Assembly (NCBI GenBank): GCA_021740625.1
Contig: JAIOZK010000003.1
Location: forward strand, 62,001 to 126,000
Reading direction: 5' to 3'
Length of the DNA stretch: 64,000 nt
Source: Bacteroidales bacterium
GTDB lineage: Bacteria > Bacteroidota > Bacteroidia > Bacteroidales > JAIOZK01
The notes beneath the pieces were generated by a model that was not told where the DNA came from, searched no databases, and was given only the letters and a program-made list of their open reading frames with translations. Of this stretch, positions 1-64,000 are shown piece after piece. Position numbers and translations under genes: made by a program. The number at the start of each line of letters is the position of its first letter. Within the stretch, counting starts at the first letter, position 1.

Positions 1-1255
1 CTCCCATGTTATTTTTAAAATAAGAATTCTTAATAAGAAATCCATTGGAATTGTAAATTGCCCCCGCAGCATTTCCACTTCCTATATTGTTTCTAAATAT
101 TATATCTTCAAACCTTCCATTATTGTTATATAGAAGTTTAAAAGCTCCTTTGGAGTTTATAAAATTACCACTACCATATTCTATTGATAGATTTTTGACA
201 GAATAATTAACTGTTTTTGGATTCCCATGCAAAATGTAAATGACATTTCCTCCATTCAAAATTGTTGAATCCCTGTCTTGACCGACAATAGATGTATATG
301 CTTTTAAATTCAATGGAAACTTTTCTCCTGTTGTTTGTGAATATAAGCCCTTGGCTACATGAATTGTATCAGGTGAGATGCTGTCGGATGCCATTTTCAA
401 CAAAGCATAGGATATGGTTTGCAGGGCTTCATCCTCCGATAAACCACTGTTTGAATTATCACCATCATTGCTTACATATATATCCTGTGAAACCTGTTGT
501 ATTGCTGGGTTATTAATATTGTATGTAATATCATCTGCAGGAAATCCACCACCAGAATCGGAATATAAATAATAATGATCCGGTGAGGCAACAGTTGCGG
601 TATCCAGATACAAATGAATCGGTGGACAGTCTCCCAATTTGTAAAAATCGGTGCCCATTGCAGCATAATTTAAAAAAATACTTGAGGGCATTATACTATC
701 GAAAATTAGTTCTCCGTGAAGCAGGTTTATGCCGCCCCCTCTCCAATGACTATGATTGTTTTTTACAATAGTGTTTGAAATAAATCCATCTGATTTATAT
801 AGCATTATACCTGCACCATACCCAAGGGTTTGATTATTTTTAACAATACAGTTTTTAATTTTTATATAAGACTCGTAAGCATAAATAGCACCACCATTGT
901 ATGTACTTGAACTACCAATACCATGAATTAGGGTAAGCCCATTAACTTCCGTTGTATCCAGAGCATGCATGATCTTTATGCATCCTCCTTCATAATTGGC
1001 ATCAATTATGGTCTGATTGGCATATGTTATATTGCCTGTAGTCATGGCCAGGCTGGCAAGACAAAGGCTTTTTTCCAGAAAATCTACATTTTCAAAATAA
1101 GTACCCGGCCATACCAGAACGGTATCTCCGTTGCCCGCTGCATTAATTGCATGCTGAATTACAGTATAATCCCCCGTTCCGTCCTGCTTTACGGTGATCA
1201 CTTGGGCATTAACAAGCAGGGGGAAAAGAAAAAGATATATTAAAAATCTTTTCAT
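1..1255 (-). CDS. Secreted right-handed beta-helix repeat protein (3' end outside window)
   Basis: The leftward frame is open from the ATG at 1255 to the window edge, giving about 418 residues with no stop. It starts with a signal peptide (MKRFLIYLFLFPLLVNAQ). The first domain resembles a pectate-lyase-like beta-helix (DGTGDYTVIQHAINAA, then short repeats such as GGGINLL). Around residue 260 a second start-like motif appears (YVSNDGDNSNSGLSEDEA), typical of DUF1565-type or polymorphic outer-membrane repeat proteins, followed by more beta-helix rungs. It is probably a surface or secreted adhesin or polysaccharide-binding protein. The C-terminus, where a T9SS signal would lie, is not visible. 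It follows the giant T9SS gene across a 50-bp gap that holds a terminator hairpin. The fold assignment is solid; the function is unknown. Confidence 0.75.
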   Translation of the reverse strand, partial: MKRFLIYLFLFPLLVNAQVITVKQDGTGDYTVIQHAINAAGNGDTVLVWPGTYFENVDFLEKSLCLASLAMTTGNITYANQTIIDANYEGGCIKIMHALDTTEVNGLTLIHGIGSSSTYNGGAIYAYESYIKIKNCIVKNNQTLGYGAGIMLYKSDGFISNTIVKNNHSHWRGGGINLLHGELIFDSIMPSSIFLNYAAMGTDFYKLGDCPPIHLYLDTATVASPDHYYLYSDSGGGFPADDITYNINNPAIQQVSQDIYVSNDGDNSNSGLSEDEALQTISYALLKMASDSISPDTIHVAKGLYSQTTGEKFPLNLKAYTSIVGQDRDSTILNGGNVIYILHGNPKTVNYSVKNLSIEYGSGNFINSKGAFKLLYNNNGRFEDIIFRNNIGSGNAAGAIYNSNGFLIKNSYFKNNMG

Positions 1256-1271
1256 ACATATTGATGATTAA

Positions 1272-1299
1272 AGCCCGGCAGGAACTACCCTGCCGGGCT
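1272..1299 (-). terminator. Rho-independent-type hairpin after the giant T9SS gene
   Basis: A perfect 11-bp stem (AGCCCGGCAGG / CCTGCCGGGCT) with a 6-nt loop lies a few bases past the stop of the leftward gene ending at 1306. In the leftward direction it is followed by only a short T stretch (TTTAAT), so termination may be partial. Confidence 0.65.
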
Positions 1300-1305
1300 G
1301 TATTT

Positions 1306-4300
1306 TTACTTTGCCACAACTATTTTGCTTTGCGTTTTATGATCATTGACCCGAAGTTCGATAATATAAACACCGTTTAATAAAACATTGCCTTTGTTAT
1401 CAGAAATGTTCCATTGCTGGGCATATTCTCCTGCTTCGGTCATTCCATCATAAATCACATTTATTAATTTGCCGTACAGGTCAAATACTTTCAGTTTAAC
1501 ATCTGATTTAAGCGGTACCCGGTAATGAATCTTACACTTGTCTTTCACCGGATTGGGAATACAACTGAGTTCCAACTGACATCTTTCGGGCACTTGTTTC
1601 TCGGACCTCTTATCCCTGAATGATACGGAAAAGTACAGTTGCTTTTCAGTAGTATTGATCTTTCTTTTATACATTCGACCGTTCTGAGGATTTTCAACAT
1701 AATATTCCTCAATGCGCTTGGGCCCTGATTTCAAGCCGTAATATTCTTCAAAAAGAATATTACCCGTATTGGAAGTATCGGTATATGCCCTGAGTTCTAT
1801 GAGTGTGTCGGATTGTCCTACTGTAGCAGCACCGATGCAGGTGTCATTAACAAAAGCACCTATTTCCAAAGGATTCTCGCTTGTATCGGGTTCAATATAA
1901 ACAGCCGTGTAATCAGATAATTCATTATAGGCGTAGTATTCGGTTTCAAGCAATTCTCCTCCCGATGTGGTATTGCCGGAAGGTATCCATTGGAAAACGT
2001 GATCATTATAAAAAGTCTTGATAATGACCATTTCCCCGTAGCTGATGTTGTGTTCCACATTGTTGCCGCATTTCCAGCCTGCCCGGCAGGTCCCATCAGG
2101 AGGTGGGGGATCAGGCAGGTTCTCATTGTAGACGAACCAGTCCTGGTGCTTGATAGAACTGATATCATCCAGGATATCCTCCGGGATGGCATCGAAGATA
2201 TTCTGGGTTTCCTCAAGATAATAACCCACCCAGTTCTCGTAATCATTGTAAAGATAAACATCGGCTTCCGGTTGACCCAACTCCGGCAGTGTGCCTTGCA
2301 AAATCAGGTCACGTTCTGCAGCTTCATATAGTTCTAATTTATAGCCTTCAGGACTGTTAATATCTAATATCTCAGTTTGGGGCCAGGTAGTTCCATTAAA
2401 TATGCTTTCAAAATCATCACCTTGGTACATAGTAATAAGATAACTTCCAAGAATATAATCCGTAGGAATAATATTATCACCACCCAGCAAAACATCCGGG
2501 GGATTGTTGGCTATTTGGTCCATTCGGGGGAAGGAGAGCCATGTGATACCCTCACGCAATGAAAGAAAATCCCTTCTTTCAAACTCCACTACACTTATGT
2601 TGCTATGGCCGCCATTGGGCAGGTAAATCTTGTTGTTAACAGAGTCAATAAAGGGAGTTGTGAAACTGTAATAAAATTGACCCGCATCCACATCCAGGTT
2701 TAGGTCGGGTCCTGCAAAGGTTATATCAAGATCATGGGTTACATTAGATTCCATTCCTAAGGGGTCTATTTCAATTAGTCTTGCGGGAAGATCACCGAGT
2801 TTTTTATCATCAAATCTCATATATACATTTAGAAAGCCATTATGAGGATTGATAAAAAATCCACCTGCCTGCCCGTCAATCTCTTCCAAAATAGTTGTGG
2901 TGCCATCCTTATCAATCTCATGTATTCTAACAATTCGATCAGACATACATTCATCACTGGCATCATCCAAACCATATAGTTTATTGAACATTGTATCATA
3001 AATTATTTTGTACATTGATACATCCAGGGAGCTTTTGGCATTCGTTTCACAATCAACACTATACACTTCCTCGGCATTTACAAATAATGTCCCTTCGTTC
3101 CCGGCCGAACCTGAGTTGTCATTGCTTTGGAAGATTACTTCCCTGGGAAATTTAAAAGTGCAAACCTCTTGAAGCAAATCCTGTTTAGGATCGAACTCAA
3201 ATAGTTTCCCATTGTCATTTTCATTTACCGGATAGAGAAAATAGTTTAAAGCATTCTTTACGGATATGTATGGATCGGGTGGGCCTGTTTCAGAAACTGT
3301 TCCGGAACCACCCATGCGACGACTATCCGGTGTGACTGTAAAATATGTGTTCCCATTTATTTCATTATAACAGAAGTAGGCGTTATAGAAATAAAAATTG
3401 TATCCAAAAGCCGGCATTTCAAAAGCTTTGTCATTCATATTTGAATAATCACTGGCATTACAGATCAAGAGTCTGGGCTGTGAATCTGATTCAGGTTTTT
3501 TCATATTTGAAGTGAGGAATAACAACCCATCAGGATTGATATACATTTTACGCATATAATTGTGATTAACATCTGAAGGAGGAAGTGGTATCTCTCCTTC
3601 TTTCACACCGGCATGGTTATAAATTGCAACCATTCCCGGATAAGAGTTTACTGCGACTAAAATTTTGTTATTGTATTTGTTGTAAATAATATCCCCGATT
3701 GACCCGTCTATAGCTTCGCTTTCCAGGGTAGTTGAATTCTCATAATCGTGAATAAAAAATGAAGTCTGATGGCTGTTCAGCTTATTATACACAACAAATT
3801 TTGTGGTACCCCTTAGAGGTTCTATATGATATACCTGGCTATTGGTGTTAATGCTGTCAAATACATCAGTCCCATCATATAATTTTAAATATCCTGTGGC
3901 TGCGTTTATAATATAAGCAATATTGTTTGGCAGATTGTCAAAACTTACGCCTCCTTTAAAATAATTGCTGATTCCACCTCTTACACTTGTATATGTTCCA
4001 TTTGAGGGATAGAATCTGGTTAATTCATGTTGTTTACTGATCAATACCGAATTATTGTTATAAGCAGTAAGCTTCATAGGATGATTTAGCATTGTTGTAT
4101 TTGTAAACTGCGTAAACTCATTGGTTGCATATTTACCCTGGAGTACAAATTGTCCGTTATTCTTATTATACACTGCAACATCAGTATTATCAGGTTGCGG
4201 TTGGATATAAACATCCGGGGAATAGCAAACTACAAGTTTCTCCTGATCTGCCAAATAAATTGCATCGGTAACTCTTTTACTGGGAGCCAGTATCTCATCA

Positions 4301-5298
4301 ACACTTTCAGGAATTGGATTACCGCAATCTATTTGAGGAACAGGATTATCACAATCAATAACATAGAAATCTACCTGAACTTCAAATTCGGGTTGAGGCT
4401 CATTAAAATTATCAGGTAACCTGTAAGGAAAAACCAAAAGTTTATGAAATCCATCTTCATGAATATAGAGCATTTTACCTAATTTATAGGCTCTTGTACA
4501 AAGCATTTTTTCAATTACTACCGAATTATCCGGCATTATCTCATACCGATCAATCCAGCCTTTTTTAGCCATGAAGAAATAGTCGTTGTCTTCACAGAAT
4601 ACAACATTGTGAAATGAGTTTTCATAATTACCTGTGTTATTAACATTGAATAAGTCATAAAACTCAGTTAAAGACGGGTCACCTCCTGTGTAGCTTACAT
4701 CATAGATTGCCAGATATGAGTCCATTACATGAAACCTTCCTGGACAGTTTTCATTTTCATCCCTCCCGTTGATAACCCAATAAAGTCTGTTGTAAAAGTT
4801 ATCAAATTTAAGGTTTGTTGGCCCATGCAGGTATTTGAAATGGCTTATATCTGCAGGAGTTGGAAGTATCTCCTGTACTAAATAGTCAGGACTATCCAGG
4901 TCGAGTGAATAAATTTTTAATTCGGGGTGAACAAAGTAAACATCATTTTCTGTTTCATTGTATGTCATTAACTGTATATCGCAAATATGTATTTCAGGAT
5001 TAAAATATCCCGGATTAAACTTGCTCACATTTGAAATAGGGATTTTATCCAGCAAGGTATGGTCAGATGCCTGATAAATCAGCAGGTTTTTGGGCGAATA
5101 TGCAATAATCTTATCCTCACTTTCAATATACAGGAGTTCGCCAATTGGATTGCCACCGGCATCCGTACCCGGTATATCAATATTTGTTTGAGAAAGCAAA
5201 GTATTATTTGCAAAAAGCAAACAAAGAGCAACCAACAAGGAACTCAACAATTGGTTTTTCCTTTTAATTTGGTCTGTATTTTTATTTTGATTTTTCAT
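1306..5298 (-). CDS. Giant secreted protein with T9SS type A sorting domain
   Basis: It encodes about 1330 residues from the ATG at 5298. An in-frame TTG at 5361 would add 21 residues ahead of the signal peptide and is less likely. Residues 15-37 form a hydrophobic signal segment ending LLSQ. The bulk is rich in Tyr, Asn and Asp with recurring short strands (for example YNKYNNKILVAV, YNHAGVKEGEI), suggesting beta-propeller-like repeats; no enzyme motif was recognised. The last 85 or so residues match the T9SS type A C-terminal domain (CIPNPVKDKCKIHYRVP ... LNGVYIIELRV ... KIVVAK), so the protein should cross the outer membrane by type IX secretion and be anchored or released. It lies upstream of the beta-helix gene, with a terminator hairpin between. 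Its biological role is unknown. Confidence 0.8.
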   Translation of the reverse strand: MKNQNKNTDQIKRKNQLLSSLLVALCLLFANNTLLSQTNIDIPGTDAGGNPIGELLYIESEDKIIAYSPKNLLIYQASDHTLLDKIPISNVSKFNPGYFNPEIHICDIQLMTYNETENDVYFVHPELKIYSLDLDSPDYLVQEILPTPADISHFKYLHGPTNLKFDNFYNRLYWVINGRDENENCPGRFHVMDSYLAIYDVSYTGGDPSLTEFYDLFNVNNTGNYENSFHNVVFCEDNDYFFMAKKGWIDRYEIMPDNSVVIEKMLCTRAYKLGKMLYIHEDGFHKLLVFPYRLPDNFNEPQPEFEVQVDFYVIDCDNPVPQIDCGNPIPESVDEILAPSKRVTDAIYLADQEKLVVCYSPDVYIQPQPDNTDVAVYNKNNGQFVLQGKYATNEFTQFTNTTMLNHPMKLTAYNNNSVLISKQHELTRFYPSNGTYTSVRGGISNYFKGGVSFDNLPNNIAYIINAATGYLKLYDGTDVFDSINTNSQVYHIEPLRGTTKFVVYNKLNSHQTSFFIHDYENSTTLESEAIDGSIGDIIYNKYNNKILVAVNSYPGMVAIYNHAGVKEGEIPLPPSDVNHNYMRKMYINPDGLLFLTSNMKKPESDSQPRLLICNASDYSNMNDKAFEMPAFGYNFYFYNAYFCYNEINGNTYFTVTPDSRRMGGSGTVSETGPPDPYISVKNALNYFLYPVNENDNGKLFEFDPKQDLLQEVCTFKFPREVIFQSNDNSGSAGNEGTLFVNAEEVYSVDCETNAKSSLDVSMYKIIYDTMFNKLYGLDDASDECMSDRIVRIHEIDKDGTTTILEEIDGQAGGFFINPHNGFLNVYMRFDDKKLGDLPARLIEIDPLGMESNVTHDLDITFAGPDLNLDVDAGQFYYSFTTPFIDSVNNKIYLPNGGHSNISVVEFERRDFLSLREGITWLSFPRMDQIANNPPDVLLGGDNIIPTDYILGSYLITMYQGDDFESIFNGTTWPQTEILDINSPEGYKLELYEAAERDLILQGTLPELGQPEADVYLYNDYENWVGYYLEETQNIFDAIPEDILDDISSIKHQDWFVYNENLPDPPPPDGTCRAGWKCGNNVEHNISYGEMVIIKTFYNDHVFQWIPSGNTTSGGELLETEYYAYNELSDYTAVYIEPDTSENPLEIGAFVNDTCIGAATVGQSDTLIELRAYTDTSNTGNILFEEYYGLKSGPKRIEEYYVENPQNGRMYKRKINTTEKQLYFSVSFRDKRSEKQVPERCQLELSCIPNPVKDKCKIHYRVPLKSDVKLKVFDLYGKLINVIYDGMTEAGEYAQQWNISDNKGNVLLNGVYIIELRVNDHKTQSKIVVAK

Positions 5299-5475
5299 TT
5301 TAATAATGTTTAAATTTATCAATTTTGGTGTGTTATCCGATAAATGTGTAGAAATTTTCAACTAAGGAGGTACCAACTTGCAATAATTCAGGAAGGCACA
5401 CTTTTGAAATGTGTGTGCTGATAAGGAAATTTTATTTATTATCTTCTTTCCCGGTTCAGAAACAGAAAGACAAAC

Positions 5476-5495
5476 CTCTCTCTCTCTCTCTCTCT
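5476..5495. repeat. (CT)10 microsatellite
   Basis: Ten uninterrupted CT units lie in the intergenic region, about 180 bp upstream of the giant T9SS gene's start. Such tracts can vary in length by slippage; whether this one affects expression cannot be judged here. Confidence 0.9.
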
Positions 5496-5602
5496 ACAAA
5501 GAAAGCAGAATAAAAGGTATTTGCGGGTCGCATGGGGCATGATTGGGTTTTGTTGGTTAATAGATTCCGGTCGGCACTTATTCAACCCCCTAATAATATT
5601 TA

Positions 5603-5619
5603 TTCTTACAATGTAAGAA
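5603..5619. promoter_or_regulatory. Perfect 17-bp palindrome, operator candidate
   Basis: TTCTTACA and TGTAAGAA flank a single central A. The symmetry and intergenic position suggest a dimeric regulator site, but no promoter box is obvious beside it and the controlled gene is not evident. Confidence 0.3.
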
Positions 5620-5786
5620 AAGTAACCCGCTTGGGTGAAATTTGGAATGGGTTTAAATTAGTTATTTGTATTTCGTCATTAATCATTCGACATTTGCCGG
5701 TTCCCTTCCAATAACAATACAAATCTTCAATCTTCAATCCTTAATCGTGGTTGGTTATTTAGATTGCATCCCCAATTCAATTTAAT

Positions 5787-6662
5787 TTATTGCTTTATCA
5801 ATTTGTAAACTAAAGGTTTGTTATTTAGGGTAACCAATTTTAGGAAATAAATACCAGGTGGGCCTTGAATATGTATGCTTTCATTGTAAAACTGATCAAA
5901 TTTAAAATATGCTATCTCCTGACCAAAACAATCAAGTACATGCATCATTGCGTTATCAATTCTTTTACTCGATTCTAATTTTACATTTCCTTTTGTTGGA
6001 TTTGGAAAAATATGTATACCAAATCCTGCATTTTCTTTCAAGAGAGTTGAACCTGTAACAAATGATAATTTAAACTGAATTGTATCATTATCAAGGTACC
6101 AGTTAAAAAAGAGATTATTCAGTTCATCACAATAATAATCCGTATTGCTGATGGTATCGGTAATATTGATAAATTCTGAAACGGAATCATACTTAATGCT
6201 GTATAAGTGTTTATAAGTTGGTGGTAGTATTTTGTGGAGGCGGCAACTGTCGTTGTAAAAGGTCGCAAAATATCCGATATCTTCATTTATAAAATAAAGT
6301 CCGTCCGGAGAAGATTCATCCCAACTATAATAGGGTAATGTTCCATGAAACTTTTCCCAGGTTTCCGCGTAGGTTTCAGTTTTTGCAATACCTCCATAAG
6401 CTTCCCGCACAGCTATAAAACCTGTTGAATCATTGATGAAGTGCATATGATACAGATAAAGGAAAGCATAATTGACTTCATCGTTGTAAACAAGTATTTG
6501 ATTTCGGTAAATATTAAATCCATATCTATGAGGGCTGGGGGAATAATTATGGTAAGTATAATGGTAATTTGATGTGCCGGAACAAGTATCACCTGTTATT
6601 TCAAATTGTCCATTGGAACTCATGTTGAAGATGCATAACAATAACACAGCAAAACTTCTCAT
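5787..6662 (-). CDS. Small T9SS type A sorting domain protein
   Basis: It encodes about 291 residues from the ATG at 6662; an in-frame TTG at 6686 is an alternative start. A signal peptide (MRSFAVLLLCIFNMSSNGQ) begins the protein. The body mentions no recognisable catalytic motif and is rich in Tyr, Asn and Asp. The C-terminal 75 or so residues carry the T9SS type A pattern: FPNPTKGNVKLES, then a short sheet-forming stretch, then PGIYFLKLV and the ending YKLIKQ. It is expected to be exported to the cell surface by type IX secretion. The gene stands apart from its neighbours, with about 150 bp on the DUF4837 side. Function unknown. Confidence 0.75.
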   Translation of the reverse strand: MRSFAVLLLCIFNMSSNGQFEITGDTCSGTSNYHYTYHNYSPSPHRYGFNIYRNQILVYNDEVNYAFLYLYHMHFINDSTGFIAVREAYGGIAKTETYAETWEKFHGTLPYYSWDESSPDGLYFINEDIGYFATFYNDSCRLHKILPPTYKHLYSIKYDSVSEFINITDTISNTDYYCDELNNLFFNWYLDNDTIQFKLSFVTGSTLLKENAGFGIHIFPNPTKGNVKLESSKRIDNAMMHVLDCFGQEIAYFKFDQFYNESIHIQGPPGIYFLKLVTLNNKPLVYKLIKQ

Positions 6663-6815
6663 CTGTGACAGATTTGATATGCTCAAATATACAAAATGAT
6701 GGCATAAGTGTTATAGTATTCAGGCTTTTTTAAGATACCTTAATTCAGCCTGATAAATAGGAAGGTATCTGTTGAAAAAAAAAGACCCCCAAACCAAACC
6801 AGCTGATTCCAATAA

Positions 6816-7826
6816 CTATTTCCCACTGTCCTTCTCCACAAACTTAAAACTGTCGATGATGGCCTCGAGCTGGCGCATCAGGTCGCGTTTTTCTTCGCTG
6901 GGAGCGTAAACGTAGGCATCGATGGTAAGCACTTTGTCTTGGCGCTGGTCGATGAGGGTGTAACTGATGAAAGGGCCACCCATGAAATCATTTTCCACTT
7001 TCCAGAGGCCTCTGACTTCCACTGCATAGTTGTCTTTAAAATTCAACTCGGCGGAAATGGGTAGGATCACATCCCTTGACACGATCATGTATGAACTGTC
7101 AGAGGGTCCCGGAATGTATGCTTTCGTGTAATAGTTCCGTTTGGATAAAATGTAATCGGGGTCGAAGGCCAGCGTATCTGTATAATTATAGGTATAAATG
7201 AGTAACCCCATGCCAAAAGCAAGTGTTTCCTTGCGCAGCCACATGAAGTTTTTAGATTCTTTTGCAATCCTGAAATCGCTGGGAAAAGTCATGTAAATAC
7301 CAAAGTTCTTTTTGAGGGCATTTGTTATCTTGCGGTTTTCCGTAGAGGCAAAAGCATTCTGAATTCTCTTATATTCCATTTGCAGGAAGAGATCCATAAT
7401 CTTTTCTTTGTTATCGTTAAATATTTTAAAGAAAGATTGCCTGTCCGGGGCGATGATCTTAACCACCCGCTGGGTGTTGGCCCAGATATCTGTCCTTGTT
7501 TCTATCGTAGCCTTTTTTGCTTCTTTGTCGATATCGATGATGAGGATGTTACGGTTTTTTTCATATACGGTGTTGAATGCTTCCATGGGAATGTTGACCA
7601 GGGTGAACATGGGTTCTGCCTGGGGTAGGATTTCCACTTCCTGGTAGAAAAAATCCATGATGGTATCTCCGATGCTGCTATTCCATTGTTGCTTGTTGTC
7701 GGTCACCACGACAATTTCTGAAGACTTGCCTACCGAATGAGGTTTGCCCGATTTTTCAACTTTGCATGATGTTAGCAGAAAGAAAATCCCCGTGATTAAA
7801 AAGAGGCCGTATGCAATCCTTTTCAT
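6816..7826 (-). CDS. DUF4837 family lipoprotein
   Basis: The protein of 336 residues opens with a lipoprotein signal peptide whose lipobox is LLTSC with Cys21, so it should be lipid-anchored. The body fits my recollection of the DUF4837 family common in Bacteroidota: a ...SSEIVVVTDNKQQW start to the mature domain, a central conserved WLRKETLAFGMG-like stretch and a C-terminal GPFISYTLIDQ region followed by EKRDLMRQLEAIIDSFKF. No enzymatic activity is known for the family. It precedes the LysM transglycosylase gene on the same strand with a 67-bp gap, so co-transcription from the upstream gene is possible. Length is normal for the family. Confidence 0.8.
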   Translation of the reverse strand: MKRIAYGLFLITGIFFLLTSCKVEKSGKPHSVGKSSEIVVVTDNKQQWNSSIGDTIMDFFYQEVEILPQAEPMFTLVNIPMEAFNTVYEKNRNILIIDIDKEAKKATIETRTDIWANTQRVVKIIAPDRQSFFKIFNDNKEKIMDLFLQMEYKRIQNAFASTENRKITNALKKNFGIYMTFPSDFRIAKESKNFMWLRKETLAFGMGLLIYTYNYTDTLAFDPDYILSKRNYYTKAYIPGPSDSSYMIVSRDVILPISAELNFKDNYAVEVRGLWKVENDFMGGPFISYTLIDQRQDKVLTIDAYVYAPSEEKRDLMRQLEAIIDSFKFVEKDSGK

Positions 7827-7893
7827 CTTGTTTGATTTTTGTGAATAAAGATATAAAAGGAAACGGAGTTGAAGACAATTTTATTGAGATGTC

Positions 7894-9540
7894 TTATCCA
7901 TTGACTGCAATTTTGATCTTTTGCCCAGGTTTTAATCGCCTGGTATTGCTGATATTGTTCAGTCTTTTGATCTGATCAACAGTTACCCCATCGTACATTT
8001 TTGCAATGTCCCAGAGAGTATCTCCCTGCCTCACTGTATAATAAAGGTATTTTTGTCCTTTTTCCAGCTCAGGCGTGCTTTCGGGTTTGTAAACGATCAG
8101 TTTTTGTTTTGGATGAATGACACTGCTGCGCAAGTTGTTCCATTCTTTCAGGTCGGTAACGCTGCATTTGTATTTTTTGGCGATCAGGCCCAGGTTCTCA
8201 CCGTAATTGACAGTGTGATAGGATTTTTCACCTGATCGTTTTACAGGAACAGATTTCCCACGGCTTGAATACCCTTCATTAAAAGGACTGTAAATGACCA
8301 GTTTTTGGCCCGGGTAAATGGTGTTTCCCCGCAAATTGTTCCAGCGTTTCAGTTGGCTGATGTAGCAGTGATAACGTTGGGCGATCAGGCCCAGGTTTTC
8401 CCCGTACCGTACCACATGGATCTGCCGGCTGTTGGCTTGTTCGATTTGTGCCAGGATTTTTTCCCTTTCCTGTCCGGAGGTGGATTTGTAATTGTACAAT
8501 GCCATTTCATTGTTGATAAAATCTCCGATATGTTTGTTGGGCAAGCGCAGCGGATAGGTTTTACCATCATATGCAGGAATGATCTCCTTTTTGTACATGG
8601 GATTCAGGAAACGCACAACTTCCGGGCTGATGCCCAGGAACTCTGAAATCTGGTCGAAGGCAAGGGGTTGCTTTACCGCAACGGTATCGATCTCATGGAA
8701 AAAAATGCCTGGTTCAATGGGATAAAGGTTGTGCTCGGGTGCATAATTCATCACATAAACAACAGCAGTAAAAGCCGGTACATAACCCCTGGTTTCACGC
8801 GGCAGGTAGGGCCAGACAGACCAGTAATTTTTTACATGGCCGGCCCTCCGGATGGCTTTGTTTACATTGCCTGCACCGGAATTGTATGCAGCCATGGCCA
8901 GCGACCAGTTGCCATAAATATCATAAAGATCCTGCAGGTGTTCGCAGGCAGCAATGGTGGATTTGAGCGGATCATACCTTTCATCGATCAGGGTGGTGAC
9001 ATTCAGGTTGTATACCTTTCCGGTGCCGTACATGAATTGCCAGATTCCCTTGGCACCGGCACGGGAACCTGCCCTGGGATTCAGGGCCGATTCTACGATG
9101 GCCAGGTACTTCAGTTCAAGAGGCATGTCGAAACGGTCGAGCTGTTCCTCGAACATTGGGAAATAAATTTCTGACAGTCCGAGCATCTTTGAAGTCAGCT
9201 CTCTTTTCTTAATTGCATAAAGTTCAATAAAACTCTTGATGGTATTATTGTAAGTTAATTCAATGGTGGTTTGATTGTTCAGTTCATTGATTCTGGTTTC
9301 GTATATCGAATCCGAATAGCGCGGAACTTCATCTTTTTTGAAGGCATATTTATTCAAAAGATTCGTATCGCTAATGAATTTGTAATCTCCGAAATAAGTA
9401 AGATGCACCAGGCTGTCAAGCATCACGGCGATTTGTGAATCCTCTGCAAAATCATTGCTTTTATTCAGTGAATCATTTTGAGCACTGGCAATTGTATAGA
9501 AAAGGCAGCAAATAATAGCAGTTGTGAGAAGTTTTTTCAT
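7894..9540 (-). CDS. MltD-like lytic murein transglycosylase with three LysM domains
   Basis: A 548-residue periplasmic or outer-membrane-associated enzyme expected to cleave peptidoglycan glycan strands, forming 1,6-anhydro ends. A signal peptide (MKKLLTTAIICCLFYTIASA) comes first. The SLT catalytic domain follows, with the catalytic Glu150 in LAIVESALNP and the hallmarks GAKGIWQFM and AAYNSGAGNV. Three C-terminal LysM modules lie near residues 373-418, 437-482 and 498-545 (for example VRYGENLGLIAQRY, VRQGDTLWDIAKMY), which should bind peptidoglycan. There is no lipobox, unlike E. coli MltD. A good TAACTTTG promoter box lies 56 bp upstream of the start. Confidence 0.92.
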   Translation of the reverse strand: MKKLLTTAIICCLFYTIASAQNDSLNKSNDFAEDSQIAVMLDSLVHLTYFGDYKFISDTNLLNKYAFKKDEVPRYSDSIYETRINELNNQTTIELTYNNTIKSFIELYAIKKRELTSKMLGLSEIYFPMFEEQLDRFDMPLELKYLAIVESALNPRAGSRAGAKGIWQFMYGTGKVYNLNVTTLIDERYDPLKSTIAACEHLQDLYDIYGNWSLAMAAYNSGAGNVNKAIRRAGHVKNYWSVWPYLPRETRGYVPAFTAVVYVMNYAPEHNLYPIEPGIFFHEIDTVAVKQPLAFDQISEFLGISPEVVRFLNPMYKKEIIPAYDGKTYPLRLPNKHIGDFINNEMALYNYKSTSGQEREKILAQIEQANSRQIHVVRYGENLGLIAQRYHCYISQLKRWNNLRGNTIYPGQKLVIYSPFNEGYSSRGKSVPVKRSGEKSYHTVNYGENLGLIAKKYKCSVTDLKEWNNLRSSVIHPKQKLIVYKPESTPELEKGQKYLYYTVRQGDTLWDIAKMYDGVTVDQIKRLNNISNTRRLKPGQKIKIAVNG

Positions 9541-9595
9541 GAATAAGAATTTGCTTTATAACTCAGAAAAATTATCAGTATTATGCAATGCTGTG

Positions 9596-9603
9596 CAAAG
9601 TTA
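9596..9603 (-). promoter_or_regulatory. Bacteroidota -7 box for the transglycosylase gene
   Basis: Read leftward the sequence is TAACTTTGCA, matching TAnnTTTG. It predicts a leader of roughly 50 nt before the ATG at 9540. The -33 element is weak. Confidence 0.55.
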
Positions 9604-9643
9604 AAGGAAAACAAGCATAAATCAGATCCTGAACCGAAGCAAA

Positions 9644-11638
9644 TTACCGGATCATCAGCTTCAGGATTTTGAAGGAATCCTCCATCGAAAATCGCATAAA
9701 ATATATTCCGGCTTCCAGTTTCCTGCCGCTATGATTGACTGCGATCAGTTCAAAAGCACTTTTTCCTTCCGGGTATTTCCTGGTAGGCATTTGTGCTACC
9801 ACTCTGCCCGACATGTCAAAGATGGATATTTTTATAACCCGGGCCTTGTTCAGCGAAAACTCGATTCGAGTATTGTTGGTAAAGGGATTCGGTTTGGCTA
9901 TAAGGTAGGTCAGGTCAGAGAAATCCGGTTTTTCGATGATTGCAGTATTCGATACGATCAGGTTTACAGCCAGGGAATCATAATTGTAATAATTGTGCAC
10001 AATATCGATCATGTGGCTATATTCCCCGGTTTGCAGTCCGGTAGTGCTGAAATAAACCGTCACGGTATCCGTGTCATCTCCCTCTACACTCCCCGTGTAT
10101 TTATTCACCGATAACCACTCGGGCTGGTTTTGGATATCCAGTGCATAGTTCAACAGGCTACCCCCGGTATTGCTGATAAACAGGTAGCTCGAATCGAAAT
10201 CCTCAGGTTTTATGGCGACATATAGGGTGTCTTCCGGATTCAGTTGCATAAGTGGGGGATTTTGCAAAATGTTAACGGAATTAAAAATATTCAGCCTTCC
10301 GCCGGTCACGGATTTATTGACAAGGGTTGGGATTTCATCCACTCCATCCAAGATATATTGCTTTATTTTCAGTGCGTATTCCGGCAGATTGTTCATATAA
10401 TCTGTGATAAAGGCAGAGTCGGCTGCCGAAAAAAGATAAGCTACAGCACCTGCTACATGGGGCGCAGCCATTGATGTTCCTGTTTTATAACCATAACTGT
10501 TGTTGTTCCGGGTTGAGTAAACCTGTGTGCCCGGTGCTCCGAGGTCAATGGTTGTAAGACCGTATCCCGAATAATTTTTTTCATCGGCAGAGTTGGTATT
10601 GGTAACAGAGATGAGGTAATCACTGGGACAGGCTGTGGGAACATCTCCGGTTTCATCGATGTTCCAGTCTTTGTTTGCTGTAGCCCCGGTACTGATCACT
10701 CCCTGCCATCCCAGGGAGTCAAACATGGCACACCAGATGGGGTAATCCTCTGGCTGACCGGCATCCACGCCGAAAGAAGAATTGGTAGCAACGATGAATG
10801 CTCCCATGGCTCCGCCGGTTTCATTGTATGTCGCTCTTTGTTCCAGGGCATAGGCATAACCTTCCACTGCTGTGGCTTCCTGCGTGGAGGAGGCTGAAAT
10901 GGGCAGGACTTTGGCATGCCAGTTCACACCGCATACTCCCCGGTCGTTGTTCCCGATGGCGGCTGCAATACCACTTACATGTGTGCCATGATCATCTGCC
11001 CAAATACTGCCGGAATGATTGTAGGCATTCCAACCGTGGTAATCGTCGATGTACCCGTTGTTATCATCATCGATGTTGTTCTGGGGGATCTCATGAATAT
11101 TTTTCCAAAAGGCAAGATCGCCATGTTCAATATCGGCTCCTCCGTCGATAACCGCTATGATCACTGTATCTCCAAAATAGGTGAGTCCCCCGGTATTGAT
11201 ATCCCAGGCATCGGTTGCGTCAATGTCGGCATCCGGTACACCTCCATTCTGGCCAGTGTTTTTCAAAGGCCACTGTTCATCAAAATCCTCATCTGCCGGT
11301 ATGGTTTCCCGCAGCACCATGTGATGATTAAACTGGGCAAGCCTGATGTATTCATGTTGCCTGATGTCGGACAATACAGTTTTATCCTTCATAATTCCGG
11401 GCTCAAATCCATACAACCAGATATTCATTCTTTCCGAAAGCTGGCGTATCGTTTTCAGACCAATCTTACGGAAATCAGATTCCAGTTTATATTGTATTGC
11501 CTTGTTTGATTTTTCAACATGGGGATTGAGTTGCACAATGAGCTGTCCCTGCATGTAGTTTTTTTTGTTTTGTCCCGGAACGGAAACAACAAATAAAAAA
11601 CAACTAATCAATATTAAAAGCTTTCGGGAGATATTCAT
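9644..11638 (-). CDS. Secreted subtilisin-like (S8) serine protease with T9SS sorting domain
   Basis: A 664-residue secreted protease. The signal peptide runs to about residue 22 (VVSVPGQ), followed by a short prodomain-like region to about 115. The S8 catalytic domain spans about 120-460. The triad is visible: Asp165 in IAVIDGGAD, His217 in DDHGTHVSGIAAAIG and Ser389 in GTSMAAPHVAGAVAYL. The oxyanion-hole Asn is near 286 (ATNSSFG). After it come a beta-sandwich stretch (about 480-570) and a T9SS type A domain starting PNPFTNNTRIEFSL and ending FKILKLMIR. It should act at or beyond the outer membrane on extracellular protein. It is divergent from the sigma-factor cassette, with its own promoter box just upstream. 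Confidence 0.95.
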   Translation of the reverse strand: MNISRKLLILISCFLFVVSVPGQNKKNYMQGQLIVQLNPHVEKSNKAIQYKLESDFRKIGLKTIRQLSERMNIWLYGFEPGIMKDKTVLSDIRQHEYIRLAQFNHHMVLRETIPADEDFDEQWPLKNTGQNGGVPDADIDATDAWDINTGGLTYFGDTVIIAVIDGGADIEHGDLAFWKNIHEIPQNNIDDDNNGYIDDYHGWNAYNHSGSIWADDHGTHVSGIAAAIGNNDRGVCGVNWHAKVLPISASSTQEATAVEGYAYALEQRATYNETGGAMGAFIVATNSSFGVDAGQPEDYPIWCAMFDSLGWQGVISTGATANKDWNIDETGDVPTACPSDYLISVTNTNSADEKNYSGYGLTTIDLGAPGTQVYSTRNNNSYGYKTGTSMAAPHVAGAVAYLFSAADSAFITDYMNNLPEYALKIKQYILDGVDEIPTLVNKSVTGGRLNIFNSVNILQNPPLMQLNPEDTLYVAIKPEDFDSSYLFISNTGGSLLNYALDIQNQPEWLSVNKYTGSVEGDDTDTVTVYFSTTGLQTGEYSHMIDIVHNYYNYDSLAVNLIVSNTAIIEKPDFSDLTYLIAKPNPFTNNTRIEFSLNKARVIKISIFDMSGRVVAQMPTRKYPEGKSAFELIAVNHSGRKLEAGIYFMRFSMEDSFKILKLMIR

Positions 11639-11655
11639 ATGATCCAGATTTTGGA

Positions 11656-11663
11656 CAAAGATA
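11656..11663 (-). promoter_or_regulatory. -7 box for the S8 protease gene
   Basis: Leftward TATCTTTG, a clean TAnnTTTG match, 18 bp from the protease ATG. It implies a very short leader of about 10 nt. Confidence 0.5.
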
Positions 11664-11829
11664 ACACAAAATATTATTTAGGATCATTCTACATAATTGA
11701 TAGATTTTCTTTGATGATATCTGGCAATTTACTTATAGTCGAAAATAATTCAAACCTGTTGCAAAGCCAGTGCAACCCTTTTTTATGTTTTTGTGTCTAA
11801 AAATTGTTATTGCATAAAGCACAAAATAG

Positions 11830-11862
11830 TTTGTTAAGGGCAAGCATTCTGTGTTATATTTG
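11830..11862 (+). promoter_or_regulatory. Bacteroidota-type promoter for sigma cassette A
   Basis: TTTG at 11830-11833 and TATATTTG at 11855-11862 are separated by 21 bp, close to the -33/-7 consensus for Bacteroidota primary sigma. It lies about 125 bp upstream of the ECF sigma gene at 11989. The rest of the 350-bp divergent region 11639-11988 holds no gene. Confidence 0.65.
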
Positions 11863-11988
11863 TATTTGATGTTAAAAAATCAATGATTGATTTTGATCAT
11901 TGAATAATTTTTGTAATTTTACTTTCACGTATAATTGCGTAATAGAAGCCGTAAACCGGATTTATTTCATTAAATGCAAATGGCATAG

Positions 11989-12522
11989 ATGTCGTCTGAA
12001 AAAGAACTTATAAGGAAGTGCGTACAGAACGATTCTGAAGCCCAGGAGAAGCTATACAAGCTTTATGCGCCCAAGATGTTTGGAGTTTGCCTTCGGTATG
12101 CCAAGAATCATATGGAAGCCGAAGATGTACTTCAGGAAGGGTTCATAAAAGTTTTTGTGCATTTAAAGGATTACAGGAATGAAGGTTCTTTGGAAGGCTG
12201 GATAAGACGTACCATTGTCAACACCGCTATCAATTTTTACCGCAAAAGCATCAAAAGCAGCAAGGATATCGACATTGATGATGTCGAGATTTCCAATGCT
12301 GATGATGAAACTGTACTGGATCAGTTATCGACAAGGGAATTGCTGGATGCGATCCGCGAGCTACCCGATGGTTACAGAATCGTTTTCAACCTCAATGTGC
12401 TGGAAGGCTATACCCACAAAGAGATCGGGCAGATGTTGAATTTATCGGAAAATACGTCAAAATCTCAACTTTCGAGAGCACGGCAAGTTTTACAAAAAAG
12501 ATTGAAAAACTTGTTAAAATAA
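11989..12522 (+). CDS. ECF-type RNA polymerase sigma factor (cassette A)
   Basis: A 177-residue sigma-70 family factor of ECF size with only regions 2 and 4. Region 2 shows the core-binding and -10 recognition helices (EAEDVLQEGFIKVF, GSLEGWIRRTIVNTAINFY). Region 4 ends with the helix-turn-helix GYTHKEIGQMLNLSENTSKS. It should direct RNA polymerase to a small regulon, probably including its own cassette. It begins a three-gene set: the next start is 6 bp past its stop. It is clearly paralogous to the sigma gene at 15573, sharing AEDVLQEGFIKVF and EGWIRR. Regulation is likely by the membrane protein encoded next. Confidence 0.93.
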   Translation: MSSEKELIRKCVQNDSEAQEKLYKLYAPKMFGVCLRYAKNHMEAEDVLQEGFIKVFVHLKDYRNEGSLEGWIRRTIVNTAINFYRKSIKSSKDIDIDDVEISNADDETVLDQLSTRELLDAIRELPDGYRIVFNLNVLEGYTHKEIGQMLNLSENTSKSQLSRARQVLQKRLKNLLK

Positions 12523-12528
12523 AGAACA

Positions 12529-13791
12529 GTGAGCAAAGCATTCGAACATATCGATGAACTTTACAGGCAGCGCTTCAAAGATTTTGAAGCCGAGCCCCCC
12601 AATGAGGTATGGGGAAAAGTAAAGGATCACTTGCACCCTCGGGGTGGCGGACCTTCCAGTAATTTCGGAAGAACTTTCCTTTTAAGCATCTTCAGCATGA
12701 TGTCCATCATTGCCATCGTGTTCTTTGTTTTGAATCCTTTCAAAAATCCAAAACCAAGCCTTGCCTCGGGCGATTACATTGCTTACAACGGACAGGATCA
12801 GCAAGATAAGCTGAATAATACAAATCCGGTTTCTTCCATTGAAATAGCTACTCCGCTTGATGATAAAGCGGAAGCGCCCGCTCAAAAAGGAAACAAAGAG
12901 TCAGTACCTGCAAAAGAACCACTTGATGTAAAGAATACTGAAGAAAAACAAGTTCATTCAAAAGAACAACTCAATTCTCTTGAGCAAAAGAACAACATGG
13001 AATGGCAGTTTGTCAATCCGAAATTCAATTATCTCAACTCCAGGAGAAGCAGCCGGTTTGGCGCGAATGATAATTATTACGATCCAAAAGCCTCAAAAGG
13101 ATACTGGCAATTCGGTGCCTCTCTGAATCCCGAGATCGTGTTGTACCCCGACGACAGCATTAATAACAGCAGGAATTACAATCTCGACCTGAGTCTTAGT
13201 TATCACAAATCAAATTTCTTTGTAGAAACCGGATTGGGTATTTCCTTTGCCAGGGATGAAGGCCGCTACCTGGTGGATTATGAAAGCTACGAATATATGG
13301 GCTCATACAACGACCTGATTGGCATTACCTATGATTCTACCGAAACAGGTGTCATCCCGGTTTACCATTCAGAAGAGGTTGATATTTATGATTCGATCAG
13401 GCGGCTGAAAATTGAGAAATCGGTCAATACCTATACCTATCTGCAAATACCCTTGCTGATAGGATATGAGAAGAAATTCAAACGTTTTGGTTATTACTTC
13501 AAGGCCGGCCCCAACGTATCCATTTTGATCAATAAACAAATTCCGGGAACACAACTTTCCGGAGACATCAAAGTGTTTGACGTGGATGCAAGGATTGCCG
13601 AAAGGATCAAAACCAACTGGCAGATCCTGTTGGGTGCAGGCCTAACTTATCAAATGAGTAAAAATATGGATCTGGCACTTGAGCCTACTTTCAGGTATTA
13701 CCTGAATTCGGCTTACGACCGGAAATATGTATCAACCAAACATCCTTTTGCCTTTGGCATAAGAGCAGGAATAAAAATCAGGATAAAATAG
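12529..13791 (+). CDS. Membrane-anchored anti-sigma-like protein with outer-membrane-barrel-like C-terminus (cassette A)
   Basis: A 420-residue protein starting at a GTG 6 bp after the sigma gene. The N-terminus (1-50) is hydrophilic and has the pattern P23-x4-W28-x2-V31 shared with the two other sigma-linked membrane proteins in this window. One transmembrane segment lies at about 52-70, then a Lys/Glu/Gln-rich linker to about 165. Residues 195-420 form amphipathic strands resembling a porin-like barrel (PF13568 type): FFVETGLGISF, NTYTYLQIPLLIGY, YFKAGPNVSIL, FGIRAGIKIRIK. A cytoplasmic domain plus an inner-membrane helix would place the barrel-like part in the periplasm, or across both membranes. 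The likely role is sequestering the upstream sigma factor in response to an envelope signal; this is an inference. Confidence 0.75.
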   Translation: MSKAFEHIDELYRQRFKDFEAEPPNEVWGKVKDHLHPRGGGPSSNFGRTFLLSIFSMMSIIAIVFFVLNPFKNPKPSLASGDYIAYNGQDQQDKLNNTNPVSSIEIATPLDDKAEAPAQKGNKESVPAKEPLDVKNTEEKQVHSKEQLNSLEQKNNMEWQFVNPKFNYLNSRRSSRFGANDNYYDPKASKGYWQFGASLNPEIVLYPDDSINNSRNYNLDLSLSYHKSNFFVETGLGISFARDEGRYLVDYESYEYMGSYNDLIGITYDSTETGVIPVYHSEEVDIYDSIRRLKIEKSVNTYTYLQIPLLIGYEKKFKRFGYYFKAGPNVSILINKQIPGTQLSGDIKVFDVDARIAERIKTNWQILLGAGLTYQMSKNMDLALEPTFRYYLNSAYDRKYVSTKHPFAFGIRAGIKIRIK

Positions 13792-13801
13792 CATATAAGT
13801 C

Positions 13802-15445
13802 ATGAAACGGATTCTACACAGCAGCTTATTATTCAGGAAGGAAAGGAGGCGAAAACCAGGCTTCTCCAAGGCAGCAATAGCGCTGACCATGATTATGTTT
13901 TTTTCGATTAACATCTTGGTCGGCCAAAATTCCAATGAATACTTCTATATCCTTGGTCATGTTAAAAATGAGGCAAGCCTTGAACCTGTTGAATACCAGT
14001 TGATCTTTATCGAATCCGATTCCTCTTATGATATTCCTGATTATTTTTATGCTGAAATTTCAACCAATGAGAACGGTTTTTACAAAGTTACCGTTCCACG
14101 TCCCAGCAAAGATGTAGATTTCTTCGTGTATACCTATGATTGTAATAACCAGAGACATGATACCGTATTGCGCATATCCGAAGGTTTTATCAGTCAGAAC
14201 CAAAAGTATGTGGTTGATTTTGAAGTCTGCGAAACACAGTTGCTGAATTGCGAACCCAATTTCTTTTTCGAATATGATACCATTGGCAATGATCCGGAGG
14301 GGTATTATTACAACTTCACAGATGCCTCGGGTGATAATGTGAATTACTGGAAATGGGATTTCGGCGATGGCACCGAAACCCTGGGAGCCAATGCTTCGCA
14401 TGTATACGAAAAGCTTGGCGTTTATGAAGTCCAGCTTACCATCATGTCGAGCGATATCTTTGGCAACGGATGTACTGACAGCATCACAAAACTGGTGAAT
14501 GTGGGAGGATTCAATTATTATTACCTGGCTGGACAGGTTTTCAAACCCGATTATTTTCCTTTCGAAGAAGACGTAAATGTTTATTTATACAGAGTAGAAA
14601 ACGAAGAGATAATTCCGGTTGATACAACTGCGGTGCAGGAAGTGATGGGTTCAAATAATGAAATCATTTATGCTTATGCATTTCATTTTCTGATCGAAGG
14701 TGATTATATTGTCAAAGCCCAGTTAACATCCAACTCGGAATATTATGGGGAATTCATCCCAACCTATTATGGTGATGCGGTTTTCTGGAAGGAATCTGAA
14801 GTCATTGAACATCACGAAGACAATGAAAATTATGATATCAATATGGTTCCGGGCTATGATCTGCTTGGTGGAAATGGACACATAAACGGCAATATCAGTT
14901 TCTTTAATGAATTCAGCGACAATCAACCGGCTTTTAATGTAGAGCTTGTATTGTCCGATTCAATAGGCAACTATATAAAATACAATTATTCAAACGAAAA
15001 AGGGGAATTCCTTTTCAAAGAGCTGCCACATGGATTGTATTCTATTCAACCGGACTTGACCGGCTTCAACTGTGAACCGATCGAGGTTATGCTGGATGAG
15101 GAAAATCCTGTTATTGACAGTGTGATGATTGTGATCAATGGCATCGATACCAATACAGCCATACAGGAATATGAATCTGAATACGTGGACGCAATAAGCC
15201 AGGCATATCCCAACCCTGTGCGGCACAATGCACGAATTGATGTCAGCCTGAAGAAAAGCTCTGCATTTGAAATCGTCCTGTTCAATCAAATGGGTCAGAT
15301 GGTCCAGAGAGAAAGCATGTATCAATACAGGGGTGAAAATACCATTTCGGTAGATATGTCGCAATTGCCTTCCGGATATTATACCCTGCAATTGATTAGC
15401 CCCGACAGGATAGCTTTTACAACGAAGATCATCAAAAACCCTTAA
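13802..15445 (+). CDS. PKD-domain T9SS surface protein (cassette A)
   Basis: A 547-residue protein with a long positively charged N-region followed by a signal segment ending ILVGQ near residue 41. Next come a transthyretin/prealbumin-like domain, one PKD domain near residues 155-240 (YWKWDFGDGTETLG ... VYEKLGVYEVQLTI), a second carboxypeptidase-regulatory-like domain (GEFLFKELPHGLYSI) and a T9SS type A C-terminus (YPNPVRHNARIDV ... SGYYTLQLI ... KIIKNP). It is a probable surface adhesin or matrix protein exported by type IX secretion. It follows the membrane protein by 10 bp and is paralogous to the four-PKD protein at 17457, sharing the tract IEGDYIVKAQL/IEGDYMLKISL. A terminator follows. 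Confidence 0.85.
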   Translation: MKRILHSSLLFRKERRRKPGFSKAAIALTMIMFFSINILVGQNSNEYFYILGHVKNEASLEPVEYQLIFIESDSSYDIPDYFYAEISTNENGFYKVTVPRPSKDVDFFVYTYDCNNQRHDTVLRISEGFISQNQKYVVDFEVCETQLLNCEPNFFFEYDTIGNDPEGYYYNFTDASGDNVNYWKWDFGDGTETLGANASHVYEKLGVYEVQLTIMSSDIFGNGCTDSITKLVNVGGFNYYYLAGQVFKPDYFPFEEDVNVYLYRVENEEIIPVDTTAVQEVMGSNNEIIYAYAFHFLIEGDYIVKAQLTSNSEYYGEFIPTYYGDAVFWKESEVIEHHEDNENYDINMVPGYDLLGGNGHINGNISFFNEFSDNQPAFNVELVLSDSIGNYIKYNYSNEKGEFLFKELPHGLYSIQPDLTGFNCEPIEVMLDEENPVIDSVMIVINGIDTNTAIQEYESEYVDAISQAYPNPVRHNARIDVSLKKSSAFEIVLFNQMGQMVQRESMYQYRGENTISVDMSQLPSGYYTLQLISPDRIAFTTKIIKNP

Positions 15446-15470
15446 AAATTGATTCAATAAAATAATTCCA

Positions 15471-15501
15471 AAGCATTCTTCATTGGGAAGAATGCTTTTT
15501 T
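15471..15501 (+). terminator. Terminator of sigma cassette A
   Basis: A 10-bp perfect stem (AAGCATTCTT / AAGAATGCTT) with a 7-nt loop is followed by TTTT, 25 bp after the stop of the PKD gene. It separates cassette A from cassette B. Confidence 0.9.
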
Positions 15502-15572
15502 ATATTTACAAACCATACAAAATCAGGCAACCAAATAATTTATGGGATGTCTAAACAGTAGTTTTGTAATTG

Positions 15573-16136
15573 ATGATCTCCGATAAGAAAATAGTCGAAG
15601 GCTGTATTGCAGGCAAGCGCAAAGCATTCAATATGCTTTACAAAAAATACTCGGCAGTGATGCTGGCTGTTTGCTTGCGGTATTGCAAAAGCTATGAAGA
15701 AGCCGAAGACGTTTTGCAGGAAGGTTTTATAAAAGTATTTAATAATATCGGGAAGTTTAGAATGGATGGTTCATTCGAAGGATGGATCAGAAGGATCATG
15801 GTAAATACCGCCATCAATAATTATCATGCAAACCTGAAGTATTATTACCAGGAAAATGTTGATGAGATGGAAGAATCAAAAGATCTGGGAACCATCCGCA
15901 ATGAAGATGTCAAATACAACGGAAGACTGCCCAAAGAAAAACTAATGAGTTTGATACAGAGTTTACCGGATGGTTACAGAATGGTTTTCAATATGTTTGC
16001 TATTGAAGGATACTCCCACAAGGAGATTGCTGATATTTTGGAAATCTCGGTAAATACATCAAAATCTCAATTGTGGAAGGCACGCAGGACACTGAAAAAG
16101 CAAATCAAGGAACTGGAAAAGAAATACAATTATTAA
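15573..16136 (+). CDS. ECF-type RNA polymerase sigma factor (cassette B)
   Basis: A 187-residue ECF sigma factor. The ATG at 15573 is preferred over the TTG directly before it. Region 2 (EAEDVLQEGFIKVF, GSFEGWIRRIMVNTAIN) and region 4 (GYSHKEIADILEISVNTSKS) are intact. Parts are nearly identical in layout to the sigma factor at 11989, so the two arose by duplication. A TAGTTTTG sequence at 15559-15566 fits the -7 box, but it is only 6 bp from the ATG and has no clear -33 partner. The next gene starts 1 bp after its stop, so the two are translationally linked. Confidence 0.93.
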   Translation: MISDKKIVEGCIAGKRKAFNMLYKKYSAVMLAVCLRYCKSYEEAEDVLQEGFIKVFNNIGKFRMDGSFEGWIRRIMVNTAINNYHANLKYYYQENVDEMEESKDLGTIRNEDVKYNGRLPKEKLMSLIQSLPDGYRMVFNMFAIEGYSHKEIADILEISVNTSKSQLWKARRTLKKQIKELEKKYNY

Positions 16137-16137
16137 T

Positions 16138-17451
16138 ATGGCCACAAAGGATTTTAACAAACGGGAACATATCGATGATTACTTCAGGGACGCCCTGTCG
16201 GATCACAAGATCAGCCCCAATGCCTCAACATGGCGGGAACTCAGGAGGCAACAATGGGGGAAAAGTTACAGAAATACCTATATCAGCCTGGCGTTATTGC
16301 TGTTTGCTGCCGTTGCTGTTGTTGGTTATTTTTCGTTGTTTGAATCAGAAACAACTGATCCGATGCATAGTGAAAATAATATTATCCGGGATGAAGGCCA
16401 TCGCCCTGGAAAAGATATTGCTGCCGAGATTGCTGAAGCTCCCGTTGAGCAATCACAGGCAAAACATCAGGATCCTTTGCTGGAAGAGAAAAAATTAAAT
16501 GTACCGGAAAATGCCGGAATTGAAAACCCGGTATTGGCAGAGAATAATAATGCCGTTGAGCGTAAAAATGCTACTGCACAGATCATACAGGATGAAAATA
16601 TTTCGTTCTCAGTGGAGCCTGAAAGGAGGGATACTTACTGGATGTTTAAGATGAAAATGCTCAACATGGACATCAATCCCCCGCCTGGCAATGCAGGACA
16701 GATTGATCAACGATCAGGCGAGAAATTCAGGATCAACTTCAGGGATGATTATGCCCGGAAAGCAAATACCAGCCTTTCGCTCAATTTTACACCCGGTATC
16801 ACGTATTACAAATCCAAACCCCAGAAAAACTTTTACAGCTTTGATATCAGCGGTAATCTCGAATTGAGCCAGCGCCTTGCATTTGAACTCGGAGGCGGTA
16901 TTTACAGGGAAAAAGATAATGGTCGCTATCTTTTCAATTACGAAAGCTACGACAGCGTGGGATATTACATGAATGTTACATCTTATTTTTATGATGAAGA
17001 TCAGGATACAGTGATCCTGAACATGAAATCGGTCAATGTTTACGACAGCGTTGAACACATTACTGTTAGCAATACTTCAAATACATACACCTATTTTCAA
17101 ATACCCTTCGGATTGCGTTATCGCATGTTTGAATTCAGCAGGATTACCTTTTCTGTCAGGGCAGGTGCCATATTTTTGCTGATGATTGAAAAAGATATTC
17201 CGGAGGCAAACCTGAATATGGCAGGCGTTGAGCTGATTCATGTAGAAGATGAAACACCCGACAGGCTCAATACAGCCTGGAAATACTATGCTGCTGTACA
17301 GATTAGTTATCAGATGTCAGGCAATTTATTCCTGACGCTGGAGCCCGTGTACCAGCAGTATTTTGGTAAATTATACCGCAGGGATAATTTCACCGGTACA
17401 AAACATCCTTATTCAATAGGATTCAGAACCGGATTAACGTTTAAATTTTAG
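16138..17451 (+). CDS. Membrane-anchored anti-sigma-like protein with barrel-like C-terminus (cassette B)
   Basis: A 437-residue paralogue of the protein at 12529. The N-terminus has HIDDYFRDAL and P27-x4-W32-x2-L35, matching HIDELYRQRF and P-x4-W-x2-V in cassette A. One transmembrane helix lies at about 47-66, followed by an acidic, low-complexity linker to about 150. The C-terminal half carries the same barrel-like strands: NGRYLFNYESYDSVGYY, NTYTYFQIPFGLRY, ITFSVRAGAIFLL, YSIGFRTGLTFKF. The probable role is anti-sigma factor for the sigma encoded 1 bp upstream, with the extracytoplasmic part as sensor. The barrel-like domain could alternatively be a non-membrane beta-sandwich; sequence alone cannot decide. 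Confidence 0.75.
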   Translation: MATKDFNKREHIDDYFRDALSDHKISPNASTWRELRRQQWGKSYRNTYISLALLLFAAVAVVGYFSLFESETTDPMHSENNIIRDEGHRPGKDIAAEIAEAPVEQSQAKHQDPLLEEKKLNVPENAGIENPVLAENNNAVERKNATAQIIQDENISFSVEPERRDTYWMFKMKMLNMDINPPPGNAGQIDQRSGEKFRINFRDDYARKANTSLSLNFTPGITYYKSKPQKNFYSFDISGNLELSQRLAFELGGGIYREKDNGRYLFNYESYDSVGYYMNVTSYFYDEDQDTVILNMKSVNVYDSVEHITVSNTSNTYTYFQIPFGLRYRMFEFSRITFSVRAGAIFLLMIEKDIPEANLNMAGVELIHVEDETPDRLNTAWKYYAAVQISYQMSGNLFLTLEPVYQQYFGKLYRRDNFTGTKHPYSIGFRTGLTFKF

Positions 17452-17456
17452 ATGAA

Positions 17457-19739
17457 ATGATCAAAACCTACTACATAAAATTCCTGTTATATCTTGGCTT
17501 GTTGATGCTTCCTCTGGCCGGCCAGGCACAGTTGTATATTGCAGGAACTGTGAACGATGAAAAAACAGGGGAGGGCATCCAAAACAAGGAAGTTAACATT
17601 GTGATTAATGACTCCCTCCTGCTTGATCCTCCTTTAATCACCGACAAATACGGGCAGTTTAAAGACACCCTCATGTCCGATTGCAAGATCAGCAATGTAC
17701 GTGCTTTTGTTTACGACTGTAAATATGAGGCCAGGCAGGTTCTGATAAATAATCCCGGTAACATTGCTCTTTTTAATTTTGATATTTGCACAAATAACCT
17801 GATTCACGTAGAATGCGAAGCACACTATATCATAGAACCCGATTCAAACAATGCATTTAAATTCAAGTTTTATAATAAAAGCATAGAACCGGATACGAAT
17901 CTTTATTATAAATACCTCTGGGATTTCGGGGATGGAACTTTTTCAAGCGAAGAAAATCCAGAACACATATATGAAGAAAGCGGATTGTATACGGTTTGCC
18001 TGAGAATACAGGATACGCTCGGCAACTGTGATGACGAATTCTGTGCTCCCCTGCAGGTGCCATACCAGGGAGAATGCAACGCTTCTTACACATATACCCA
18101 GCAGGGCCCTAATCCCCTGAATTACCAGTTTATCGATCTTTCGTACGGAAATTATTATTCATGGGAATGGGATTTCGGTGACGGAAATACTTCCAACCAA
18201 CCCAACCCAATGCATGCTTTTGAAGAACCCGGGGCATATTTCGTATGCTTACGGATCCATGATCAGACGCTTACATGCGACGATACTTTTTGTGATACTG
18301 TTTATGTAACCGGTACAGTGCAATGCTATGCTGATTACACATATGAGATCGATACGAACGATACCCGGAAAGTTTATTTTACCGATCAGTCGCTCGGAAA
18401 CGTAACCCAGTGGGAGTGGGATTTTGGTGACGGAAACACTTCCAGCCAGCAGAATCCAACCCATAAGTATAATGAAAATGGTAGTTACGAAGTTTGCTTG
18501 TGGGTTTCGAATGATGATACGCTGAACTGTTATGACGTATATTGCAAAACCATCACTATTCAGAGTACCGTTGAGTGCAATGCCGATTTCAATGCACATG
18601 TCGATTCAACTTCTGCTGTTCAAAACCTGTTTTATTTTGAGGATATGTCGACCGGCAATATTACCGCATGGCACTGGGATTTTGGAGACGGAACCTTTTC
18701 CGATGAGTCAGATCCCACACATGAATACCAGGAAAGCGGTACCTATGAAGTATGCCTGACCATAACAGGCCCTGATGATTGTTCTGATACACATTGCCAG
18801 ACTGTTCAAACCCTGAAATATTTTGACCTGGGCGGCCTGGTTTTCGCCGGTGATTATCCATTGAATAACCCAGTGCCAACAGGTGATACAGGCATCGCAT
18901 ACTTGTACAAAAAATATCCTGATAATCTTCATATGGCAGTGGATACCTTCAGGTTTTATCATGGAGGTTATTACTGGTTCGTGAATATTATTGAAGGGGA
19001 TTATATGCTTAAAATTAGCCTGACAGAACATTCCAGCAGGTATGAAGAGTATTTCCCAACTTATTTCAGTGATGAACTCAACTGGGTTGAGACCTCGGGC
19101 CTTCCCCTCTGGGACAGTAATTATTACTCTGCCAATGTACATTTAACACCAACTGTTCCGCTTCCTGATGGAAATTGTATGATCAGTGGAAATGTGCACT
19201 GGTGTGATACCAGTCAGTTTTCTTCATCAATGCGGGGAAAGCTGAATAGGATCATGGTGATGCTGGCAGATGAGTCAGATTCACCCTTGAAATATACTCA
19301 TACGGATCAATACGGGCAGTTTTCATTCAACGGATTGCCGAATGGTCATTACCGTATTTTTGCTGAAATGGCTGGTATGTACTCAACAGTTGAAAATATC
19401 GACCTGGAGAGTAATAACCATTTTTCAGGGGCTGAAATTGTGCTTTGTGAAAGCGAGATCATCGGTATTCCTGAAAACAATGAAGCGGATTTGCCACTGA
19501 TCAAATTGTATCCGAATCCTGCATCAGATTTTGTAAATTTAGAAGTAAAGAAAGTTTTTAAAGAACGCTTGTTTTTCTCGCTCTATAATTTGCTGGGTGC
19601 AGAAGTGCACAGTATGTCAATCGAAACAGAATCAAGCAGGCAAATTGAGCTGAACGGCATGCAGGATGGAATTTACTTTTACAGGATCAGCAATGAAAAC
19701 AATGAAGTAATTGTTACGGGTAAGATCATCAAAAACTAA
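17457..19739 (+). CDS. Four-PKD-domain T9SS surface protein (cassette B)
   Basis: A 760-residue protein with a signal peptide (FLLYLGLLMLPLAGQAQ), an N-terminal prealbumin-like domain, four tandem PKD domains at about residues 120-460 (each with WDFGDG) and a linker homologous to the cassette A protein (IEGDYMLKISL, YFPTYFSDELNW). A second prealbumin-like domain (GQFSFNGLPNGHYRIF) and a T9SS type A C-terminus (YPNPASDFVNLEV ... GIYFYRIS ... KIIKN) complete it. Each PKD repeat carries conserved cysteines: one at its start (EC/QC), one in VCL and a C-x(4-6)-C pair at its end. This suggests disulfide-stabilised modules. The expected role is surface adhesion. It ends the cassette; a structured 3' region follows. 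Confidence 0.85.
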   Translation: MIKTYYIKFLLYLGLLMLPLAGQAQLYIAGTVNDEKTGEGIQNKEVNIVINDSLLLDPPLITDKYGQFKDTLMSDCKISNVRAFVYDCKYEARQVLINNPGNIALFNFDICTNNLIHVECEAHYIIEPDSNNAFKFKFYNKSIEPDTNLYYKYLWDFGDGTFSSEENPEHIYEESGLYTVCLRIQDTLGNCDDEFCAPLQVPYQGECNASYTYTQQGPNPLNYQFIDLSYGNYYSWEWDFGDGNTSNQPNPMHAFEEPGAYFVCLRIHDQTLTCDDTFCDTVYVTGTVQCYADYTYEIDTNDTRKVYFTDQSLGNVTQWEWDFGDGNTSSQQNPTHKYNENGSYEVCLWVSNDDTLNCYDVYCKTITIQSTVECNADFNAHVDSTSAVQNLFYFEDMSTGNITAWHWDFGDGTFSDESDPTHEYQESGTYEVCLTITGPDDCSDTHCQTVQTLKYFDLGGLVFAGDYPLNNPVPTGDTGIAYLYKKYPDNLHMAVDTFRFYHGGYYWFVNIIEGDYMLKISLTEHSSRYEEYFPTYFSDELNWVETSGLPLWDSNYYSANVHLTPTVPLPDGNCMISGNVHWCDTSQFSSSMRGKLNRIMVMLADESDSPLKYTHTDQYGQFSFNGLPNGHYRIFAEMAGMYSTVENIDLESNNHFSGAEIVLCESEIIGIPENNEADLPLIKLYPNPASDFVNLEVKKVFKERLFFSLYNLLGAEVHSMSIETESSRQIELNGMQDGIYFYRISNENNEVIVTGKIIKN

Positions 19740-19896
19740 AAAATATGCCGGACAAGGCAACCTTTGTTCTTTACACATGTCTTTGCAATGTGTTTCTTAT
19801 TAGGGAATAACAATTACAAAACTGAACTAAAAAGAACACTTTACACAACAACCAGTAGTTTACATTTTGATGTCTTGGACATGGAAAGCTGTGTTT

Positions 19897-19990
19897 AACG
19901 AAGCCAAAGAGTTCTAGTATCTTACAAAATGCTTCGTTGACCAATTTTCAGAATTGCTGCACGAACCCGGGCGAAAGTCCGGGTTTTTTT
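19897..19990 (+). ncRNA. Candidate small RNA or structured 3' UTR
   Basis: In the 249-bp gap after the four-PKD gene, an 8-bp perfect inverted repeat (AACGAAGC at 19897-19904, GCTTCGTT at 19931-19938) is followed 26 nt later by a strong terminator. Hairpin plus terminator, well separated from the stop codon, could be a small RNA or the 3' end of the operon transcript. A near-match promoter (TACATTTTG, one base longer than TAnnTTTG) lies near 19861. No known RNA family was recognised. Confidence 0.3.
19964..19990 (+). terminator. Rho-independent terminator for rightward transcription
   Basis: The stem AACCCGG / CCGGGTT with an 8-nt loop is followed by a run of T. It overlaps the last bases of the leftward queD-like gene, so it ends rightward transcripts from sigma cassette B before they become antisense to queD. 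Confidence 0.85.
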
Positions 19991-20438
19991 ATTCATTATC
20001 ATCTGCAAACCATTCAGCGTAAGAGGTAACGGTCTCCCGTATTTTCAGGCTATGAAGCTTCACCCCCCTGGGTAATTTTTCTCTGATCCGGTTTACAAAG
20101 TCGATCAGGTAATTTTCCGTTGTTGGCTGGTAAGGTGTGACAATCACCTTCTCATAATTCTTTTTCAATTCGTTGATATGCGCCTGAGCAGTATGATGAC
20201 TGATCACCAGAGCGTGATCGAATTCATTGATGATTTGTCCCTTGACCAGAGCTTTCAGGTCTTTGAAGTCGATTACCATGCCTTTTTTGGGTGAGTCTTT
20301 TGAGGCAATGGGTTCTCCGATCACCGTTACGAATAATTCATATGAATGCCCGTGAATATTTTTGCAGGGCCCGTCATAACCCAGCAGGGCATGTGCCATC
20401 TCAAAATTGAATTGTTTGGTAAGTCTTATGTTAGCCAT
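19989..20438 (-). CDS. queD: 6-carboxytetrahydropterin synthase (QueD-like)
   Basis: A 149-residue member of the PTPS/QueD family. It is expected to convert 7,8-dihydroneopterin triphosphate to 6-carboxy-tetrahydropterin in queuosine/7-deazaguanine synthesis. Zinc ligands are His16, His29 and His31 (MAHALLGYDGPCKNIHGHSY), and Cys25 is the catalytic cysteine position. The C-terminal ET(V)TSYAEW stretch fits the substrate-binding glutamate region. Other queuosine genes are not nearby. It is last in a leftward group, 11 bp after the MntP-like gene. Family substrate differences (PTPS versus CPH4 synthase) cannot be settled by eye; in bacteria QueD is the usual role. Confidence 0.88.
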   Translation of the reverse strand: MANIRLTKQFNFEMAHALLGYDGPCKNIHGHSYELFVTVIGEPIASKDSPKKGMVIDFKDLKALVKGQIINEFDHALVISHHTAQAHINELKKNYEKVIVTPYQPTTENYLIDFVNRIREKLPRGVKLHSLKIRETVTSYAEWFADDNE

Positions 20439-20449
20439 GTGATTCGTTT

Positions 20450-21016
20450 TTAGATAAATCCTCCGGTTTTCTCAAAGAAAATAAACATTGCGTAAGCGAT
20501 CATCAGCAAGCCCCCGCTTATGTTCACACGGGATGCCATTGTAAAGTTGCCCTTTTTTTCTCCGTAGATCAGCGCGTTCCAGCTTACAAAAAGGCTGAAA
20601 AGGAACAGTATGCCTGCAACAATGAGCATTTCTGTTTTGGCAAAAGCAAAAGCAATTCCGGCAATAAAACCATCCATATTGGCTGCCAGGGCTGTTAAAA
20701 CCAGGATCAATGGTTTGCTTAATTGAAAGGATCTTTCACCGGGTTTTACTTTGATGGCATCAAAGATCATCTTCAATCCCAAAACCAGGAAAATTGCGAT
20801 CATGATCCAATAGCGGGATTCCCAGACCAGTGTACTGAACAAACTGGTTATCCAGAAACCCAGCAGCAGTAACAGACTCTTGAACAGTGCAAAGACCAGC
20901 GCGATCCTGAAACGATCTGAAGACTTATAACAGTACTCCACAGCGGCATCCATGAGCAATTTAAAAGAACTCAGCGACAATGCCAGGCTTAAGAGGATGA
21001 TCTCAAAATAGTTCAT
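20450..21016 (-). CDS. MntP/YtaF-like membrane protein, putative manganese efflux pump
   Basis: A 189-residue integral membrane protein with about six hydrophobic segments, starting at the ATG 1 bp after the preceding gene's stop. A longer frame from 21076 would overlap that gene and is unlikely. Layout resembles MntP: two related halves, the second containing the conserved TALAANMDGFIAGIAFA with its Asp. The matching motif in the first half (usually S-M-D-A-F) reads SLSSFKLLMDAA, so the acidic residue is displaced or missing. Mn(II) export is therefore plausible but not certain. It is located between the sulfoxide reductase and queD genes, probably co-transcribed. Confidence 0.6.
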   Translation of the reverse strand: MNYFEIILLSLALSLSSFKLLMDAAVEYCYKSSDRFRIALVFALFKSLLLLLGFWITSLFSTLVWESRYWIMIAIFLVLGLKMIFDAIKVKPGERSFQLSKPLILVLTALAANMDGFIAGIAFAFAKTEMLIVAGILFLFSLFVSWNALIYGEKKGNFTMASRVNISGGLLMIAYAMFIFFEKTGGFI

Positions 21017-21017
21017 G

Positions 21018-21476
21018 TTATTTGTGTTTCGCCAGCAAAGCAATGATCTTTTCCAGCCCTTTTGCATCTTCTTCATCGAAGGAGTTCAAATCCTTGCTAT
21101 CTACATCCAGTAATCCGATGATTTCATTTTTAGAATTCCTCACGGGTACAACAATCTCTGATTTTGATCTTGAATCGCATGCAATGTGCCCCGGGAATTT
21201 TTCAACATCCGGAACAATGATACTTGCTCCTTGATTGATCCCGGCCCAGCAAACACCTTTAGATTTTTCTAAATGTATGCAGGCCACAGGTCCCTGGTAA
21301 GGACCAACGATCAGTTCTCCCTCTACCAGGCGGTAAAAGCCCGTCCAGAAAAAATACTCCATTTTATGATGCAGTATGGCGACAATGGTAGCCATGTTGG
21401 CTGTAAGATCATCGCTGGGATCGATTTGTTCTTTGATCTGATTGTATAATCTTTCGTATCGCTTGATTTTATTCAT
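21018..21476 (-). CDS. GAF-domain free methionine-(R)-sulfoxide reductase
   Basis: A 152-residue single GAF domain protein. It should reduce free L-methionine-(R)-sulfoxide, repairing oxidised methionine in the cytoplasm. The three signature cysteines are Cys66, Cys76 and Cys100 (GPVACIHL, GVCWAG, GHIACDSRSKSEIVVP). Their spacing of 10 and 24 equals that of E. coli fRMsr (Cys84, 94, 118). The C-terminal IGLLDVDSKDLNSF motif also fits. The ATG sits directly behind the T run of a terminator hairpin, so there is no room for an ordinary leader. The gene overlaps no neighbour and is followed 1 bp later by the MntP-like gene. Confidence 0.9.
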   Translation of the reverse strand: MNKIKRYERLYNQIKEQIDPSDDLTANMATIVAILHHKMEYFFWTGFYRLVEGELIVGPYQGPVACIHLEKSKGVCWAGINQGASIIVPDVEKFPGHIACDSRSKSEIVVPVRNSKNEIIGLLDVDSKDLNSFDEEDAKGLEKIIALLAKHK

Positions 21477-21501
21477 AAAAAAAGGCAGTTCTAAAACTGC
21501 C
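21477..21501 (-). terminator. Terminator or attenuator between tnaA and the sulfoxide reductase gene
   Basis: Leftward, GGCAGTT-TTAG-AACTGCC is followed by seven T, the last of which abuts the ATG of the reductase gene. It is a textbook intrinsic terminator 33 bp after the tnaA stop. Confidence 0.88.
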
Positions 21502-21533
21502 TCAAAGATACGAACATTATTCGATAGTTTTTT

Positions 21534-22910
21534 CTAAACACGATCGAGCTCCACCGTAAAATGCCTGAGAATAGGGGCTTCCTCGATAATCTTAAGTCCT
21601 CGCTTGATTTCATGTCTTCTTTCGTAAACATTACCGAGGGCCGTAGCAACATAATCCATATGATTATTGGTATAAACCCTCCGAGGTACGGCCAGGCGTA
21701 AAAGCTCAAGTTTTGGATAACGGTTTTCCCTTGTCACAGGATCCCGGTCTGCCAGCAGGGTGCCTATTTCAACCCCTCTCACACCGCCTTCCAGGTATAA
21801 TTCAATGGCCAGGGTTTGGGCCTGGTATTGTTCCTGTGGGATATGATCGAGGAATTTTTTGGCATCTACAAAGATGGCATGTCCGCCAAAAGGAACCAGC
21901 ACGGGAACACCAAATTCCTGCATTCTCTTCCCCAACAAAGCGACCTGCCCTATCCTGGATTCAAGATAATTGAATTCAGTTCCTTCGTAAAGTCCTTGTG
22001 CAAGTGCATTCATGTCTCTGCCCGACATACCCCCATAGGTCACAAAGCCTTCAAACATGATGTTGTATGTGCTGGCCTCGCGATGCAAGTCCGGGTCGCG
22101 CATGGCGATAAAACCGCCCATGTTCACAATGGCATCTTTTTTACTGCTCATGGTCATGGCATCTGCATAAGAAAACATCTCACTGACAATTTCCCTGATG
22201 GACTTGTTTTCGTAGCCTTTTTCACGCTTTTTAATAAAATAGGCATTCTCGGCAAACCTGGCCGAATCGAAAACGATGGGAACTTTGTATTGATCTGCCA
22301 GTCTTTTCACCTCTTTCAGGTTTTGCATACTGACGGGTTGTCCTCCGGCAGTATTACAGGTGAGCGTTACCACGATCATGGGTATGTGCTCACGGGGATT
22401 GCTGTCGAGCACAAATTCCAGCTTATCCAAATCAATATTCCCTTTAAATGGATGTTCCTTTGTTGTGTCGAAAGCCTCATCAATGGTGCAATCAACGGCT
22501 GTTGCTTTTCTGAATTCAATGTGTCCCTTAGTGGTATCGAAATGTGAATTTCCGGGAATGAAATCCCCTTTTTTCACCAGTACCGAAAAGAGTACATTTT
22601 CCGCGGCTCTTCCCTGGTGTGTTGGGAGGAAATATTCAAAACCGGTGATTTCCTGGATGGCATTTTTCAGTTTATAATAGGAGGAGGCTCCGGCGTAGCT
22701 TTCATCTCCAAGCATCATTTCTGCCCACTGCCTGTCGCTCATAGCACCGGTACCCGAATCGGTCAGGAGATCGATAAACACCTGTTCGCTTTTCAGGTTG
22801 AAAAGATTGTATCGTGCCTCTGATATCCATTTTATTCTTTCTTCCCGCGTGCTTTTGCGAATGTTTTCAACCATTTTTATTTTGTGGGATTCAGCATAAG
22901 GTAACTTCAT
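21534..22910 (-). CDS. tnaA: Tryptophanase (tryptophan indole-lyase)
   Basis: A 458-residue PLP enzyme of the beta-eliminating lyase family that converts L-tryptophan to indole, pyruvate and ammonia. Family hallmarks: FIDLLTDSGTGAMS, PTHQGRAAEN, DSARFAENAYFIK and the PLP lysine Lys258 in MSSKKDAIVNMGGF. Three positions that separate tryptophanase from tyrosine phenol-lyase favour tryptophanase: Asp125 in HFDTTKGH (Thr in TPL), Val380 in GVRGVEIG (Arg in TPL) and His450 in ILRHFTVEL (Phe in TPL). No leader peptide like TnaC was seen upstream. The upstream sequence has TATATTTA close to the ATG, one mismatch from a -7 box. The gene is followed by its own terminator. Confidence 0.93.
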   Translation of the reverse strand: MKLPYAESHKIKMVENIRKSTREERIKWISEARYNLFNLKSEQVFIDLLTDSGTGAMSDRQWAEMMLGDESYAGASSYYKLKNAIQEITGFEYFLPTHQGRAAENVLFSVLVKKGDFIPGNSHFDTTKGHIEFRKATAVDCTIDEAFDTTKEHPFKGNIDLDKLEFVLDSNPREHIPMIVVTLTCNTAGGQPVSMQNLKEVKRLADQYKVPIVFDSARFAENAYFIKKREKGYENKSIREIVSEMFSYADAMTMSSKKDAIVNMGGFIAMRDPDLHREASTYNIMFEGFVTYGGMSGRDMNALAQGLYEGTEFNYLESRIGQVALLGKRMQEFGVPVLVPFGGHAIFVDAKKFLDHIPQEQYQAQTLAIELYLEGGVRGVEIGTLLADRDPVTRENRYPKLELLRLAVPRRVYTNNHMDYVATALGNVYERRHEIKRGLKIIEEAPILRHFTVELDRV

Positions 22911-23192
22911 CGCTAAATATAATTTGGTTCATGAATAAATGACTTAATAAAAGGTGTGATTTTTATTTAGGCGATGGGATGATAGCTGTCCCGGTCCTTG
23001 ATGTTAAGGAAAATGTATTCCTTCTGTATTTTCGACAATCTGATCAAAAGGGCTTGAGTTTCATTCGATAACAAAATTAGAAAAAATTTTGAAGATGAAA
23101 AGCATAATCCTGATAATGATCTGTTAACATACTGAAACAAAGCAGTTTTTTTCTAAATTGCAACCCTTTCAAATTCCTTTTGTCATTAGTAA

Positions 23193-23765
23193 GTGAATGT
23201 AAAACAACAGAAATCGGCTGAGGTGCAGACGGATATCCACAGAGATATTATAGAAAGCAGTAAGCAGGGGAACCTGAAGGCACAGTATAAGTTGTACCAG
23301 CTTTATGCAAAAGCTATGTACAACATAGCCTGCAGGATGATGAACAGACGGGAAGCGGCCGAGGATATTTTACAGGATGCATTTACAGATGCCTTTCATC
23401 GATTGCATACCTTCCGGTACGAATCAAGTTTCGGAAGCTGGATAAAACGCATCGTGATCAACAAATGCATCAACGAGATCAAAAAGAAGAAAGCTGATCT
23501 GGAGTTCTTTGACGAGATGGGATGTTTTGAGAATGAGCAGGATACGGATGAGGGAGATTATGAGCAAGGACTGTCGGTGGCCCATGTAAAGAAAGCCATG
23601 GAAGTTCTGCCTGATGGCAGCCGCATGATCTTTTCACTCTATCTGCTGGAAGGATATGATCACCGGGAGATTGCCCAGATCTTGAATACCAGCGAATCGA
23701 ACTCCAAATCACAATATATGCGTGCAAAGCGACGGGTAAAAGAAGTACTAAAAGAAATGATATGA
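23193..23765 (+). CDS. ECF-type RNA polymerase sigma factor (third locus)
   Basis: A 190-residue ECF sigma factor starting at a GTG; stops lie directly upstream in frame, and no good ATG exists before region 2. Region 2 shows EAAEDILQDAFTDAF and SSFGSWIKRIVINKCINE. Region 4 shows EGYDHREIAQILNTSESNSKSQYMRAKRRV. It overlaps the anti-sigma gene by the ATGA type, implying coupled translation. It is more distant from the two cassette sigma factors than those are from each other. It probably controls the surface-protein operon that follows it. Confidence 0.93.
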   Translation: MNVKQQKSAEVQTDIHRDIIESSKQGNLKAQYKLYQLYAKAMYNIACRMMNRREAAEDILQDAFTDAFHRLHTFRYESSFGSWIKRIVINKCINEIKKKKADLEFFDEMGCFENEQDTDEGDYEQGLSVAHVKKAMEVLPDGSRMIFSLYLLEGYDHREIAQILNTSESNSKSQYMRAKRRVKEVLKEMI

Positions 23766-24334
23766 AAAAGGATAAACTGGAACAATTTGTCAGCAACAAC
23801 CGCGAAGCTTTTGATGAATTGAAACCTGATCCGAAGATCTGGAAAGGGATTCAAAATGATATGCAGCCTCCAGGGAAATTGCACTGGAAAAGGATCCTAT
23901 GGCGGGCGGCTGCCGTGCTGGTCATTTTTACGGCTTCATATTTCTTTCACGACCTGGTGAATCAGGATACGGCAAACAATAGTATTGTCCAACATGAAGA
24001 GGCCGATCCGGAAAGCCTTGACCAGGCAAAAACTTTCATCGAAGCCGAAGCTTATTATACTTCACAAATCGGGACCAAAAAGAAAGAAGTGTATCGCATT
24101 GCCGGGAAAAACAGCTCCGTTGCAAAAGAACTTGATGTGGAATTTGATGAACTCAACCAGGTTCTTAAGGAACTGAAAAGAGACCTGAACGACAATGCCT
24201 CAAACACTGAGGTGCTGGAAGCTATGATACAGAACTACCGCCTGAAACTGATGATCCTTGAGGAAATGCTATCGCAACTGAATGAATCGAAAATCGCAAA
24301 TGAAGAAAGGGAAAACGATGAATACGAGCTGTAG
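23762..24334 (+). CDS. Anti-sigma-like single-pass membrane protein
   Basis: A 190-residue protein that overlaps the sigma gene's stop by 4 bp (ATGA). The N-terminal 40 residues are cytoplasmic in character and carry P22-x4-W27-x2-I30 (ELKPDPKIWKGIQ), the motif also seen in the two other sigma-linked membrane proteins of this window. A transmembrane helix lies at about 43-62 (AAAVLVIFTASYFF). The extracytoplasmic half is strongly charged and probably coiled-coil (FDELNQVLKELKRDLND, LKLMILEEMLSQLNES). It is expected to hold the sigma factor inactive at the inner membrane until an envelope signal arrives. No zinc-binding HxxxCxxC motif is present. Confidence 0.8.
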   Translation: MKKDKLEQFVSNNREAFDELKPDPKIWKGIQNDMQPPGKLHWKRILWRAAAVLVIFTASYFFHDLVNQDTANNSIVQHEEADPESLDQAKTFIEAEAYYTSQIGTKKKEVYRIAGKNSSVAKELDVEFDELNQVLKELKRDLNDNASNTEVLEAMIQNYRLKLMILEEMLSQLNESKIANEERENDEYEL

Positions 24335-25418
24335 ATCTATTTTCGTCCTGGGCATCTTTGGCCTGCTGGCGCTCAATACCATGTCGCAGGATTTTGAAAA
24401 AAGCCGGAACCTGGAAAAGACTTTCCCCCTCAAGACCGGCACCGAGATCCGTATTATCAATAAATACGGAAATATTCACCTCATGAACTGGGAAAAGGAT
24501 TCTGTTAAATTCGAGATCGAGATGCAGGTGAGTGCCAACAAAATGCACAAAGTTGATAAAGTATTTGAAAATATTGGTTTTGACTTCACGGCAACTAAAT
24601 ACTATATCATTGCACAGACTGTTTTTAACAATGAATCATCATACTTTTGGCGTGAAATCTCTGATTTTGCCAATATGCTTTTTAAGGGAGGCTCGCAGGC
24701 CAGCATCAACTACACTGTGTATTTACCGGATGTTAACAGCATTGATATCCAGAACAAATTTGGAAATGTTTATACCGGAAATCATACCGGCGACTTCAGA
24801 TTGACCCTTTCCAACGGAGATTTCAGGGCCAACCATATTGAAAATGCCTCTCTGCTGGATCTTGACTTCGGAAAAACTACAATCAACTCACTGGAAAACG
24901 GCCGGATTGACCTGGGTTATGGTGACCTGGATATCAAAACAGCCGGGAAACTCAATGTTGTCAGCAAGTCCTCTACCCTCCTCATTGAAGAAATAAATGA
25001 ACTTGACCTGGATTCCCGCAGGGATAAAATATATATCAGCTCCTTGTCAAAACTGAACGGGAAGTCTTCATTTTCTTATATCAATATAAAAGAACTCCAG
25101 CATGAAGCCATAATGAATTCAAGTTATGGTGATCTGAATATCGACAAACTAAATGCTTCTTTCCAGTTGATCAATTTCATTTCCGAATACACCGAAATCC
25201 AGCTGGGAATCCCAGAAAAGGCATATTATGATGTGGAAATCAACTACAACAGGAAAACATACATGGTGCTTCCACTAAGCATGGAGCCACTGGGCCGAAA
25301 GCAGGTGGGAACGGATGAGGAATATGTTATCAACGGAACGATCGGTGAGGAAGAAAGTCCTGCTTCCCTGCTCAAAATATCAGTTGTGGCAGGTTCCCTG
25401 CAAATTTTTGAAAATTGA
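24300..25418 (+). CDS. DUF4097-type beta-strand repeat surface protein
   Basis: About 372 residues from the ATG at 24300, overlapping the anti-sigma gene's end by 35 bp; the ATG at 24318 is an alternative. A signal peptide (SIFVLGIFGLLALNTMSQ) leads it. The body is a series of short, regularly spaced strands of the DUF4097/adhesin type (GTEIRIINKYGNIHLMNW, IQNKFGNVYTGNH, SSYGDLNIDKL), predicting a beta-helix or beta-solenoid. It is probably periplasmic or surface-exposed. It is in the third sigma operon, ahead of the head-GIN lipoprotein, an arrangement I recall as common in Bacteroidota. The molecular role is unknown. Confidence 0.75.
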   Translation: MKKGKTMNTSCRSIFVLGIFGLLALNTMSQDFEKSRNLEKTFPLKTGTEIRIINKYGNIHLMNWEKDSVKFEIEMQVSANKMHKVDKVFENIGFDFTATKYYIIAQTVFNNESSYFWREISDFANMLFKGGSQASINYTVYLPDVNSIDIQNKFGNVYTGNHTGDFRLTLSNGDFRANHIENASLLDLDFGKTTINSLENGRIDLGYGDLDIKTAGKLNVVSKSSTLLIEEINELDLDSRRDKIYISSLSKLNGKSSFSYINIKELQHEAIMNSSYGDLNIDKLNASFQLINFISEYTEIQLGIPEKAYYDVEINYNRKTYMVLPLSMEPLGRKQVGTDEEYVINGTIGEEESPASLLKISVVAGSLQIFEN

Positions 25419-25467
25419 TTGCAACCCTTATTCAAGTGAAGTGTCATTAATGGTAAAAGCTGAAAAA

Positions 25468-26190
25468 ATGAAATTAAAAGCCATATTTCCGATCATTGGA
25501 TTATTCCTGATAGCAATGCTATACACGGCCTGTGAAAAATCGCTTCGCTGCATCGACGGAAAAGGCAAGCTTGTCAATGAAGACCGTGGATCTACTCCTT
25601 TCAGCCGTGTGCTCCTTGAGGGGTCCATGAACCTGGTGGTGATACAGGACAGCATTACGAACGTTACCGTAGAAGCGGAATCGAACCTGATGCCTTATAT
25701 CTCCACCCGGGTGATCAACAATCTTCTGACTGTTGATTTGAATGGCACCAAATGCCTTGACAACAACTACCCGGTCAGGATCGTAGTCAGAACACCCGTG
25801 CTGAATGCTGCCGGTATCGAAGGCTCGGGCGATATCTTGATCAACGATTTCTATAATGGAAGCATGAATATGGAAATCAGCGGAAGCGGTAATATCCATG
25901 CCGGATTGTATGTTAATACTGTAAAAGCAGGCATCAGCGGTTCGGGTAACATTACAATATCGGGCACTGCAGATGCAGGGGAATACAGCATCAGCGGTTC
26001 GGGTTCGGTACAGGCCTATGATATGGCCCTGAAAAAGTGTTATGCAAATATTTCAGGTTCAGGAAGCATGTTTGTAAACGCCCGGGATTTGCTGGATGTG
26101 GTAATTTCAGGAAGTGGTTCGGTATTTTATAAAGGGAATCCCCAGGTTATCACGAATATTTCAGGATCGGGATCGGTCATTCACAGATAA
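25468..26190 (+). CDS. Head-GIN domain (DUF2807) lipoprotein, putative autotransporter adhesin
   Basis: About 240 residues from the ATG at 25468; an in-frame ATG at 25450 is also possible, and longer frames would run into the preceding gene. The lipobox MLYTAC with Cys22 predicts a lipoprotein. The mature part is the head-GIN domain with six repeats of I-S-G-S-G (for example EISGSGNIHAG, GISGSGNITIS, SISGSGSVQAY, NISGSGSVIHR) that form rungs of a beta-helix. It is expected to be an outer-membrane-anchored adhesin or envelope-stress-linked surface protein. It is co-directional with the sigma/anti-sigma pair, 49 bp after the DUF4097 gene. Confidence 0.85.
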   Translation: MKLKAIFPIIGLFLIAMLYTACEKSLRCIDGKGKLVNEDRGSTPFSRVLLEGSMNLVVIQDSITNVTVEAESNLMPYISTRVINNLLTVDLNGTKCLDNNYPVRIVVRTPVLNAAGIEGSGDILINDFYNGSMNMEISGSGNIHAGLYVNTVKAGISGSGNITISGTADAGEYSISGSGSVQAYDMALKKCYANISGSGSMFVNARDLLDVVISGSGSVFYKGNPQVITNISGSGSVIHR

Positions 26191-26196
26191 AGAATA

Positions 26197-26709
26197 ATGA
26201 ATATGCGCATAATCATATTACTGATATTGTTTGGTTTAAGCCTTAGCCTGGGTGCACAAACCCGGAAGCAATACCTGGGAGTGAGAGGAGGAGCTTCTTC
26301 AGGTGTTACCGTCAAGATCTTTAAAAGCGAATTCAAAGCGCTTGAGGGTCTTTTGAGTTTCAGGTCAAGGGGTGTTCAGCTGACTGCCCTGATCGAAACC
26401 TACAGGCCGGTATACTTGAAACATACCGACCGGGTATATTTTTTCAGTGGACTGGGAGCCCATGTGGGATATGTTGGCAGCAAGGATGATGGCTTCCTCA
26501 ACAGCAATGTTTTCAATAGCAATTATTTTTCAAGGAGATACGCTCCGGTTCTTGGTCTGGATGGAATTGTGGGGCTTGAGTACAGGTTTAGGGAAATTCC
26601 CCTGGTCGTGGCAGTGGATTACAAACCTTTCTTTGAACTCTTCGGAAGGAACTTCTTCAACATCCATGTTTGGGATTTTGGTATTTCAATTAAGTATGTT
26701 TTTAACTAG
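26197..26709 (+). CDS. Small outer membrane barrel-like protein
   Basis: A 170-residue protein with a signal peptide (MRIIILLILFGLSLSLGAQ). The mature part alternates short amphipathic strands and Gly-rich turns (YLGVRGGASSGVTVK, YFFSGLGAHVGYVG, VLGLDGIVGLEYRF, VAVDYKPFFELFG) and ends with an aromatic-terminated strand (FGISIKYVFN), as expected for an 8-strand outer-membrane barrel. It starts 6 bp after the head-GIN gene and precedes another barrel-like gene, so it belongs to the third sigma operon. No specific family name is supported. Confidence 0.7.
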   Translation: MNMRIIILLILFGLSLSLGAQTRKQYLGVRGGASSGVTVKIFKSEFKALEGLLSFRSRGVQLTALIETYRPVYLKHTDRVYFFSGLGAHVGYVGSKDDGFLNSNVFNSNYFSRRYAPVLGLDGIVGLEYRFREIPLVVAVDYKPFFELFGRNFFNIHVWDFGISIKYVFN

Positions 26710-26724
26710 TAAAATTTAAAAAAG

Positions 26725-27408
26725 ATGAAAAAAATATTCATGAATCAAAAAACGATCATACCGATCATTGCTACAATTGCTCTATTATTTTCGAATGTTA
26801 CAAATGCCCAGGAAGATGAGGGGAGTGATTTTAAAACATTGTTCGGAAACAAAGCATATTCCAATGGTGCATACGGAGCTCTTATGATCAATTATACCCA
26901 GATTGACAATGCCGATGCCATCCTCGTAGGGGCAAAAGGCGGCTGGATCATCAACCAGGCGGTAACCATCGGACTGGCAGGTTATGGCTTGGCAAGCGAT
27001 AATGATTATACAGATGTTTTTGAAAATGAAGTTGTTAACCTTGCAGGGGGTTACGGCGGTTTGTTGATCGAACCTATCCTGGCTCCCAGGTACCCGATTC
27101 ACGTGGCTTTTCCCATGATCATTGGAGCAGGAGGCATAGCATACCTCGACAATTACTGGAATGACAAGCATGATGACTGGAATTCACATGTCCGGGCTTC
27201 GGATGCTTTCTTTGTGTTCGAACCCGGTGTTGAGATCGAACTGAACATTGTTAGATTCATGCGGATTGGGATGGCTACAAGCTATCGCTATACCTCCAAT
27301 ATCAGCCTGGTGAATTCCTCATCTGATCTTTTGAGGGGATTCAATTTCGGTGTATCCTTTAAATTCGGGAAATTCTGGGATAATGAACAAGGCGTGAGAT
27401 ACAGGTAA
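26725..27408 (+). CDS. Outer membrane barrel-like protein
   Basis: A 227-residue protein with an N-terminal signal (TIIPIIATIALLFSNVTNAQ). The mature portion shows alternating strands and glycine-rich turns (AYGALMINYTQI, ILVGAKGGWIINQAVTIGLAGYGLA, VNLAGGYGGLLIEPIL) and ends with strands (GFNFGVSFKFGKFW). The architecture suggests an outer-membrane barrel or similar beta protein. It lies 15 bp after the previous barrel gene and is the last gene before a strong terminator, so it closes the third sigma operon. Function unknown. Confidence 0.7.
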   Translation: MKKIFMNQKTIIPIIATIALLFSNVTNAQEDEGSDFKTLFGNKAYSNGAYGALMINYTQIDNADAILVGAKGGWIINQAVTIGLAGYGLASDNDYTDVFENEVVNLAGGYGGLLIEPILAPRYPIHVAFPMIIGAGGIAYLDNYWNDKHDDWNSHVRASDAFFVFEPGVEIELNIVRFMRIGMATSYRYTSNISLVNSSSDLLRGFNFGVSFKFGKFWDNEQGVRYR

Positions 27409-27441
27409 GAAAGCTGAATAAAAACAAAACTCGAATGTTTT

Positions 27442-27478
27442 AACCCTGTAATGACAAGCTTTTCTTTACAGGGTTTTA
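27442..27478 (+). terminator. Terminator of the third sigma operon
   Basis: A 10-bp perfect stem (AACCCTGTAA / TTACAGGGTT) with a 14-nt loop, then a T-rich stretch, 33 bp after the last barrel gene. Confidence 0.88.
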
Positions 27479-27522
27479 TATTTTGAATAAATTTACCCGC
27501 TGAATTTAAAATAAATGCAAGG

Positions 27523-28431
27523 GTGCAAAAATCCGTCATTTCTGTAGACAAACTGAGCAAGTATTACGGCCCTGTCCTGGGTATCAAAGATATTTCATTT
27601 GAAGTAAGCGAAGGAGAAATATTTGGTTTTCTGGGACCCAACGGGGCAGGTAAAACAACTACGATCAAAATATTGCTTGACCTGCTTCGTCCCAGTAATG
27701 GAGTTGCCAGGATACTCGGCAAAGATGTCAACAAAAGTTCATATGAGATACGCACACAACTGGGCTATCTCCCCGGAGAATTTTCGGCATATGCGCACCT
27801 GAGGATGAAGGATTTCTTCTTGCTGATGTCGGAGATCAGAAAGTGCAGCTTTCCGGTTGATTCAGACCTGATCAGGGATTTTGATATTCGGGAAAATGAT
27901 CTGCAAAAAAAGATCAAGGCACTTTCACATGGTACCCTGCAAAAACTGGGCATTATCCAGGCGCTATTCCATCAGCCAAAACTACTGATCCTGGATGAGC
28001 CTACAACAGGTCTTGATCCTCTGATGAAAGAAGTACTATATGATCTATTGATACGCGAAAGACAAAAAGGCACCAGCATCTTTTTTTCATCCCACAACCT
28101 GGATGAGGTTGAAAAACTCTGCGACAGGGTGGCCATCATCAGGCGGGGAGAAATCGTAGGGCTGGAATCACTGGAGACACTGAAAAACAAAGCAGGGCAG
28201 ATACTGGAATTCCGTGCGGGAGAAAGCTGCCCAGAACCGGCTCTGCCCGGAGCAACACTGATCAGAAAACAAAATAATCACTTTCAATATCGTTTGCAGG
28301 GTGATGTGCGCCAACTGATGCGGAGGCTGGTCGAACTGCCGCTATCCGATGTTTCCATCAGCAAGCCAGACCTGGAAGATCTTTTTATGCAATATTATCA
28401 GGATAAAAATGGATTCGAAGATGACATATAG
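27523..28431 (+). CDS. ABC transporter ATP-binding protein
   Basis: A 302-residue ABC-2-type exporter ATPase that starts at a GTG; a nearby ATG at 27515 is out of frame. Walker A is GPNGAGKT (38-45), Walker B is LLILDEPTTGLD, and the switch region is SSHNLDEVEKLCDRVA. The signature reads LSHGTLQKLG, departing from LSGGQ at the third residue. A C-terminal extension of about 80 residues follows the nucleotide-binding domain. It pairs with the permease gene that overlaps its 3' end. Together they form a two-component exporter of unknown substrate. Confidence 0.92.
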   Translation: MQKSVISVDKLSKYYGPVLGIKDISFEVSEGEIFGFLGPNGAGKTTTIKILLDLLRPSNGVARILGKDVNKSSYEIRTQLGYLPGEFSAYAHLRMKDFFLLMSEIRKCSFPVDSDLIRDFDIRENDLQKKIKALSHGTLQKLGIIQALFHQPKLLILDEPTTGLDPLMKEVLYDLLIRERQKGTSIFFSSHNLDEVEKLCDRVAIIRRGEIVGLESLETLKNKAGQILEFRAGESCPEPALPGATLIRKQNNHFQYRLQGDVRQLMRRLVELPLSDVSISKPDLEDLFMQYYQDKNGFEDDI

Positions 28432-29221
28432 CAATCTCATCTGGAAAATGAACCGGGGATTCACCCTCTTCAGTATGTTATTCATCAGCCTGTTCCAGCT
28501 GATGATCCTTTATCTGGTGACAACCTTTGATACACAGGCTATGTTAAAATCCGTGCTGAGCCAGTTACCCGAAAACCTGAAGCTTTTTCTGAACGACGCC
28601 TTTTTTAATATGCTAACCTTTGATGGAGCAGCGGCTTTTGGCTTCAACCATCCCATCGTGCTTTCCCTGCTGGCCATCGTGGCCATCAGCATACCGGTGC
28701 GTCATGTTTCGCGCGAGATTGAGAATGGAAACATGGAGATGATGCTTTCCCAGCCCTTCCGCAGAAAGTCACTCATCCTCAAGCTCTGGCTTTCCGCTTG
28801 TTTAATCCTGGGATTAATCATTCTTACATCCTTCCTTGCATCCATCCTTTCCATACAGATCTTTCATGAACTCAGCTGGAAAGTATTTTTCAGGATTCTT
28901 ACCATCGCTTTGAACCTTTGGTTGTTGTTCATTCTCATCATGACCTTTACCCTGCTAATCGCGACATTGTCAAAAGGCGGTGGCTTTTCGGGCAACTTGG
29001 GTGCTGTCATCACCTTGCTTTTTTACCTGCTTTTCTTTTTCGGGCAACTGTGGAAAGAAATGAAATTCACACTGCATATCAATATTTTCAATTATTATAT
29101 GCCCCAGGAGATCATGATGGGACAAAACGGATATTGGCTGGATTGCACTGTTCTGGCAGGGCTTATCCTGATTCTACTGTTGTTGAGCCTTGATAGGTTT
29201 GAAAAAAGAGATATACCCTGA
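28409..29221 (+). CDS. ABC-2 type transporter permease
   Basis: About 270 residues starting at the ATG at 28409, overlapping the ATPase gene by 23 bp; the ATG at 28421 is the alternative. Six hydrophobic segments are visible (for example FTLFSMLFISLFQLMILYLV, IVLSLLAIVAISI, LILGLIILTSFLASIL, LWLLFILIMTFTLLIA, LLFYLLFFFG). The loop HVSREIENGNMEMMLSQPFR is the typical coupling region (REI/EKE...GTMEMLLS..P) of ABC-2 permeases. It forms an exporter with the ATPase just upstream. The substrate cannot be told. Confidence 0.88.
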   Translation: MDSKMTYSNLIWKMNRGFTLFSMLFISLFQLMILYLVTTFDTQAMLKSVLSQLPENLKLFLNDAFFNMLTFDGAAAFGFNHPIVLSLLAIVAISIPVRHVSREIENGNMEMMLSQPFRRKSLILKLWLSACLILGLIILTSFLASILSIQIFHELSWKVFFRILTIALNLWLLFILIMTFTLLIATLSKGGGFSGNLGAVITLLFYLLFFFGQLWKEMKFTLHINIFNYYMPQEIMMGQNGYWLDCTVLAGLILILLLLSLDRFEKRDIP

Positions 29222-29240
29222 GGTTTCATTTTCTATTTGG

Positions 29241-29317
29241 CATTTTGCATTCAACGTTTTACATTTTAGGTTTAGCAGACATCTGTGGATTTCAGCCCAA
29301 ATGAAAAATGCAAAATG
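29241..29317. repeat. Intergenic inverted repeat
   Basis: CATTTTGCATT (29241-29251) and AATGCAAAATG (29307-29317) are perfect inverted copies with a 55-bp spacer, between the permease and M64 peptidase genes. It is probably a small palindromic intergenic element. Confidence 0.6.
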
Positions 29318-29355
29318 TGACATGTCAAATGAACAATGAAATCATTTCCCCTTCC

Positions 29356-29363
29356 TATCTTTG
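29356..29363 (+). promoter_or_regulatory. -7 box for the M64 peptidase gene
   Basis: TATCTTTGCA matches TAnnTTTG, 22 bp before the ATG at 29386. No clear -33 element. Confidence 0.5.
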
Positions 29364-29385
29364 CATAAAACCAAAACAAATTCAG

Positions 29386-30834
29386 ATGAAAAAATTCGTG
29401 TTCATTTTAGCTGTACTTGTTGCCATACAACTTCAAGCGCAAGATTTCAAATTTGCAGAATATTTCAAAGACAGCAACATGCGTGTCGATTATTTTCACA
29501 CAGGAAACCATGAAGAGGAACATTTTGCCGTAGACAGGATCCTGAATGATGGTGCCTGGGCAGGAAGTAAAACAGTACTCATCGACAATCTTGAATTTGG
29601 TTTATACTTTTTCGAGATCCTGGATGCAGAAACAGATAAATTGATTTACAGCCGCGGATTTGCAAGTATCTTCGGCGAATGGCAGACCATTCCGGAAGCC
29701 AAGGAGATATGGGGGACTTTTCATGAGAGTGTTCGTTTTCCCTGGCCCTTGAAACCCGTTAAACTGGTCATGAAGAAAAGAAATGAGAAGAATGAATTTC
29801 AAACCATCTGGCTAACCGAAATTGATCCTGCAAGCCGGAAAGTAAATCCGGCAGCCAAGCCACCGGAATTCAATACCTGGGATTATATGGTAAACGGACC
29901 GGCACATGAAAAGGTGGATATTGTTGTGCTCGGCGATGGCTATTCGAAAGAGGAGATGGATAAGTTTCATGCGGATATACAAAGATTGATGGGCGATTTT
30001 TTTAAAGTGGAACCTTTCAAATCACGCAAAGCGGATTTTAATGTCAGGGCAGTGGAAACGCCTTCCTTTGAATCCGGTGTGAACAAACCTCATCCCGGTG
30101 ATTTTAAAAGAACACCTCTCTCGATGAGCTATAGCGCCTTTGATTCGGAAAGATATGCTTTGACGTATGATAATCGCTCTGTCCGGGATGCAGCATCAGA
30201 AGTACCCTATGATTTTATGTACATACTGATCAACGAAAGGACCTACGGAGGAGGAGGTATCTACCGCCTCTATGCAACGGTGGCAGCAGACAATGCCTTT
30301 TCCGATTATATCTTCATTCATGAATTCGGGCATCACTTCGCAGCTCTGGCGGATGAATATTATTCCTCATCGGTATCTTACGAAATTGGCGAGGTGACCG
30401 TGGAGCCCTGGGAAGCCAATGTGACCGCCCTGCTTGATCCGGCCAATTTGAAATGGAAAGATCTCGTCGAGCCGGGTATTCCCATTCCAACCCCCTGGCC
30501 CAAAGAAAAATTTGATGCATTCAGTTATGAGGTCCAGAAAAAGCGCAAGGAACTAAGAAGTCAGAATGCACCGGAGGAAAAACTGGAAGCCCTGTTTGAA
30601 AAACAGCGCAAACACGAAACGAAAATGCTGGAAAACTTTCAATACAGTGGAAAAGTGGGTGCTTATGAAGGTGCAAATTATATGCAACATGACATGTACC
30701 GTTCCTATCCCGATTGCATCATGTTCACCCGCAACAAGAATGATTTCTGCCCGGCCTGCCAACGTGCCATTGGCTGGGTGATTGATCAGTATACAATTTC
30801 TCAAACTTTTCTTTTAAGGCAGCAAACTGAGTGA
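29386..30834 (+). CDS. M64 family (IgA peptidase-like) zinc metallopeptidase
   Basis: About 482 residues from the ATG that starts the signal peptide MKKFVFILAVLVAIQLQAQ; the frame also extends 78 bp upstream. An N-terminal immunoglobulin-like domain (about 20-150) is followed by the peptidase M64 domain. Zinc-binding HEFGHHFAALADEYY lies at residues 312-326. Later conserved elements are GAYEGANYM and CIMFTRNKNDFCPACQRAI. The last dozen residues (from about QYTISQ) are probably not native: the frame runs into the antisense of a decayed gene there. It should be a secreted or periplasmic endopeptidase and starts a run of secreted peptidases. Confidence 0.88.
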   Translation: MKKFVFILAVLVAIQLQAQDFKFAEYFKDSNMRVDYFHTGNHEEEHFAVDRILNDGAWAGSKTVLIDNLEFGLYFFEILDAETDKLIYSRGFASIFGEWQTIPEAKEIWGTFHESVRFPWPLKPVKLVMKKRNEKNEFQTIWLTEIDPASRKVNPAAKPPEFNTWDYMVNGPAHEKVDIVVLGDGYSKEEMDKFHADIQRLMGDFFKVEPFKSRKADFNVRAVETPSFESGVNKPHPGDFKRTPLSMSYSAFDSERYALTYDNRSVRDAASEVPYDFMYILINERTYGGGGIYRLYATVAADNAFSDYIFIHEFGHHFAALADEYYSSSVSYEIGEVTVEPWEANVTALLDPANLKWKDLVEPGIPIPTPWPKEKFDAFSYEVQKKRKELRSQNAPEEKLEALFEKQRKHETKMLENFQYSGKVGAYEGANYMQHDMYRSYPDCIMFTRNKNDFCPACQRAIGWVIDQYTISQTFLLRQQTE

Positions 30835-31085
30835 AATACCCGGAAGTTATTGCTATTGAGATTTCCCTTGCATTTTCTTCATTATAGGTATGAGAGGTTC
30901 TGTTTCTGTTCCTGAGCATATCCATCCAGATCTCACCTGCTTCAATCAAGCCAAGTTTGAATGCTTCCCGGATAATATCCCTTGAGCGGATTACCTCTTT
31001 TATTCCCTGTTACTCCATTTGATCTTTCAGGGTGTTACAGGCAAGGTCATAAGTGTATTCAAAAGCGTTGATCAGACCCTGTGCC
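30795..31085 (-). pseudogene. Remnant of an HI0074-like nucleotidyltransferase substrate-binding protein
   Basis: Read leftward, the frame gives LINAFEYTYDLACNTLKDQME, then an in-frame TAA at 31012-31010 where the family usually has Tyr in E-Y-Q-G, then QGIKEVIRSRDIIREAFKLG and GEIWMDMLRNRNRTSHTYNE up to FEKL. This matches the HI0074 family (PF08780), the antitoxin-like partner of MNT nucleotidyltransferases, but the N-terminus is missing and the frame carries a nonsense codon. The 3' end runs into the M64 peptidase gene. No nucleotidyltransferase partner remains. Confidence 0.75.
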
Positions 31086-31171
31086 TATTGTCAACTACCG
31101 ACTGCCACCTGCCGACTGTTCACTCCCTCCACCCAACTGCAAACCACCTCAATCAACTGCCAAAATATTCG

Positions 31172-31179
31172 TACCTTCG
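31172..31179 (+). promoter_or_regulatory. Likely -7 box for the M49-like peptidase gene
   Basis: TACCTTCG has one mismatch to TAnnTTTG and lies 42 bp before the ATG at 31221. The stretch before it (31086-31171) is CT/GCC-rich low-complexity spacer without a gene. Confidence 0.4.
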
Positions 31180-31220
31180 TATGCTGAAAAACTGAATATT
31201 AATCAATAAATCAAGAAGGT

Positions 31221-32864
31221 ATGTTTAAAAGATTTTTACCGCTGACAATGCTTGCGGTCTTAGTGGGTGCATTGTTTGCCTGCGCTCCCAAGCAAAAAGA
31301 AAAAGAAACTAAAATGACAGCCATGGAAAAGAACCTGGCCAAATATGCCGAATTCGAACTGACTTCCGATCTTTCTCACCTGTCGGATAATCAGAAAGAA
31401 ATGCTGGAACTACTTTTTGAAGCTGCTACGGTGATGAACAAAGTTTTCTGGAAACAAGCCTATGGCGATAAAGAAATTTTGTTTGATCAGGTGGACGGAG
31501 ACACGCTTAAATACGTGAAGATCAACTACGGGCCCTGGGACCGTCTGGATGGGAACAAACCCTTCGTAGATGGCTACGGACCCAAACCCAAAGGCGCCAA
31601 CTTCTATCCGGCAGATATGACCGTGGAAGAATTTGAGGCTTTTGATGACCCCAATAAAAAAAGCCTGTATACCCTGATCAGAAGAGATGATGCAGGCAAT
31701 CTGAAATCGGTTTGGTACAGCGAAGCCTACCAGCAATATTTTGAAAGAGCCGCTGATCTGCTGGTGCGTGCTTCCGAACTGGCCGAAGATGAAGGATTCA
31801 AGAAATACCTGCAACTGAGAGCCAAAGCCTTGCTGAGCAATGAATACCAGGAAAGTGATTTTGCATGGATGGACATGAAAAGCAACGACATCGACCTGGT
31901 ATTTGGACCGATCGAAAATTATGAAGATCAACTCTTTGGGTACAAAGCTGCCTGTGAATGTTTCATCCTGATCAAAGACCAGGAATGGAGCGACAAACTG
32001 ACTAAATATGCTTCCTTCCTTCCGGAACTTCAAAAAGGACTTCCGGTAGATCCGAAATACAAAAAAGAAATGCCGGGCGCCGATGCCGACCTGAATGCTT
32101 ATGATGCCATTTATTACGCGGGCGATTGCAATGCCGGTAGCAAGACCATCGCAATCAACCTGCCCAATGATGAAGAAGTACAACTGAAAAAAGGCACACG
32201 TAAACTGCAACTGAAGAATGCCATGAAGGCCAAATTCGACAAAATACTGGTGCCCATTTCGGAAGTTGTAATCGACCCTGCGCAAAGAAAACACCTGACT
32301 TTCGATGCATTCTTCAGCAATACCATGTTCCATGAGGTGGCACATGGCATGGGCATCAAAAATGTGATCGATGGCAGTGGCACCGTCAGGAATGCCCTGA
32401 AAGAAACATACTCCTCCATCGAAGAAGGCAAAGCAGATATCATGGGACTTTACCTGGTTACCAAATTATTTGAAATGGGAGAATACAAAAAAGGCGAACT
32501 CATGGATAATTATGTTACCTTTTTTGCCAGTGTATTCCGCTCAAGTCGATTTGGCGCTGCCAGTGCCCATGGAAAGGCCAACATGATGCGGTTCAATTAT
32601 TTTCAGGAAAAAGGCGCCTTTGAAAGAGGAGAGGACGGAACCTATACGGTGAATTTTGAAAAAATGAAAGAAACCATGATCAGCCTGATGCAGGATATCC
32701 TGAAGATCCAGGGTGATGGCGATTACGAAAAAGCCAAAAAATGGGTTGAGAAAGAAGGCGTGATCAAAGAACAGTTCCAGGAAGATCTTGACAGGATCAA
32801 TGACGCAAATATTCCTGTAGATATTGTTTTTAAACAGGGATCTGAGATTGTGGGACTGAAATAA
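31221..32864 (+). CDS. M49 (dipeptidyl-peptidase III-like) zinc peptidase lipoprotein
   Basis: A 547-residue protein with lipobox ALFAC (Cys21), so it is probably envelope-anchored. The M49-type zinc site is HEVAH at residues 371-375 with the second element EEGKAD at 401-406. The first motif is the shorter HExxH form rather than the HExxGH of classical DPP III. The domain YAGDCNAGSKTIAINLPND is also typical of this branch. It should remove dipeptides or cleave oligopeptides in the periplasm. It is between M64 and S46 peptidase genes on the same strand but has its own promoter-like box. The substrate is unknown. Confidence 0.82.
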   Translation: MFKRFLPLTMLAVLVGALFACAPKQKEKETKMTAMEKNLAKYAEFELTSDLSHLSDNQKEMLELLFEAATVMNKVFWKQAYGDKEILFDQVDGDTLKYVKINYGPWDRLDGNKPFVDGYGPKPKGANFYPADMTVEEFEAFDDPNKKSLYTLIRRDDAGNLKSVWYSEAYQQYFERAADLLVRASELAEDEGFKKYLQLRAKALLSNEYQESDFAWMDMKSNDIDLVFGPIENYEDQLFGYKAACECFILIKDQEWSDKLTKYASFLPELQKGLPVDPKYKKEMPGADADLNAYDAIYYAGDCNAGSKTIAINLPNDEEVQLKKGTRKLQLKNAMKAKFDKILVPISEVVIDPAQRKHLTFDAFFSNTMFHEVAHGMGIKNVIDGSGTVRNALKETYSSIEEGKADIMGLYLVTKLFEMGEYKKGELMDNYVTFFASVFRSSRFGAASAHGKANMMRFNYFQEKGAFERGEDGTYTVNFEKMKETMISLMQDILKIQGDGDYEKAKKWVEKEGVIKEQFQEDLDRINDANIPVDIVFKQGSEIVGLK

Positions 32865-32877
32865 CATTTAACAAGTA

Positions 32878-32979
32878 CCAAATCACAAATAAATTCCAAT
32901 CTTCAATGACAAAAATACCAAACGCCTGCTGCAAATGATTCGGAGTTTAGGTGATTGAGTTTAATAATTTGTGATTTGG
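32878..32979. repeat. Intergenic inverted repeat
   Basis: CCAAATCACAAAT (32878-32890) and ATTTGTGATTTGG (32967-32979) are perfect inverted 13-mers, 76 bp apart, with looser similarity beyond. They fill the gap between the two peptidase genes and could fold into a long hairpin in the transcript. Confidence 0.75.
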
Positions 32980-33023
32980 TGATTGAAAATTGAAATTTGA
33001 TATAAAACTAAATTGAAAGAATT

Positions 33024-35279
33024 ATGAAAAGATTTATGCTGGCATTGTTATTTGCCATTGGCCTGAGTGGCTTTGTATCTGCCTTTAATCCTCCCGACGA
33101 GGGGATGTGGTTGCCCATGTTTATCGAAAGACTGAATTATGTGGATATGGAAGAAATGGGGCTGCAACTGACCCCGGAGGAACTCTATAGCATCAACAAC
33201 TCCAGTTTGAAAGATGCCATCGTTGGACTTTCCGGTGGTGGAGTCGGTGGGTTTTTCTGTACCGGAGAAATTGTATCCGACAAAGGACTCATGTTTACCA
33301 ACCATCACTGTGGATATAATCACATACAAAAATTAAGTACCCCGGAAAACAATTACCTGGAAGATGGTTTCTGGGCATACAGCCTGGAAGAAGAGTTGCC
33401 TGCAAAAGGCCTTTCAGCTTCCTTTCTCAAACGAATGGAAAATGTAACCGACAGCATTCTCCCTTTCCTGTCGGATACTATGTCCGAAGCTGACCGCTCC
33501 GCCAAGGTAAAAGAGATCAGCAACAGAATGGAGGAAAGAGCTTCAGAAGATGAAACATACAATGCCGTTGTCAAGGCCTTTTATGATGGCAATGAATACT
33601 ATATGTTTGTTTATGAAACATACAATGATGTGCGCTTTGTAGGTGCGCCTCCTTCTTCAATTGGGAAATATGGGGGCGATACCGACAACTGGATGTGGCC
33701 GCGTCATACGGGCGATTTCAGCATTTTCAGGGTGTATGCCAGCCCGGATGGTGAACCTGCCGACTATGCCGAAGAAAATGTACCCATGAAACCCAAACAT
33801 CATCTCCCGGTTTCTTTGGAAGGAAAAGATCTTGGAGAGTTTGCCATGATTTGGGGCTTTCCCGGCGGTACCAACCGTTACATGACTTCCTACGGCATCG
33901 ATTACAATGTCAATGATTTTTATCCCATCATCATTGAAGTCTTTGGTGCCAAACTGGATATATGGAAAGAATACATGGACAAAGATCCACAGGTAAAGCT
34001 GGAATATGCCTCTAAATATGCCTCTGCCGCCAATGGCTGGAAATACTACATTGGCCTGAATAAAGGCGTGAAAAACCTGAACGTATACGAAAGAAAAAAG
34101 AAGCTGGAAGATCAATTCATCGACTGGTATATGCAGGATACGGAAAGAGAAAAGGAATACGGAAAAGCATTGCCAATTATTAGAGAAGGCTATGAAAAGA
34201 TGAAGGAGTTTTACAAGCCTTTCTTCTATGCAAACTTTGCAGGATACGGAGGTGCAGAGATTATTCCGTTTGCAGCTCAGATCAATTCTGTTTACAAAAT
34301 GATGGAAGATAAAAAGAAGCGCAAGCAAAACAAGGAAGCCATCAAAGAGGCTGCAAAACAATTGATACCGGTAGCGAATGAATTCTTCCAAAAGTATGAT
34401 CCTGCAATGGATGAAAAAGTCTTTACCAAAATGATGGAATTGTATACCCAAAATGTGAGCACATCCGAATGGCCTGAATTCCTTTTGCTTGCATACAATG
34501 ATATGAATGGTGATATGAAAGCCTACGGGGATTATGTGTTTAACCAGTCCATCATTCCTAACAAGGATGCATTGCTTGCATTCCTGGAAGACCCAAAATT
34601 CGATGATATCAAAAATGATCCGGTTCTCCAGGCTTATGAAGGATTTTATAGTCAGCTTGGACAATATGGCAGGAAATACCAGGCGGCCAATACTGAGATC
34701 AATAAAGGAGACAGGATTTTCGTGCGGGGTTTGCGGAAAATGAATCCGGACAAAGTATTTTACCCGGATGCCAATTCAAGCATGCGTGTTACTTACGGGT
34801 CGGTTGAAGATTATTACCCGGCCGATGCGGTGCATTATGATTATTATACAACGCTAGCAGGCGTGATGGAAAAAGAGGATCCCGAAAGCGATGAATTCAT
34901 CGTGGATGAAAAACTCAAGCAATTATATGCCAGCAAAGATTATGGCATATACGGACAGGACGGTGAAATGATCGTAGCCTTCCTGACCACCAATGATATC
35001 ACCGGTGGAAATTCTGGAAGCCCGGTGATGAACGGCAAGGGAGAATTGATCGGTATTGCTTTCGACGGCAACTGGGAAGCCATGAGCGGCGACCTGGCCT
35101 TTGAAACCGAACTGCAACGCTGCATCAATGTGGATATACGTTATGTGCTTTTCATTATTGATAAGTTTGCCGGTGCAAAGAATCTGATCGAAGAGCTGAC
35201 CATTATAAAAGCTGCACCAAAAATGCAAGGTGCAGCCGAAAAGGCTGAGCTTGGAAAGGCTGTTGAGGTTGAGAATTAA
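33024..35279 (+). CDS. dpp7: S46 family dipeptidyl-peptidase 7
   Basis: A 751-residue periplasmic serine exopeptidase that removes dipeptides from the N-terminus of oligopeptides. The signal peptide is MKRFMLALLFAIGLSGFVSA. Triad: His in FTNHHCGYN (94/95), Asp in GGDTDNWMWPRHTGDFS, Ser664 in TGGNSGSPV. The residue 18 positions after the serine sets specificity. Here it is Gly682 (IAFDGNWEAMSGD), as in DPP7, rather than the Arg of Asp/Glu-specific DPP11. Hydrophobic P1 preference is therefore expected. A terminator follows. It sits in the peptidase run with M64 and M49-like genes. Confidence 0.93.
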   Translation: MKRFMLALLFAIGLSGFVSAFNPPDEGMWLPMFIERLNYVDMEEMGLQLTPEELYSINNSSLKDAIVGLSGGGVGGFFCTGEIVSDKGLMFTNHHCGYNHIQKLSTPENNYLEDGFWAYSLEEELPAKGLSASFLKRMENVTDSILPFLSDTMSEADRSAKVKEISNRMEERASEDETYNAVVKAFYDGNEYYMFVYETYNDVRFVGAPPSSIGKYGGDTDNWMWPRHTGDFSIFRVYASPDGEPADYAEENVPMKPKHHLPVSLEGKDLGEFAMIWGFPGGTNRYMTSYGIDYNVNDFYPIIIEVFGAKLDIWKEYMDKDPQVKLEYASKYASAANGWKYYIGLNKGVKNLNVYERKKKLEDQFIDWYMQDTEREKEYGKALPIIREGYEKMKEFYKPFFYANFAGYGGAEIIPFAAQINSVYKMMEDKKKRKQNKEAIKEAAKQLIPVANEFFQKYDPAMDEKVFTKMMELYTQNVSTSEWPEFLLLAYNDMNGDMKAYGDYVFNQSIIPNKDALLAFLEDPKFDDIKNDPVLQAYEGFYSQLGQYGRKYQAANTEINKGDRIFVRGLRKMNPDKVFYPDANSSMRVTYGSVEDYYPADAVHYDYYTTLAGVMEKEDPESDEFIVDEKLKQLYASKDYGIYGQDGEMIVAFLTTNDITGGNSGSPVMNGKGELIGIAFDGNWEAMSGDLAFETELQRCINVDIRYVLFIIDKFAGAKNLIEELTIIKAAPKMQGAAEKAELGKAVEVEN

Positions 35280-35300
35280 GAAATAAAGCCTTTATCAAAC

Positions 35301-35334
35301 AAAGGATGTCTCTGAGTAGGGGCATCCTTTTTTT
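35301..35334 (+). terminator. Terminator after dpp7
   Basis: AAAGGATG (35301-35308) and CATCCTTT (35323-35330) form an 8-bp stem that runs into a T tract, 21 bp after the dpp7 stop. Confidence 0.88.
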
Positions 35335-35425
35335 CAAGTTTATTGCGAATATCCGCTTTAGGTTTTCCAATTGTTATTAAATTCTTAAAAATTGCATTCA
35401 CCTTATCCCCTGTTTAACTTTGTAT

Positions 35426-35433
35426 TAGATTTG
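35426..35433 (+). promoter_or_regulatory. -7 box for the large Asp-box/PKD gene
   Basis: TAGATTTG fits TAnnTTTG, about 44 bp before the ATG at 35477. The -33 region is not clear. Confidence 0.45.
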
Positions 35434-35476
35434 TGATGATAATTGTTTGCTTCACGAAACTATTAGATAAAAGTTG

Positions 35477-38400
35477 ATGAAAATGAGAAAAAACAGCCTC
35501 ATCCTATTATTCTTGCTTATTGCTTATATGTTACCTGCCCAGGTTTGGATCAAAAACCTGCCAAAGGAAAAACTGAAAAATGGCACACTCACCTTTTACG
35601 AGATCAAACAGGCTTTTGATAATTACTGGGAACCCTTTGATGTTAAAAATGCTTATTACATCAATGAGCAGGGAGAAAAACAAAAGGCACCCTACTGGAA
35701 GCTTTTCAAAAGATGGGAATGGTACTGGAACGACAGGATTAAGCAGGAAACCGGGGCTTTTCCAAATACTACTGCCATTGAAGAATTAAAAAAGTGGAAA
35801 CAAGCTCAGCTGGGTTTAACCAGCAATTATGGTAACTGGACCAGTCTGGGGCCGAATACAACCGCCGGCGGTTATGCCGGATTGGGCAGGTTGAACTGTG
35901 TGACTTTCCACCCGACAGATTCCGACACTTACTATGTTGGAGCTGCTTCCGGCGGTATCTGGCGAACCGAAGATGATGGATCAACATGGACGCCACTGGG
36001 TGACACCAACGACGTACTGGGCGTAAGTGATATTATTTTGATCGATCCCGCAACAGGTGATGACATATTGTATATTGCAAGCGGAGACCGCGATGGTGGC
36101 GCCATGTGGACCCTCGGAGGCGGACAAACCAACGATAATAACAGCATCGGTGTTTTGAAATCCACGGATGAAGGGGCAAGCTGGCAGGCTACCGGACTGA
36201 TTTTTACCACCGACCAGCAGGAAAGGGTGAACAGGCTCCTGCTAGACCCGAATGATAACAATACATTGTATGCAGCAACCACAGATGGAGTATACAAAAC
36301 GACAAATGCGGGCACCAACTGGTCGCAACTGACAACAACAGCTTTTATCGATATGGAATTCAAACCGGGAGATCCTTCCATTATCTATGCTTCAACGGAA
36401 GATGGCTCCACTACGAAAATATTCCGTTCAACCAATTCAGGTTCCTCCTGGACAGAAGTGGCTTCTTATTCCGGGATCAGAACGCAATTGGCTGTGAGCT
36501 CCGATGAAAATGCATGGGTTTACGCCCTGGTGGCTCAATCAAGCGGAGGACTGAGAGGGGTTTACAGATCAACCAACAGCGGTGCTTCTTTTTCGGAAGT
36601 CTACAGCAGTTCTACCAAAAATCTTCTCGGATGGGATTGTAGCGGATTTGGTAGCGGTGGACAGGGTGGATATGACCTGTGCATTGCCTCCGATCCGAAT
36701 GATGCGGAAACGGTCTACGTGGGAGGTGTGAATACCTGGAAATCCATTGATGGTGGCTCAAGTTTTACTATTGTGAACCACTGGTCGGGATGTACAGGCA
36801 TACAGACCGTACATGCCGACAAGCACTTTTTTGCGTTTCAGAATGGTACCTCTACACTGTTTGAATGCAACGACGGGGGATTGTACAAAACTTCGGATGG
36901 CGGAACGAACTGGACCGAACTTTCCAGTGGCATGGCCATCAGCCAGATATACCGGATGGGTGTAGGACAAACCCTGGTTGATGAAGTGATCATCGGGCTG
37001 CAGGACAACGGTACCAAATCCCGCCTGAGCGGTACCTGGACGGATGTGATCGGTGGTGACGGATTTGAATGCATTGTTGATTATACCGATGAGAATATAC
37101 AATACGGAGCCCTTTACTATGGCGATATTTACCGGACCACCAATTACTGGAACTCAAGTACCAATATAACGAATAGTTTGCCGGGCAGTGGCTGGTGGAT
37201 CACGCCTTATGTCATGGATCCGGATGATAACAATACGCTTTATGTTGGATATGAAGAGGTTTACAAATCTACCAACCAGGGCAATTCCTGGACCAGTATC
37301 AGCAATTTTGGTGACAATGACCTGAGATCCCTTGCTGTTGCTCCTTCCGACAATGATTACATTTATGCAGCAGGAGAACATGTCATTTACAGGACAACAA
37401 ATGGAGGCAATTCCTGGTCGGACATAACGGGATCCCTGCCCGTAACATTTGATAACATAACCTATATAAGCATCAAACATGATGATCCCAATACAGCTTG
37501 GGTTTCCATTGGTGGATATAATTCAGATGGTGTGTATGAAACGACCGACGGTGGTTCTTCCTGGACGAATATTTCAACGGGCTTGCCTTCGATCCCAGTG
37601 ATGAGCGTCATACAAAACAGGCAAAATGCTGATTCCCTTGAATTGTATGCCGGAACGGACGTGGGTGTGTTTGTCAGAATTGGAGATAACAACTGGTCAC
37701 CATTCAAGAATGGCTTGCCCAATGTCGTGGTAACCGAACTGGATATTTATTATGATGATACCGACACGAGCAACTCGCGAATCTATGCAGCCTCCTACGG
37801 AAGAGGAGTGTGGAAATCTACCCTGTATGCTGCGAATTTGCTTTCAGCAGATTTTACGGGCAGTCCGACGACCGGAACGGCACCCCTGACAGTAAATTTT
37901 ACGGATCAGTCTTCGGGAAGTATTGTTAGTTGGGCCTGGTATTTTGGGGATGGCGGTACGGATACAGTTCAGAATCCGCAGTACACTTACAATTCACCAG
38001 GCACGTATACGGTTTCTCTTGCGATCAGCAGCAATACGGCTACCGACTCAATTGCCAAAACGGATTATATCAGTGTGTCCTATCCGGCCCCGACATCCGA
38101 TTTCACCGCTAATCCCACTTCAGGCGTGGCGCCCCTCACGGTTGACTTCACCGATCAATCCATCGACTCTGTAAATAACTGGAACTGGTATTTTGGTGAT
38201 GGTGGAACAGATACGATCCAAAATCCCCAGTACGTATACAATGATCCGGGCACCTATACCGTATCCCTGGCAGTCAGCGGGCCGGGAGGTTCAGACTCCA
38301 CGGCAAAAGAAGATTATATTACAGTGGATTATCCTGGACCCACCGCAGATTTTGAAGGAGACCCGACTTCAGGTGATGCTCCTTTAACGGTTGATTTCAC

Positions 38401-39088
38401 CGATCTATCACAGGATTCTGTAAATGCCTGGAACTGGGATTTTGGCGATGGCAATGGTTCTATCGAGCAAAATCCACAGCATATATACAGCGATACAGGA
38501 AGCTTTAACGTGAGCTTGGAAGTTAGCGGACCCGGTGGAACGGAACAGGAAATAAAGACGAATTACATACAGGTGAACCAGAGCCAGTATACAGCAGAAT
38601 TTACAGGAGATCCCACTTCGGGACACTTCCCGCTGGAAGTTGATTTTACCGATCTTTCAACAGGCAATATCAATGCATGGAAATGGTATTTCGGGGATGG
38701 AGAAACTGCAACAATTCAAGATCCTGCGCATATTTACCAGAATTCGGGTACATACAGCGTAGCCCTGAAAGTCAGCGGACCGGGTGGTTCGGATTCCCTG
38801 AACAAGGAAGATTATATCAATGTTCTGGTGGGAGTAGGAGAATCAGCAGAAGACTTTGCTATGCGGATATTCCCGAATCCTTTTCAAAATGGATTTTATG
38901 TGCAATCGGATATTCGCCTGAAAAGCCTGCAACTTTTTGATGCCATGGGAGAGAAACACATTGAGAAGGAACTGGGAGAAAAAGATGAAGTTTTCATATC
39001 TGCTGAAAAGCTGAAAGATGGTATTTATTATTGCAGGATACTGGATGCGGATGAAAAGATCTGGATCCTGAAAATTATGAAGAAATAG
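35477..39088 (+). CDS. Large T9SS surface protein with Asp-box (sortilin/BNR-like) repeats and four PKD domains
   Basis: About 1203 residues from the ATG at 35477 (a TTG lies just before). Signal peptide ILLFLLIAYMLPAQ. Residues 110-770 form a VPS10/sortilin-like propeller with many Asp-box motifs of the S-x-D-x-G-x-T-W type (TEDDGSTWTPLG, STDEGASWQATG, KTTNAGTNWSQL, KSTNQGNSWTSI, RTTNGGNSWSDI, ETTDGGSSWTNI). Four PKD domains follow (about 785-1120), each with W-x-FGDG, separated by near-repeats such as ADFxGxPTSGxAPLTVDFTD. A T9SS type A domain ends it (FPNPFQNGFYVQ ... GIYYCRI). It probably acts as a surface glycan-binding, adhesive or scaffold protein. No hydrolase catalytic residues were identified. 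Confidence 0.9.
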   Translation: MKMRKNSLILLFLLIAYMLPAQVWIKNLPKEKLKNGTLTFYEIKQAFDNYWEPFDVKNAYYINEQGEKQKAPYWKLFKRWEWYWNDRIKQETGAFPNTTAIEELKKWKQAQLGLTSNYGNWTSLGPNTTAGGYAGLGRLNCVTFHPTDSDTYYVGAASGGIWRTEDDGSTWTPLGDTNDVLGVSDIILIDPATGDDILYIASGDRDGGAMWTLGGGQTNDNNSIGVLKSTDEGASWQATGLIFTTDQQERVNRLLLDPNDNNTLYAATTDGVYKTTNAGTNWSQLTTTAFIDMEFKPGDPSIIYASTEDGSTTKIFRSTNSGSSWTEVASYSGIRTQLAVSSDENAWVYALVAQSSGGLRGVYRSTNSGASFSEVYSSSTKNLLGWDCSGFGSGGQGGYDLCIASDPNDAETVYVGGVNTWKSIDGGSSFTIVNHWSGCTGIQTVHADKHFFAFQNGTSTLFECNDGGLYKTSDGGTNWTELSSGMAISQIYRMGVGQTLVDEVIIGLQDNGTKSRLSGTWTDVIGGDGFECIVDYTDENIQYGALYYGDIYRTTNYWNSSTNITNSLPGSGWWITPYVMDPDDNNTLYVGYEEVYKSTNQGNSWTSISNFGDNDLRSLAVAPSDNDYIYAAGEHVIYRTTNGGNSWSDITGSLPVTFDNITYISIKHDDPNTAWVSIGGYNSDGVYETTDGGSSWTNISTGLPSIPVMSVIQNRQNADSLELYAGTDVGVFVRIGDNNWSPFKNGLPNVVVTELDIYYDDTDTSNSRIYAASYGRGVWKSTLYAANLLSADFTGSPTTGTAPLTVNFTDQSSGSIVSWAWYFGDGGTDTVQNPQYTYNSPGTYTVSLAISSNTATDSIAKTDYISVSYPAPTSDFTANPTSGVAPLTVDFTDQSIDSVNNWNWYFGDGGTDTIQNPQYVYNDPGTYTVSLAVSGPGGSDSTAKEDYITVDYPGPTADFEGDPTSGDAPLTVDFTDLSQDSVNAWNWDFGDGNGSIEQNPQHIYSDTGSFNVSLEVSGPGGTEQEIKTNYIQVNQSQYTAEFTGDPTSGHFPLEVDFTDLSTGNINAWKWYFGDGETATIQDPAHIYQNSGTYSVALKVSGPGGSDSLNKEDYINVLVGVGESAEDFAMRIFPNPFQNGFYVQSDIRLKSLQLFDAMGEKHIEKELGEKDEVFISAEKLKDGIYYCRILDADEKIWILKIMKK

Positions 39089-39091
39089 ATA

Positions 39092-39505
39092 TTACTCTTT
39101 TATATAGATCACTTCAACCCATCCGGCCTGGGTTTTGTCCCGGTTGATGATCCTGCCGTTTTCGAATTTGCCGATCTTGATTGAATCCTTCTCATCGGTT
39201 CCATCAAGTTTTACATAAATCTCATTATTATCAGGCTGCAAACTCCATTTACCAGGATAGGTCCCCGTTCCCGAAATAATGTTCATGGTCTGGTCTTCGA
39301 AGATCTCGTAATGATAAGACTTTTGCATTTTGATCGCATTTTCGACCTGTTCCTTGCTAAGATTGCTGGTGTCGGTGTCAAGCTTTACATCTTCAACTAC
39401 CCATACGCCAACAATTTTTTCTTTTGTATCTGAACAGGCACTTATGAGTATCATCGACATAAAAGCAATGCCTGCTATAAAACTGATCCGGCTTTTCATC
39501 TTCAT
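39092..39505 (-). CDS. Small lipoprotein, lipocalin-like domain
   Basis: A 137-residue protein with a lipoprotein signal peptide ending ILISAC (Cys24). After it comes a short beta domain opening KIVGVWVVEDVKLDTD and continuing YHYEIFEDQTMNI, SGTGTYPGKWSLQPDNNEI. This is the pattern of lipocalin-like (DUF4923/5004 type) Bacteroidota lipoproteins. It should be a small envelope-anchored beta-barrel binding protein. It is convergent with the large PKD gene, the two stops being 3 bp apart. It starts about 300 bp from the divergent TetR regulator; no link to the efflux operon is evident. Function unknown. Confidence 0.65.
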   Translation of the reverse strand: MKMKSRISFIAGIAFMSMILISACSDTKEKIVGVWVVEDVKLDTDTSNLSKEQVENAIKMQKSYHYEIFEDQTMNIISGTGTYPGKWSLQPDNNEIYVKLDGTDEKDSIKIGKFENGRIINRDKTQAGWVEVIYIKE

Positions 39506-39660
39506 AAAATTTGAGGCTGTAAAGGTAGGTATTTATCCCAAAATGGAAGAAGGGTAGACTGTTTATATAGGGGGCTTATCAATACAATATTTACATTTTA
39601 CCTGTTTAAGGTTATAAAGTTATACGGGAATTAGGATATAGCTGTACAATAAAATTATTC

Positions 39661-39676
39661 ATTCGTGCATTCGTGG
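39661..39676. repeat. ATTCGTGCATTCGTGG intergenic repeat, copy 1
   Basis: The same 16-mer occurs at 47117-47132 and, inverted, at 46959-46974, always between genes. The rest of the 303-bp gap 39506-39808 holds only the TetR promoter and operator. Confidence 0.8.
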
Positions 39677-39735
39677 CTTTTTAACAGCATGCTGATCCTC
39701 CCCAAACGACAACAAATAAAAAAATCAAAAAAAAC

Positions 39736-39766
39736 TTGACACAGGCAAATTTTTATCATACATTTG
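39736..39766 (+). promoter_or_regulatory. Promoter of the TetR/efflux operon
   Basis: TTG at 39736-39738 and TACATTTG at 39759-39766 are separated by 20 bp, an almost ideal Bacteroidota promoter. The regulator's start codon is 42 bp downstream. Confidence 0.75.
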
Positions 39767-39770
39767 TCCA

Positions 39771-39806
39771 ATCGGTTTAACCAAATAGTTAAATTGATCG
39801 GTTAAA
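39771..39806. promoter_or_regulatory. Probable TetR operator
   Basis: Directly after the -7 box lies the inverted repeat TTTAAC-N6-GTTAAA (39776-39793), overlapped by the small palindrome GGTTTAACC. A direct repeat of ATCGGTT occurs at 39771-39777 and 39797-39803. Position between promoter and ATG suggests autorepression of the whole efflux operon. Confidence 0.6.
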
Positions 39807-39808
39807 AA

Positions 39809-40417
39809 ATGAAAAGAAGTTTAAATACTGAAGACAAGATACTTAAAGCTGCAATACAAGTTTTTGTGAAGAGTGGTTTTGAGGGAACTTCCATGCAAAA
39901 GATCGCAGATGAAGCCGGGATCAACAAAGCATTGCTGCATTATTATTTCAGAAGCAAGGAGAAATTGTTTGAAAAAGCATTTGCAAATATTTTTGTGAAA
40001 TTTGTTCCAAGGGCTCTGGAGATTTTTACATCGGAACTGGACTTTTTCGACAAAATCAGGTTATTTATAGGTACTTATATTGATCTGCTGGTTCAAAATC
40101 CACTGGTCCCGGGTTTTATTCTGCAAGAGATCAACCGCAACCCGGATATTTTATACAACATTATCAGGGAAGCAGGTGTGGATCCTTCCTTCTTCTTTAT
40201 TCAGGTGGAAAAGGAAATTGCAAGCGGCAGTATTGTTGCCGTCAGCAGCAAACATTTGTTCATCAACATAATGAGTTTATGCATTTTTCCAGTTGCATCC
40301 CGCCCCCTCATGCAAAGGATCGTATTCAACAATGATGAAAGAGCTTATGCAATTTTCCTGGAAGAACGTAAAAAGGAAGTTGCTGATTTTGTAATCAATG
40401 CAATCAAGAGAAAATGA
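39809..40417 (+). CDS. TetR family transcriptional regulator
   Basis: A 202-residue regulator. The N-terminal helix-turn-helix reads KILKAAIQVFVKSGFEGTSM, then IADEAGINKALLHYYFRSKE (residues about 8-52), a clear TetR DNA-binding domain. The C-terminal part is the ligand-binding/dimerisation domain, with LQEINRNPDIL resembling the TetR_C groups found next to efflux systems. It overlaps the TolC gene by ATGA and heads an operon of eight genes, so it very likely represses them. Operator-like repeats lie between its promoter and start. The inducer is unknown, possibly an exported toxic compound. Confidence 0.93.
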   Translation: MKRSLNTEDKILKAAIQVFVKSGFEGTSMQKIADEAGINKALLHYYFRSKEKLFEKAFANIFVKFVPRALEIFTSELDFFDKIRLFIGTYIDLLVQNPLVPGFILQEINRNPDILYNIIREAGVDPSFFFIQVEKEIASGSIVAVSSKHLFINIMSLCIFPVASRPLMQRIVFNNDERAYAIFLEERKKEVADFVINAIKRK

Positions 40418-41700
40418 AAAACAGGATTTTAATATCGATGGCATTCCTTTTCATGTTAAAACTGCCTGCAAATGCACAATTTGTTCAGCAGGTTGAACTG
40501 GAGGATTGCAGGGAAAAAGCAGTGCAAAATTTCCCCATTAGCCGGCAGTATCAGATGCTTGAAGAATCAAGCCGACTGAAAGTTGAAAACCTGAATGCGA
40601 ATTATTTACCCCAACTCGATCTGAACGGGCAGGCTACTTACCAGTCGGATGTTACCAAAGTGGAGCTGGATCTGCCACCGACTTTCAATGTTAGCATTCC
40701 TGAGCCGTCAAAAGATCAATACAAACTGACACTCGATCTTTCGCAAGTGATTTACGATGGTGGAGCCACCAGTAAGCAAAAGGATCTTGAGGGAATCAAG
40801 CTCGAAGCAGGCAAGACAAGTGTCGCTTTACAGTTATACCAGATCAAAGAAAGGGTAAATCAAATTTATTTTGGTATTATCCTTTTGAAAAAAAATAAAG
40901 CTTTGCTGGAAGTTCTGAAAGAAACTATTTCAGCCAAGCTCAAAACCATTAAATCAGCGGCAGAGCATGGCACAGCCTTAAAGAAGGATGTAAATAACCT
41001 GAAAGCTGAATTGCTGAAGATCGAGCAAAACATGAATAACCTGGAAGTGGAAATTCGATCCAGGCTCCAGATGTTATCAAGCTTTACAGGGGAAACGTAT
41101 CAGGCAGAAACAAAATTTGTTGTTCCTGAAATTGAAATAGACCTGGATTATTCTGCTGCAAACAGGCTTGAATACAGAATTCTAGAACTGAATCAGGAAA
41201 AGCTCGGTCAGAATCGCAAGCTGGTCAATTCGAAAAATATCCCCAGAATCTATGGATTCGGAACTGCAGGATACGGCCAGCCTGGCTTGAATATGTTGGC
41301 GGATGAGTTTGAGAGTTTCTACATGCTTGGGATAAAACTAAACTGGAATATCTGGAACTGGAACGAGAATAAAAAAGAGAAGCATATTTTGAGCCTGCAA
41401 CAAAACATCCTGGAAACAGAAAAAGAAGCTTTCGGCTTGAACCTTGACATCGAACTCCAAAGCAAGATCGCTGAAATAGAGAAATACCAGGGCATGATAA
41501 AAAAGGATGCAGAGATCCTGGAACTGCGATCTGAAATTGCGGAAACATCCTCCTCACAACTGGACAACGGTGTGATCACTACCTCAGATTATATTTCTGA
41601 TATGAACGCTGCGACCCGGGCAAAACTCGACCTGGAAGTGCACAGAATACAATTGATAAAAGCTAAAATCGATTATAAATCTTCCAAAGGGGAATTATAA
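40414..41700 (+). CDS. TolC family outer membrane efflux protein
   Basis: A 428-residue outer-membrane channel component. Signal peptide ISMAFLFMLKLPANAQ. Two related OEP repeats of long amphipathic helices with beta-strand insertions: the first has LDLNGQATYQSD and KLTLDLSQVIYDGGATSKQ, the second RIYGFGTAGYGQPGLN and FYMLGIKLNWNIWNWNENKKE, both typical of TolC strands. The start overlaps the TetR stop by 4 bp. It should form the outer-membrane exit duct for the ABC exporter encoded downstream, joined through the HlyD-type adaptor that starts 1 bp after it. Confidence 0.9.
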   Translation: MKNRILISMAFLFMLKLPANAQFVQQVELEDCREKAVQNFPISRQYQMLEESSRLKVENLNANYLPQLDLNGQATYQSDVTKVELDLPPTFNVSIPEPSKDQYKLTLDLSQVIYDGGATSKQKDLEGIKLEAGKTSVALQLYQIKERVNQIYFGIILLKKNKALLEVLKETISAKLKTIKSAAEHGTALKKDVNNLKAELLKIEQNMNNLEVEIRSRLQMLSSFTGETYQAETKFVVPEIEIDLDYSAANRLEYRILELNQEKLGQNRKLVNSKNIPRIYGFGTAGYGQPGLNMLADEFESFYMLGIKLNWNIWNWNENKKEKHILSLQQNILETEKEAFGLNLDIELQSKIAEIEKYQGMIKKDAEILELRSEIAETSSSQLDNGVITTSDYISDMNAATRAKLDLEVHRIQLIKAKIDYKSSKGEL

Positions 41701-41701
41701 A

Positions 41702-42592
41702 ATGAAAAAAAAGATCATTAAAATAACATTCGGACTGTTAGTCCTGATCGCACTGACGGCCTGCTCGGGTGATAATGGCAAGTCGGATGCCTACGGTAAT
41801 TTTGAAGCCATCGACCTGATCGTTTCCGCCCAGGGCAATGGTCAAATTCTGGAATTCGAGATTATGGAAGGGCAGGTACTTCATGAAAACCAGGAAGTAG
41901 GGCTGATTGATACAAGCATGTTGCATCTCCAAAAAAAACAATTGCAAAGCAACATTAAAGCCGTGGCTTCGAAAATGCAAAATGTCAATGCCCAGGTCGA
42001 AGTGCAGCAACAACAGCTTGAAAATCTGCTGATCGACCAGAAAAGGCTGAAAGCATTGTTTAGAGATGGTGCCGCCACCAAAAAACAACTTGATGATATT
42101 AACGGGGCCGTTGATCTGACCAGAAAACAGATCACAGCCACTAAAACGCAAAAGCAAAACATCAGGGATGAGATCGATGCCCTCTATGCCCGCATCGAAC
42201 AGGTGAACGAAAGCATCAGGGATTGCCATATCATTAACCCTGCACAGGGAACTGTTTTAACAAAGTTTGCTGAGCAAGGTGAATTTACCGCTACAGGGAA
42301 ACCTCTTTATAAAATTGCAAACCTGGAAGTGCTGAACCTGAAAGTGTACGTGAGCGGGGATCAATTGCCGGAAGTCAGAATAGGGGAAGAAGTAGAAGTA
42401 TTGATCGACAAGAATAAAAGTGGTTTTACCCACCTGAAAGGCAGGATCAACTGGATCTCCGACCAGGCCGAATTCACCCCCAAAACCATACAGACAAAAA
42501 AAGAAAGGGTAAATCTCGTTTATGCCGTTAAGGTCAGGGTGAAAAATGACGGAAGCCTGAAAATTGGAATGCCCGGGGAGATCAATTTTTAA
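41702..42592 (+). CDS. HlyD/AcrA-type membrane fusion (adaptor) lipoprotein
   Basis: A 296-residue periplasmic adaptor with lipobox LTACS (Cys21). Domains in order: biotinyl-lipoyl-like half (AQGNGQILEFEIMEGQVLHENQEVGLID), a coiled-coil hairpin of about 100 residues (QLQSNIKAVASKMQNVNAQ ... RKQITATKTQKQNIRDEI), the second lipoyl half (CHIINPAQGTVLTKFAEQGEF) and a beta-barrel domain. It is closest in layout to YbhG of the YbhGFSR exporter. It should bridge the inner-membrane ABC permeases to TolC. It is the third gene of the TetR-controlled operon. Confidence 0.9.
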   Translation: MKKKIIKITFGLLVLIALTACSGDNGKSDAYGNFEAIDLIVSAQGNGQILEFEIMEGQVLHENQEVGLIDTSMLHLQKKQLQSNIKAVASKMQNVNAQVEVQQQQLENLLIDQKRLKALFRDGAATKKQLDDINGAVDLTRKQITATKTQKQNIRDEIDALYARIEQVNESIRDCHIINPAQGTVLTKFAEQGEFTATGKPLYKIANLEVLNLKVYVSGDQLPEVRIGEEVEVLIDKNKSGFTHLKGRINWISDQAEFTPKTIQTKKERVNLVYAVKVRVKNDGSLKIGMPGEINF

Positions 42593-42610
42593 ACAGTTAA
42601 AACATAGCAT

Positions 42611-43066
42611 ATGAAAGTTTACAGCAAACTATTTGTTCTGATCCTGGCGATGACACCCCTAAGGATGACTATCGCACAAGACTACAAGGCGGATGATATC
42701 CTCGGCACATGGATGAATGAAGACAAAGATGCGCATATAGAGATCTTTAAAGAGGACGGAATGTATTTTGGCAAAATAGTATGGCTGAAGGACCCGATTG
42801 ACGAAGAAACCGGCAAACCCAAGGTTGATGAGGAGAATCCGGATGAAGCCCTGCAGGATCGGCCCATCATGGGTTTGGTTTTGCTTAAAAATTTTGAATT
42901 TGAGGGAGGTGACGAATGGGAAGACGGAAGTATTTACGATCCCAAGAATGGCAAAACCTATTCATGCTACATGGAACTGAAAGGCATGGATAAGTTGAAA
43001 ATCAGGGGTTATGTGGGGATTTCCCTGCTTGGCAGGACAACCTATTGGACGAGGGTGGATGAATAA
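42611..43066 (+). CDS. DUF2147 family secreted protein
   Basis: A 151-residue protein with signal peptide (LFVLILAMTPLRMTIAQ). The DUF2147 domain follows: DDILGTWMNEDKDAHIEIF, YFGKIVWLKDP, GLVLLKNFEFEG, GSIYDPKNGKTYSC, LKIRGYVGISLLGRTTYW. It is probably a periplasmic lipocalin-like beta-barrel that binds a small ligand; the exact role is unknown. Its place inside the efflux operon, between the adaptor and the ATPases, suggests an accessory role with the exported compound, but this could also be a passenger gene. Confidence 0.88.
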   Translation: MKVYSKLFVLILAMTPLRMTIAQDYKADDILGTWMNEDKDAHIEIFKEDGMYFGKIVWLKDPIDEETGKPKVDEENPDEALQDRPIMGLVLLKNFEFEGGDEWEDGSIYDPKNGKTYSCYMELKGMDKLKIRGYVGISLLGRTTYWTRVDE

Positions 43067-43090
43067 TTAACAATTAATAATTAATAATTC

Positions 43091-43996
43091 ATGATTAGGG
43101 CAGAGAATCTAACGAAATATTACGGGAAAACCAGGGGCGTCGAAGACATCAGTTTTTCGGTGGATGATGGAGAAATATTCGGCCTGATCGGTCCGGATGG
43201 TGCCGGGAAAACAAGCTTATTCCGCATGCTGACCACATTGCTGAAACCCGATAAGGGAAAAGCCACTGTTGGAGAACTTGATGTGGTAAAAGATTACAAA
43301 AAGATCAGGAAGAAAATTGGTTACATGCCCGGCCGTTTTTCTCTGTACCAGGATCTCTCGGTTGAGGAAAACCTGGCCTTTTATGCCAGGATCTTCAATA
43401 CCACCATCCAGGAGAACTATCACCTCGTTAAAGATATTTACCAGCAAATCGAGCCTTTCAGGAAACGCCTGGCCGGGAATCTTTCTGGCGGCATGAAGCA
43501 AAAACTGGCGCTTTCCTGTGCACTTATCCACAGTCCGGAATACCTTTTCCTGGATGAGCCTACTACCGGTGTTGACGCAGTTTCCAGACAAGAATTCTGG
43601 GATATGCTGGAAAACCTGCAACAAAAGGGAATTACCATCATGGTGTCGACACCCTACATGGATGAGGCAAGTCTTTGCGATCGCGTTGCCCTCATACAAA
43701 AGGGAAGCATTTTTAATATCAACCGTCCTGAAGGGATCATCAGTGATTTTGGCCGGGATTTATACGCGCTCAGAAGCCGGGATATGTTTGAACTGAACAA
43801 AGATCTGAAAAACTATAAGAATACGCATTCGGCTTTCCGCTTTGGTGAAAGCATTCATTTTACTGCCGAAAACATCAGCGGTGAGCCTGAAAGCCTGAGA
43901 AACTATCTGATTGAAAAGGGACATGAAGATTTGAAACTCGAAAAGACCGAGGCAGGAATTGAGGATTGTTTCATGGACCAGATGACAGCAAAATAA
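43091..43996 (+). CDS. ABC exporter ATPase 1 (YbhF N-half-like)
   Basis: A 301-residue ATP-binding subunit. Walker A is GPDGAGKT (34-41), with Asp in place of the common Asn as in YbhF. Signature NLSGGMKQKLALS, Walker B YLFLDEPTTGVD, switch STPYMDEASLCDR. In YbhF two such domains are fused in one chain of nearly 600 residues. Here they are separate genes, the second starting directly after this stop. It should power the exporter formed with the two downstream permeases. Confidence 0.92.
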   Translation: MIRAENLTKYYGKTRGVEDISFSVDDGEIFGLIGPDGAGKTSLFRMLTTLLKPDKGKATVGELDVVKDYKKIRKKIGYMPGRFSLYQDLSVEENLAFYARIFNTTIQENYHLVKDIYQQIEPFRKRLAGNLSGGMKQKLALSCALIHSPEYLFLDEPTTGVDAVSRQEFWDMLENLQQKGITIMVSTPYMDEASLCDRVALIQKGSIFNINRPEGIISDFGRDLYALRSRDMFELNKDLKNYKNTHSAFRFGESIHFTAENISGEPESLRNYLIEKGHEDLKLEKTEAGIEDCFMDQMTAK

Positions 43997-44734
43997 ATGA
44001 GGAATTACACTGAAAATATCATAGAAGCTGAAAACCTGGTGAAGAAATTCGGGGATTTCACTGCCAATGACCGCTTGAACTTCCAGGTGAAGAAAGGAGA
44101 GATCTTTGGATTCCTGGGTGCAAATGGTGCCGGAAAAACCACAGCCATCAAAATACTTTGCGGTTTGTGGCTCCCAACATCCGGTAATATAAAGGTCGCA
44201 GGTTTTGATGTTTACAAACAAAGGGAAAAGATCAAAAGGAATATCGGTTATATGAGTCAGAAATTCTCCCTGTATGAGGATTTAACGGTCAAGGAGAATT
44301 TCAGGTTTTACGGCGGGATATACAGGATGAGATCCGGGGATATCCGCGAGAAAACCGGTTTTTTTCTGAAAAAGCTTGATCTTGAGAAATCGGGCGATAC
44401 CGTATTAAGTTCAATACCCCTGGGCTGGAAACAAAAACTTGCTTTTTCCATTGCCATCATGCACGATCCAAAGATCGTGTTCCTGGATGAACCCACAGGT
44501 GGCGTTGACCCTGTTACACGCAGGCAATTCTGGGATATGATCTATGAAACCGCCCACAATGGCATTACGGTTTTTGTGACCACCCACTACATGGATGAAG
44601 CGGAATACTGCGACCGGGTTTCCATTATGGTAGACGGAAAGATAGAAGCCCTGGATACACCTGGAAATTTAAAAGAAAAATTCAGGGTGGAAAGTATGAA
44701 TGAAGTATTCATTAAACTGGCAAGAAAGAAATGA
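43997..44734 (+). CDS. ABC exporter ATPase 2 (YbhF C-half-like)
   Basis: A 245-residue ATP-binding subunit that starts immediately after the stop of ATPase 1. Walker A is GANGAGKTT, Walker B IVFLDEPTGGVD, switch TTHYMDEAEYCDRVS. The signature is degenerate: LSSIPLGWKQKLAF instead of LSGGQ, which is also normal for the second half of YbhF. The domain is complete although short. It overlaps the first permease gene by 4 bp (ATGA), implying coupled expression. It presumably forms a heterodimer with ATPase 1. Confidence 0.92.
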   Translation: MRNYTENIIEAENLVKKFGDFTANDRLNFQVKKGEIFGFLGANGAGKTTAIKILCGLWLPTSGNIKVAGFDVYKQREKIKRNIGYMSQKFSLYEDLTVKENFRFYGGIYRMRSGDIREKTGFFLKKLDLEKSGDTVLSSIPLGWKQKLAFSIAIMHDPKIVFLDEPTGGVDPVTRRQFWDMIYETAHNGITVFVTTHYMDEAEYCDRVSIMVDGKIEALDTPGNLKEKFRVESMNEVFIKLARKK

Positions 44735-45837
44735 AAAGATTCTGGTCATTCGTCATCAAGGAGTTTTATCATATTTTCCGCGACCGGAAAACATTGCTCA
44801 TACTGTTTGGGTTGCCTGTCACACTGATCCTGATTTTCGGTTATGTGATAAGATCTGAGATCAAGGATGCAAACATTGCCATTTATGATCCCTCCAAAGA
44901 CGAGATCACAAAAGATATCAGCAACAAGTTGCTGGCATCTGACTATTTTAACCTTGTTGAGAATGTACAGAACATTCAGGAGATTGATGATATTTTCAAA
45001 AAAGGAGTTGTCAGGGAGATTATTGTATTTGAGTCTGATTTTGCCAGAAAACTTGAACAGAACGGAGAGGCCTCGATTCAATTGATTGCCGATGCCTCGG
45101 ATGCCAATACTGCCAACCTGGTGGTAAACTATACCCGGGCCATCATTTTCGACTACATGAACGAACTGAACCGCAACAACCCGAATCCCTTGCAGATCCT
45201 TGCCGAACCCAGGATGGTTTACAATGAAGAGATGAAAGGTGCCTACATGTTCGTACCCGGCACCATGGCACTCATCCTGATGTTGGTTTCCGCCCTGATG
45301 ACTTCCATATCCATCGTAAGAGAAAAGGAAATGGGCACCATGGAAGTATTGCTGGTCTCTCCCTTGAAACCGGCCCAGATCATTCTTGGAAAAGTTACCC
45401 CCTATGTTACACTTTCGCTGATCAATGCGGTCACCATCATTTTGCTCGGTTATTTTGTATTCGGGGTACCCATCCATGGAAGTGTCTTTTTGTTACTTGC
45501 CGAATGCATGCTGTTCATTTTGCTTGCATTGTCGCTAGGCTTGCTGATCTCCACTTTGACCAGTTCACAACGGGCAGCCATGTTCATTTCCCTGTTCTCA
45601 CTGATGCTGCCGACCATTTTGTTATCAGGATTTATTTTCCCGGTTGAAAATATGCCGGAAATATTACAATGGCTCAGTGTTATCGTACCCCCGAAATATT
45701 TTATCATCATCATTAAAGATATTATGCTGAAAGGTGTGGGTATGTCTTTTGTTTGGAAAGAAACCCTGGTATTGATCGGCATGACCACCATTTTCATATT
45801 GTTAAGCATCAGGAAATTTAAAATCAGGCTGGATTGA
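44731..45837 (+). CDS. ABC-2 exporter permease 1 (YbhS-like)
   Basis: A 368-residue membrane protein. One N-terminal transmembrane helix (TLLILFGLPVTLILIFGYVI) is followed by a periplasmic domain of about 130 residues. A C-terminal bundle of five helices then follows, with the coupling motif SIVREKEMGTMEVLLVSPLK typical of the YbhS/YbhR family. Near the end are FSLMLPTILLSGFIFPVENMP and YFIIIIKDIMLKG, characteristic of this exporter group. It forms a heterodimeric channel with the next gene product, 1 bp downstream. The substrate of the export system is probably a hydrophobic or toxic compound; none is indicated by the sequence. Confidence 0.92.
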   Translation: MKRFWSFVIKEFYHIFRDRKTLLILFGLPVTLILIFGYVIRSEIKDANIAIYDPSKDEITKDISNKLLASDYFNLVENVQNIQEIDDIFKKGVVREIIVFESDFARKLEQNGEASIQLIADASDANTANLVVNYTRAIIFDYMNELNRNNPNPLQILAEPRMVYNEEMKGAYMFVPGTMALILMLVSALMTSISIVREKEMGTMEVLLVSPLKPAQIILGKVTPYVTLSLINAVTIILLGYFVFGVPIHGSVFLLLAECMLFILLALSLGLLISTLTSSQRAAMFISLFSLMLPTILLSGFIFPVENMPEILQWLSVIVPPKYFIIIIKDIMLKGVGMSFVWKETLVLIGMTTIFILLSIRKFKIRLD

Positions 45838-45838
45838 T

Positions 45839-46957
45839 ATGCGGACCATCTTATTCATATTGCAGAAGGAATTTATACAGATCTTCAGGAACAAGACCAT
45901 GCTGCCGATCATTTTCATCATGCCACTGGTTCAGATGCTTGTGCTGGTATACACGGCAACCCTGGAAATGAAAAATATCGAAGTAGTGGTTGTCGATCGG
46001 GATCTTTCCCAAACATCACGCGAACTTACAGCCAAATTCGATGGTTCGGAGTTTTTTATTATACGGGGAAGTACATTTGATCTGAAGGAAGCCGAAGATA
46101 TGTTGCGAGAGAACAAGGCGGATCTCATCATCAACATCCCGGATGATTTTGAGCGGCAATTGTTCCGGGAGGGAAATGTGAAAGTGCAATTGCAGATCAA
46201 TGCCATCAATGCCACGGCAGCAGGATTGACCAATGCCTATGCCACCTCCATCATTGCCGACTTCAACCGGCACATCATCACCGAAAGCATCAATATGGTC
46301 AAACCTGTACAAATGAAGAAAATAAATGTTGCTTCTTCTTTCTGGTATAACCCCGAGCTCAACTATAAGATTTATATGTTGCCGGGCATCCTGGTGATCC
46401 TGGTCACCATCATCGGGATGTTTTTAACGGCCCTCAACCTGGTACGGGAAAAAGAAATGGGAACCATTGAGCAGATCAACGTTACACCCATCAAAAAATA
46501 TCAGTTCATTGCCGGCAAACTCATTCCTTTCTGGATCATCGCCCTTTTCGAACTGGCTTTTGGGTTGACCATAGGCAAAGTAATTTTTGACATTCCCATG
46601 GAAGGTAATCTGCTTGTATTGTTTGCCTTTGCAGCCATCTACCTGCTGGCCATGCTGGGATTGGGCTTATTTATTTCTACCTTTTCCAGCACACAGCAAC
46701 AGGTCATGTTCATTGCCTTCTTTTTCTTTCTCACCTTCGTGATGATGAGCGGGATCTTCACCCCGGTGGAAAGCATGCCCGAATGGGCGCAGAAAGTGAA
46801 TGTGGTGAATCCTTTTGCATATTTCATCAAGGTAAACCGCATGAATCTTCTGAAAGGCTCCGGCTTCTGGGACTTCAGGCAGGAATTCCTGGCGCTGGGT
46901 ATATATGCCATTGCGGCATTGAGCCTGGCGGTCTGGAAATACAGGAAGGTAGTGTAA
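45839..46957 (+). CDS. ABC-2 exporter permease 2 (YbhR-like)
   Basis: A 372-residue paralogue of the permease upstream. It has an N-terminal helix (TMLPIIFIMPLVQMLVLVYTA), a periplasmic domain with DLSQTSRELTAKFDGS, then a helical bundle with LVREKEMGTIEQINVTPIKK and SGIFTPVESMPEWAQ. The order ATPase, ATPase, permease, permease after TolC and adaptor genes makes a complete tripartite exporter. It ends the operon, with no strong terminator but an inverted repeat of a common intergenic element just beyond. Confidence 0.92.
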   Translation: MRTILFILQKEFIQIFRNKTMLPIIFIMPLVQMLVLVYTATLEMKNIEVVVVDRDLSQTSRELTAKFDGSEFFIIRGSTFDLKEAEDMLRENKADLIINIPDDFERQLFREGNVKVQLQINAINATAAGLTNAYATSIIADFNRHIITESINMVKPVQMKKINVASSFWYNPELNYKIYMLPGILVILVTIIGMFLTALNLVREKEMGTIEQINVTPIKKYQFIAGKLIPFWIIALFELAFGLTIGKVIFDIPMEGNLLVLFAFAAIYLLAMLGLGLFISTFSSTQQQVMFIAFFFFLTFVMMSGIFTPVESMPEWAQKVNVVNPFAYFIKVNRMNLLKGSGFWDFRQEFLALGIYAIAALSLAVWKYRKVV

Positions 46958-46958
46958 T

Positions 46959-47132
46959 CCACGAATGCACGAATAATATTTTACGATCTATTGTCTGGTG
47001 AGACATAATGATAAACAGGCTTCAGAAATATTCATACCTCCGATATAAACAGACTATCATACCTATCTATCAGTCTGCCAGTATACGAATACACCAATAT
47101 ACCTCCATAACCTCTTATTCGTGCATTCGTGG
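46959..47132. repeat. Inverted pair of the ATTCGTGCATTCGTGG intergenic element
   Basis: The copy at 46959-46974 is inverted relative to that at 47117-47132, bracketing a 142-bp AT-rich spacer between convergent genes. A third copy lies at 39661-39676. The pair could fold as a hairpin in transcripts from either side. Confidence 0.8.
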
Positions 47133-47139
47133 CAATTCT

Positions 47140-48606
47140 TTACTCATCCAAAAAGCGTTTCTCCTCTTCTTCATAGCCAAAGCTGAAACGCATCAGGCCC
47201 ATGCAATAAGAAACCAGGGGGTCTTCATCCTTAAAGACCGAAGTAAGATCGCGGAAAGCAAAACCTACTTCCCAGCTTGTATTTTCATTGTTAAATGGCC
47301 TGAAGGTAGCTCCGAAAGGAAGTCCCCAGCCAAATTGTCCACCAGAAATGAATCCGAGTGAAAGCTGTACCCATTTGGCTGGATCATAGCGGGTTCCCAG
47401 TCCGAAGACAGGATCCCTGTATGCACCGGCAACACCTGATTCGATGGCATAATAGAAATCCGCTCCGGCTTCCCATTGCTCGTCGATGCGATAGCTTGCG
47501 CCTGCCCGAAGGTTTGTAGGCAATGATATTTTGAGCTCATTGAGTCCTTCCCATTCACCGACATTGGTATTGTCAGAAATTACATCGCCGGCTTCACTGA
47601 AAATATTATAACTCGAAAGCCCTGCTGAGCGGATGATATCAACATCGGGATCGTGTCCTTTATAAACATTTGCATCCCATTTGATGGTACCGATGTCATT
47701 CACGGCAATGGCAAATTTCAGCTTATTCTGCATCAGGAATGTAAGGCCCAGGTCGAAACCGAACCCGCTACCTGCTGTCTTCAATCCATCACCGGTCAGC
47801 TCTGAAGGAGTTTTGTTATCACCGTAATCCACTTTATAAAAGGGAGACAGAGCCTGGTAGCCTTCGGCTGAATTCTCGGAATCAATATCAACATATACAT
47901 TGCCGTAGCCCTGCAGGTATTTAAAAGCAACTCCTCCAAAGAGTTTGAAATTTTCGTTGTCTACGATGGTTCTCCCGTATCCGAGCACGTATTCGTTGTA
48001 CCAGAGATGTTCAAGATGAGAAGGATAATACAGTTGGGAGGAGGATTCAGGATTGATGGCTTCTCCGTAGACACCTTCTTCATCTTCTTTTTTCTCAAAA
48101 TAGGTATCGTCATTATAACCCAGGAACAGGAACCTGGAAGCAGTCTCGTTTAATATGCTGTTCCATACCAGACGGGATCGGATGGCAAAGGCAATCCCAC
48201 CAATCTTTTCATCCTGGTAGGAAATCCCAAACAGCATGACAGATGCATGGCCCAGCAATCTTGCATCTGTGAATTTGTCAACGGCTTCCATTCTGTCTGC
48301 CGGGTTGGTGGCATAATCTTCGAATTTTTTTGACTCACCGCCAAACAGATCCTTATTAACCTGTTCTTTGGTCAGAGGCTCTGAATACACCATGCTTCCC
48401 ACCTCAGCAAAACCGAGGTTCCAGCTATGTAAATTTCTTTTCCAGCCCAGGTTGGCAGGGTTGATGCCCAGGCACTGGTAATCGGTTGCGGCTGTTACAG
48501 AATATGCAGAACCGCTTTGGGTGAATGCGCTATATTCAAGTTGTGAATATGACTGACTTGCTGCAAGAAATATCATTGCAGCAATCAAAAATGTGAATCT
48601 TTTCAT
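47140..48606 (-). CDS. DUF5723-like outer membrane barrel protein
   Basis: A 488-residue protein with signal peptide MKRFTFLIAAMIFLAASQSYS. The mature part is a long barrel-type domain: GSAYSVTAATDYQCLGINPANLGW at the start (the usual opening of FadL/PorV-like or DUF5723 proteins), strands such as ARLLGHASVMLFGISYQDEKIGG, KLFGGVAFKYLQGYGNVYVD and FGFDLGLTFLMQNKLKFAIAV, and a C-terminal strand LMRFSFGYEEEEKRF. It probably forms an outer-membrane barrel, perhaps binding hydrophobic ligands or serving type IX cargo. It is divergent from the TPR gene and has a well-matched promoter upstream. Confidence 0.75.
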   Translation of the reverse strand: MKRFTFLIAAMIFLAASQSYSQLEYSAFTQSGSAYSVTAATDYQCLGINPANLGWKRNLHSWNLGFAEVGSMVYSEPLTKEQVNKDLFGGESKKFEDYATNPADRMEAVDKFTDARLLGHASVMLFGISYQDEKIGGIAFAIRSRLVWNSILNETASRFLFLGYNDDTYFEKKEDEEGVYGEAINPESSSQLYYPSHLEHLWYNEYVLGYGRTIVDNENFKLFGGVAFKYLQGYGNVYVDIDSENSAEGYQALSPFYKVDYGDNKTPSELTGDGLKTAGSGFGFDLGLTFLMQNKLKFAIAVNDIGTIKWDANVYKGHDPDVDIIRSAGLSSYNIFSEAGDVISDNTNVGEWEGLNELKISLPTNLRAGASYRIDEQWEAGADFYYAIESGVAGAYRDPVFGLGTRYDPAKWVQLSLGFISGGQFGWGLPFGATFRPFNNENTSWEVGFAFRDLTSVFKDEDPLVSYCMGLMRFSFGYEEEEKRFLDE

Positions 48607-48633
48607 AAGGATTAAGTTTTGGTTGAATCATTT

Positions 48634-48665
48634 CAAAAATATAAAATAAATGCTCGTATGGCAAA
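48634..48665 (-). promoter_or_regulatory. Bacteroidota promoter for the DUF5723-like gene
   Basis: Read leftward, TTTG (48665-48662) and TATTTTTG (48641-48634) lie 20 bp apart, a full match to the consensus. The ATG at 48606 is 28 bp further on. Confidence 0.7.
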
Positions 48666-48805
48666 TTAAATTATTGTAACAGCACCGGTATAGTCCATTA
48701 TCTGTGCTGGTATTTGGAATATTCATTAATATTTAACAATCTGACTCATTGAATTTTAATGAAAATGTTATATTTTAGCTTAAGGTAAATTTCAAAACCA
48801 GTCTT

Positions 48806-49867
48806 ATGAAAAAAATTATACTGTCCGTATTGTTGCTTTTTCCTGCAGTGTTTCTTTGCGCACAGTCAGGAGAAAATGATCCCGCTGATTCTCTTCGGCA
48901 AGGGAATGATCAGCAGGCAGAAATCAATTACAACAAGAGTATTGAGTTTTATCAAATGGCTCTTCTGGATTCCGCCATGCGAAGGCTGAACACTGCTCTG
49001 ATGCTTAATCCGGATTTTTATCAGGCATCTTACAACCGGGGACAGATCAGGTTCGAGCTGGAAGATTATCCGGGTGCCCTCGAAGATTATAATCATGCCC
49101 TGGATTTGAAAAAAACAGACAAGGCATTTTTTGGAAGAGGGCTTGCACGTTTTAAGTTGGGAAATTATAAGGGGGCCATAGAAGATTTTTCTGAAGCTTT
49201 GAAGATCAATCCTAATCTGGCACAGGCCTATTATTACCGGGGCGGAGCCAATTTCAAGCTGAATGAGTATCAACATGCCAGAGATGACTATACCCGTGCG
49301 ATAAGCATTAAAAACAATTATGCTCATGCTTATAATGACAGGGGTAGTGCAAACTGGAAAATTGGAAAGCTTGAAGAAGCAAAAGAAGACTTTTATAAAG
49401 CCACCATGAACGACCCCTCCTTTGCTTTTGCATTTAACAATCTCGGCGGTATAAAAAAAGAACTACTCGATTATGAAGGAGCCGTTACGGATTTTACTGC
49501 TGCGGTGAAGATTGACCCGGAGTATTACATTGCATATAATAACCGGGGTACGGCGCTGTTTGAACTCGGTGAGTACCAAAAAGCAATAGATGATTATACC
49601 AGGGCACTTGAAATCAATCCGGAGTATATCCCAGCCTTTGTAAACAGAGGCAATGCCTGGTATAAAATGGAAGCATACTACAATGCCATTGCCGATTATG
49701 ATGAAGCCCTGAAACTTGATCCCGAAGATGGAAGTATATATTTGAACCGGGGGATATCAAAAGAGATGCTCCGGGAAGATGATGAAGCCTGCGAGGACTG
49801 GCAAAAAGCTTTTTCTCTTGGTATCGAACAGGCGGAAGAATATTTAGAAACATGTAAAAATGATTGA
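48806..49867 (+). CDS. Secreted TPR repeat protein
   Basis: A 353-residue protein with signal peptide IILSVLLLFPAVFLCAQ. Eight or so 34-residue tetratricopeptide repeats fill the rest, with the typical W-LG-Y-A-P spacing and consensus such as GNYKGAIEDFSEALKINPNL, YYRGGANFKLNEYQHARDDY, NNRGTALFELGEYQKAIDDY, NRGNAWYKMEAYYNAIADY. It should be a periplasmic protein-interaction scaffold. It directly precedes the OmpA/PD40 gene, whose own N-terminal region has TPR-like helices, so the two may act together at the outer membrane. Confidence 0.9.
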   Translation: MKKIILSVLLLFPAVFLCAQSGENDPADSLRQGNDQQAEINYNKSIEFYQMALLDSAMRRLNTALMLNPDFYQASYNRGQIRFELEDYPGALEDYNHALDLKKTDKAFFGRGLARFKLGNYKGAIEDFSEALKINPNLAQAYYYRGGANFKLNEYQHARDDYTRAISIKNNYAHAYNDRGSANWKIGKLEEAKEDFYKATMNDPSFAFAFNNLGGIKKELLDYEGAVTDFTAAVKIDPEYYIAYNNRGTALFELGEYQKAIDDYTRALEINPEYIPAFVNRGNAWYKMEAYYNAIADYDEALKLDPEDGSIYLNRGISKEMLREDDEACEDWQKAFSLGIEQAEEYLETCKND

Positions 49868-49868
49868 T

Positions 49869-51947
49869 ATGAAAACAAAGATATTATCTTGCCTTGTTTT
49901 GTTTTTTGCAATGATCTCATGCATCCAGGCCCAGAAAAATGTTGAATTTGACAAGGACAACTTCCCGGATGATCAGAAAAAAACCGTCAAGGAGATGATC
50001 GATCGCATTGATGACGGCATAGATCTGCTGGAAGAAGAGCCGCCGCATTATGCAGAGGCGCTTGAACTCTTTCTTGTTGCCAATGATTTTAATCCCAACA
50101 ATGCCATGCTGAATTATAACATCGGCAAATGCTATCTGCATACCATTCAAAAAGCAAAGTCGATCCCTTACCTGGAACATGCGCTCAAACTGGATCCCAA
50201 TGTTGCCGCCAATCTCAAATACCTGCTGGCCATGGGATACCATTATAATTATGAATTTGATAAAGCAATTGACTTTTATACCAAATACAAACACTCCCTG
50301 ACTCCTTTTGAACTAACTGAATATGGAGCAGCGGTTGAAAAGCAGATCGAAGAATGCCAGGCAGGCAAAGAACTGCTGCGCAATCCGATCAGGGTGTTTA
50401 TCGATAACCTGGGCAATGCAGTCAATACCAAGTTTGATGAATATACCCCTGTTATCAATGCAGATGAAACCATTTTGATGTTCACCTCCACAAGGGATAA
50501 TACCACAGGTGGAGACATCGATTCGGATTATAATACCTATTATGAGGATATTTACATCACGGAGAAAGATGGTGAGGTATGGAGACAAGCCGTGAATCCA
50601 GGCAAACCATTGAATGAAAAATCCCATGATGCAGTGGTCGGCCTTTCTTCCGACGCCCAATACGTTTTGATTTACAAAGGGGAAAAGAATGGTGGAGATA
50701 TTTACATATGCTGGAAAGAAGAGGGTGAATGGCAAAATCCTGATGATCTCCCCAAGGAAATAAACACGGACTATCACGAAACTTCTGCAACTTTTTCACC
50801 GGATATGAAAACACTTTATTTTGTGAGCGATAAGGAAGGCGGATACGGCGGAAGTGATATTTATTATGCGAGGGTTGAAGAAAACTCAAAACCCGGGAAG
50901 TTTAAATTCGAAGATGCCATCAACATGGGATCCGCTATCAACACCCCATTTGATGAAGAGGGGGTGTTCATGCAGGCTGATGGGAGGACACTCTATTTCA
51001 GTTCAAAGGGACATAAAAACATGGGTGGTTATGATATCTTCAAAACAGTTTATTCCAACGGAACATGGTCAGAACCTGAAAACATCGGATATCCGGTGAA
51101 TACACCTGACGATGATGTTTTCTTTTCGGTAAACCTCACCGGGAAGCATGGATACTATTCATCTTTCGACGAACATAGTTTTGGTGGCAGGGATTTATAT
51201 ATGGTTACTTTCCTGGGGCCCGAAAAGCCGGTAATGCATCAGTCGGATTATGAATTGCTGGCATTTGAGGAAAAACCCCAAAAAGAAACCATGCTGGAAG
51301 AAGAAGTTGAATTGAAAGAATTTGCCCTGGTGATGATCAGGGGAAAGATCATGGACCAGTTAACCCATAGCCCGCTGGGTGTGATGGTTGAGATCATCGA
51401 CAATCAGACAAACCAGTTGATTGCCAGTTTTATTTCAAACGAACAAACAGGAGAATACCTCGTTTCCCTGCCTTCGGGAAAAAGTTACGGCCTTGCGGTA
51501 AAAGCGAAAGAATATCTTTTTCACTCGGAAAATTTCGATATTCCGCCAACAACCGAAGTCAAGGAGATGTATAAGGATATTTACCTGAAAAAGGTTGAGG
51601 TGGGCAGCAAGATCATTCTGAAAAATATCTTTTTTGAGTTTAATAAATCAAACCTGCGGCCGGAATCCATCCCGGAACTCGAAAGACTGGTTAAGCTGCT
51701 GAATGATGTGCCCACACTGAAAATTGAAATCTCTGGTCATACCGACAATGTAGGCTCTCAGCTTTACAACCAGGAATTATCAGAAAAGCGGGCCAAAGCG
51801 GTTGTGGATTATCTGTTGGACAAAGGTATCGATGAAGACCGCCTGACTTATAAAGGATACGGATTCTCTCAGCCCATTGCAGGTAATGACACAGAAGAGG
51901 GCAGGGCGATGAACAGAAGAACGGAATTCAAGGTGATCAGCAAATAG
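49869..51947 (+). CDS. PorE-like TPR/PD40/OmpA outer membrane protein
   Basis: About 692 residues from the ATG at 49869, one base past the stop of the TPR gene. Signal peptide ILSCLVLFFAMISCIQAQ. In order: TPR-like helices (40-160), WD40-like PD40 repeats (about 200-450; ETSATFSPDMKTLYFVSDKEGGYGGSDIYYA, written here as motif ends only: ETSATFSPD, SDKEGGYGGSDIYY, DEEGVFMQADGRTLYFSSKG), a carboxypeptidase-regulatory-like domain (about 485-570) and a C-terminal OmpA domain (SGHTDNVGSQLYNQELSEKR, then RLTYKGYG). This is the layout of PorE, a type IX secretion component that binds peptidoglycan, though relatives outside T9SS exist. Confidence 0.88.
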   Translation: MKTKILSCLVLFFAMISCIQAQKNVEFDKDNFPDDQKKTVKEMIDRIDDGIDLLEEEPPHYAEALELFLVANDFNPNNAMLNYNIGKCYLHTIQKAKSIPYLEHALKLDPNVAANLKYLLAMGYHYNYEFDKAIDFYTKYKHSLTPFELTEYGAAVEKQIEECQAGKELLRNPIRVFIDNLGNAVNTKFDEYTPVINADETILMFTSTRDNTTGGDIDSDYNTYYEDIYITEKDGEVWRQAVNPGKPLNEKSHDAVVGLSSDAQYVLIYKGEKNGGDIYICWKEEGEWQNPDDLPKEINTDYHETSATFSPDMKTLYFVSDKEGGYGGSDIYYARVEENSKPGKFKFEDAINMGSAINTPFDEEGVFMQADGRTLYFSSKGHKNMGGYDIFKTVYSNGTWSEPENIGYPVNTPDDDVFFSVNLTGKHGYYSSFDEHSFGGRDLYMVTFLGPEKPVMHQSDYELLAFEEKPQKETMLEEEVELKEFALVMIRGKIMDQLTHSPLGVMVEIIDNQTNQLIASFISNEQTGEYLVSLPSGKSYGLAVKAKEYLFHSENFDIPPTTEVKEMYKDIYLKKVEVGSKIILKNIFFEFNKSNLRPESIPELERLVKLLNDVPTLKIEISGHTDNVGSQLYNQELSEKRAKAVVDYLLDKGIDEDRLTYKGYGFSQPIAGNDTEEGRAMNRRTEFKVISK

Positions 51948-51971
51948 TTCATTTATAAACCGGGTCTTCTT

Positions 51972-53651
51972 TCAGAGTCCGAAAATTTCGGAACATACCT
52001 CATCCGTCAGGCTTATGTCCTGGTATACATAGGCATCATACTGGGGTGTGAAAACAAATTCCTTATAATAATCATGGTAAACAAACGCCATGATATAATC
52101 ACGGCCCAGCTCCAGACCGCATATCTCTGCCTGCCCCTGTTGTGTGCTGATCCATTTCCAACACCAGTCGTTGGCCTTTCTGTACCAGACGCCATAGTCG
52201 GGATGTATTTCAATACCCGGTTCATTGGGACAATGTGCCAGGACCTGCACGCTGACACCGGCACCGGGATCATGATCTTGCCAGGTGACTTCAAGACTTT
52301 CCTGATTGCAAAGCCCGCTGTATTGATATTCAGGTTCTGTGCTGGTCCTGTCGTTACAATAGCCATTGTACCGGATCTCAAATGGGATGCCTCCGGGTAG
52401 GTCATACAGGCTGTGAACCTTCTCGTCACATACATACATCCACTTTTTCATCAGGAAAGCGCTTGTGTGTGGATTCCGCATTTCAATTTCCACCCAGTAG
52501 CAATCACATTCTGACTGATTTCCGATAAATTTTGTTTTAAAAGCCTGTGAACAAAAATTTCTTTCCGTGGCCCAGTTCCATGAAAACCAGCTTAAATGAT
52601 CGATCTGGCTGGATACCCTGTAAATTCCGGGACCTGTAACACCAACCTTGCTGGAAGTATCCTGTACCCAGGAGCCTGTTTCATTCTCAAAAAACCAAAG
52701 GGGAATTTCATCCACATTGCTGATATTTTCATACTGTCCGGTTTCTTCTTTAAAATAACTCGTTTGTGCTGGTATGTTCATGCTCAACAGGGGTAGCTCC
52801 CCTTCGATGGTTTTTGCTACCTTTCCTGCTGCATCCTGTATGTAAACCGAATTCAAGCCTGCCGGAAAGAACATCAGATCATTTGCCCGGCCATCTTCGC
52901 TTAAGGAAATTGCTTGCAGTCCGCCAGGATAGGCCATCAGGCATGCTTCACTGACATTGCTGAAGTGAATAAGGGATATCATCAGGGTGCCCGTGAGAAC
53001 CTGACCGTTCTTATCCTTGAATAAACATGCCTCGGGGATGAGCAGGGTAGAACGATTATTGGGTGTGATGATGGATTTTTGCTCTGTCACAACACCGGAA
53101 GAATTGGCAAAAACCTGTTCCTCTCTTTTCGAAACCCCTTCCGGTAAGTTTGCAAGATCCATCATTCTTAACTCATAAAAATAATTACCTTCCTTACTGA
53201 TCCGGAATGTTTTACCGCTGTTAAAGTATCCTTCCACACTGGCGGTCAGGTGAAACCGAAATGGATCTTCGGGGCCCGGCATTTCTCCGGGGGCAACACC
53301 AAAAGTAAAAAAGCCGTGCATGCTCTTGTAAACATTTTTGCTGAGCCCGCTTATATCCACCACTTTCAAGGCGTCCTTGCCTGAAAACCTGATATTGACG
53401 GATAAATTTCCATCCCGGCCGATCAATTCCCCTGTAGCAGCATCGATAAATTTGATGCTGATCCTGGTGTTGATCAAATCATATTCGATGACATGATTTT
53501 CGTAATTCTCGGGTTTTGTGATTTTTTTGCACGAATCCATGCTCAGGATAAGCAGGCTGGCAGCCATCAGGATGAGTGCGTATGCTGAGAAATTAATTCC
53601 GGGTTTTTTGTCAGTTTTATTTCGCAATTCAAATTTTTTTTCTTCGTGCAA
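51972..53651 (-). CDS. Hypothetical lipoprotein
   Basis: About 559 residues if the TTG at 53651 is the start; no ATG exists before the signal region, and the TTG at 53627 is a later option. The lipobox SMDSC (Cys41) predicts a lipoprotein. The mature domain begins with a prealbumin-like stretch (SIKFIDAATGELIGRDG), then beta-rich regions with several cysteines (CDCYWVEIEMRNP, CNDRTSTEPEYQYSGLCNQ). No catalytic or binding motif was recognised. It is convergent with the PorE-like gene. A TAAATTTG box at 53660-53667 leaves almost no leader before the TTG at 53651. Function unknown. Confidence 0.6.
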   Translation of the reverse strand: MHEEKKFELRNKTDKKPGINFSAYALILMAASLLILSMDSCKKITKPENYENHVIEYDLINTRISIKFIDAATGELIGRDGNLSVNIRFSGKDALKVVDISGLSKNVYKSMHGFFTFGVAPGEMPGPEDPFRFHLTASVEGYFNSGKTFRISKEGNYFYELRMMDLANLPEGVSKREEQVFANSSGVVTEQKSIITPNNRSTLLIPEACLFKDKNGQVLTGTLMISLIHFSNVSEACLMAYPGGLQAISLSEDGRANDLMFFPAGLNSVYIQDAAGKVAKTIEGELPLLSMNIPAQTSYFKEETGQYENISNVDEIPLWFFENETGSWVQDTSSKVGVTGPGIYRVSSQIDHLSWFSWNWATERNFCSQAFKTKFIGNQSECDCYWVEIEMRNPHTSAFLMKKWMYVCDEKVHSLYDLPGGIPFEIRYNGYCNDRTSTEPEYQYSGLCNQESLEVTWQDHDPGAGVSVQVLAHCPNEPGIEIHPDYGVWYRKANDWCWKWISTQQGQAEICGLELGRDYIMAFVYHDYYKEFVFTPQYDAYVYQDISLTDEVCSEIFGL

Positions 53652-53851
53652 TTTCCAGACAAATTTAAAAAATATACCATTCGCTGGATTAACATAAGAT
53701 TAACACATGTGTTGGAATAAAAATCAATTCTCAGTTTCAAGAAGAAGTAACTGATTATAAGCAGTTCTGAGTTTGCTCGAATCAGAGTGTTAATTAATTT
53801 TTTTAATTATTATTGCCTGCCAAATGATCTTTTATTAAATTGATCAGCAAT

Positions 53852-55306
53852 ATGAAAATGTTGAGGCTAAAGTCAACTTTTTTGTTTTTTTTTATCATAC
53901 CATGGTTTTTGTCATCTTGTCTTGACAACAATAATGACAAGATCAAAGAAATTGTTGTGCGGGATACACTGTCTGCTACCAAAACACATTTTGAGGAGAT
54001 CCTTGAAAGAAATAAACTGATCGCCATTACGGATTACAATTCGACCAGTTATTTTGTATACCGGGGTGAACCCATGGGATATCAATACGAGCTTCTTAAA
54101 TTGCTGGCTGATGAGCTTGATGTAAAACTGGAAATCATTGTCGAAAATGATCTGAACAAGAGTTTCGAGATGCTTGACAATGAAGAAGCCGACCTTTTGG
54201 CCATGGGACTTACCGTTACCAAGGAACGAAGCAACCAAGTGGATTTTACCGAACCCATTATGCAAACACGACAGGTGCTTGTGCAACGCAAGCCTGAAGG
54301 CTGGCGAAAGATGAAAACATGGGGTGATGTAGAAGCTGAACTGGTTCGCAATCCCCTTGAACTGGCCGGTGACACCATACATGTTCAGAAGAATTCTTCC
54401 TTTTCAGAAAGATTGAAAAACCTGTCGGATGAGATCGGCGACACCATTTTTATCATTGAAGACCATGATATGGAAGTGGAGGACCTGATCAGGTCCGTTG
54501 CTGAAGGCAAGATCAATTATACCGTGGCAGATGAACATGTGGCCCGGGTCAATGAGAAGTATTATCCCAATATTGATGTGAGGACACCGCTGAGTTTTCC
54601 ACAAAACCTTGCCTGGGCGATCAGGGAAGGCAATGATTCATTGCGCAAAGTTACAAATCAGTGGTTGCGGGAGTACAAAGACGCCTATCTGGCCAAGGTG
54701 ATCTACAATAAGTATTTCAGGAATCCCCGCTCGGTAAATATTGCCCAGAGCGAATATCACAGCATCAAAGGTGGCAAGATATCTCAGTATGATGAAATCA
54801 TTAAGGAGGTGAGCAAAAAGTATGGCCTCGATTGGAGGCTTCTGGCATCACTGATATATCAGGAATCCGGATTTCATCCCAATGCCCGCTCCTGGGTCGG
54901 TGCTTTTGGATTGATGCAACTGATGCCATCAACAGCGGCCATGTACGGCATCGACAGTACTTCCGCCCCGGAAGAGCAAATTGCAGCCGGTGTGAAGTTC
55001 CTGCGTTGGATTGATGAGAACCTTCCCGATGAGATCACCGATGAAAAAGAAAGGCTGAAATTTATCCTGGCTTCATACAATGCTGGAATTGCGCATGTTT
55101 TTGATGCACGGCGTCTCGCCGAGAAACATGATAAAAATCCGAATGTCTGGACCGAAAATGTAGATTATTATCTTTTGAATAAATCCAAACCAAAATTCTA
55201 CAGGGATTCAGTCGTGAAATACGGGTATTGCCGTGGCGAAGAACCCTATAACTTTGTGAATGAAATACTGGAAAGATACGAGCATTATAAAAATGTGCTG
55301 GATTGA
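53852..55306 (+). CDS. mltF: MltF-like membrane-bound lytic transglycosylase
   Basis: About 484 residues from the ATG at 53852 (a TTG 12 bp upstream is in frame). Lipobox FLSSC (Cys23) predicts an outer-membrane lipoprotein. An N-terminal SBP_bac_3-like domain (about 60-290: GYQYELLKLLADELDVKLEI, DLLAMGLTVTKERSNQVDFT) is followed by an SLT domain (about 300-440). The catalytic Glu is in SLIYQESGFHPNARSW, with FGLMQLMPSTA and ILASYNAGIAHV as supporting motifs. The combination of an amino-acid-binding-like regulator and a lytic transglycosylase defines MltF. It should cleave peptidoglycan, possibly switched by muropeptide binding. Confidence 0.93.
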   Translation: MKMLRLKSTFLFFFIIPWFLSSCLDNNNDKIKEIVVRDTLSATKTHFEEILERNKLIAITDYNSTSYFVYRGEPMGYQYELLKLLADELDVKLEIIVENDLNKSFEMLDNEEADLLAMGLTVTKERSNQVDFTEPIMQTRQVLVQRKPEGWRKMKTWGDVEAELVRNPLELAGDTIHVQKNSSFSERLKNLSDEIGDTIFIIEDHDMEVEDLIRSVAEGKINYTVADEHVARVNEKYYPNIDVRTPLSFPQNLAWAIREGNDSLRKVTNQWLREYKDAYLAKVIYNKYFRNPRSVNIAQSEYHSIKGGKISQYDEIIKEVSKKYGLDWRLLASLIYQESGFHPNARSWVGAFGLMQLMPSTAAMYGIDSTSAPEEQIAAGVKFLRWIDENLPDEITDEKERLKFILASYNAGIAHVFDARRLAEKHDKNPNVWTENVDYYLLNKSKPKFYRDSVVKYGYCRGEEPYNFVNEILERYEHYKNVLD

Positions 55307-55390
55307 TCCGGCACAGAGATACCCCTGGGCATCATGCTTGTTTTACAGATTTGCTTTCTTTGATAATTCGCTTGTCAGTAAGAATGTTAA

Positions 55391-55918
55391 TTACTGTAAA
55401 CCGAATTCCTTTTTGATCTGGTCTGTCCACCTTTGAATCCGGTTGTTGGTCAGTTCAGCTTGCTGGTCCTCATCGATGGCAAGCCCCACGAATTTTCCAT
55501 CAACCACTGATCTGGAATCCGTGAATTTATATCCTGTGGTAGGCCATTCACCGACTATTCTGGCGCCCCGTTTTTCAAACTCATCCCGCAGTTCTATCAT
55601 GCTGTCGACAAAATTACCGGGCCACAGGATTTGATCTCCCAGCCCGAAGACTGCCACTATTTTGTTTTCCAGGTTGATGTCATCCAGTTTACCCAGGATA
55701 TCGTTCCATTTGTTCGTTTTTGCCACATCATGCCAGGTTTCTGATCCGGTGGTGGATCCTCCAATGATCAGGAAATCGTAATTCACAATGTCTGTTGCAC
55801 TGATTTCAGAGGCATCAAAGAGGTCAGTATATGATTTATCAAACTGGTTAAAAATCCTTTCGGCTACACTTTCTACATTTCCACCTTTAGGCCAGTATAT
55901 AATTCCTATTTTTCTCAT
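55391..55918 (-). CDS. Flavodoxin with atypical phosphate-binding loop
   Basis: A 175-residue flavodoxin of the long-chain type. The N-terminal FMN-phosphate loop, normally rich in Ser/Thr as in GSTTGNTE, reads IIYWPKGGNVESVAE (residues 6-20) and lacks the usual hydroxyl cluster. The other signatures are intact: the 50s loop (LIIGGSTTGSETWHDV) and the 90s loop (VFGLGDQILWPGNFVDSM), where Trp replaces the commoner Tyr. It is an electron carrier for low-potential reactions such as those of pyruvate:ferredoxin oxidoreductase or ribonucleotide reductase. FMN binding is probable but altered. I recall similar WPKGG variants in Bacteroidota, but this is from memory. Confidence 0.85.
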   Translation of the reverse strand: MRKIGIIYWPKGGNVESVAERIFNQFDKSYTDLFDASEISATDIVNYDFLIIGGSTTGSETWHDVAKTNKWNDILGKLDDINLENKIVAVFGLGDQILWPGNFVDSMIELRDEFEKRGARIVGEWPTTGYKFTDSRSVVDGKFVGLAIDEDQQAELTNNRIQRWTDQIKKEFGLQ

Positions 55919-55979
55919 GTTGTATTCGTTTTATAAAATTGAATTTGGGAATTGCGTGTAAAGTTAAAGATTATTTGGT

Positions 55980-56585
55980 TTAGAAAATAAATCCAAATTT
56001 AAATTCAAGGAATTCCGCGTCCACCATAACAGAATTAAAGTTAATCTCCTGTGTTTTCATTTTCTGGTATTTATAGGCAAACTTTATATAATATTTGATT
56101 TGTTCATCAACACGAAGTGCAAATGACAAACCGGGGTTAAACATTAATCCGGCCCATTCGGATCCTTCGATATCATTCTTGGGCCAGCCGAAAGAAAAGC
56201 CTGTATTTGCTGTAATAATCGGTACGATCTTTCCTTTGCCAAGGTGATACCTCAGATTCATATAAACCGGGATATAGGTGCCATAAGCATAAGTATTCAC
56301 ACCCATGCCAGGTCCTAAACTGAAATTCTCGTAAACTTGGAAAGAAGCACACAGATCGACGTTGATGTAGTATCCCTCGTTTTCAAATTTATCATTCCAC
56401 AGATTGGATAATCCTTTTTGAAGCCCGATTTCAAGCCCCGTGTAATAATTCGGAACCGGGCTTTTGCGTTGTTGGTCAAAGGTATTTTTTGCCGGCAATC
56501 CTCTATCATCATTTCCTGCATAAAGAGCTACAGCAAATAGAAAAAGCGTAACAATGAACGGGATGGATCTTATTCCTGTTTTCAT
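55980..56585 (-). CDS. Outer membrane beta-barrel-like protein
   Basis: A 201-residue protein starting with signal peptide SIPFIVTLFLFAVALYAG. The body has strands and glycine-aromatic turns of a small barrel (YYTGLEIGLQKGLSNLW, GYYINVDLCASFQVYENFSLGPGMG, GKIVPIITANTGFSFGWP, YYIKFAYKYQKMK) and ends in a strand, LEFKFGFIF. It overlaps the reductase gene upstream by 4 bp (start inside the ATGA of the stop), so they are co-transcribed. No specific family is supported; the protein is probably an outer-membrane barrel. Confidence 0.7.
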   Translation of the reverse strand: MKTGIRSIPFIVTLFLFAVALYAGNDDRGLPAKNTFDQQRKSPVPNYYTGLEIGLQKGLSNLWNDKFENEGYYINVDLCASFQVYENFSLGPGMGVNTYAYGTYIPVYMNLRYHLGKGKIVPIITANTGFSFGWPKNDIEGSEWAGLMFNPGLSFALRVDEQIKYYIKFAYKYQKMKTQEINFNSVMVDAEFLEFKFGFIF

Positions 56586-57598
56586 TGATTTATATGTTCG
56601 TTTAAAAATATTTCTGCCGTATCCCGAACAGATTTACGGGCAGGGATGTATTGATAGTCTATAGTGTTCAGCAGCTTTTGTGTGGAATAGTAATATCTGG
56701 CATTGGCCGTGCGGGCGGTTTCTTTTGTGATCAGGGGTTGTTTTCCCGTCAAATAGAATTTGAGTTTTTCAATTCTCCATGCAATCTCAGAAATCAATGT
56801 ATTCACCCTGATGTTGGGTGGCTTTTTTTTCAGTGCTTTCGCCATTTCAGTAAAAAGGAATTCATAGGAAATATTTTCGGCATTCACGATAAATCTCTCA
56901 TTCACGATATCACTTTCCATCAGACGAATCATGATCCTGCCCACATCCCGAACATCTACAAAACCATTGATGCCGTTTGTGTAAAATCTCAATCCTTTCC
57001 AAACCTGTTCAAAGAGTTGGGCGCTCCCGATGTTCCATTTCCCGGGCCCCAAAATAACAGAAGGATTTACAATTACGGTTTTCAGGCCTTCTGCAGCTCC
57101 TCTCCAGACTTCCCTTTCTGCATTGTATTTGCTCACTGCATAGGCAGAATTATTCCTGGAGGTTTTCCATGCAGTGTTTTCGTCTATTTCTTCTCCATCG
57201 CTGTTGCGACCAAGGGCGGCAATGGAACTGATAAAACAAAGTTTTTCGGCTTTTTTCTGCAGGCAGGCATTTACGAGATTGCTGGTCCCGTTTACATTTA
57301 CTTTCATCATCTGTGCATGCCGGGAAGGATGAAAGCTCACAATGGCAGCACAATGAAAAACTTTATCTTTTTCATCAATTGCATTTTCCAGGCTGAAATA
57401 ATCCAGTACATCGCCTTCCACCCATTGAATCTTATCATAAAGCTGACCGGGATTTTCATCGTAAAGCGAAAAAACATATTTAACCCTTGAGGTATCACTA
57501 TTTTTTCTTTTGAGGGCTTTAATCTTTTCACCCGACCGACTCAGATAATAAAGCAAGTGAGATCCAACCAGTCCTGTTCCGCCACTGACAAATATCAT
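56582..57598 (-). CDS. NAD(P)-dependent epimerase/reductase (extended SDR)
   Basis: A 338-residue extended short-chain dehydrogenase. The N-terminal Rossmann motif GGTGLVGSH (6-14) binds NAD(P). The catalytic Tyr-Lys pair is Tyr153/Lys157 in NSAYAVSKYNAE, with the catalytic Ser near residue 125 (FISSIAALG). The middle part PSVILGPGKWNIGS and downstream GFVDVRDVGRIMIRLM match dihydroflavonol-4-reductase-like and sugar-epimerase families. The substrate is not evident. The gene has a TAACTTTG box 4 bp before its ATG, so its message may be nearly leaderless. It is divergent from tyrS and overlaps the next gene. Confidence 0.88.
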   Translation of the reverse strand: MIFVSGGTGLVGSHLLYYLSRSGEKIKALKRKNSDTSRVKYVFSLYDENPGQLYDKIQWVEGDVLDYFSLENAIDEKDKVFHCAAIVSFHPSRHAQMMKVNVNGTSNLVNACLQKKAEKLCFISSIAALGRNSDGEEIDENTAWKTSRNNSAYAVSKYNAEREVWRGAAEGLKTVIVNPSVILGPGKWNIGSAQLFEQVWKGLRFYTNGINGFVDVRDVGRIMIRLMESDIVNERFIVNAENISYEFLFTEMAKALKKKPPNIRVNTLISEIAWRIEKLKFYLTGKQPLITKETARTANARYYYSTQKLLNTIDYQYIPARKSVRDTAEIFLNEHINQ

Positions 57599-57602
57599 AG
57601 AA

Positions 57603-57610
57603 CAAAGTTA
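57603..57610 (-). promoter_or_regulatory. -7 box for the SDR gene
   Basis: Leftward TAACTTTG, followed by TTCT and then the ATG at 57598. It implies a leader of only a few bases. The -33 element is not distinct. Confidence 0.5.
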
Positions 57611-57658
57611 CGAAAAAGGGAGTTTCTTATTGAATTACATTTGTTGACCTCAAAAAAC

Positions 57659-57666
57659 TATCTTTG
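57659..57666 (+). promoter_or_regulatory. -7 box for tyrS
   Basis: TATCTTTGCA, 18 bp before the tyrS ATG at 57685. It argues against the in-frame TTG start at 57664, which would lie inside the promoter box. Confidence 0.55.
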
Positions 57667-57684
57667 CAAACAAAAAATTTCATC

Positions 57685-58974
57685 ATGGATTTTATCGAGG
57701 AACTCAAATGGCGTGGTATGATCCACGATATGATGCCCGGCACGGAGAAGCAGTTACAAAAAGAAATGACTTCTGCCTATGTCGGAATTGATCCTACTGC
57801 AGATTCCCTTCATATCGGCCACCTGGTAGGGGTTATGATGTTAAAACATTTTCAGGTTGCTGGTCACAGACCGATCGTACTGGTTGGAGGTGCTACAGGC
57901 ATGATCGGTGATCCTTCAATGAAATCAAGCGAACGGAATTTGCTGGATGAAGAAACATTGCGGCACAATCAAATATGCATCAAACAACAATTATCCAAAT
58001 TGCTTGACTTCAGCAAAGAAGCTGAAAATAGAGCCCTGATGGTCAATAATTATGACTGGATGAAGGATTTTACTTTTCTTGAATTTATCCGTGATGTGGG
58101 GAAACACATTACAGTAAATTATATGATGGCCAAAGATTCGGTAAAGAAAAGATTGAGCGGCGATTCCCGTGAAGGTCTCTCTTTTACTGAATTTACATAT
58201 CAATTGGTTCAAGCTTATGATTTTCTTTATTTATACAATCATCAAAATTGCAAAATTCAAATGGGTGGCTCAGACCAGTGGGGTAATATTACTACCGGAA
58301 CCGAGCTCATTCGCAGAAAGGAAGGTGGTGAAGCATTTGCACTGACCTGCCCGTTGATAACCAAAACCGATGGTGGTAAATTCGGAAAAACCGAAACGGG
58401 AAATGTATGGCTGGATCCTGAACGTACAAGTCCGTATCAGTTTTATCAGTTCTGGTTAAATACCTCGGATGAAGATGCCGGGAAATACATCAAGATATTC
58501 ACACTTTACAACAAAGAACAGATTGATGAGATCATAGCAAAGCACAGGGAAGAACCCCACAGGCGGGAATTGCAAAAAGCCCTGGCCAGGGAGATCACCA
58601 TCCGGGTACATTCGAAAGAAGACTATAATACGGCAGTAGAAGCTTCTCAAATATTGTTTGGTAAGGGGACCACTGATATGTTGCGTAAGCTGGATGAGAA
58701 AACTCTGCTTTCCGTTTTCGAAGGAGTTCCTCAGTTTGAGATCAGCAAAGATGTAATAGCTTCAAGCACCGGAGTGATCGATTTCCTGGCTGAGAAAACG
58801 GATATCTTCAAATCCAAAGGCGAAGCCCGCCGCATGCTGAAAGACAATGGCGTTGCCATCAACAAAGAAAAAGTAAGAGAAACCTATGAGATCACCGGGA
58901 AAGACCTACTGAATGAGAAATATATCTTGGTTCAGAAGGGGAAGAAAAATTATTTCCTGGTGAAGGTTGTATAG
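57685..58974 (+). CDS. tyrS: Tyrosyl-tRNA synthetase
   Basis: A 429-residue class I aminoacyl-tRNA synthetase that charges tRNA-Tyr. The HIGH motif is HIGHL at residues 43-47. The KMSKS-like motif is KFGKT at 232-236, as usual for bacterial Tyr[20 protein letters not shown] and [14 protein letters not shown] are the typical tyrosine and adenylate pocket motifs. A C-terminal S4 RNA-binding domain is present ([20 protein letters not shown]). The ATG at 57685 is chosen because the -7 box overlaps the earlier TTG. A hairpin lies 14 bp after the stop. Confidence 0.97.
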
Positions 58975-58987
58975 TTTTGAGTTTTGA

Positions 58988-59005
58988 TCCCGAAAGTTTT
59001 CGGGA
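58988..59005. terminator. Hairpin between tyrS and the convergent aspartate decarboxylase gene
   Basis: TCCCGAAA and TTTCGGGA are perfect inverted copies separated by 2 bp. No T run follows in either direction, so terminator strength is doubtful. Confidence 0.4.
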
Positions 59006-59077
59006 GAATTTTGAATTTATCGACAATCGACAATTGACAATTCTTTTCTGCCCTGGGGTTTACCACAGTTTATTTTG

Positions 59078-60709
59078 TCAGGATTGTTTTTTCCATTCTT
59101 CTACATATTCCTTAAAAATATCCCGGATGCCCCTGGCGATTTTCGGGTAAGCCTCATCCATCAGATTGGCGAGGGATACGCGGATGGACCATTCGGGACC
59201 ATCGAAACCGCTTCCATTCAGCAGGACAATTGAGTCTTTCTCGGCAAGCCGGAAAAGTATATCGACCGGTTCATAGTGCTTAACCAGAAAATCAGCAAAA
59301 TCTTTTCCATGCCATTTTTCTGCCCATAACATGATATCGATCTCTGCATAATATCCTGCCTGGTTGGGATTGGGGATCAGTTCAACCCCCATGCCGGCAA
59401 ATAGCGATTTCAATCTCCTGTGAACCACCTCAATGGCTTTCTGCTTGTATTTGTTGTCCCCGTCGAAAAGGGCGAAGGCAGCAAATAGCATCATCTGGGC
59501 TTGCTGGGGTAAGGATAATCCTGCGGTATGATTCAGGGCCACCATGCGGCTGTCGGCCACCATCCTGTCGATAAATTTCAGTTTTTCAGGATGCAGATGT
59601 ATGCTTTTATACCTTTTGTGAAGTTGTTGCTTTTTATCTTCCGGCAATTCGCCGATCATCCTGTCGAATATGTTTTCCTGGTGCACGGTAATCACTCCTA
59701 ATCGCCAGCCCGTGCATCCGAAGTATTTGGAGAATGAATAAACCCCGAGGGTGTTGTGTGGGACCTCAGCCATTAGGGAACGGAATCCCGGGACGAATGT
59801 TCCATAAACATCATCTGTGATGAACATCAAATCCGGATTGTCATTTTTGATGGTATCAATGATATTCTCACGCTCCCGCCGACTGAGCGCATAGGAGGGA
59901 GGATTGCTCGGATTGACCAGGAATGCCACCTTGATATCCGGGTCTTTGAGCTTGTTCAGTTCCTCGTCGGGATATTCCCAGTTGTGTTCACCATCTCCGC
60001 TCATTCCTGTGGCATTGATATATACCACATTAAAATTATAGCGGTCGAGCTCGGGGATTTCGATGTATGGCGTAAAAACCGGGATGAACAAGGCGATCTT
60101 ATCTCCCCGCTTAATCAGGAAATTCTGCATCAGTGAATCGAAGATATAGCACATGGCGGCAGTACCGCCTTCTGTGGAAAACAGGTCGTATTTGCCTTGC
60201 GGGGAATCATTGTCGCACATTTCCTGCACAAGATAATCATGTACAATGGCTTCGGGATGCTTCAGCATGCGGTCGGGAACAGGATACTGATCCCCGATCA
60301 CAGCTTCTGCAAGTTCATGAACAAAGACATCCGGCTTGAATTGATGTTTGTCAAGTCCGTAATTGTATAATTGCTCCAGGAGTTTGATTCCCGGAGCATT
60401 GGCGTTATTCTTCAGGAATTCCTTAAATCTTTTTGCAATACCTTTTAATTCCGGTATGCCTGCCATTCCCGCTTTGTAGTTCATGGTCCGGCGACATTCC
60501 TCTATGCCAAATTTGCCCAGGGTGAAAAAGGCTTCCCTGGCTTCGGTGCAGATCCAGTTCGGATTGCCCCTTCCGGCATTGAGCATGGCATGATGTGATT
60601 TGTGGGAATGAACTTCTGACATCGAGATCAGGGTATTTTTGATCTCGAAAGGGCTCATTTGTTCCAGTTCCTTTTCTTTTTTTCTGGAAATATGATCTTT
60701 ATTTTTCAT
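59078..60709 (-). CDS. asdA: Aspartate 4-decarboxylase (bifunctional aspartate aminotransferase)
   Basis: A 543-residue PLP enzyme of fold type I that decarboxylates L-aspartate to L-alanine and CO2. Hallmarks: LNAGRGNPNWI near the start, DLFSTEGGTAAMCYIFDSL, VNPSNPPSYALSRRE (cofactor and carboxylate contacts) and the PLP lysine Lys328 in VYSFSKYFGCTGWRLG. The long N-terminal extension and length match AsdA/AspD rather than ordinary aminotransferases. It starts 10 bp after the end of aspT, so the two form an operon. Decarboxylation consumes a cytoplasmic proton and, with the antiporter, generates proton motive force. Confidence 0.93.
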   Translation of the reverse strand: MKNKDHISRKKEKELEQMSPFEIKNTLISMSEVHSHKSHHAMLNAGRGNPNWICTEAREAFFTLGKFGIEECRRTMNYKAGMAGIPELKGIAKRFKEFLKNNANAPGIKLLEQLYNYGLDKHQFKPDVFVHELAEAVIGDQYPVPDRMLKHPEAIVHDYLVQEMCDNDSPQGKYDLFSTEGGTAAMCYIFDSLMQNFLIKRGDKIALFIPVFTPYIEIPELDRYNFNVVYINATGMSGDGEHNWEYPDEELNKLKDPDIKVAFLVNPSNPPSYALSRRERENIIDTIKNDNPDLMFITDDVYGTFVPGFRSLMAEVPHNTLGVYSFSKYFGCTGWRLGVITVHQENIFDRMIGELPEDKKQQLHKRYKSIHLHPEKLKFIDRMVADSRMVALNHTAGLSLPQQAQMMLFAAFALFDGDNKYKQKAIEVVHRRLKSLFAGMGVELIPNPNQAGYYAEIDIMLWAEKWHGKDFADFLVKHYEPVDILFRLAEKDSIVLLNGSGFDGPEWSIRVSLANLMDEAYPKIARGIRDIFKEYVEEWKKQS

Positions 60710-60719
60710 GTTTCAGGTT

Positions 60720-62423
60720 TTAGCTAAAAAGAAATACGACAATGATTCCGCATATGATCAAAAGGGTGTTGCCCACGGCATAAGTCACCGTATAACCAAG
60801 GGCAGGGAGGTTGCTCTGCAGGGCGTCTTCCACGGCGGGCAGACCGGCCGTGGTAACCCTGGCACCGCAGCAGCAGCCGAGTCCAAGGGGTGCATTGAAT
60901 TTAAAGATGTATCTTGCCATGAAGAGACCGAGTATCACCGGTATTGCCGAGGCAAGTGCACCGATGAGGAAAAGGGAAGCGCCGACTTCCTTGAATCCCT
61001 CAACAAAACTGGGAGCAGCCGTAATTCCCACCACGGCAATGAAGGTGTTCAGGCCCAGGTTGGTCATGATCCAGAGCGCCGGCTCGGGGACCTGGGCAAA
61101 GGTCGGGTGTTTTGATCTGAGCCATCCCAGGAACAGACCTGCGATCAGTGCGCCGCCGCTGGCGCTGAGGCTGAGTTCCATCTTTCCTATCTGCAGGGTG
61201 AGCAAACCGATGATACCACCGATCAGGATGCCAATGCCCACGGAGATCATATCGGTTTTCTCGGTACTCACATCCGGGAAGCCCAGCAGTTTTACCGCAT
61301 CATCGACATCTTCTTTGGAGCCGATCAGGTAAAGCATATCACCTTTGTGTATCACTGTTTGTGGAGTTAGTGGAAGCTCCATGCCGCCACGGGTGATCTT
61401 CACCAGCGAAACTTTCAGGTCGGGACGCTGCTGGCCCAACTGGTGAACTGTCATGCCGTGAACCTTTTTATTGGTCAACAGTATTTTAATATTCTCTACC
61501 TTGAATTTCAGTAGTTCAGGATCATAAATTTCATGACCAAAATCTTTCATAATAGAGATTACATAAGGCCCGTTGCCCTGAAGCACGATGTCATCATGTT
61601 CCTGAAATCTGTAATTGGGATCAACGTCCTCCACCTTGGAACTGTCTTTTTTTCTCATTTTATAGACATAAATCCTGTGGCCAAGATCAAAGAAATGCTT
61701 GTCAATTTCTGCACTTGTTTTCCCGATGGCGAACGCACCCGGCTTTAGATTATAAGCGCGAAAAACGATGTTCGAATATGGAGAGATCATGGTATACTGA
61801 TCTTTCCCGGGCAGGCCCATTTTCTTTTCCAGGTCGATGCATTGCTGCCTGGCCTTTTTCAGACCTCCCCAGAAAAGCGGTCCGACCTGTGCAAGCAGAA
61901 ATGCCGTGCCAATGGTTCCGAAGAGATAGGTAACGGCATAACATACCGCCACGGAACTTTGCATGCTTTCTTTCTCTGCAGCGCTGATATCCAGTGAACC
62001 AATGGTGTCCTGCCCCACACCGATCACAGCTGAGATGGTCTGTGCGCCGGCAAGCAATCCTGCCGCCTGCCCAGCATTATATCCCATCATCTTTCCCAGC
62101 CACCATGTAACCAGCAATCCGAAAACCGCGATGAGAAAAGTGAACAGCAATTGGGGCAGTCCTGATTTTTTCAGGCTGTTGAAAAACTGTGGCCCGACGC
62201 TATAACCCACAGAGAATAAAAATATCAGGAAGAAGATCTGTTTGAGGTCATCCGAAATATCGATTTTCAGCTGACCGACGATCACCCCGACAAGCAGCAC
62301 GCTGGTAACACTGCCCAGGGAAAAAGTTTTGTACTTGAATTTGCCGATAAAAAATCCCAGGGCGATGGTCATGAAAATTGCCAGTCCGGGGTTTTCCTGC
62401 AAGGTTTTGATAAGCCAGTCCAT
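60720..62423 (-). CDS. aspT: Aspartate:alanine antiporter (AspT family)
   Basis: A 567-residue inner-membrane antiporter. Two transmembrane bundles flank a central cytoplasmic region with two TrkA_C-like domains (residues about 205-290 and 300-385: PGAFAIGKTSAEIDKHF, VHQLGQQRPDLKVSLVK). Both AspT-Asp/Ala duplication repeats are visible: LIFLFSVGYSVGPQFFNSLK with GLLAGAQTISAVIGVG in the N-half, and GLNTFIAVVGITAAPSF with CCCGARVTTAGLPAVED in the C-half. Exchange of aspartate(-) in for alanine out is electrogenic, and with AsdA it makes a decarboxylation energy cycle. An inverted repeat lies upstream of the ATG. Confidence 0.93.
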   Translation of the reverse strand: MDWLIKTLQENPGLAIFMTIALGFFIGKFKYKTFSLGSVTSVLLVGVIVGQLKIDISDDLKQIFFLIFLFSVGYSVGPQFFNSLKKSGLPQLLFTFLIAVFGLLVTWWLGKMMGYNAGQAAGLLAGAQTISAVIGVGQDTIGSLDISAAEKESMQSSVAVCYAVTYLFGTIGTAFLLAQVGPLFWGGLKKARQQCIDLEKKMGLPGKDQYTMISPYSNIVFRAYNLKPGAFAIGKTSAEIDKHFFDLGHRIYVYKMRKKDSSKVEDVDPNYRFQEHDDIVLQGNGPYVISIMKDFGHEIYDPELLKFKVENIKILLTNKKVHGMTVHQLGQQRPDLKVSLVKITRGGMELPLTPQTVIHKGDMLYLIGSKEDVDDAVKLLGFPDVSTEKTDMISVGIGILIGGIIGLLTLQIGKMELSLSASGGALIAGLFLGWLRSKHPTFAQVPEPALWIMTNLGLNTFIAVVGITAAPSFVEGFKEVGASLFLIGALASAIPVILGLFMARYIFKFNAPLGLGCCCGARVTTAGLPAVEDALQSNLPALGYTVTYAVGNTLLIICGIIVVFLFS

Positions 62424-62485
62424 GATGTTTCTTTTGGTTTGGTTTTAACATGCAATTGAAACCGGTATAGACAGTAGTGCTTTTC

Positions 62486-62516
62486 AATGCATGTGTAAAA
62501 ACATATTACATGCATT
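62486..62516. promoter_or_regulatory. Inverted repeat upstream of aspT, operator candidate
   Basis: AATGCATGT (62486-62494) and ACATGCATT (62508-62516) are perfect inverted copies with a 13-bp spacer, centred about 78 bp upstream of the aspT ATG. This is a plausible site for a regulator of aspT-asdA. Confidence 0.4.
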
Positions 62517-62625
62517 CAAGTATATAAAATAAATCCATAACAGTGTTAATTTTTTTAATAATTATTTTGAAAGGAATTTAAGGTTTGATGTGTTTACTTC
62601 CTTAAGGCTTTTATTTAGCCCAGCT

Positions 62626-62774
62626 GAGGCTGTATCAAAAGTAAGATAATTATAATTTGCCACAAAGGCACTAAACAAAGAATCACAAAGATTAGGCTTC
62701 CAGGCATATAACAACTTGGTGTAGCTTTGAGTTTTGGTGGCTTTGTGGCTATTAAAGACTTTCGAGACAGCCTC
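62626..62774. repeat. MITE-like hairpin element
   Basis: A 149-bp unit with 17-bp terminal inverted repeats (GAGGCTGTATCAAAAGT at the left; the right end is its inverse with two mismatches). Inside is a second inverted pair, GCCACAAAG (62659-62667) and CTTTGTGGC (62741-62749). There is no reading frame for a transposase. The gap 62424-62939 otherwise contains no gene; 62780-62939 is low-complexity spacer. Confidence 0.6.
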
Positions 62775-62939
62775 CACTATTGACAATTCTATTCAACAAT
62801 CAAATCGGGTTTGAACCAACCAAGGGGAAAATGCCAGGTGATAGCCAGGATAGCATCTGTCTGCGGCCTACTTCACAACCGCTAATGTCTTGTGCCAAAT
62901 GCTTGCTGCTTACTGCCGAGTGCTTACTGCCTACTTCTT

Positions 62940-64000
62940 TTACCCCCCAAACTCCCAGCTCGATCCTTCTTTGCTATCCTTGATCACGATGTTCAGCCGG
63001 GCCAGCTCATCCCGGATCTTGTCGGAGGTTGCGAAGTCTTTGTTCTTGCGGGCATTTTGGCGGATGTCAAGCAGGGTCTGCATCAGGTAATCGATCAGTT
63101 CATCCTGTCCGCCCTTGCTTTCTTCCTGCAGGCCGAGTATGTCGAAAGTGAAGGTTCTCATCACTTTTTGCAGGAGGTCAAGATCTTCTTCTGTGAGGGA
63201 GGCTTTTTTATCATGCACCGAATTGATGATCTTCACCCCCTCGAATAATTGTGAAATGACCACCGGGCTGTTGAAATCATCGTTCATGGCCTCATAGCAG
63301 TTCTTTTCCAGTTCCTGAATGTTGAAATCCGATTTCTCGCCTGCCTTCAGGTCCTCCAGTGTTTGCATGGCCTGCATCAGTCGCTTCAGCCCTTTTTCGG
63401 CTGCCTGCAGGGCTTCGTTGGAAAAGTCGAGGGTGCTGCGGTAGTGGGCCATCAGGATGAAAAAGCGTATTGTCATGGGGCTGTAGGCTTTTTCCATCAG
63501 TTTGTGTTCACCCGAGAATACTTCATACAATGGGATGGCATTGCCCAGGGATTTGCCCATTTTCTTGCCTTCCAGGGTTACCATGTTATTGTGCAGCCAG
63601 TATTTGACCGGGGATTTCCCGTAGGCTACCGTCGACTGGGCGATCTCGGCTTCATGGTGGGGAAAGAGAAGATCCATGCCACCACCGTGTATGTCGAATT
63701 CCTCACCCAGGTATTTTATACCCATGGCAGAACATTCGGCATGCCAGCCGGGAAAACCATCACTCCATGGGGAAGGCCAGCGCATAATATGTTCGGGTTG
63801 GGCTTTTTTCCAGATGGCGAAATCAAAACTGCTTTTTTTCTCGTCCTGCCCTTCCAGGCTGCGGGTTTCGCTCATGAGGTCTTCCAGCTTCCTGCCGGAA
63901 AGAATGCCATAGCGATGATCCTGGTTGTACTTTTCTATGTCGAAATACAGGGAACCATTGGTTTCGTATGCCATTCCCTTATCCCTGATCTTCTTCACAA
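62940..64000 (-). CDS. cysS: Cysteinyl-tRNA synthetase, C-terminal part (5' end outside window)
   Basis: The visible 353 or so residues continue past the window edge; the N-terminal HIGH motif lies outside. Zinc-site motifs [12 protein letters not shown] and [11 protein letters not shown] and the adenylation motif [11 protein letters not shown] (a KMGKS form of KMSKS) identify CysRS. The C-terminal DALR-like helical domain follows ([20 protein letters not shown]), with the end [15 protein letters not shown]. The enzyme charges tRNA-Cys. The stop at 62940 is followed on its downstream side by the MITE-like element. The apparent GTG at the edge is an internal codon. Confidence 0.96.

Follow-up and report, generated by a model that had tools for sequence, protein, structure and literature searches.

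Tandem ECF sigma factor cassettes with predicted Dma-type anti-sigma factors and putative T9SS-sorted partner proteins in Bacteroidales

Two three-gene units lie head to tail

The window analysed here, a 64,000-nucleotide stretch of a Bacteroidales genome, carries two three-gene units at 11989-15445 and 15570-19739, arranged head to tail on the + strand and sharing the order ECF sigma factor, anti-sigma-like barrel protein, PKD-containing T9SS protein. The genes and the features that accompany them are:

11772..11797, + strand: A-type ECF promoter, GCAACC-N17-GTC, 217 nt before sigA
11892..11922, + strand: possible vegetative (TTTG / TANNTTT) promoter in the A leader, with a box common in A leaders
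11989..12522, + strand: sigA, ECF sigma factor of the A clade
12529..13791, + strand: antiA, predicted Dma-type anti-sigma factor with a GTG start (from AlphaFold2, Foldseek and Pfam OMP_b-brl_2)
13802..15445, + strand: pkdA, T9SS-sorted protein with an N-terminal domain, one PKD, a two-CnaB Dma-partner domain and a CTD
14510..15166, + strand: two-CnaB "Dma-partner" domain of pkdA (alignment A5; model pLDDT 92.8; CnaB/SdrD folds)
15471..15502, + strand: terminator-like hairpin plus T-run between the two operons, read from the sequence as AAGCATTCTTC-ATTGG-GAAGAATGCTT-TTTT
15527..15551, + strand: B-type ECF promoter, GCAACC-N16-GTC, 43 nt before sigB
15570..16136, + strand: sigB, ECF sigma factor of the B clade; TTG at 15570, the likelier start being the ATG of the next codon, 15573
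16138..17451, + strand: antiB, predicted Dma-type anti-sigma factor
17457..19739, + strand: pkdB, T9SS-sorted protein with four PKD, a two-CnaB domain and a CTD
18822..19496, + strand: two-CnaB "Dma-partner" domain of pkdB (alignment A5)
19757..19781, + strand: orphan B-type promoter, GCAACC-N16-GTC, 18 nt beyond pkdB and not followed by a gene
19963..19991, + strand: terminator-like hairpin behind the orphan promoter (sequence and folding)

Pfam finds sigma-70 regions 2 and 4 in both sigma factors, and PKD plus Por_Secre_tail in both third proteins; OMP_b-brl_2 is matched in antiA, while the antiB match falls below threshold. TIGR04183 and PF18962 score above their curated cut-offs in pkdA and pkdB, identifying a C-terminal sorting domain (CTD) in each. 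The twofold order proposed in the initial annotation of this DNA was confirmed at these coordinates and was found again in every relative region read; because it recurs in this way, it is far beyond chance. The same annotation had the paralogues aligning in every position. Paralogy is indeed significant for all three pairs: sigA and sigB are 47% identical (E 3e-56), antiA and antiB 25-31% (E 1e-36), and pkdA and pkdB about 28% across the C-terminal 390 residues (E 1e-31). The wording was nevertheless too strong for genes 2 and 3, since these diverge strongly outside the motifs.

The middle proteins are predicted to have the Dma layout

We modeled antiA with AlphaFold2 on a 25-member alignment. 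The model opens with helices at residues 8-15 and 25-35, predicted with modest confidence (block means about 60-76), and the alignment reveals a conserved IDxLFR..PPxxVW motif in this N-terminal anti-sigma part of Dma-like proteins. In both model and alignment these helices are followed by a single hydrophobic, TM-like helix at 45-68. A long tether of about 120 residues (69-187) is predicted to be disordered, with pLDDT below 50, and the C-terminus (192-420) forms a beta-barrel with pLDDT of about 84-98 that, in Foldseek, most resembles OmpA/NspA/OmpX-type barrels (best E 2.7e-09). An anti-sigma domain, TM helix, disordered tether and barrel also make up the Dma anti-sigma factors of Bacteroides thetaiotaomicron, whose genes lie beside ECF21 sigma genes (PMC13088901). 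On the strength of domain layout and ECF-sigma adjacency, by which we assign the class, the middle proteins are predicted Dma (dual membrane-spanning anti-sigma) proteins; each would bind the sigma factor encoded next to it and span both membranes. Weaker matches to the Dma alignment (A4) occur in other Bacteroidia. The earlier description of an anti-sigma-like N-terminus, one TM helix and a barrel-like C-terminus stands, as do, by position and layout, the pairing with the sigma factor and the predicted anchoring by the barrel, but it had missed that the class was already known.

A two-CnaB domain is the constant element of the third protein

What is constant in the third protein is a 210-residue domain just before the sorting signal, whereas the PKD repeats vary (present in 86/96 third genes). 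This domain was modeled as two beta-sandwiches with a mean pLDDT of 92.8, and it resembles the CnaB/SdrD-type domains of Gram-positive pilins and adhesins. Pfam catches mainly its second half, and does so weakly in several members. In the source genome the domain occurs at four places, always immediately following one of the four Dma genes, and nowhere else. The two further Das/Dma/T9SS cassettes of this genome lie at L078:1719-5540 and L079:5229-10745; in the latter, the third gene has no PKD, and other repeat-like regions precede the two-CnaB domain.

At ten loci, each beside a Dma cassette (L136:9989-11096, L135, L138, L139, L142, L150, L152, L154, L070 and L147), a short anti-sigma protein of about 190 residues is fused to the first half of the two-CnaB domain, with E values from 1e-11 to 4e-20. 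These short proteins have the related N-terminal region and a TM helix, and the CnaB half then takes the place of tether and barrel, a topology that puts it in the periplasm rather than outside the cell and so speaks against the partner reading set out below. The sigma genes preceding them cluster in the tree, where they are tentatively placed beside the A clade. When a domain is encoded separately in one arrangement and fused in another, a functional link is classically implied. The two-CnaB domain belongs to a separate secreted protein in the cassettes, and half of it to an anti-sigma protein at these ten loci, which indicates such a link with the anti-sigma factor. The third protein most likely serves the Dma barrel as a dedicated partner or feedback ligand, which would contact it through the two-CnaB domain. 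This shifts the earlier label of "adhesin" towards a signaling partner: the constant element is tied to Dma genes and fused to anti-sigma proteins elsewhere, and the same co-occurrence and fusion weaken the idea of a generic PKD adhesin.

The cassette recurs across the order, and the tandem is old

The synteny search that the initial annotation had proposed showed the three-gene order to be kept. Among 119 genomes of the same order (the source genome included), 19 contain strong relatives, and all 18 of the 18 regions read consist of a sigma gene, a Dma-like gene and a T9SS gene. Another 70 loci came from scanning named genomes and belong almost entirely to uncultured Bacteroidales and related MAGs; as the scan was seeded by a narrower A-type alignment (A6), these loci are biased towards the A-type. 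Counting distinct Dma frames, a sigma gene lies directly upstream of 99/102, mostly with overlapping frames, and a homologous two-CnaB T9SS gene lies directly downstream of 96/102; contig ends or a split frame account for most of the exceptions. One B-type Dma gene (L110:8832-10164) is split into two overlapping frames of 237 and 238 aa, likely by a frameshift or an assembly error. Nearly all of the third genes encode a CTD (94/96). In a set of 247 genomes from the order, 65 of 75 strong Dma genes have the partner domain at most 5 kb downstream on the same strand, and the other ten have none within 5 kb at the thresholds used. In 296 genomes sampled from across the phylum, matches outside the source genome were weak for both Dma and the partner domain, so the cassette in its present form is mainly a feature of Bacteroidales.

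Trees of the sigma factor, the Dma protein and the partner domain, built from 77 promoter-typed cassettes, each split cleanly into A and B without a single sequence on the wrong side (support 1.0, 0.97 and 0.83, respectively). Two units in the order A then B occur at 19 loci, in 16 of which both spacers could be typed. Given these clean splits and the recurrent A-B order, the tandem is an old duplication of the whole unit whose copies have been kept together; the same two observations rule out a recent tandem duplication.

ECF promoters precede the operons and differ in spacing

The window contains three matches to GCAACC-N15-18-GTCT where chance predicts 0.30, and three were never reached in 100 shuffles. 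Among the relatives, GCAACY-N16/17-GTC stands ahead of 84 of 98 sigma genes but only 22 of 705 control genes from the same loci. The 14 sigma genes without a strict promoter are mostly divergent and include those of the two further pairs of the source genome. Spacer length follows the clade throughout, with 17 at 45/45 A-clade sites and 16 at 40/40 B-clade sites. From this segregation we predict that promoter spacing keeps the A and B units apart.

The initial annotation had proposed that the first gene controls the third, and this conjecture is strengthened by the conserved ECF promoter before a tightly packed operon. Because the first gene of such an operon has a promoter that co-varies with the sigma clade, control of the whole operon, third gene included, by its own sigma factor is well supported, if not proven. 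In tandem-type A relatives the same promoter type lies at -165 to -257. The leaders of such A units also tend to contain a second element: a TANNTTT(G or AC) box is present in 27 of the 28 A leaders that have a distal ECF site, compared with a mean of 6.8 and a maximum of 13 in shuffles. Since this box is of vegetative type, these A units probably combine a basal with an inducible promoter.

A-type sites also precede a second porU and other T9SS genes

Pattern searches of the source genome found 19 GCAACC-N16/17-GTCT sites, compared with 7 for a reversed control, and for the GTCTAA version 5 compared with 0. Beyond the cassettes, the genes that start shortly after an N17 site include a second porU (NF033707, 1207 bits), the genes for an M14-peptidase T9SS protein and for two further T9SS proteins, and a gene that we take to be DUF3276-like. 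As the genome encodes at least 150 T9SS (CTD) proteins, chance alone should put some T9SS genes behind promoter-like sites, and other ECF sigma genes (e.g., the one at 23193) share the GCAACC -35 element, so that some of the assigned targets could be theirs. The porU site recurs in relatives: a strict N17 site lies close before the second porU in 4 of 13 genomes (G000, G084, G103 and G258), and a GCAACG version does so in G001, G110 and G165, bringing the count to 7 of 13 if this variant, accepted after seeing the sequences, is included. None of the first porU copies read has an N17 site. Tandem porU sortase genes are found on the minus strand at L081:1252-5070 and 5114-8926, the second of them behind an A-type ECF promoter. 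The cassette-bearing genomes searched usually have two porU copies, and one copy was found in each of three genomes without a cassette match (G024, G025 and G026).

In Flavobacterium psychrophilum, transcript mapping has shown that porU and an ECF/anti-sigma operon share an ECF-type promoter class (PMC9723704). For the cassettes, the A-type sigma factor probably also switches on the second PorU sortase and some T9SS cargo, a putative regulon read from promoter sites. The earlier view of a self-contained module switching on one adhesin is accordingly not supported in that form, as the same promoter type precedes other T9SS genes, above all the second porU, both here and in relatives.

Downstream of the tandem

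Behind the orphan B-type promoter, a gene may have been lost from the interval 19757-19991. At four other loci (L060, L070, L146 and L154), a further two-CnaB T9SS gene is found behind a B-type promoter downstream of the B unit. We considered and rejected a small RNA gene at 19786-19991: in 119 relatives the DNA is conserved only as short fragments, the fold z-score of -2.8 with the terminator drops to -0.2 without it, and a match to Rfam MicX is far below the gathering score.

A third sigma gene lies at 23193-23765, with a GCAACC-N16-GTC site at 23160. It is followed by a barrel-less, coiled-coil putative anti-sigma protein of 190 aa and then by two further secreted proteins, and the arrangement (window 23160-26190) is retained in a genome of the same genus (L069). 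Also near the cassettes is a run of peptidase genes (M64, M49 and S46; window 29308-35279), and A cassettes in L062, L064 and L067 are flanked by genes that, by eye, resemble this run.

Discussion

Gene order, domain layout, promoter conservation, spacer segregation, and the co-occurrence and fusion of the two-CnaB domain were all computed directly. Building on them, we think it probable that each unit is an autoregulated signaling operon of the Das/Dma type in which the third protein acts as a partner, and that the A sigma factor tunes the T9SS surface. In such an operon, the N-terminal helices of the anti-sigma protein would hold the sigma factor in the cytoplasm, the TM helix would cross the inner membrane, the disordered tether would cross the periplasm, and the small barrel would sit in the outer membrane. 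A surface change sensed by the barrel would free the sigma factor, which would then transcribe its own operon from GCAACY-N16/17-GTC, yielding more sigma factor, anti-sigma factor and T9SS-exported surface protein. The third protein would act on the barrel as partner or feedback ligand through its two-CnaB domain, and the A-type sigma factor would raise the second PorU sortase together with some T9SS cargo, so that the module adjusts the T9SS surface. A more specific version, which we regard as tentative, is a closed loop that monitors the T9SS itself: the exported two-CnaB protein would bind the Dma barrel and lock the sigma factor, failed export or anchoring would free it and thereby raise the second PorU, cargo and the reporter, and the A and B loops would be insulated by spacer length.

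The main competing reading is that of the initial annotation, in which the third protein is a surface adhesin merely switched on by the sigma factor, with no part in sensing. Its position in the operon and its T9SS CTD would suit such an output, PKD and CnaB/SdrD folds typically belong to surface stalks and adhesins, and the downstream genes of the Dma2 operon are strongly induced, yet their deletion leaves the vesicle phenotype unchanged. We nonetheless consider a pure output unlikely, given that the two-CnaB domain accompanies Dma genes one to one in the source genome and nearly so across the order, that an anti-sigma protein elsewhere carries half of it, and that the adhesin-like PKD part is the variable one while the two-CnaB domain is constant. 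It is less probable still that the cassettes act like Bacteroides Dma1/Dma2, mainly on outer membrane vesicle release or on polysaccharide-utilisation genes, with an incidental T9SS link. The predicted architecture is the same as that of Dma, and the abundance of CTD proteins noted above would place some T9SS genes behind promoter-like sites by chance; but a T9SS gene belongs to the operon in nearly every case, while the Dma2 operon has unrelated downstream genes, and the promoter of the second porU is kept in several genera.

Two further possibilities concern the middle protein. It might fail to bridge both membranes, either because it is cleaved or because its resemblance to anti-sigma factors is accidental. 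The modest model confidence of the anti-sigma helices and the predicted nature of the localisation leave some room for this, but we judge it improbable in view of the sigma gene that lies directly upstream in nearly all cases, mostly in overlapping frames, the homologous N-terminus of barrel-less sigma-linked proteins, and the Dma precedent (PMC13088901). Surface signaling of the FecIR/TonB type, with a sigma factor, a FecR-like anti-sigma factor and a receptor barrel, would likewise combine an ECF sigma factor, a membrane anti-sigma factor and an outer membrane barrel. Here, however, the barrel belongs to the anti-sigma protein itself and is small and OmpA-like, and neither Pfam nor NCBIfam detects a FecR or TonB-dependent receptor domain in any cassette protein, on which grounds we reject this very improbable reading.

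The closest known relatives are Das2 (BT_1559) and Dma2 (BT_1558) of B. thetaiotaomicron, where an ECF sigma gene is likewise followed by the gene for an anti-sigma/TM/tether/barrel protein (a layout predicted in our cassettes), and where das2 and the other genes of its operon are strongly induced once Dma2 is lost (PMC13088901). A three-gene operon is shared as well. Strong induction of the own operon upon anti-sigma loss is established for Das/Dma, whereas autoregulation of the cassettes is predicted from their promoters. The downstream genes set the two apart: those of the Dma2 operon encode DUF4943, DUF4858 and an enzyme-like protein, whereas the cassettes encode a T9SS-sorted two-CnaB/PKD protein that is homologous across loci. 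The cassettes further differ from Das/Dma in forming an old A-B tandem, in having distinct promoter spacers, and in their candidate targets, which include porU and T9SS cargo.

The PorXY-SigP system of Porphyromonas gingivalis is similar to the regulation proposed here in that an ECF sigma factor controls T9SS genes and a CTD surface protein, PorA, acts upstream of it (PMC4800418, PMC7712824), PorA feeding the pathway from the surface (PMC7712824). SigP, however, is coupled to a two-component system, with no barrel-anchored anti-sigma factor described there; its published motif differs from the GCAACY-N16/17-GTC of the cassettes, and the cassettes contain neither porX nor porY. The SM6 promoter class of F. 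psychrophilum is alike in that porU, gldN and an ECF/anti-sigma operon are preceded by an ECF-type -10 box (PMC9723704), but it forms one class to which no sigma factor has been firmly assigned, and no tandem cassette or third gene has been described for it.

Our best reading is that the cassettes belong to the known Das/Dma class as a variant whose dedicated T9SS partner and link to the T9SS are undescribed in the literature we found. New are the two-CnaB domain beside Dma genes, the fusion of half of it to an anti-sigma protein, and the A-type promoters before a second porU in several genera. The Dma literature we found names no signal sensed by a Dma barrel. The operon described here supplies a candidate, namely its secreted third protein, the conserved domain of which accompanies Dma genes and, in relatives, is fused to an anti-sigma protein.
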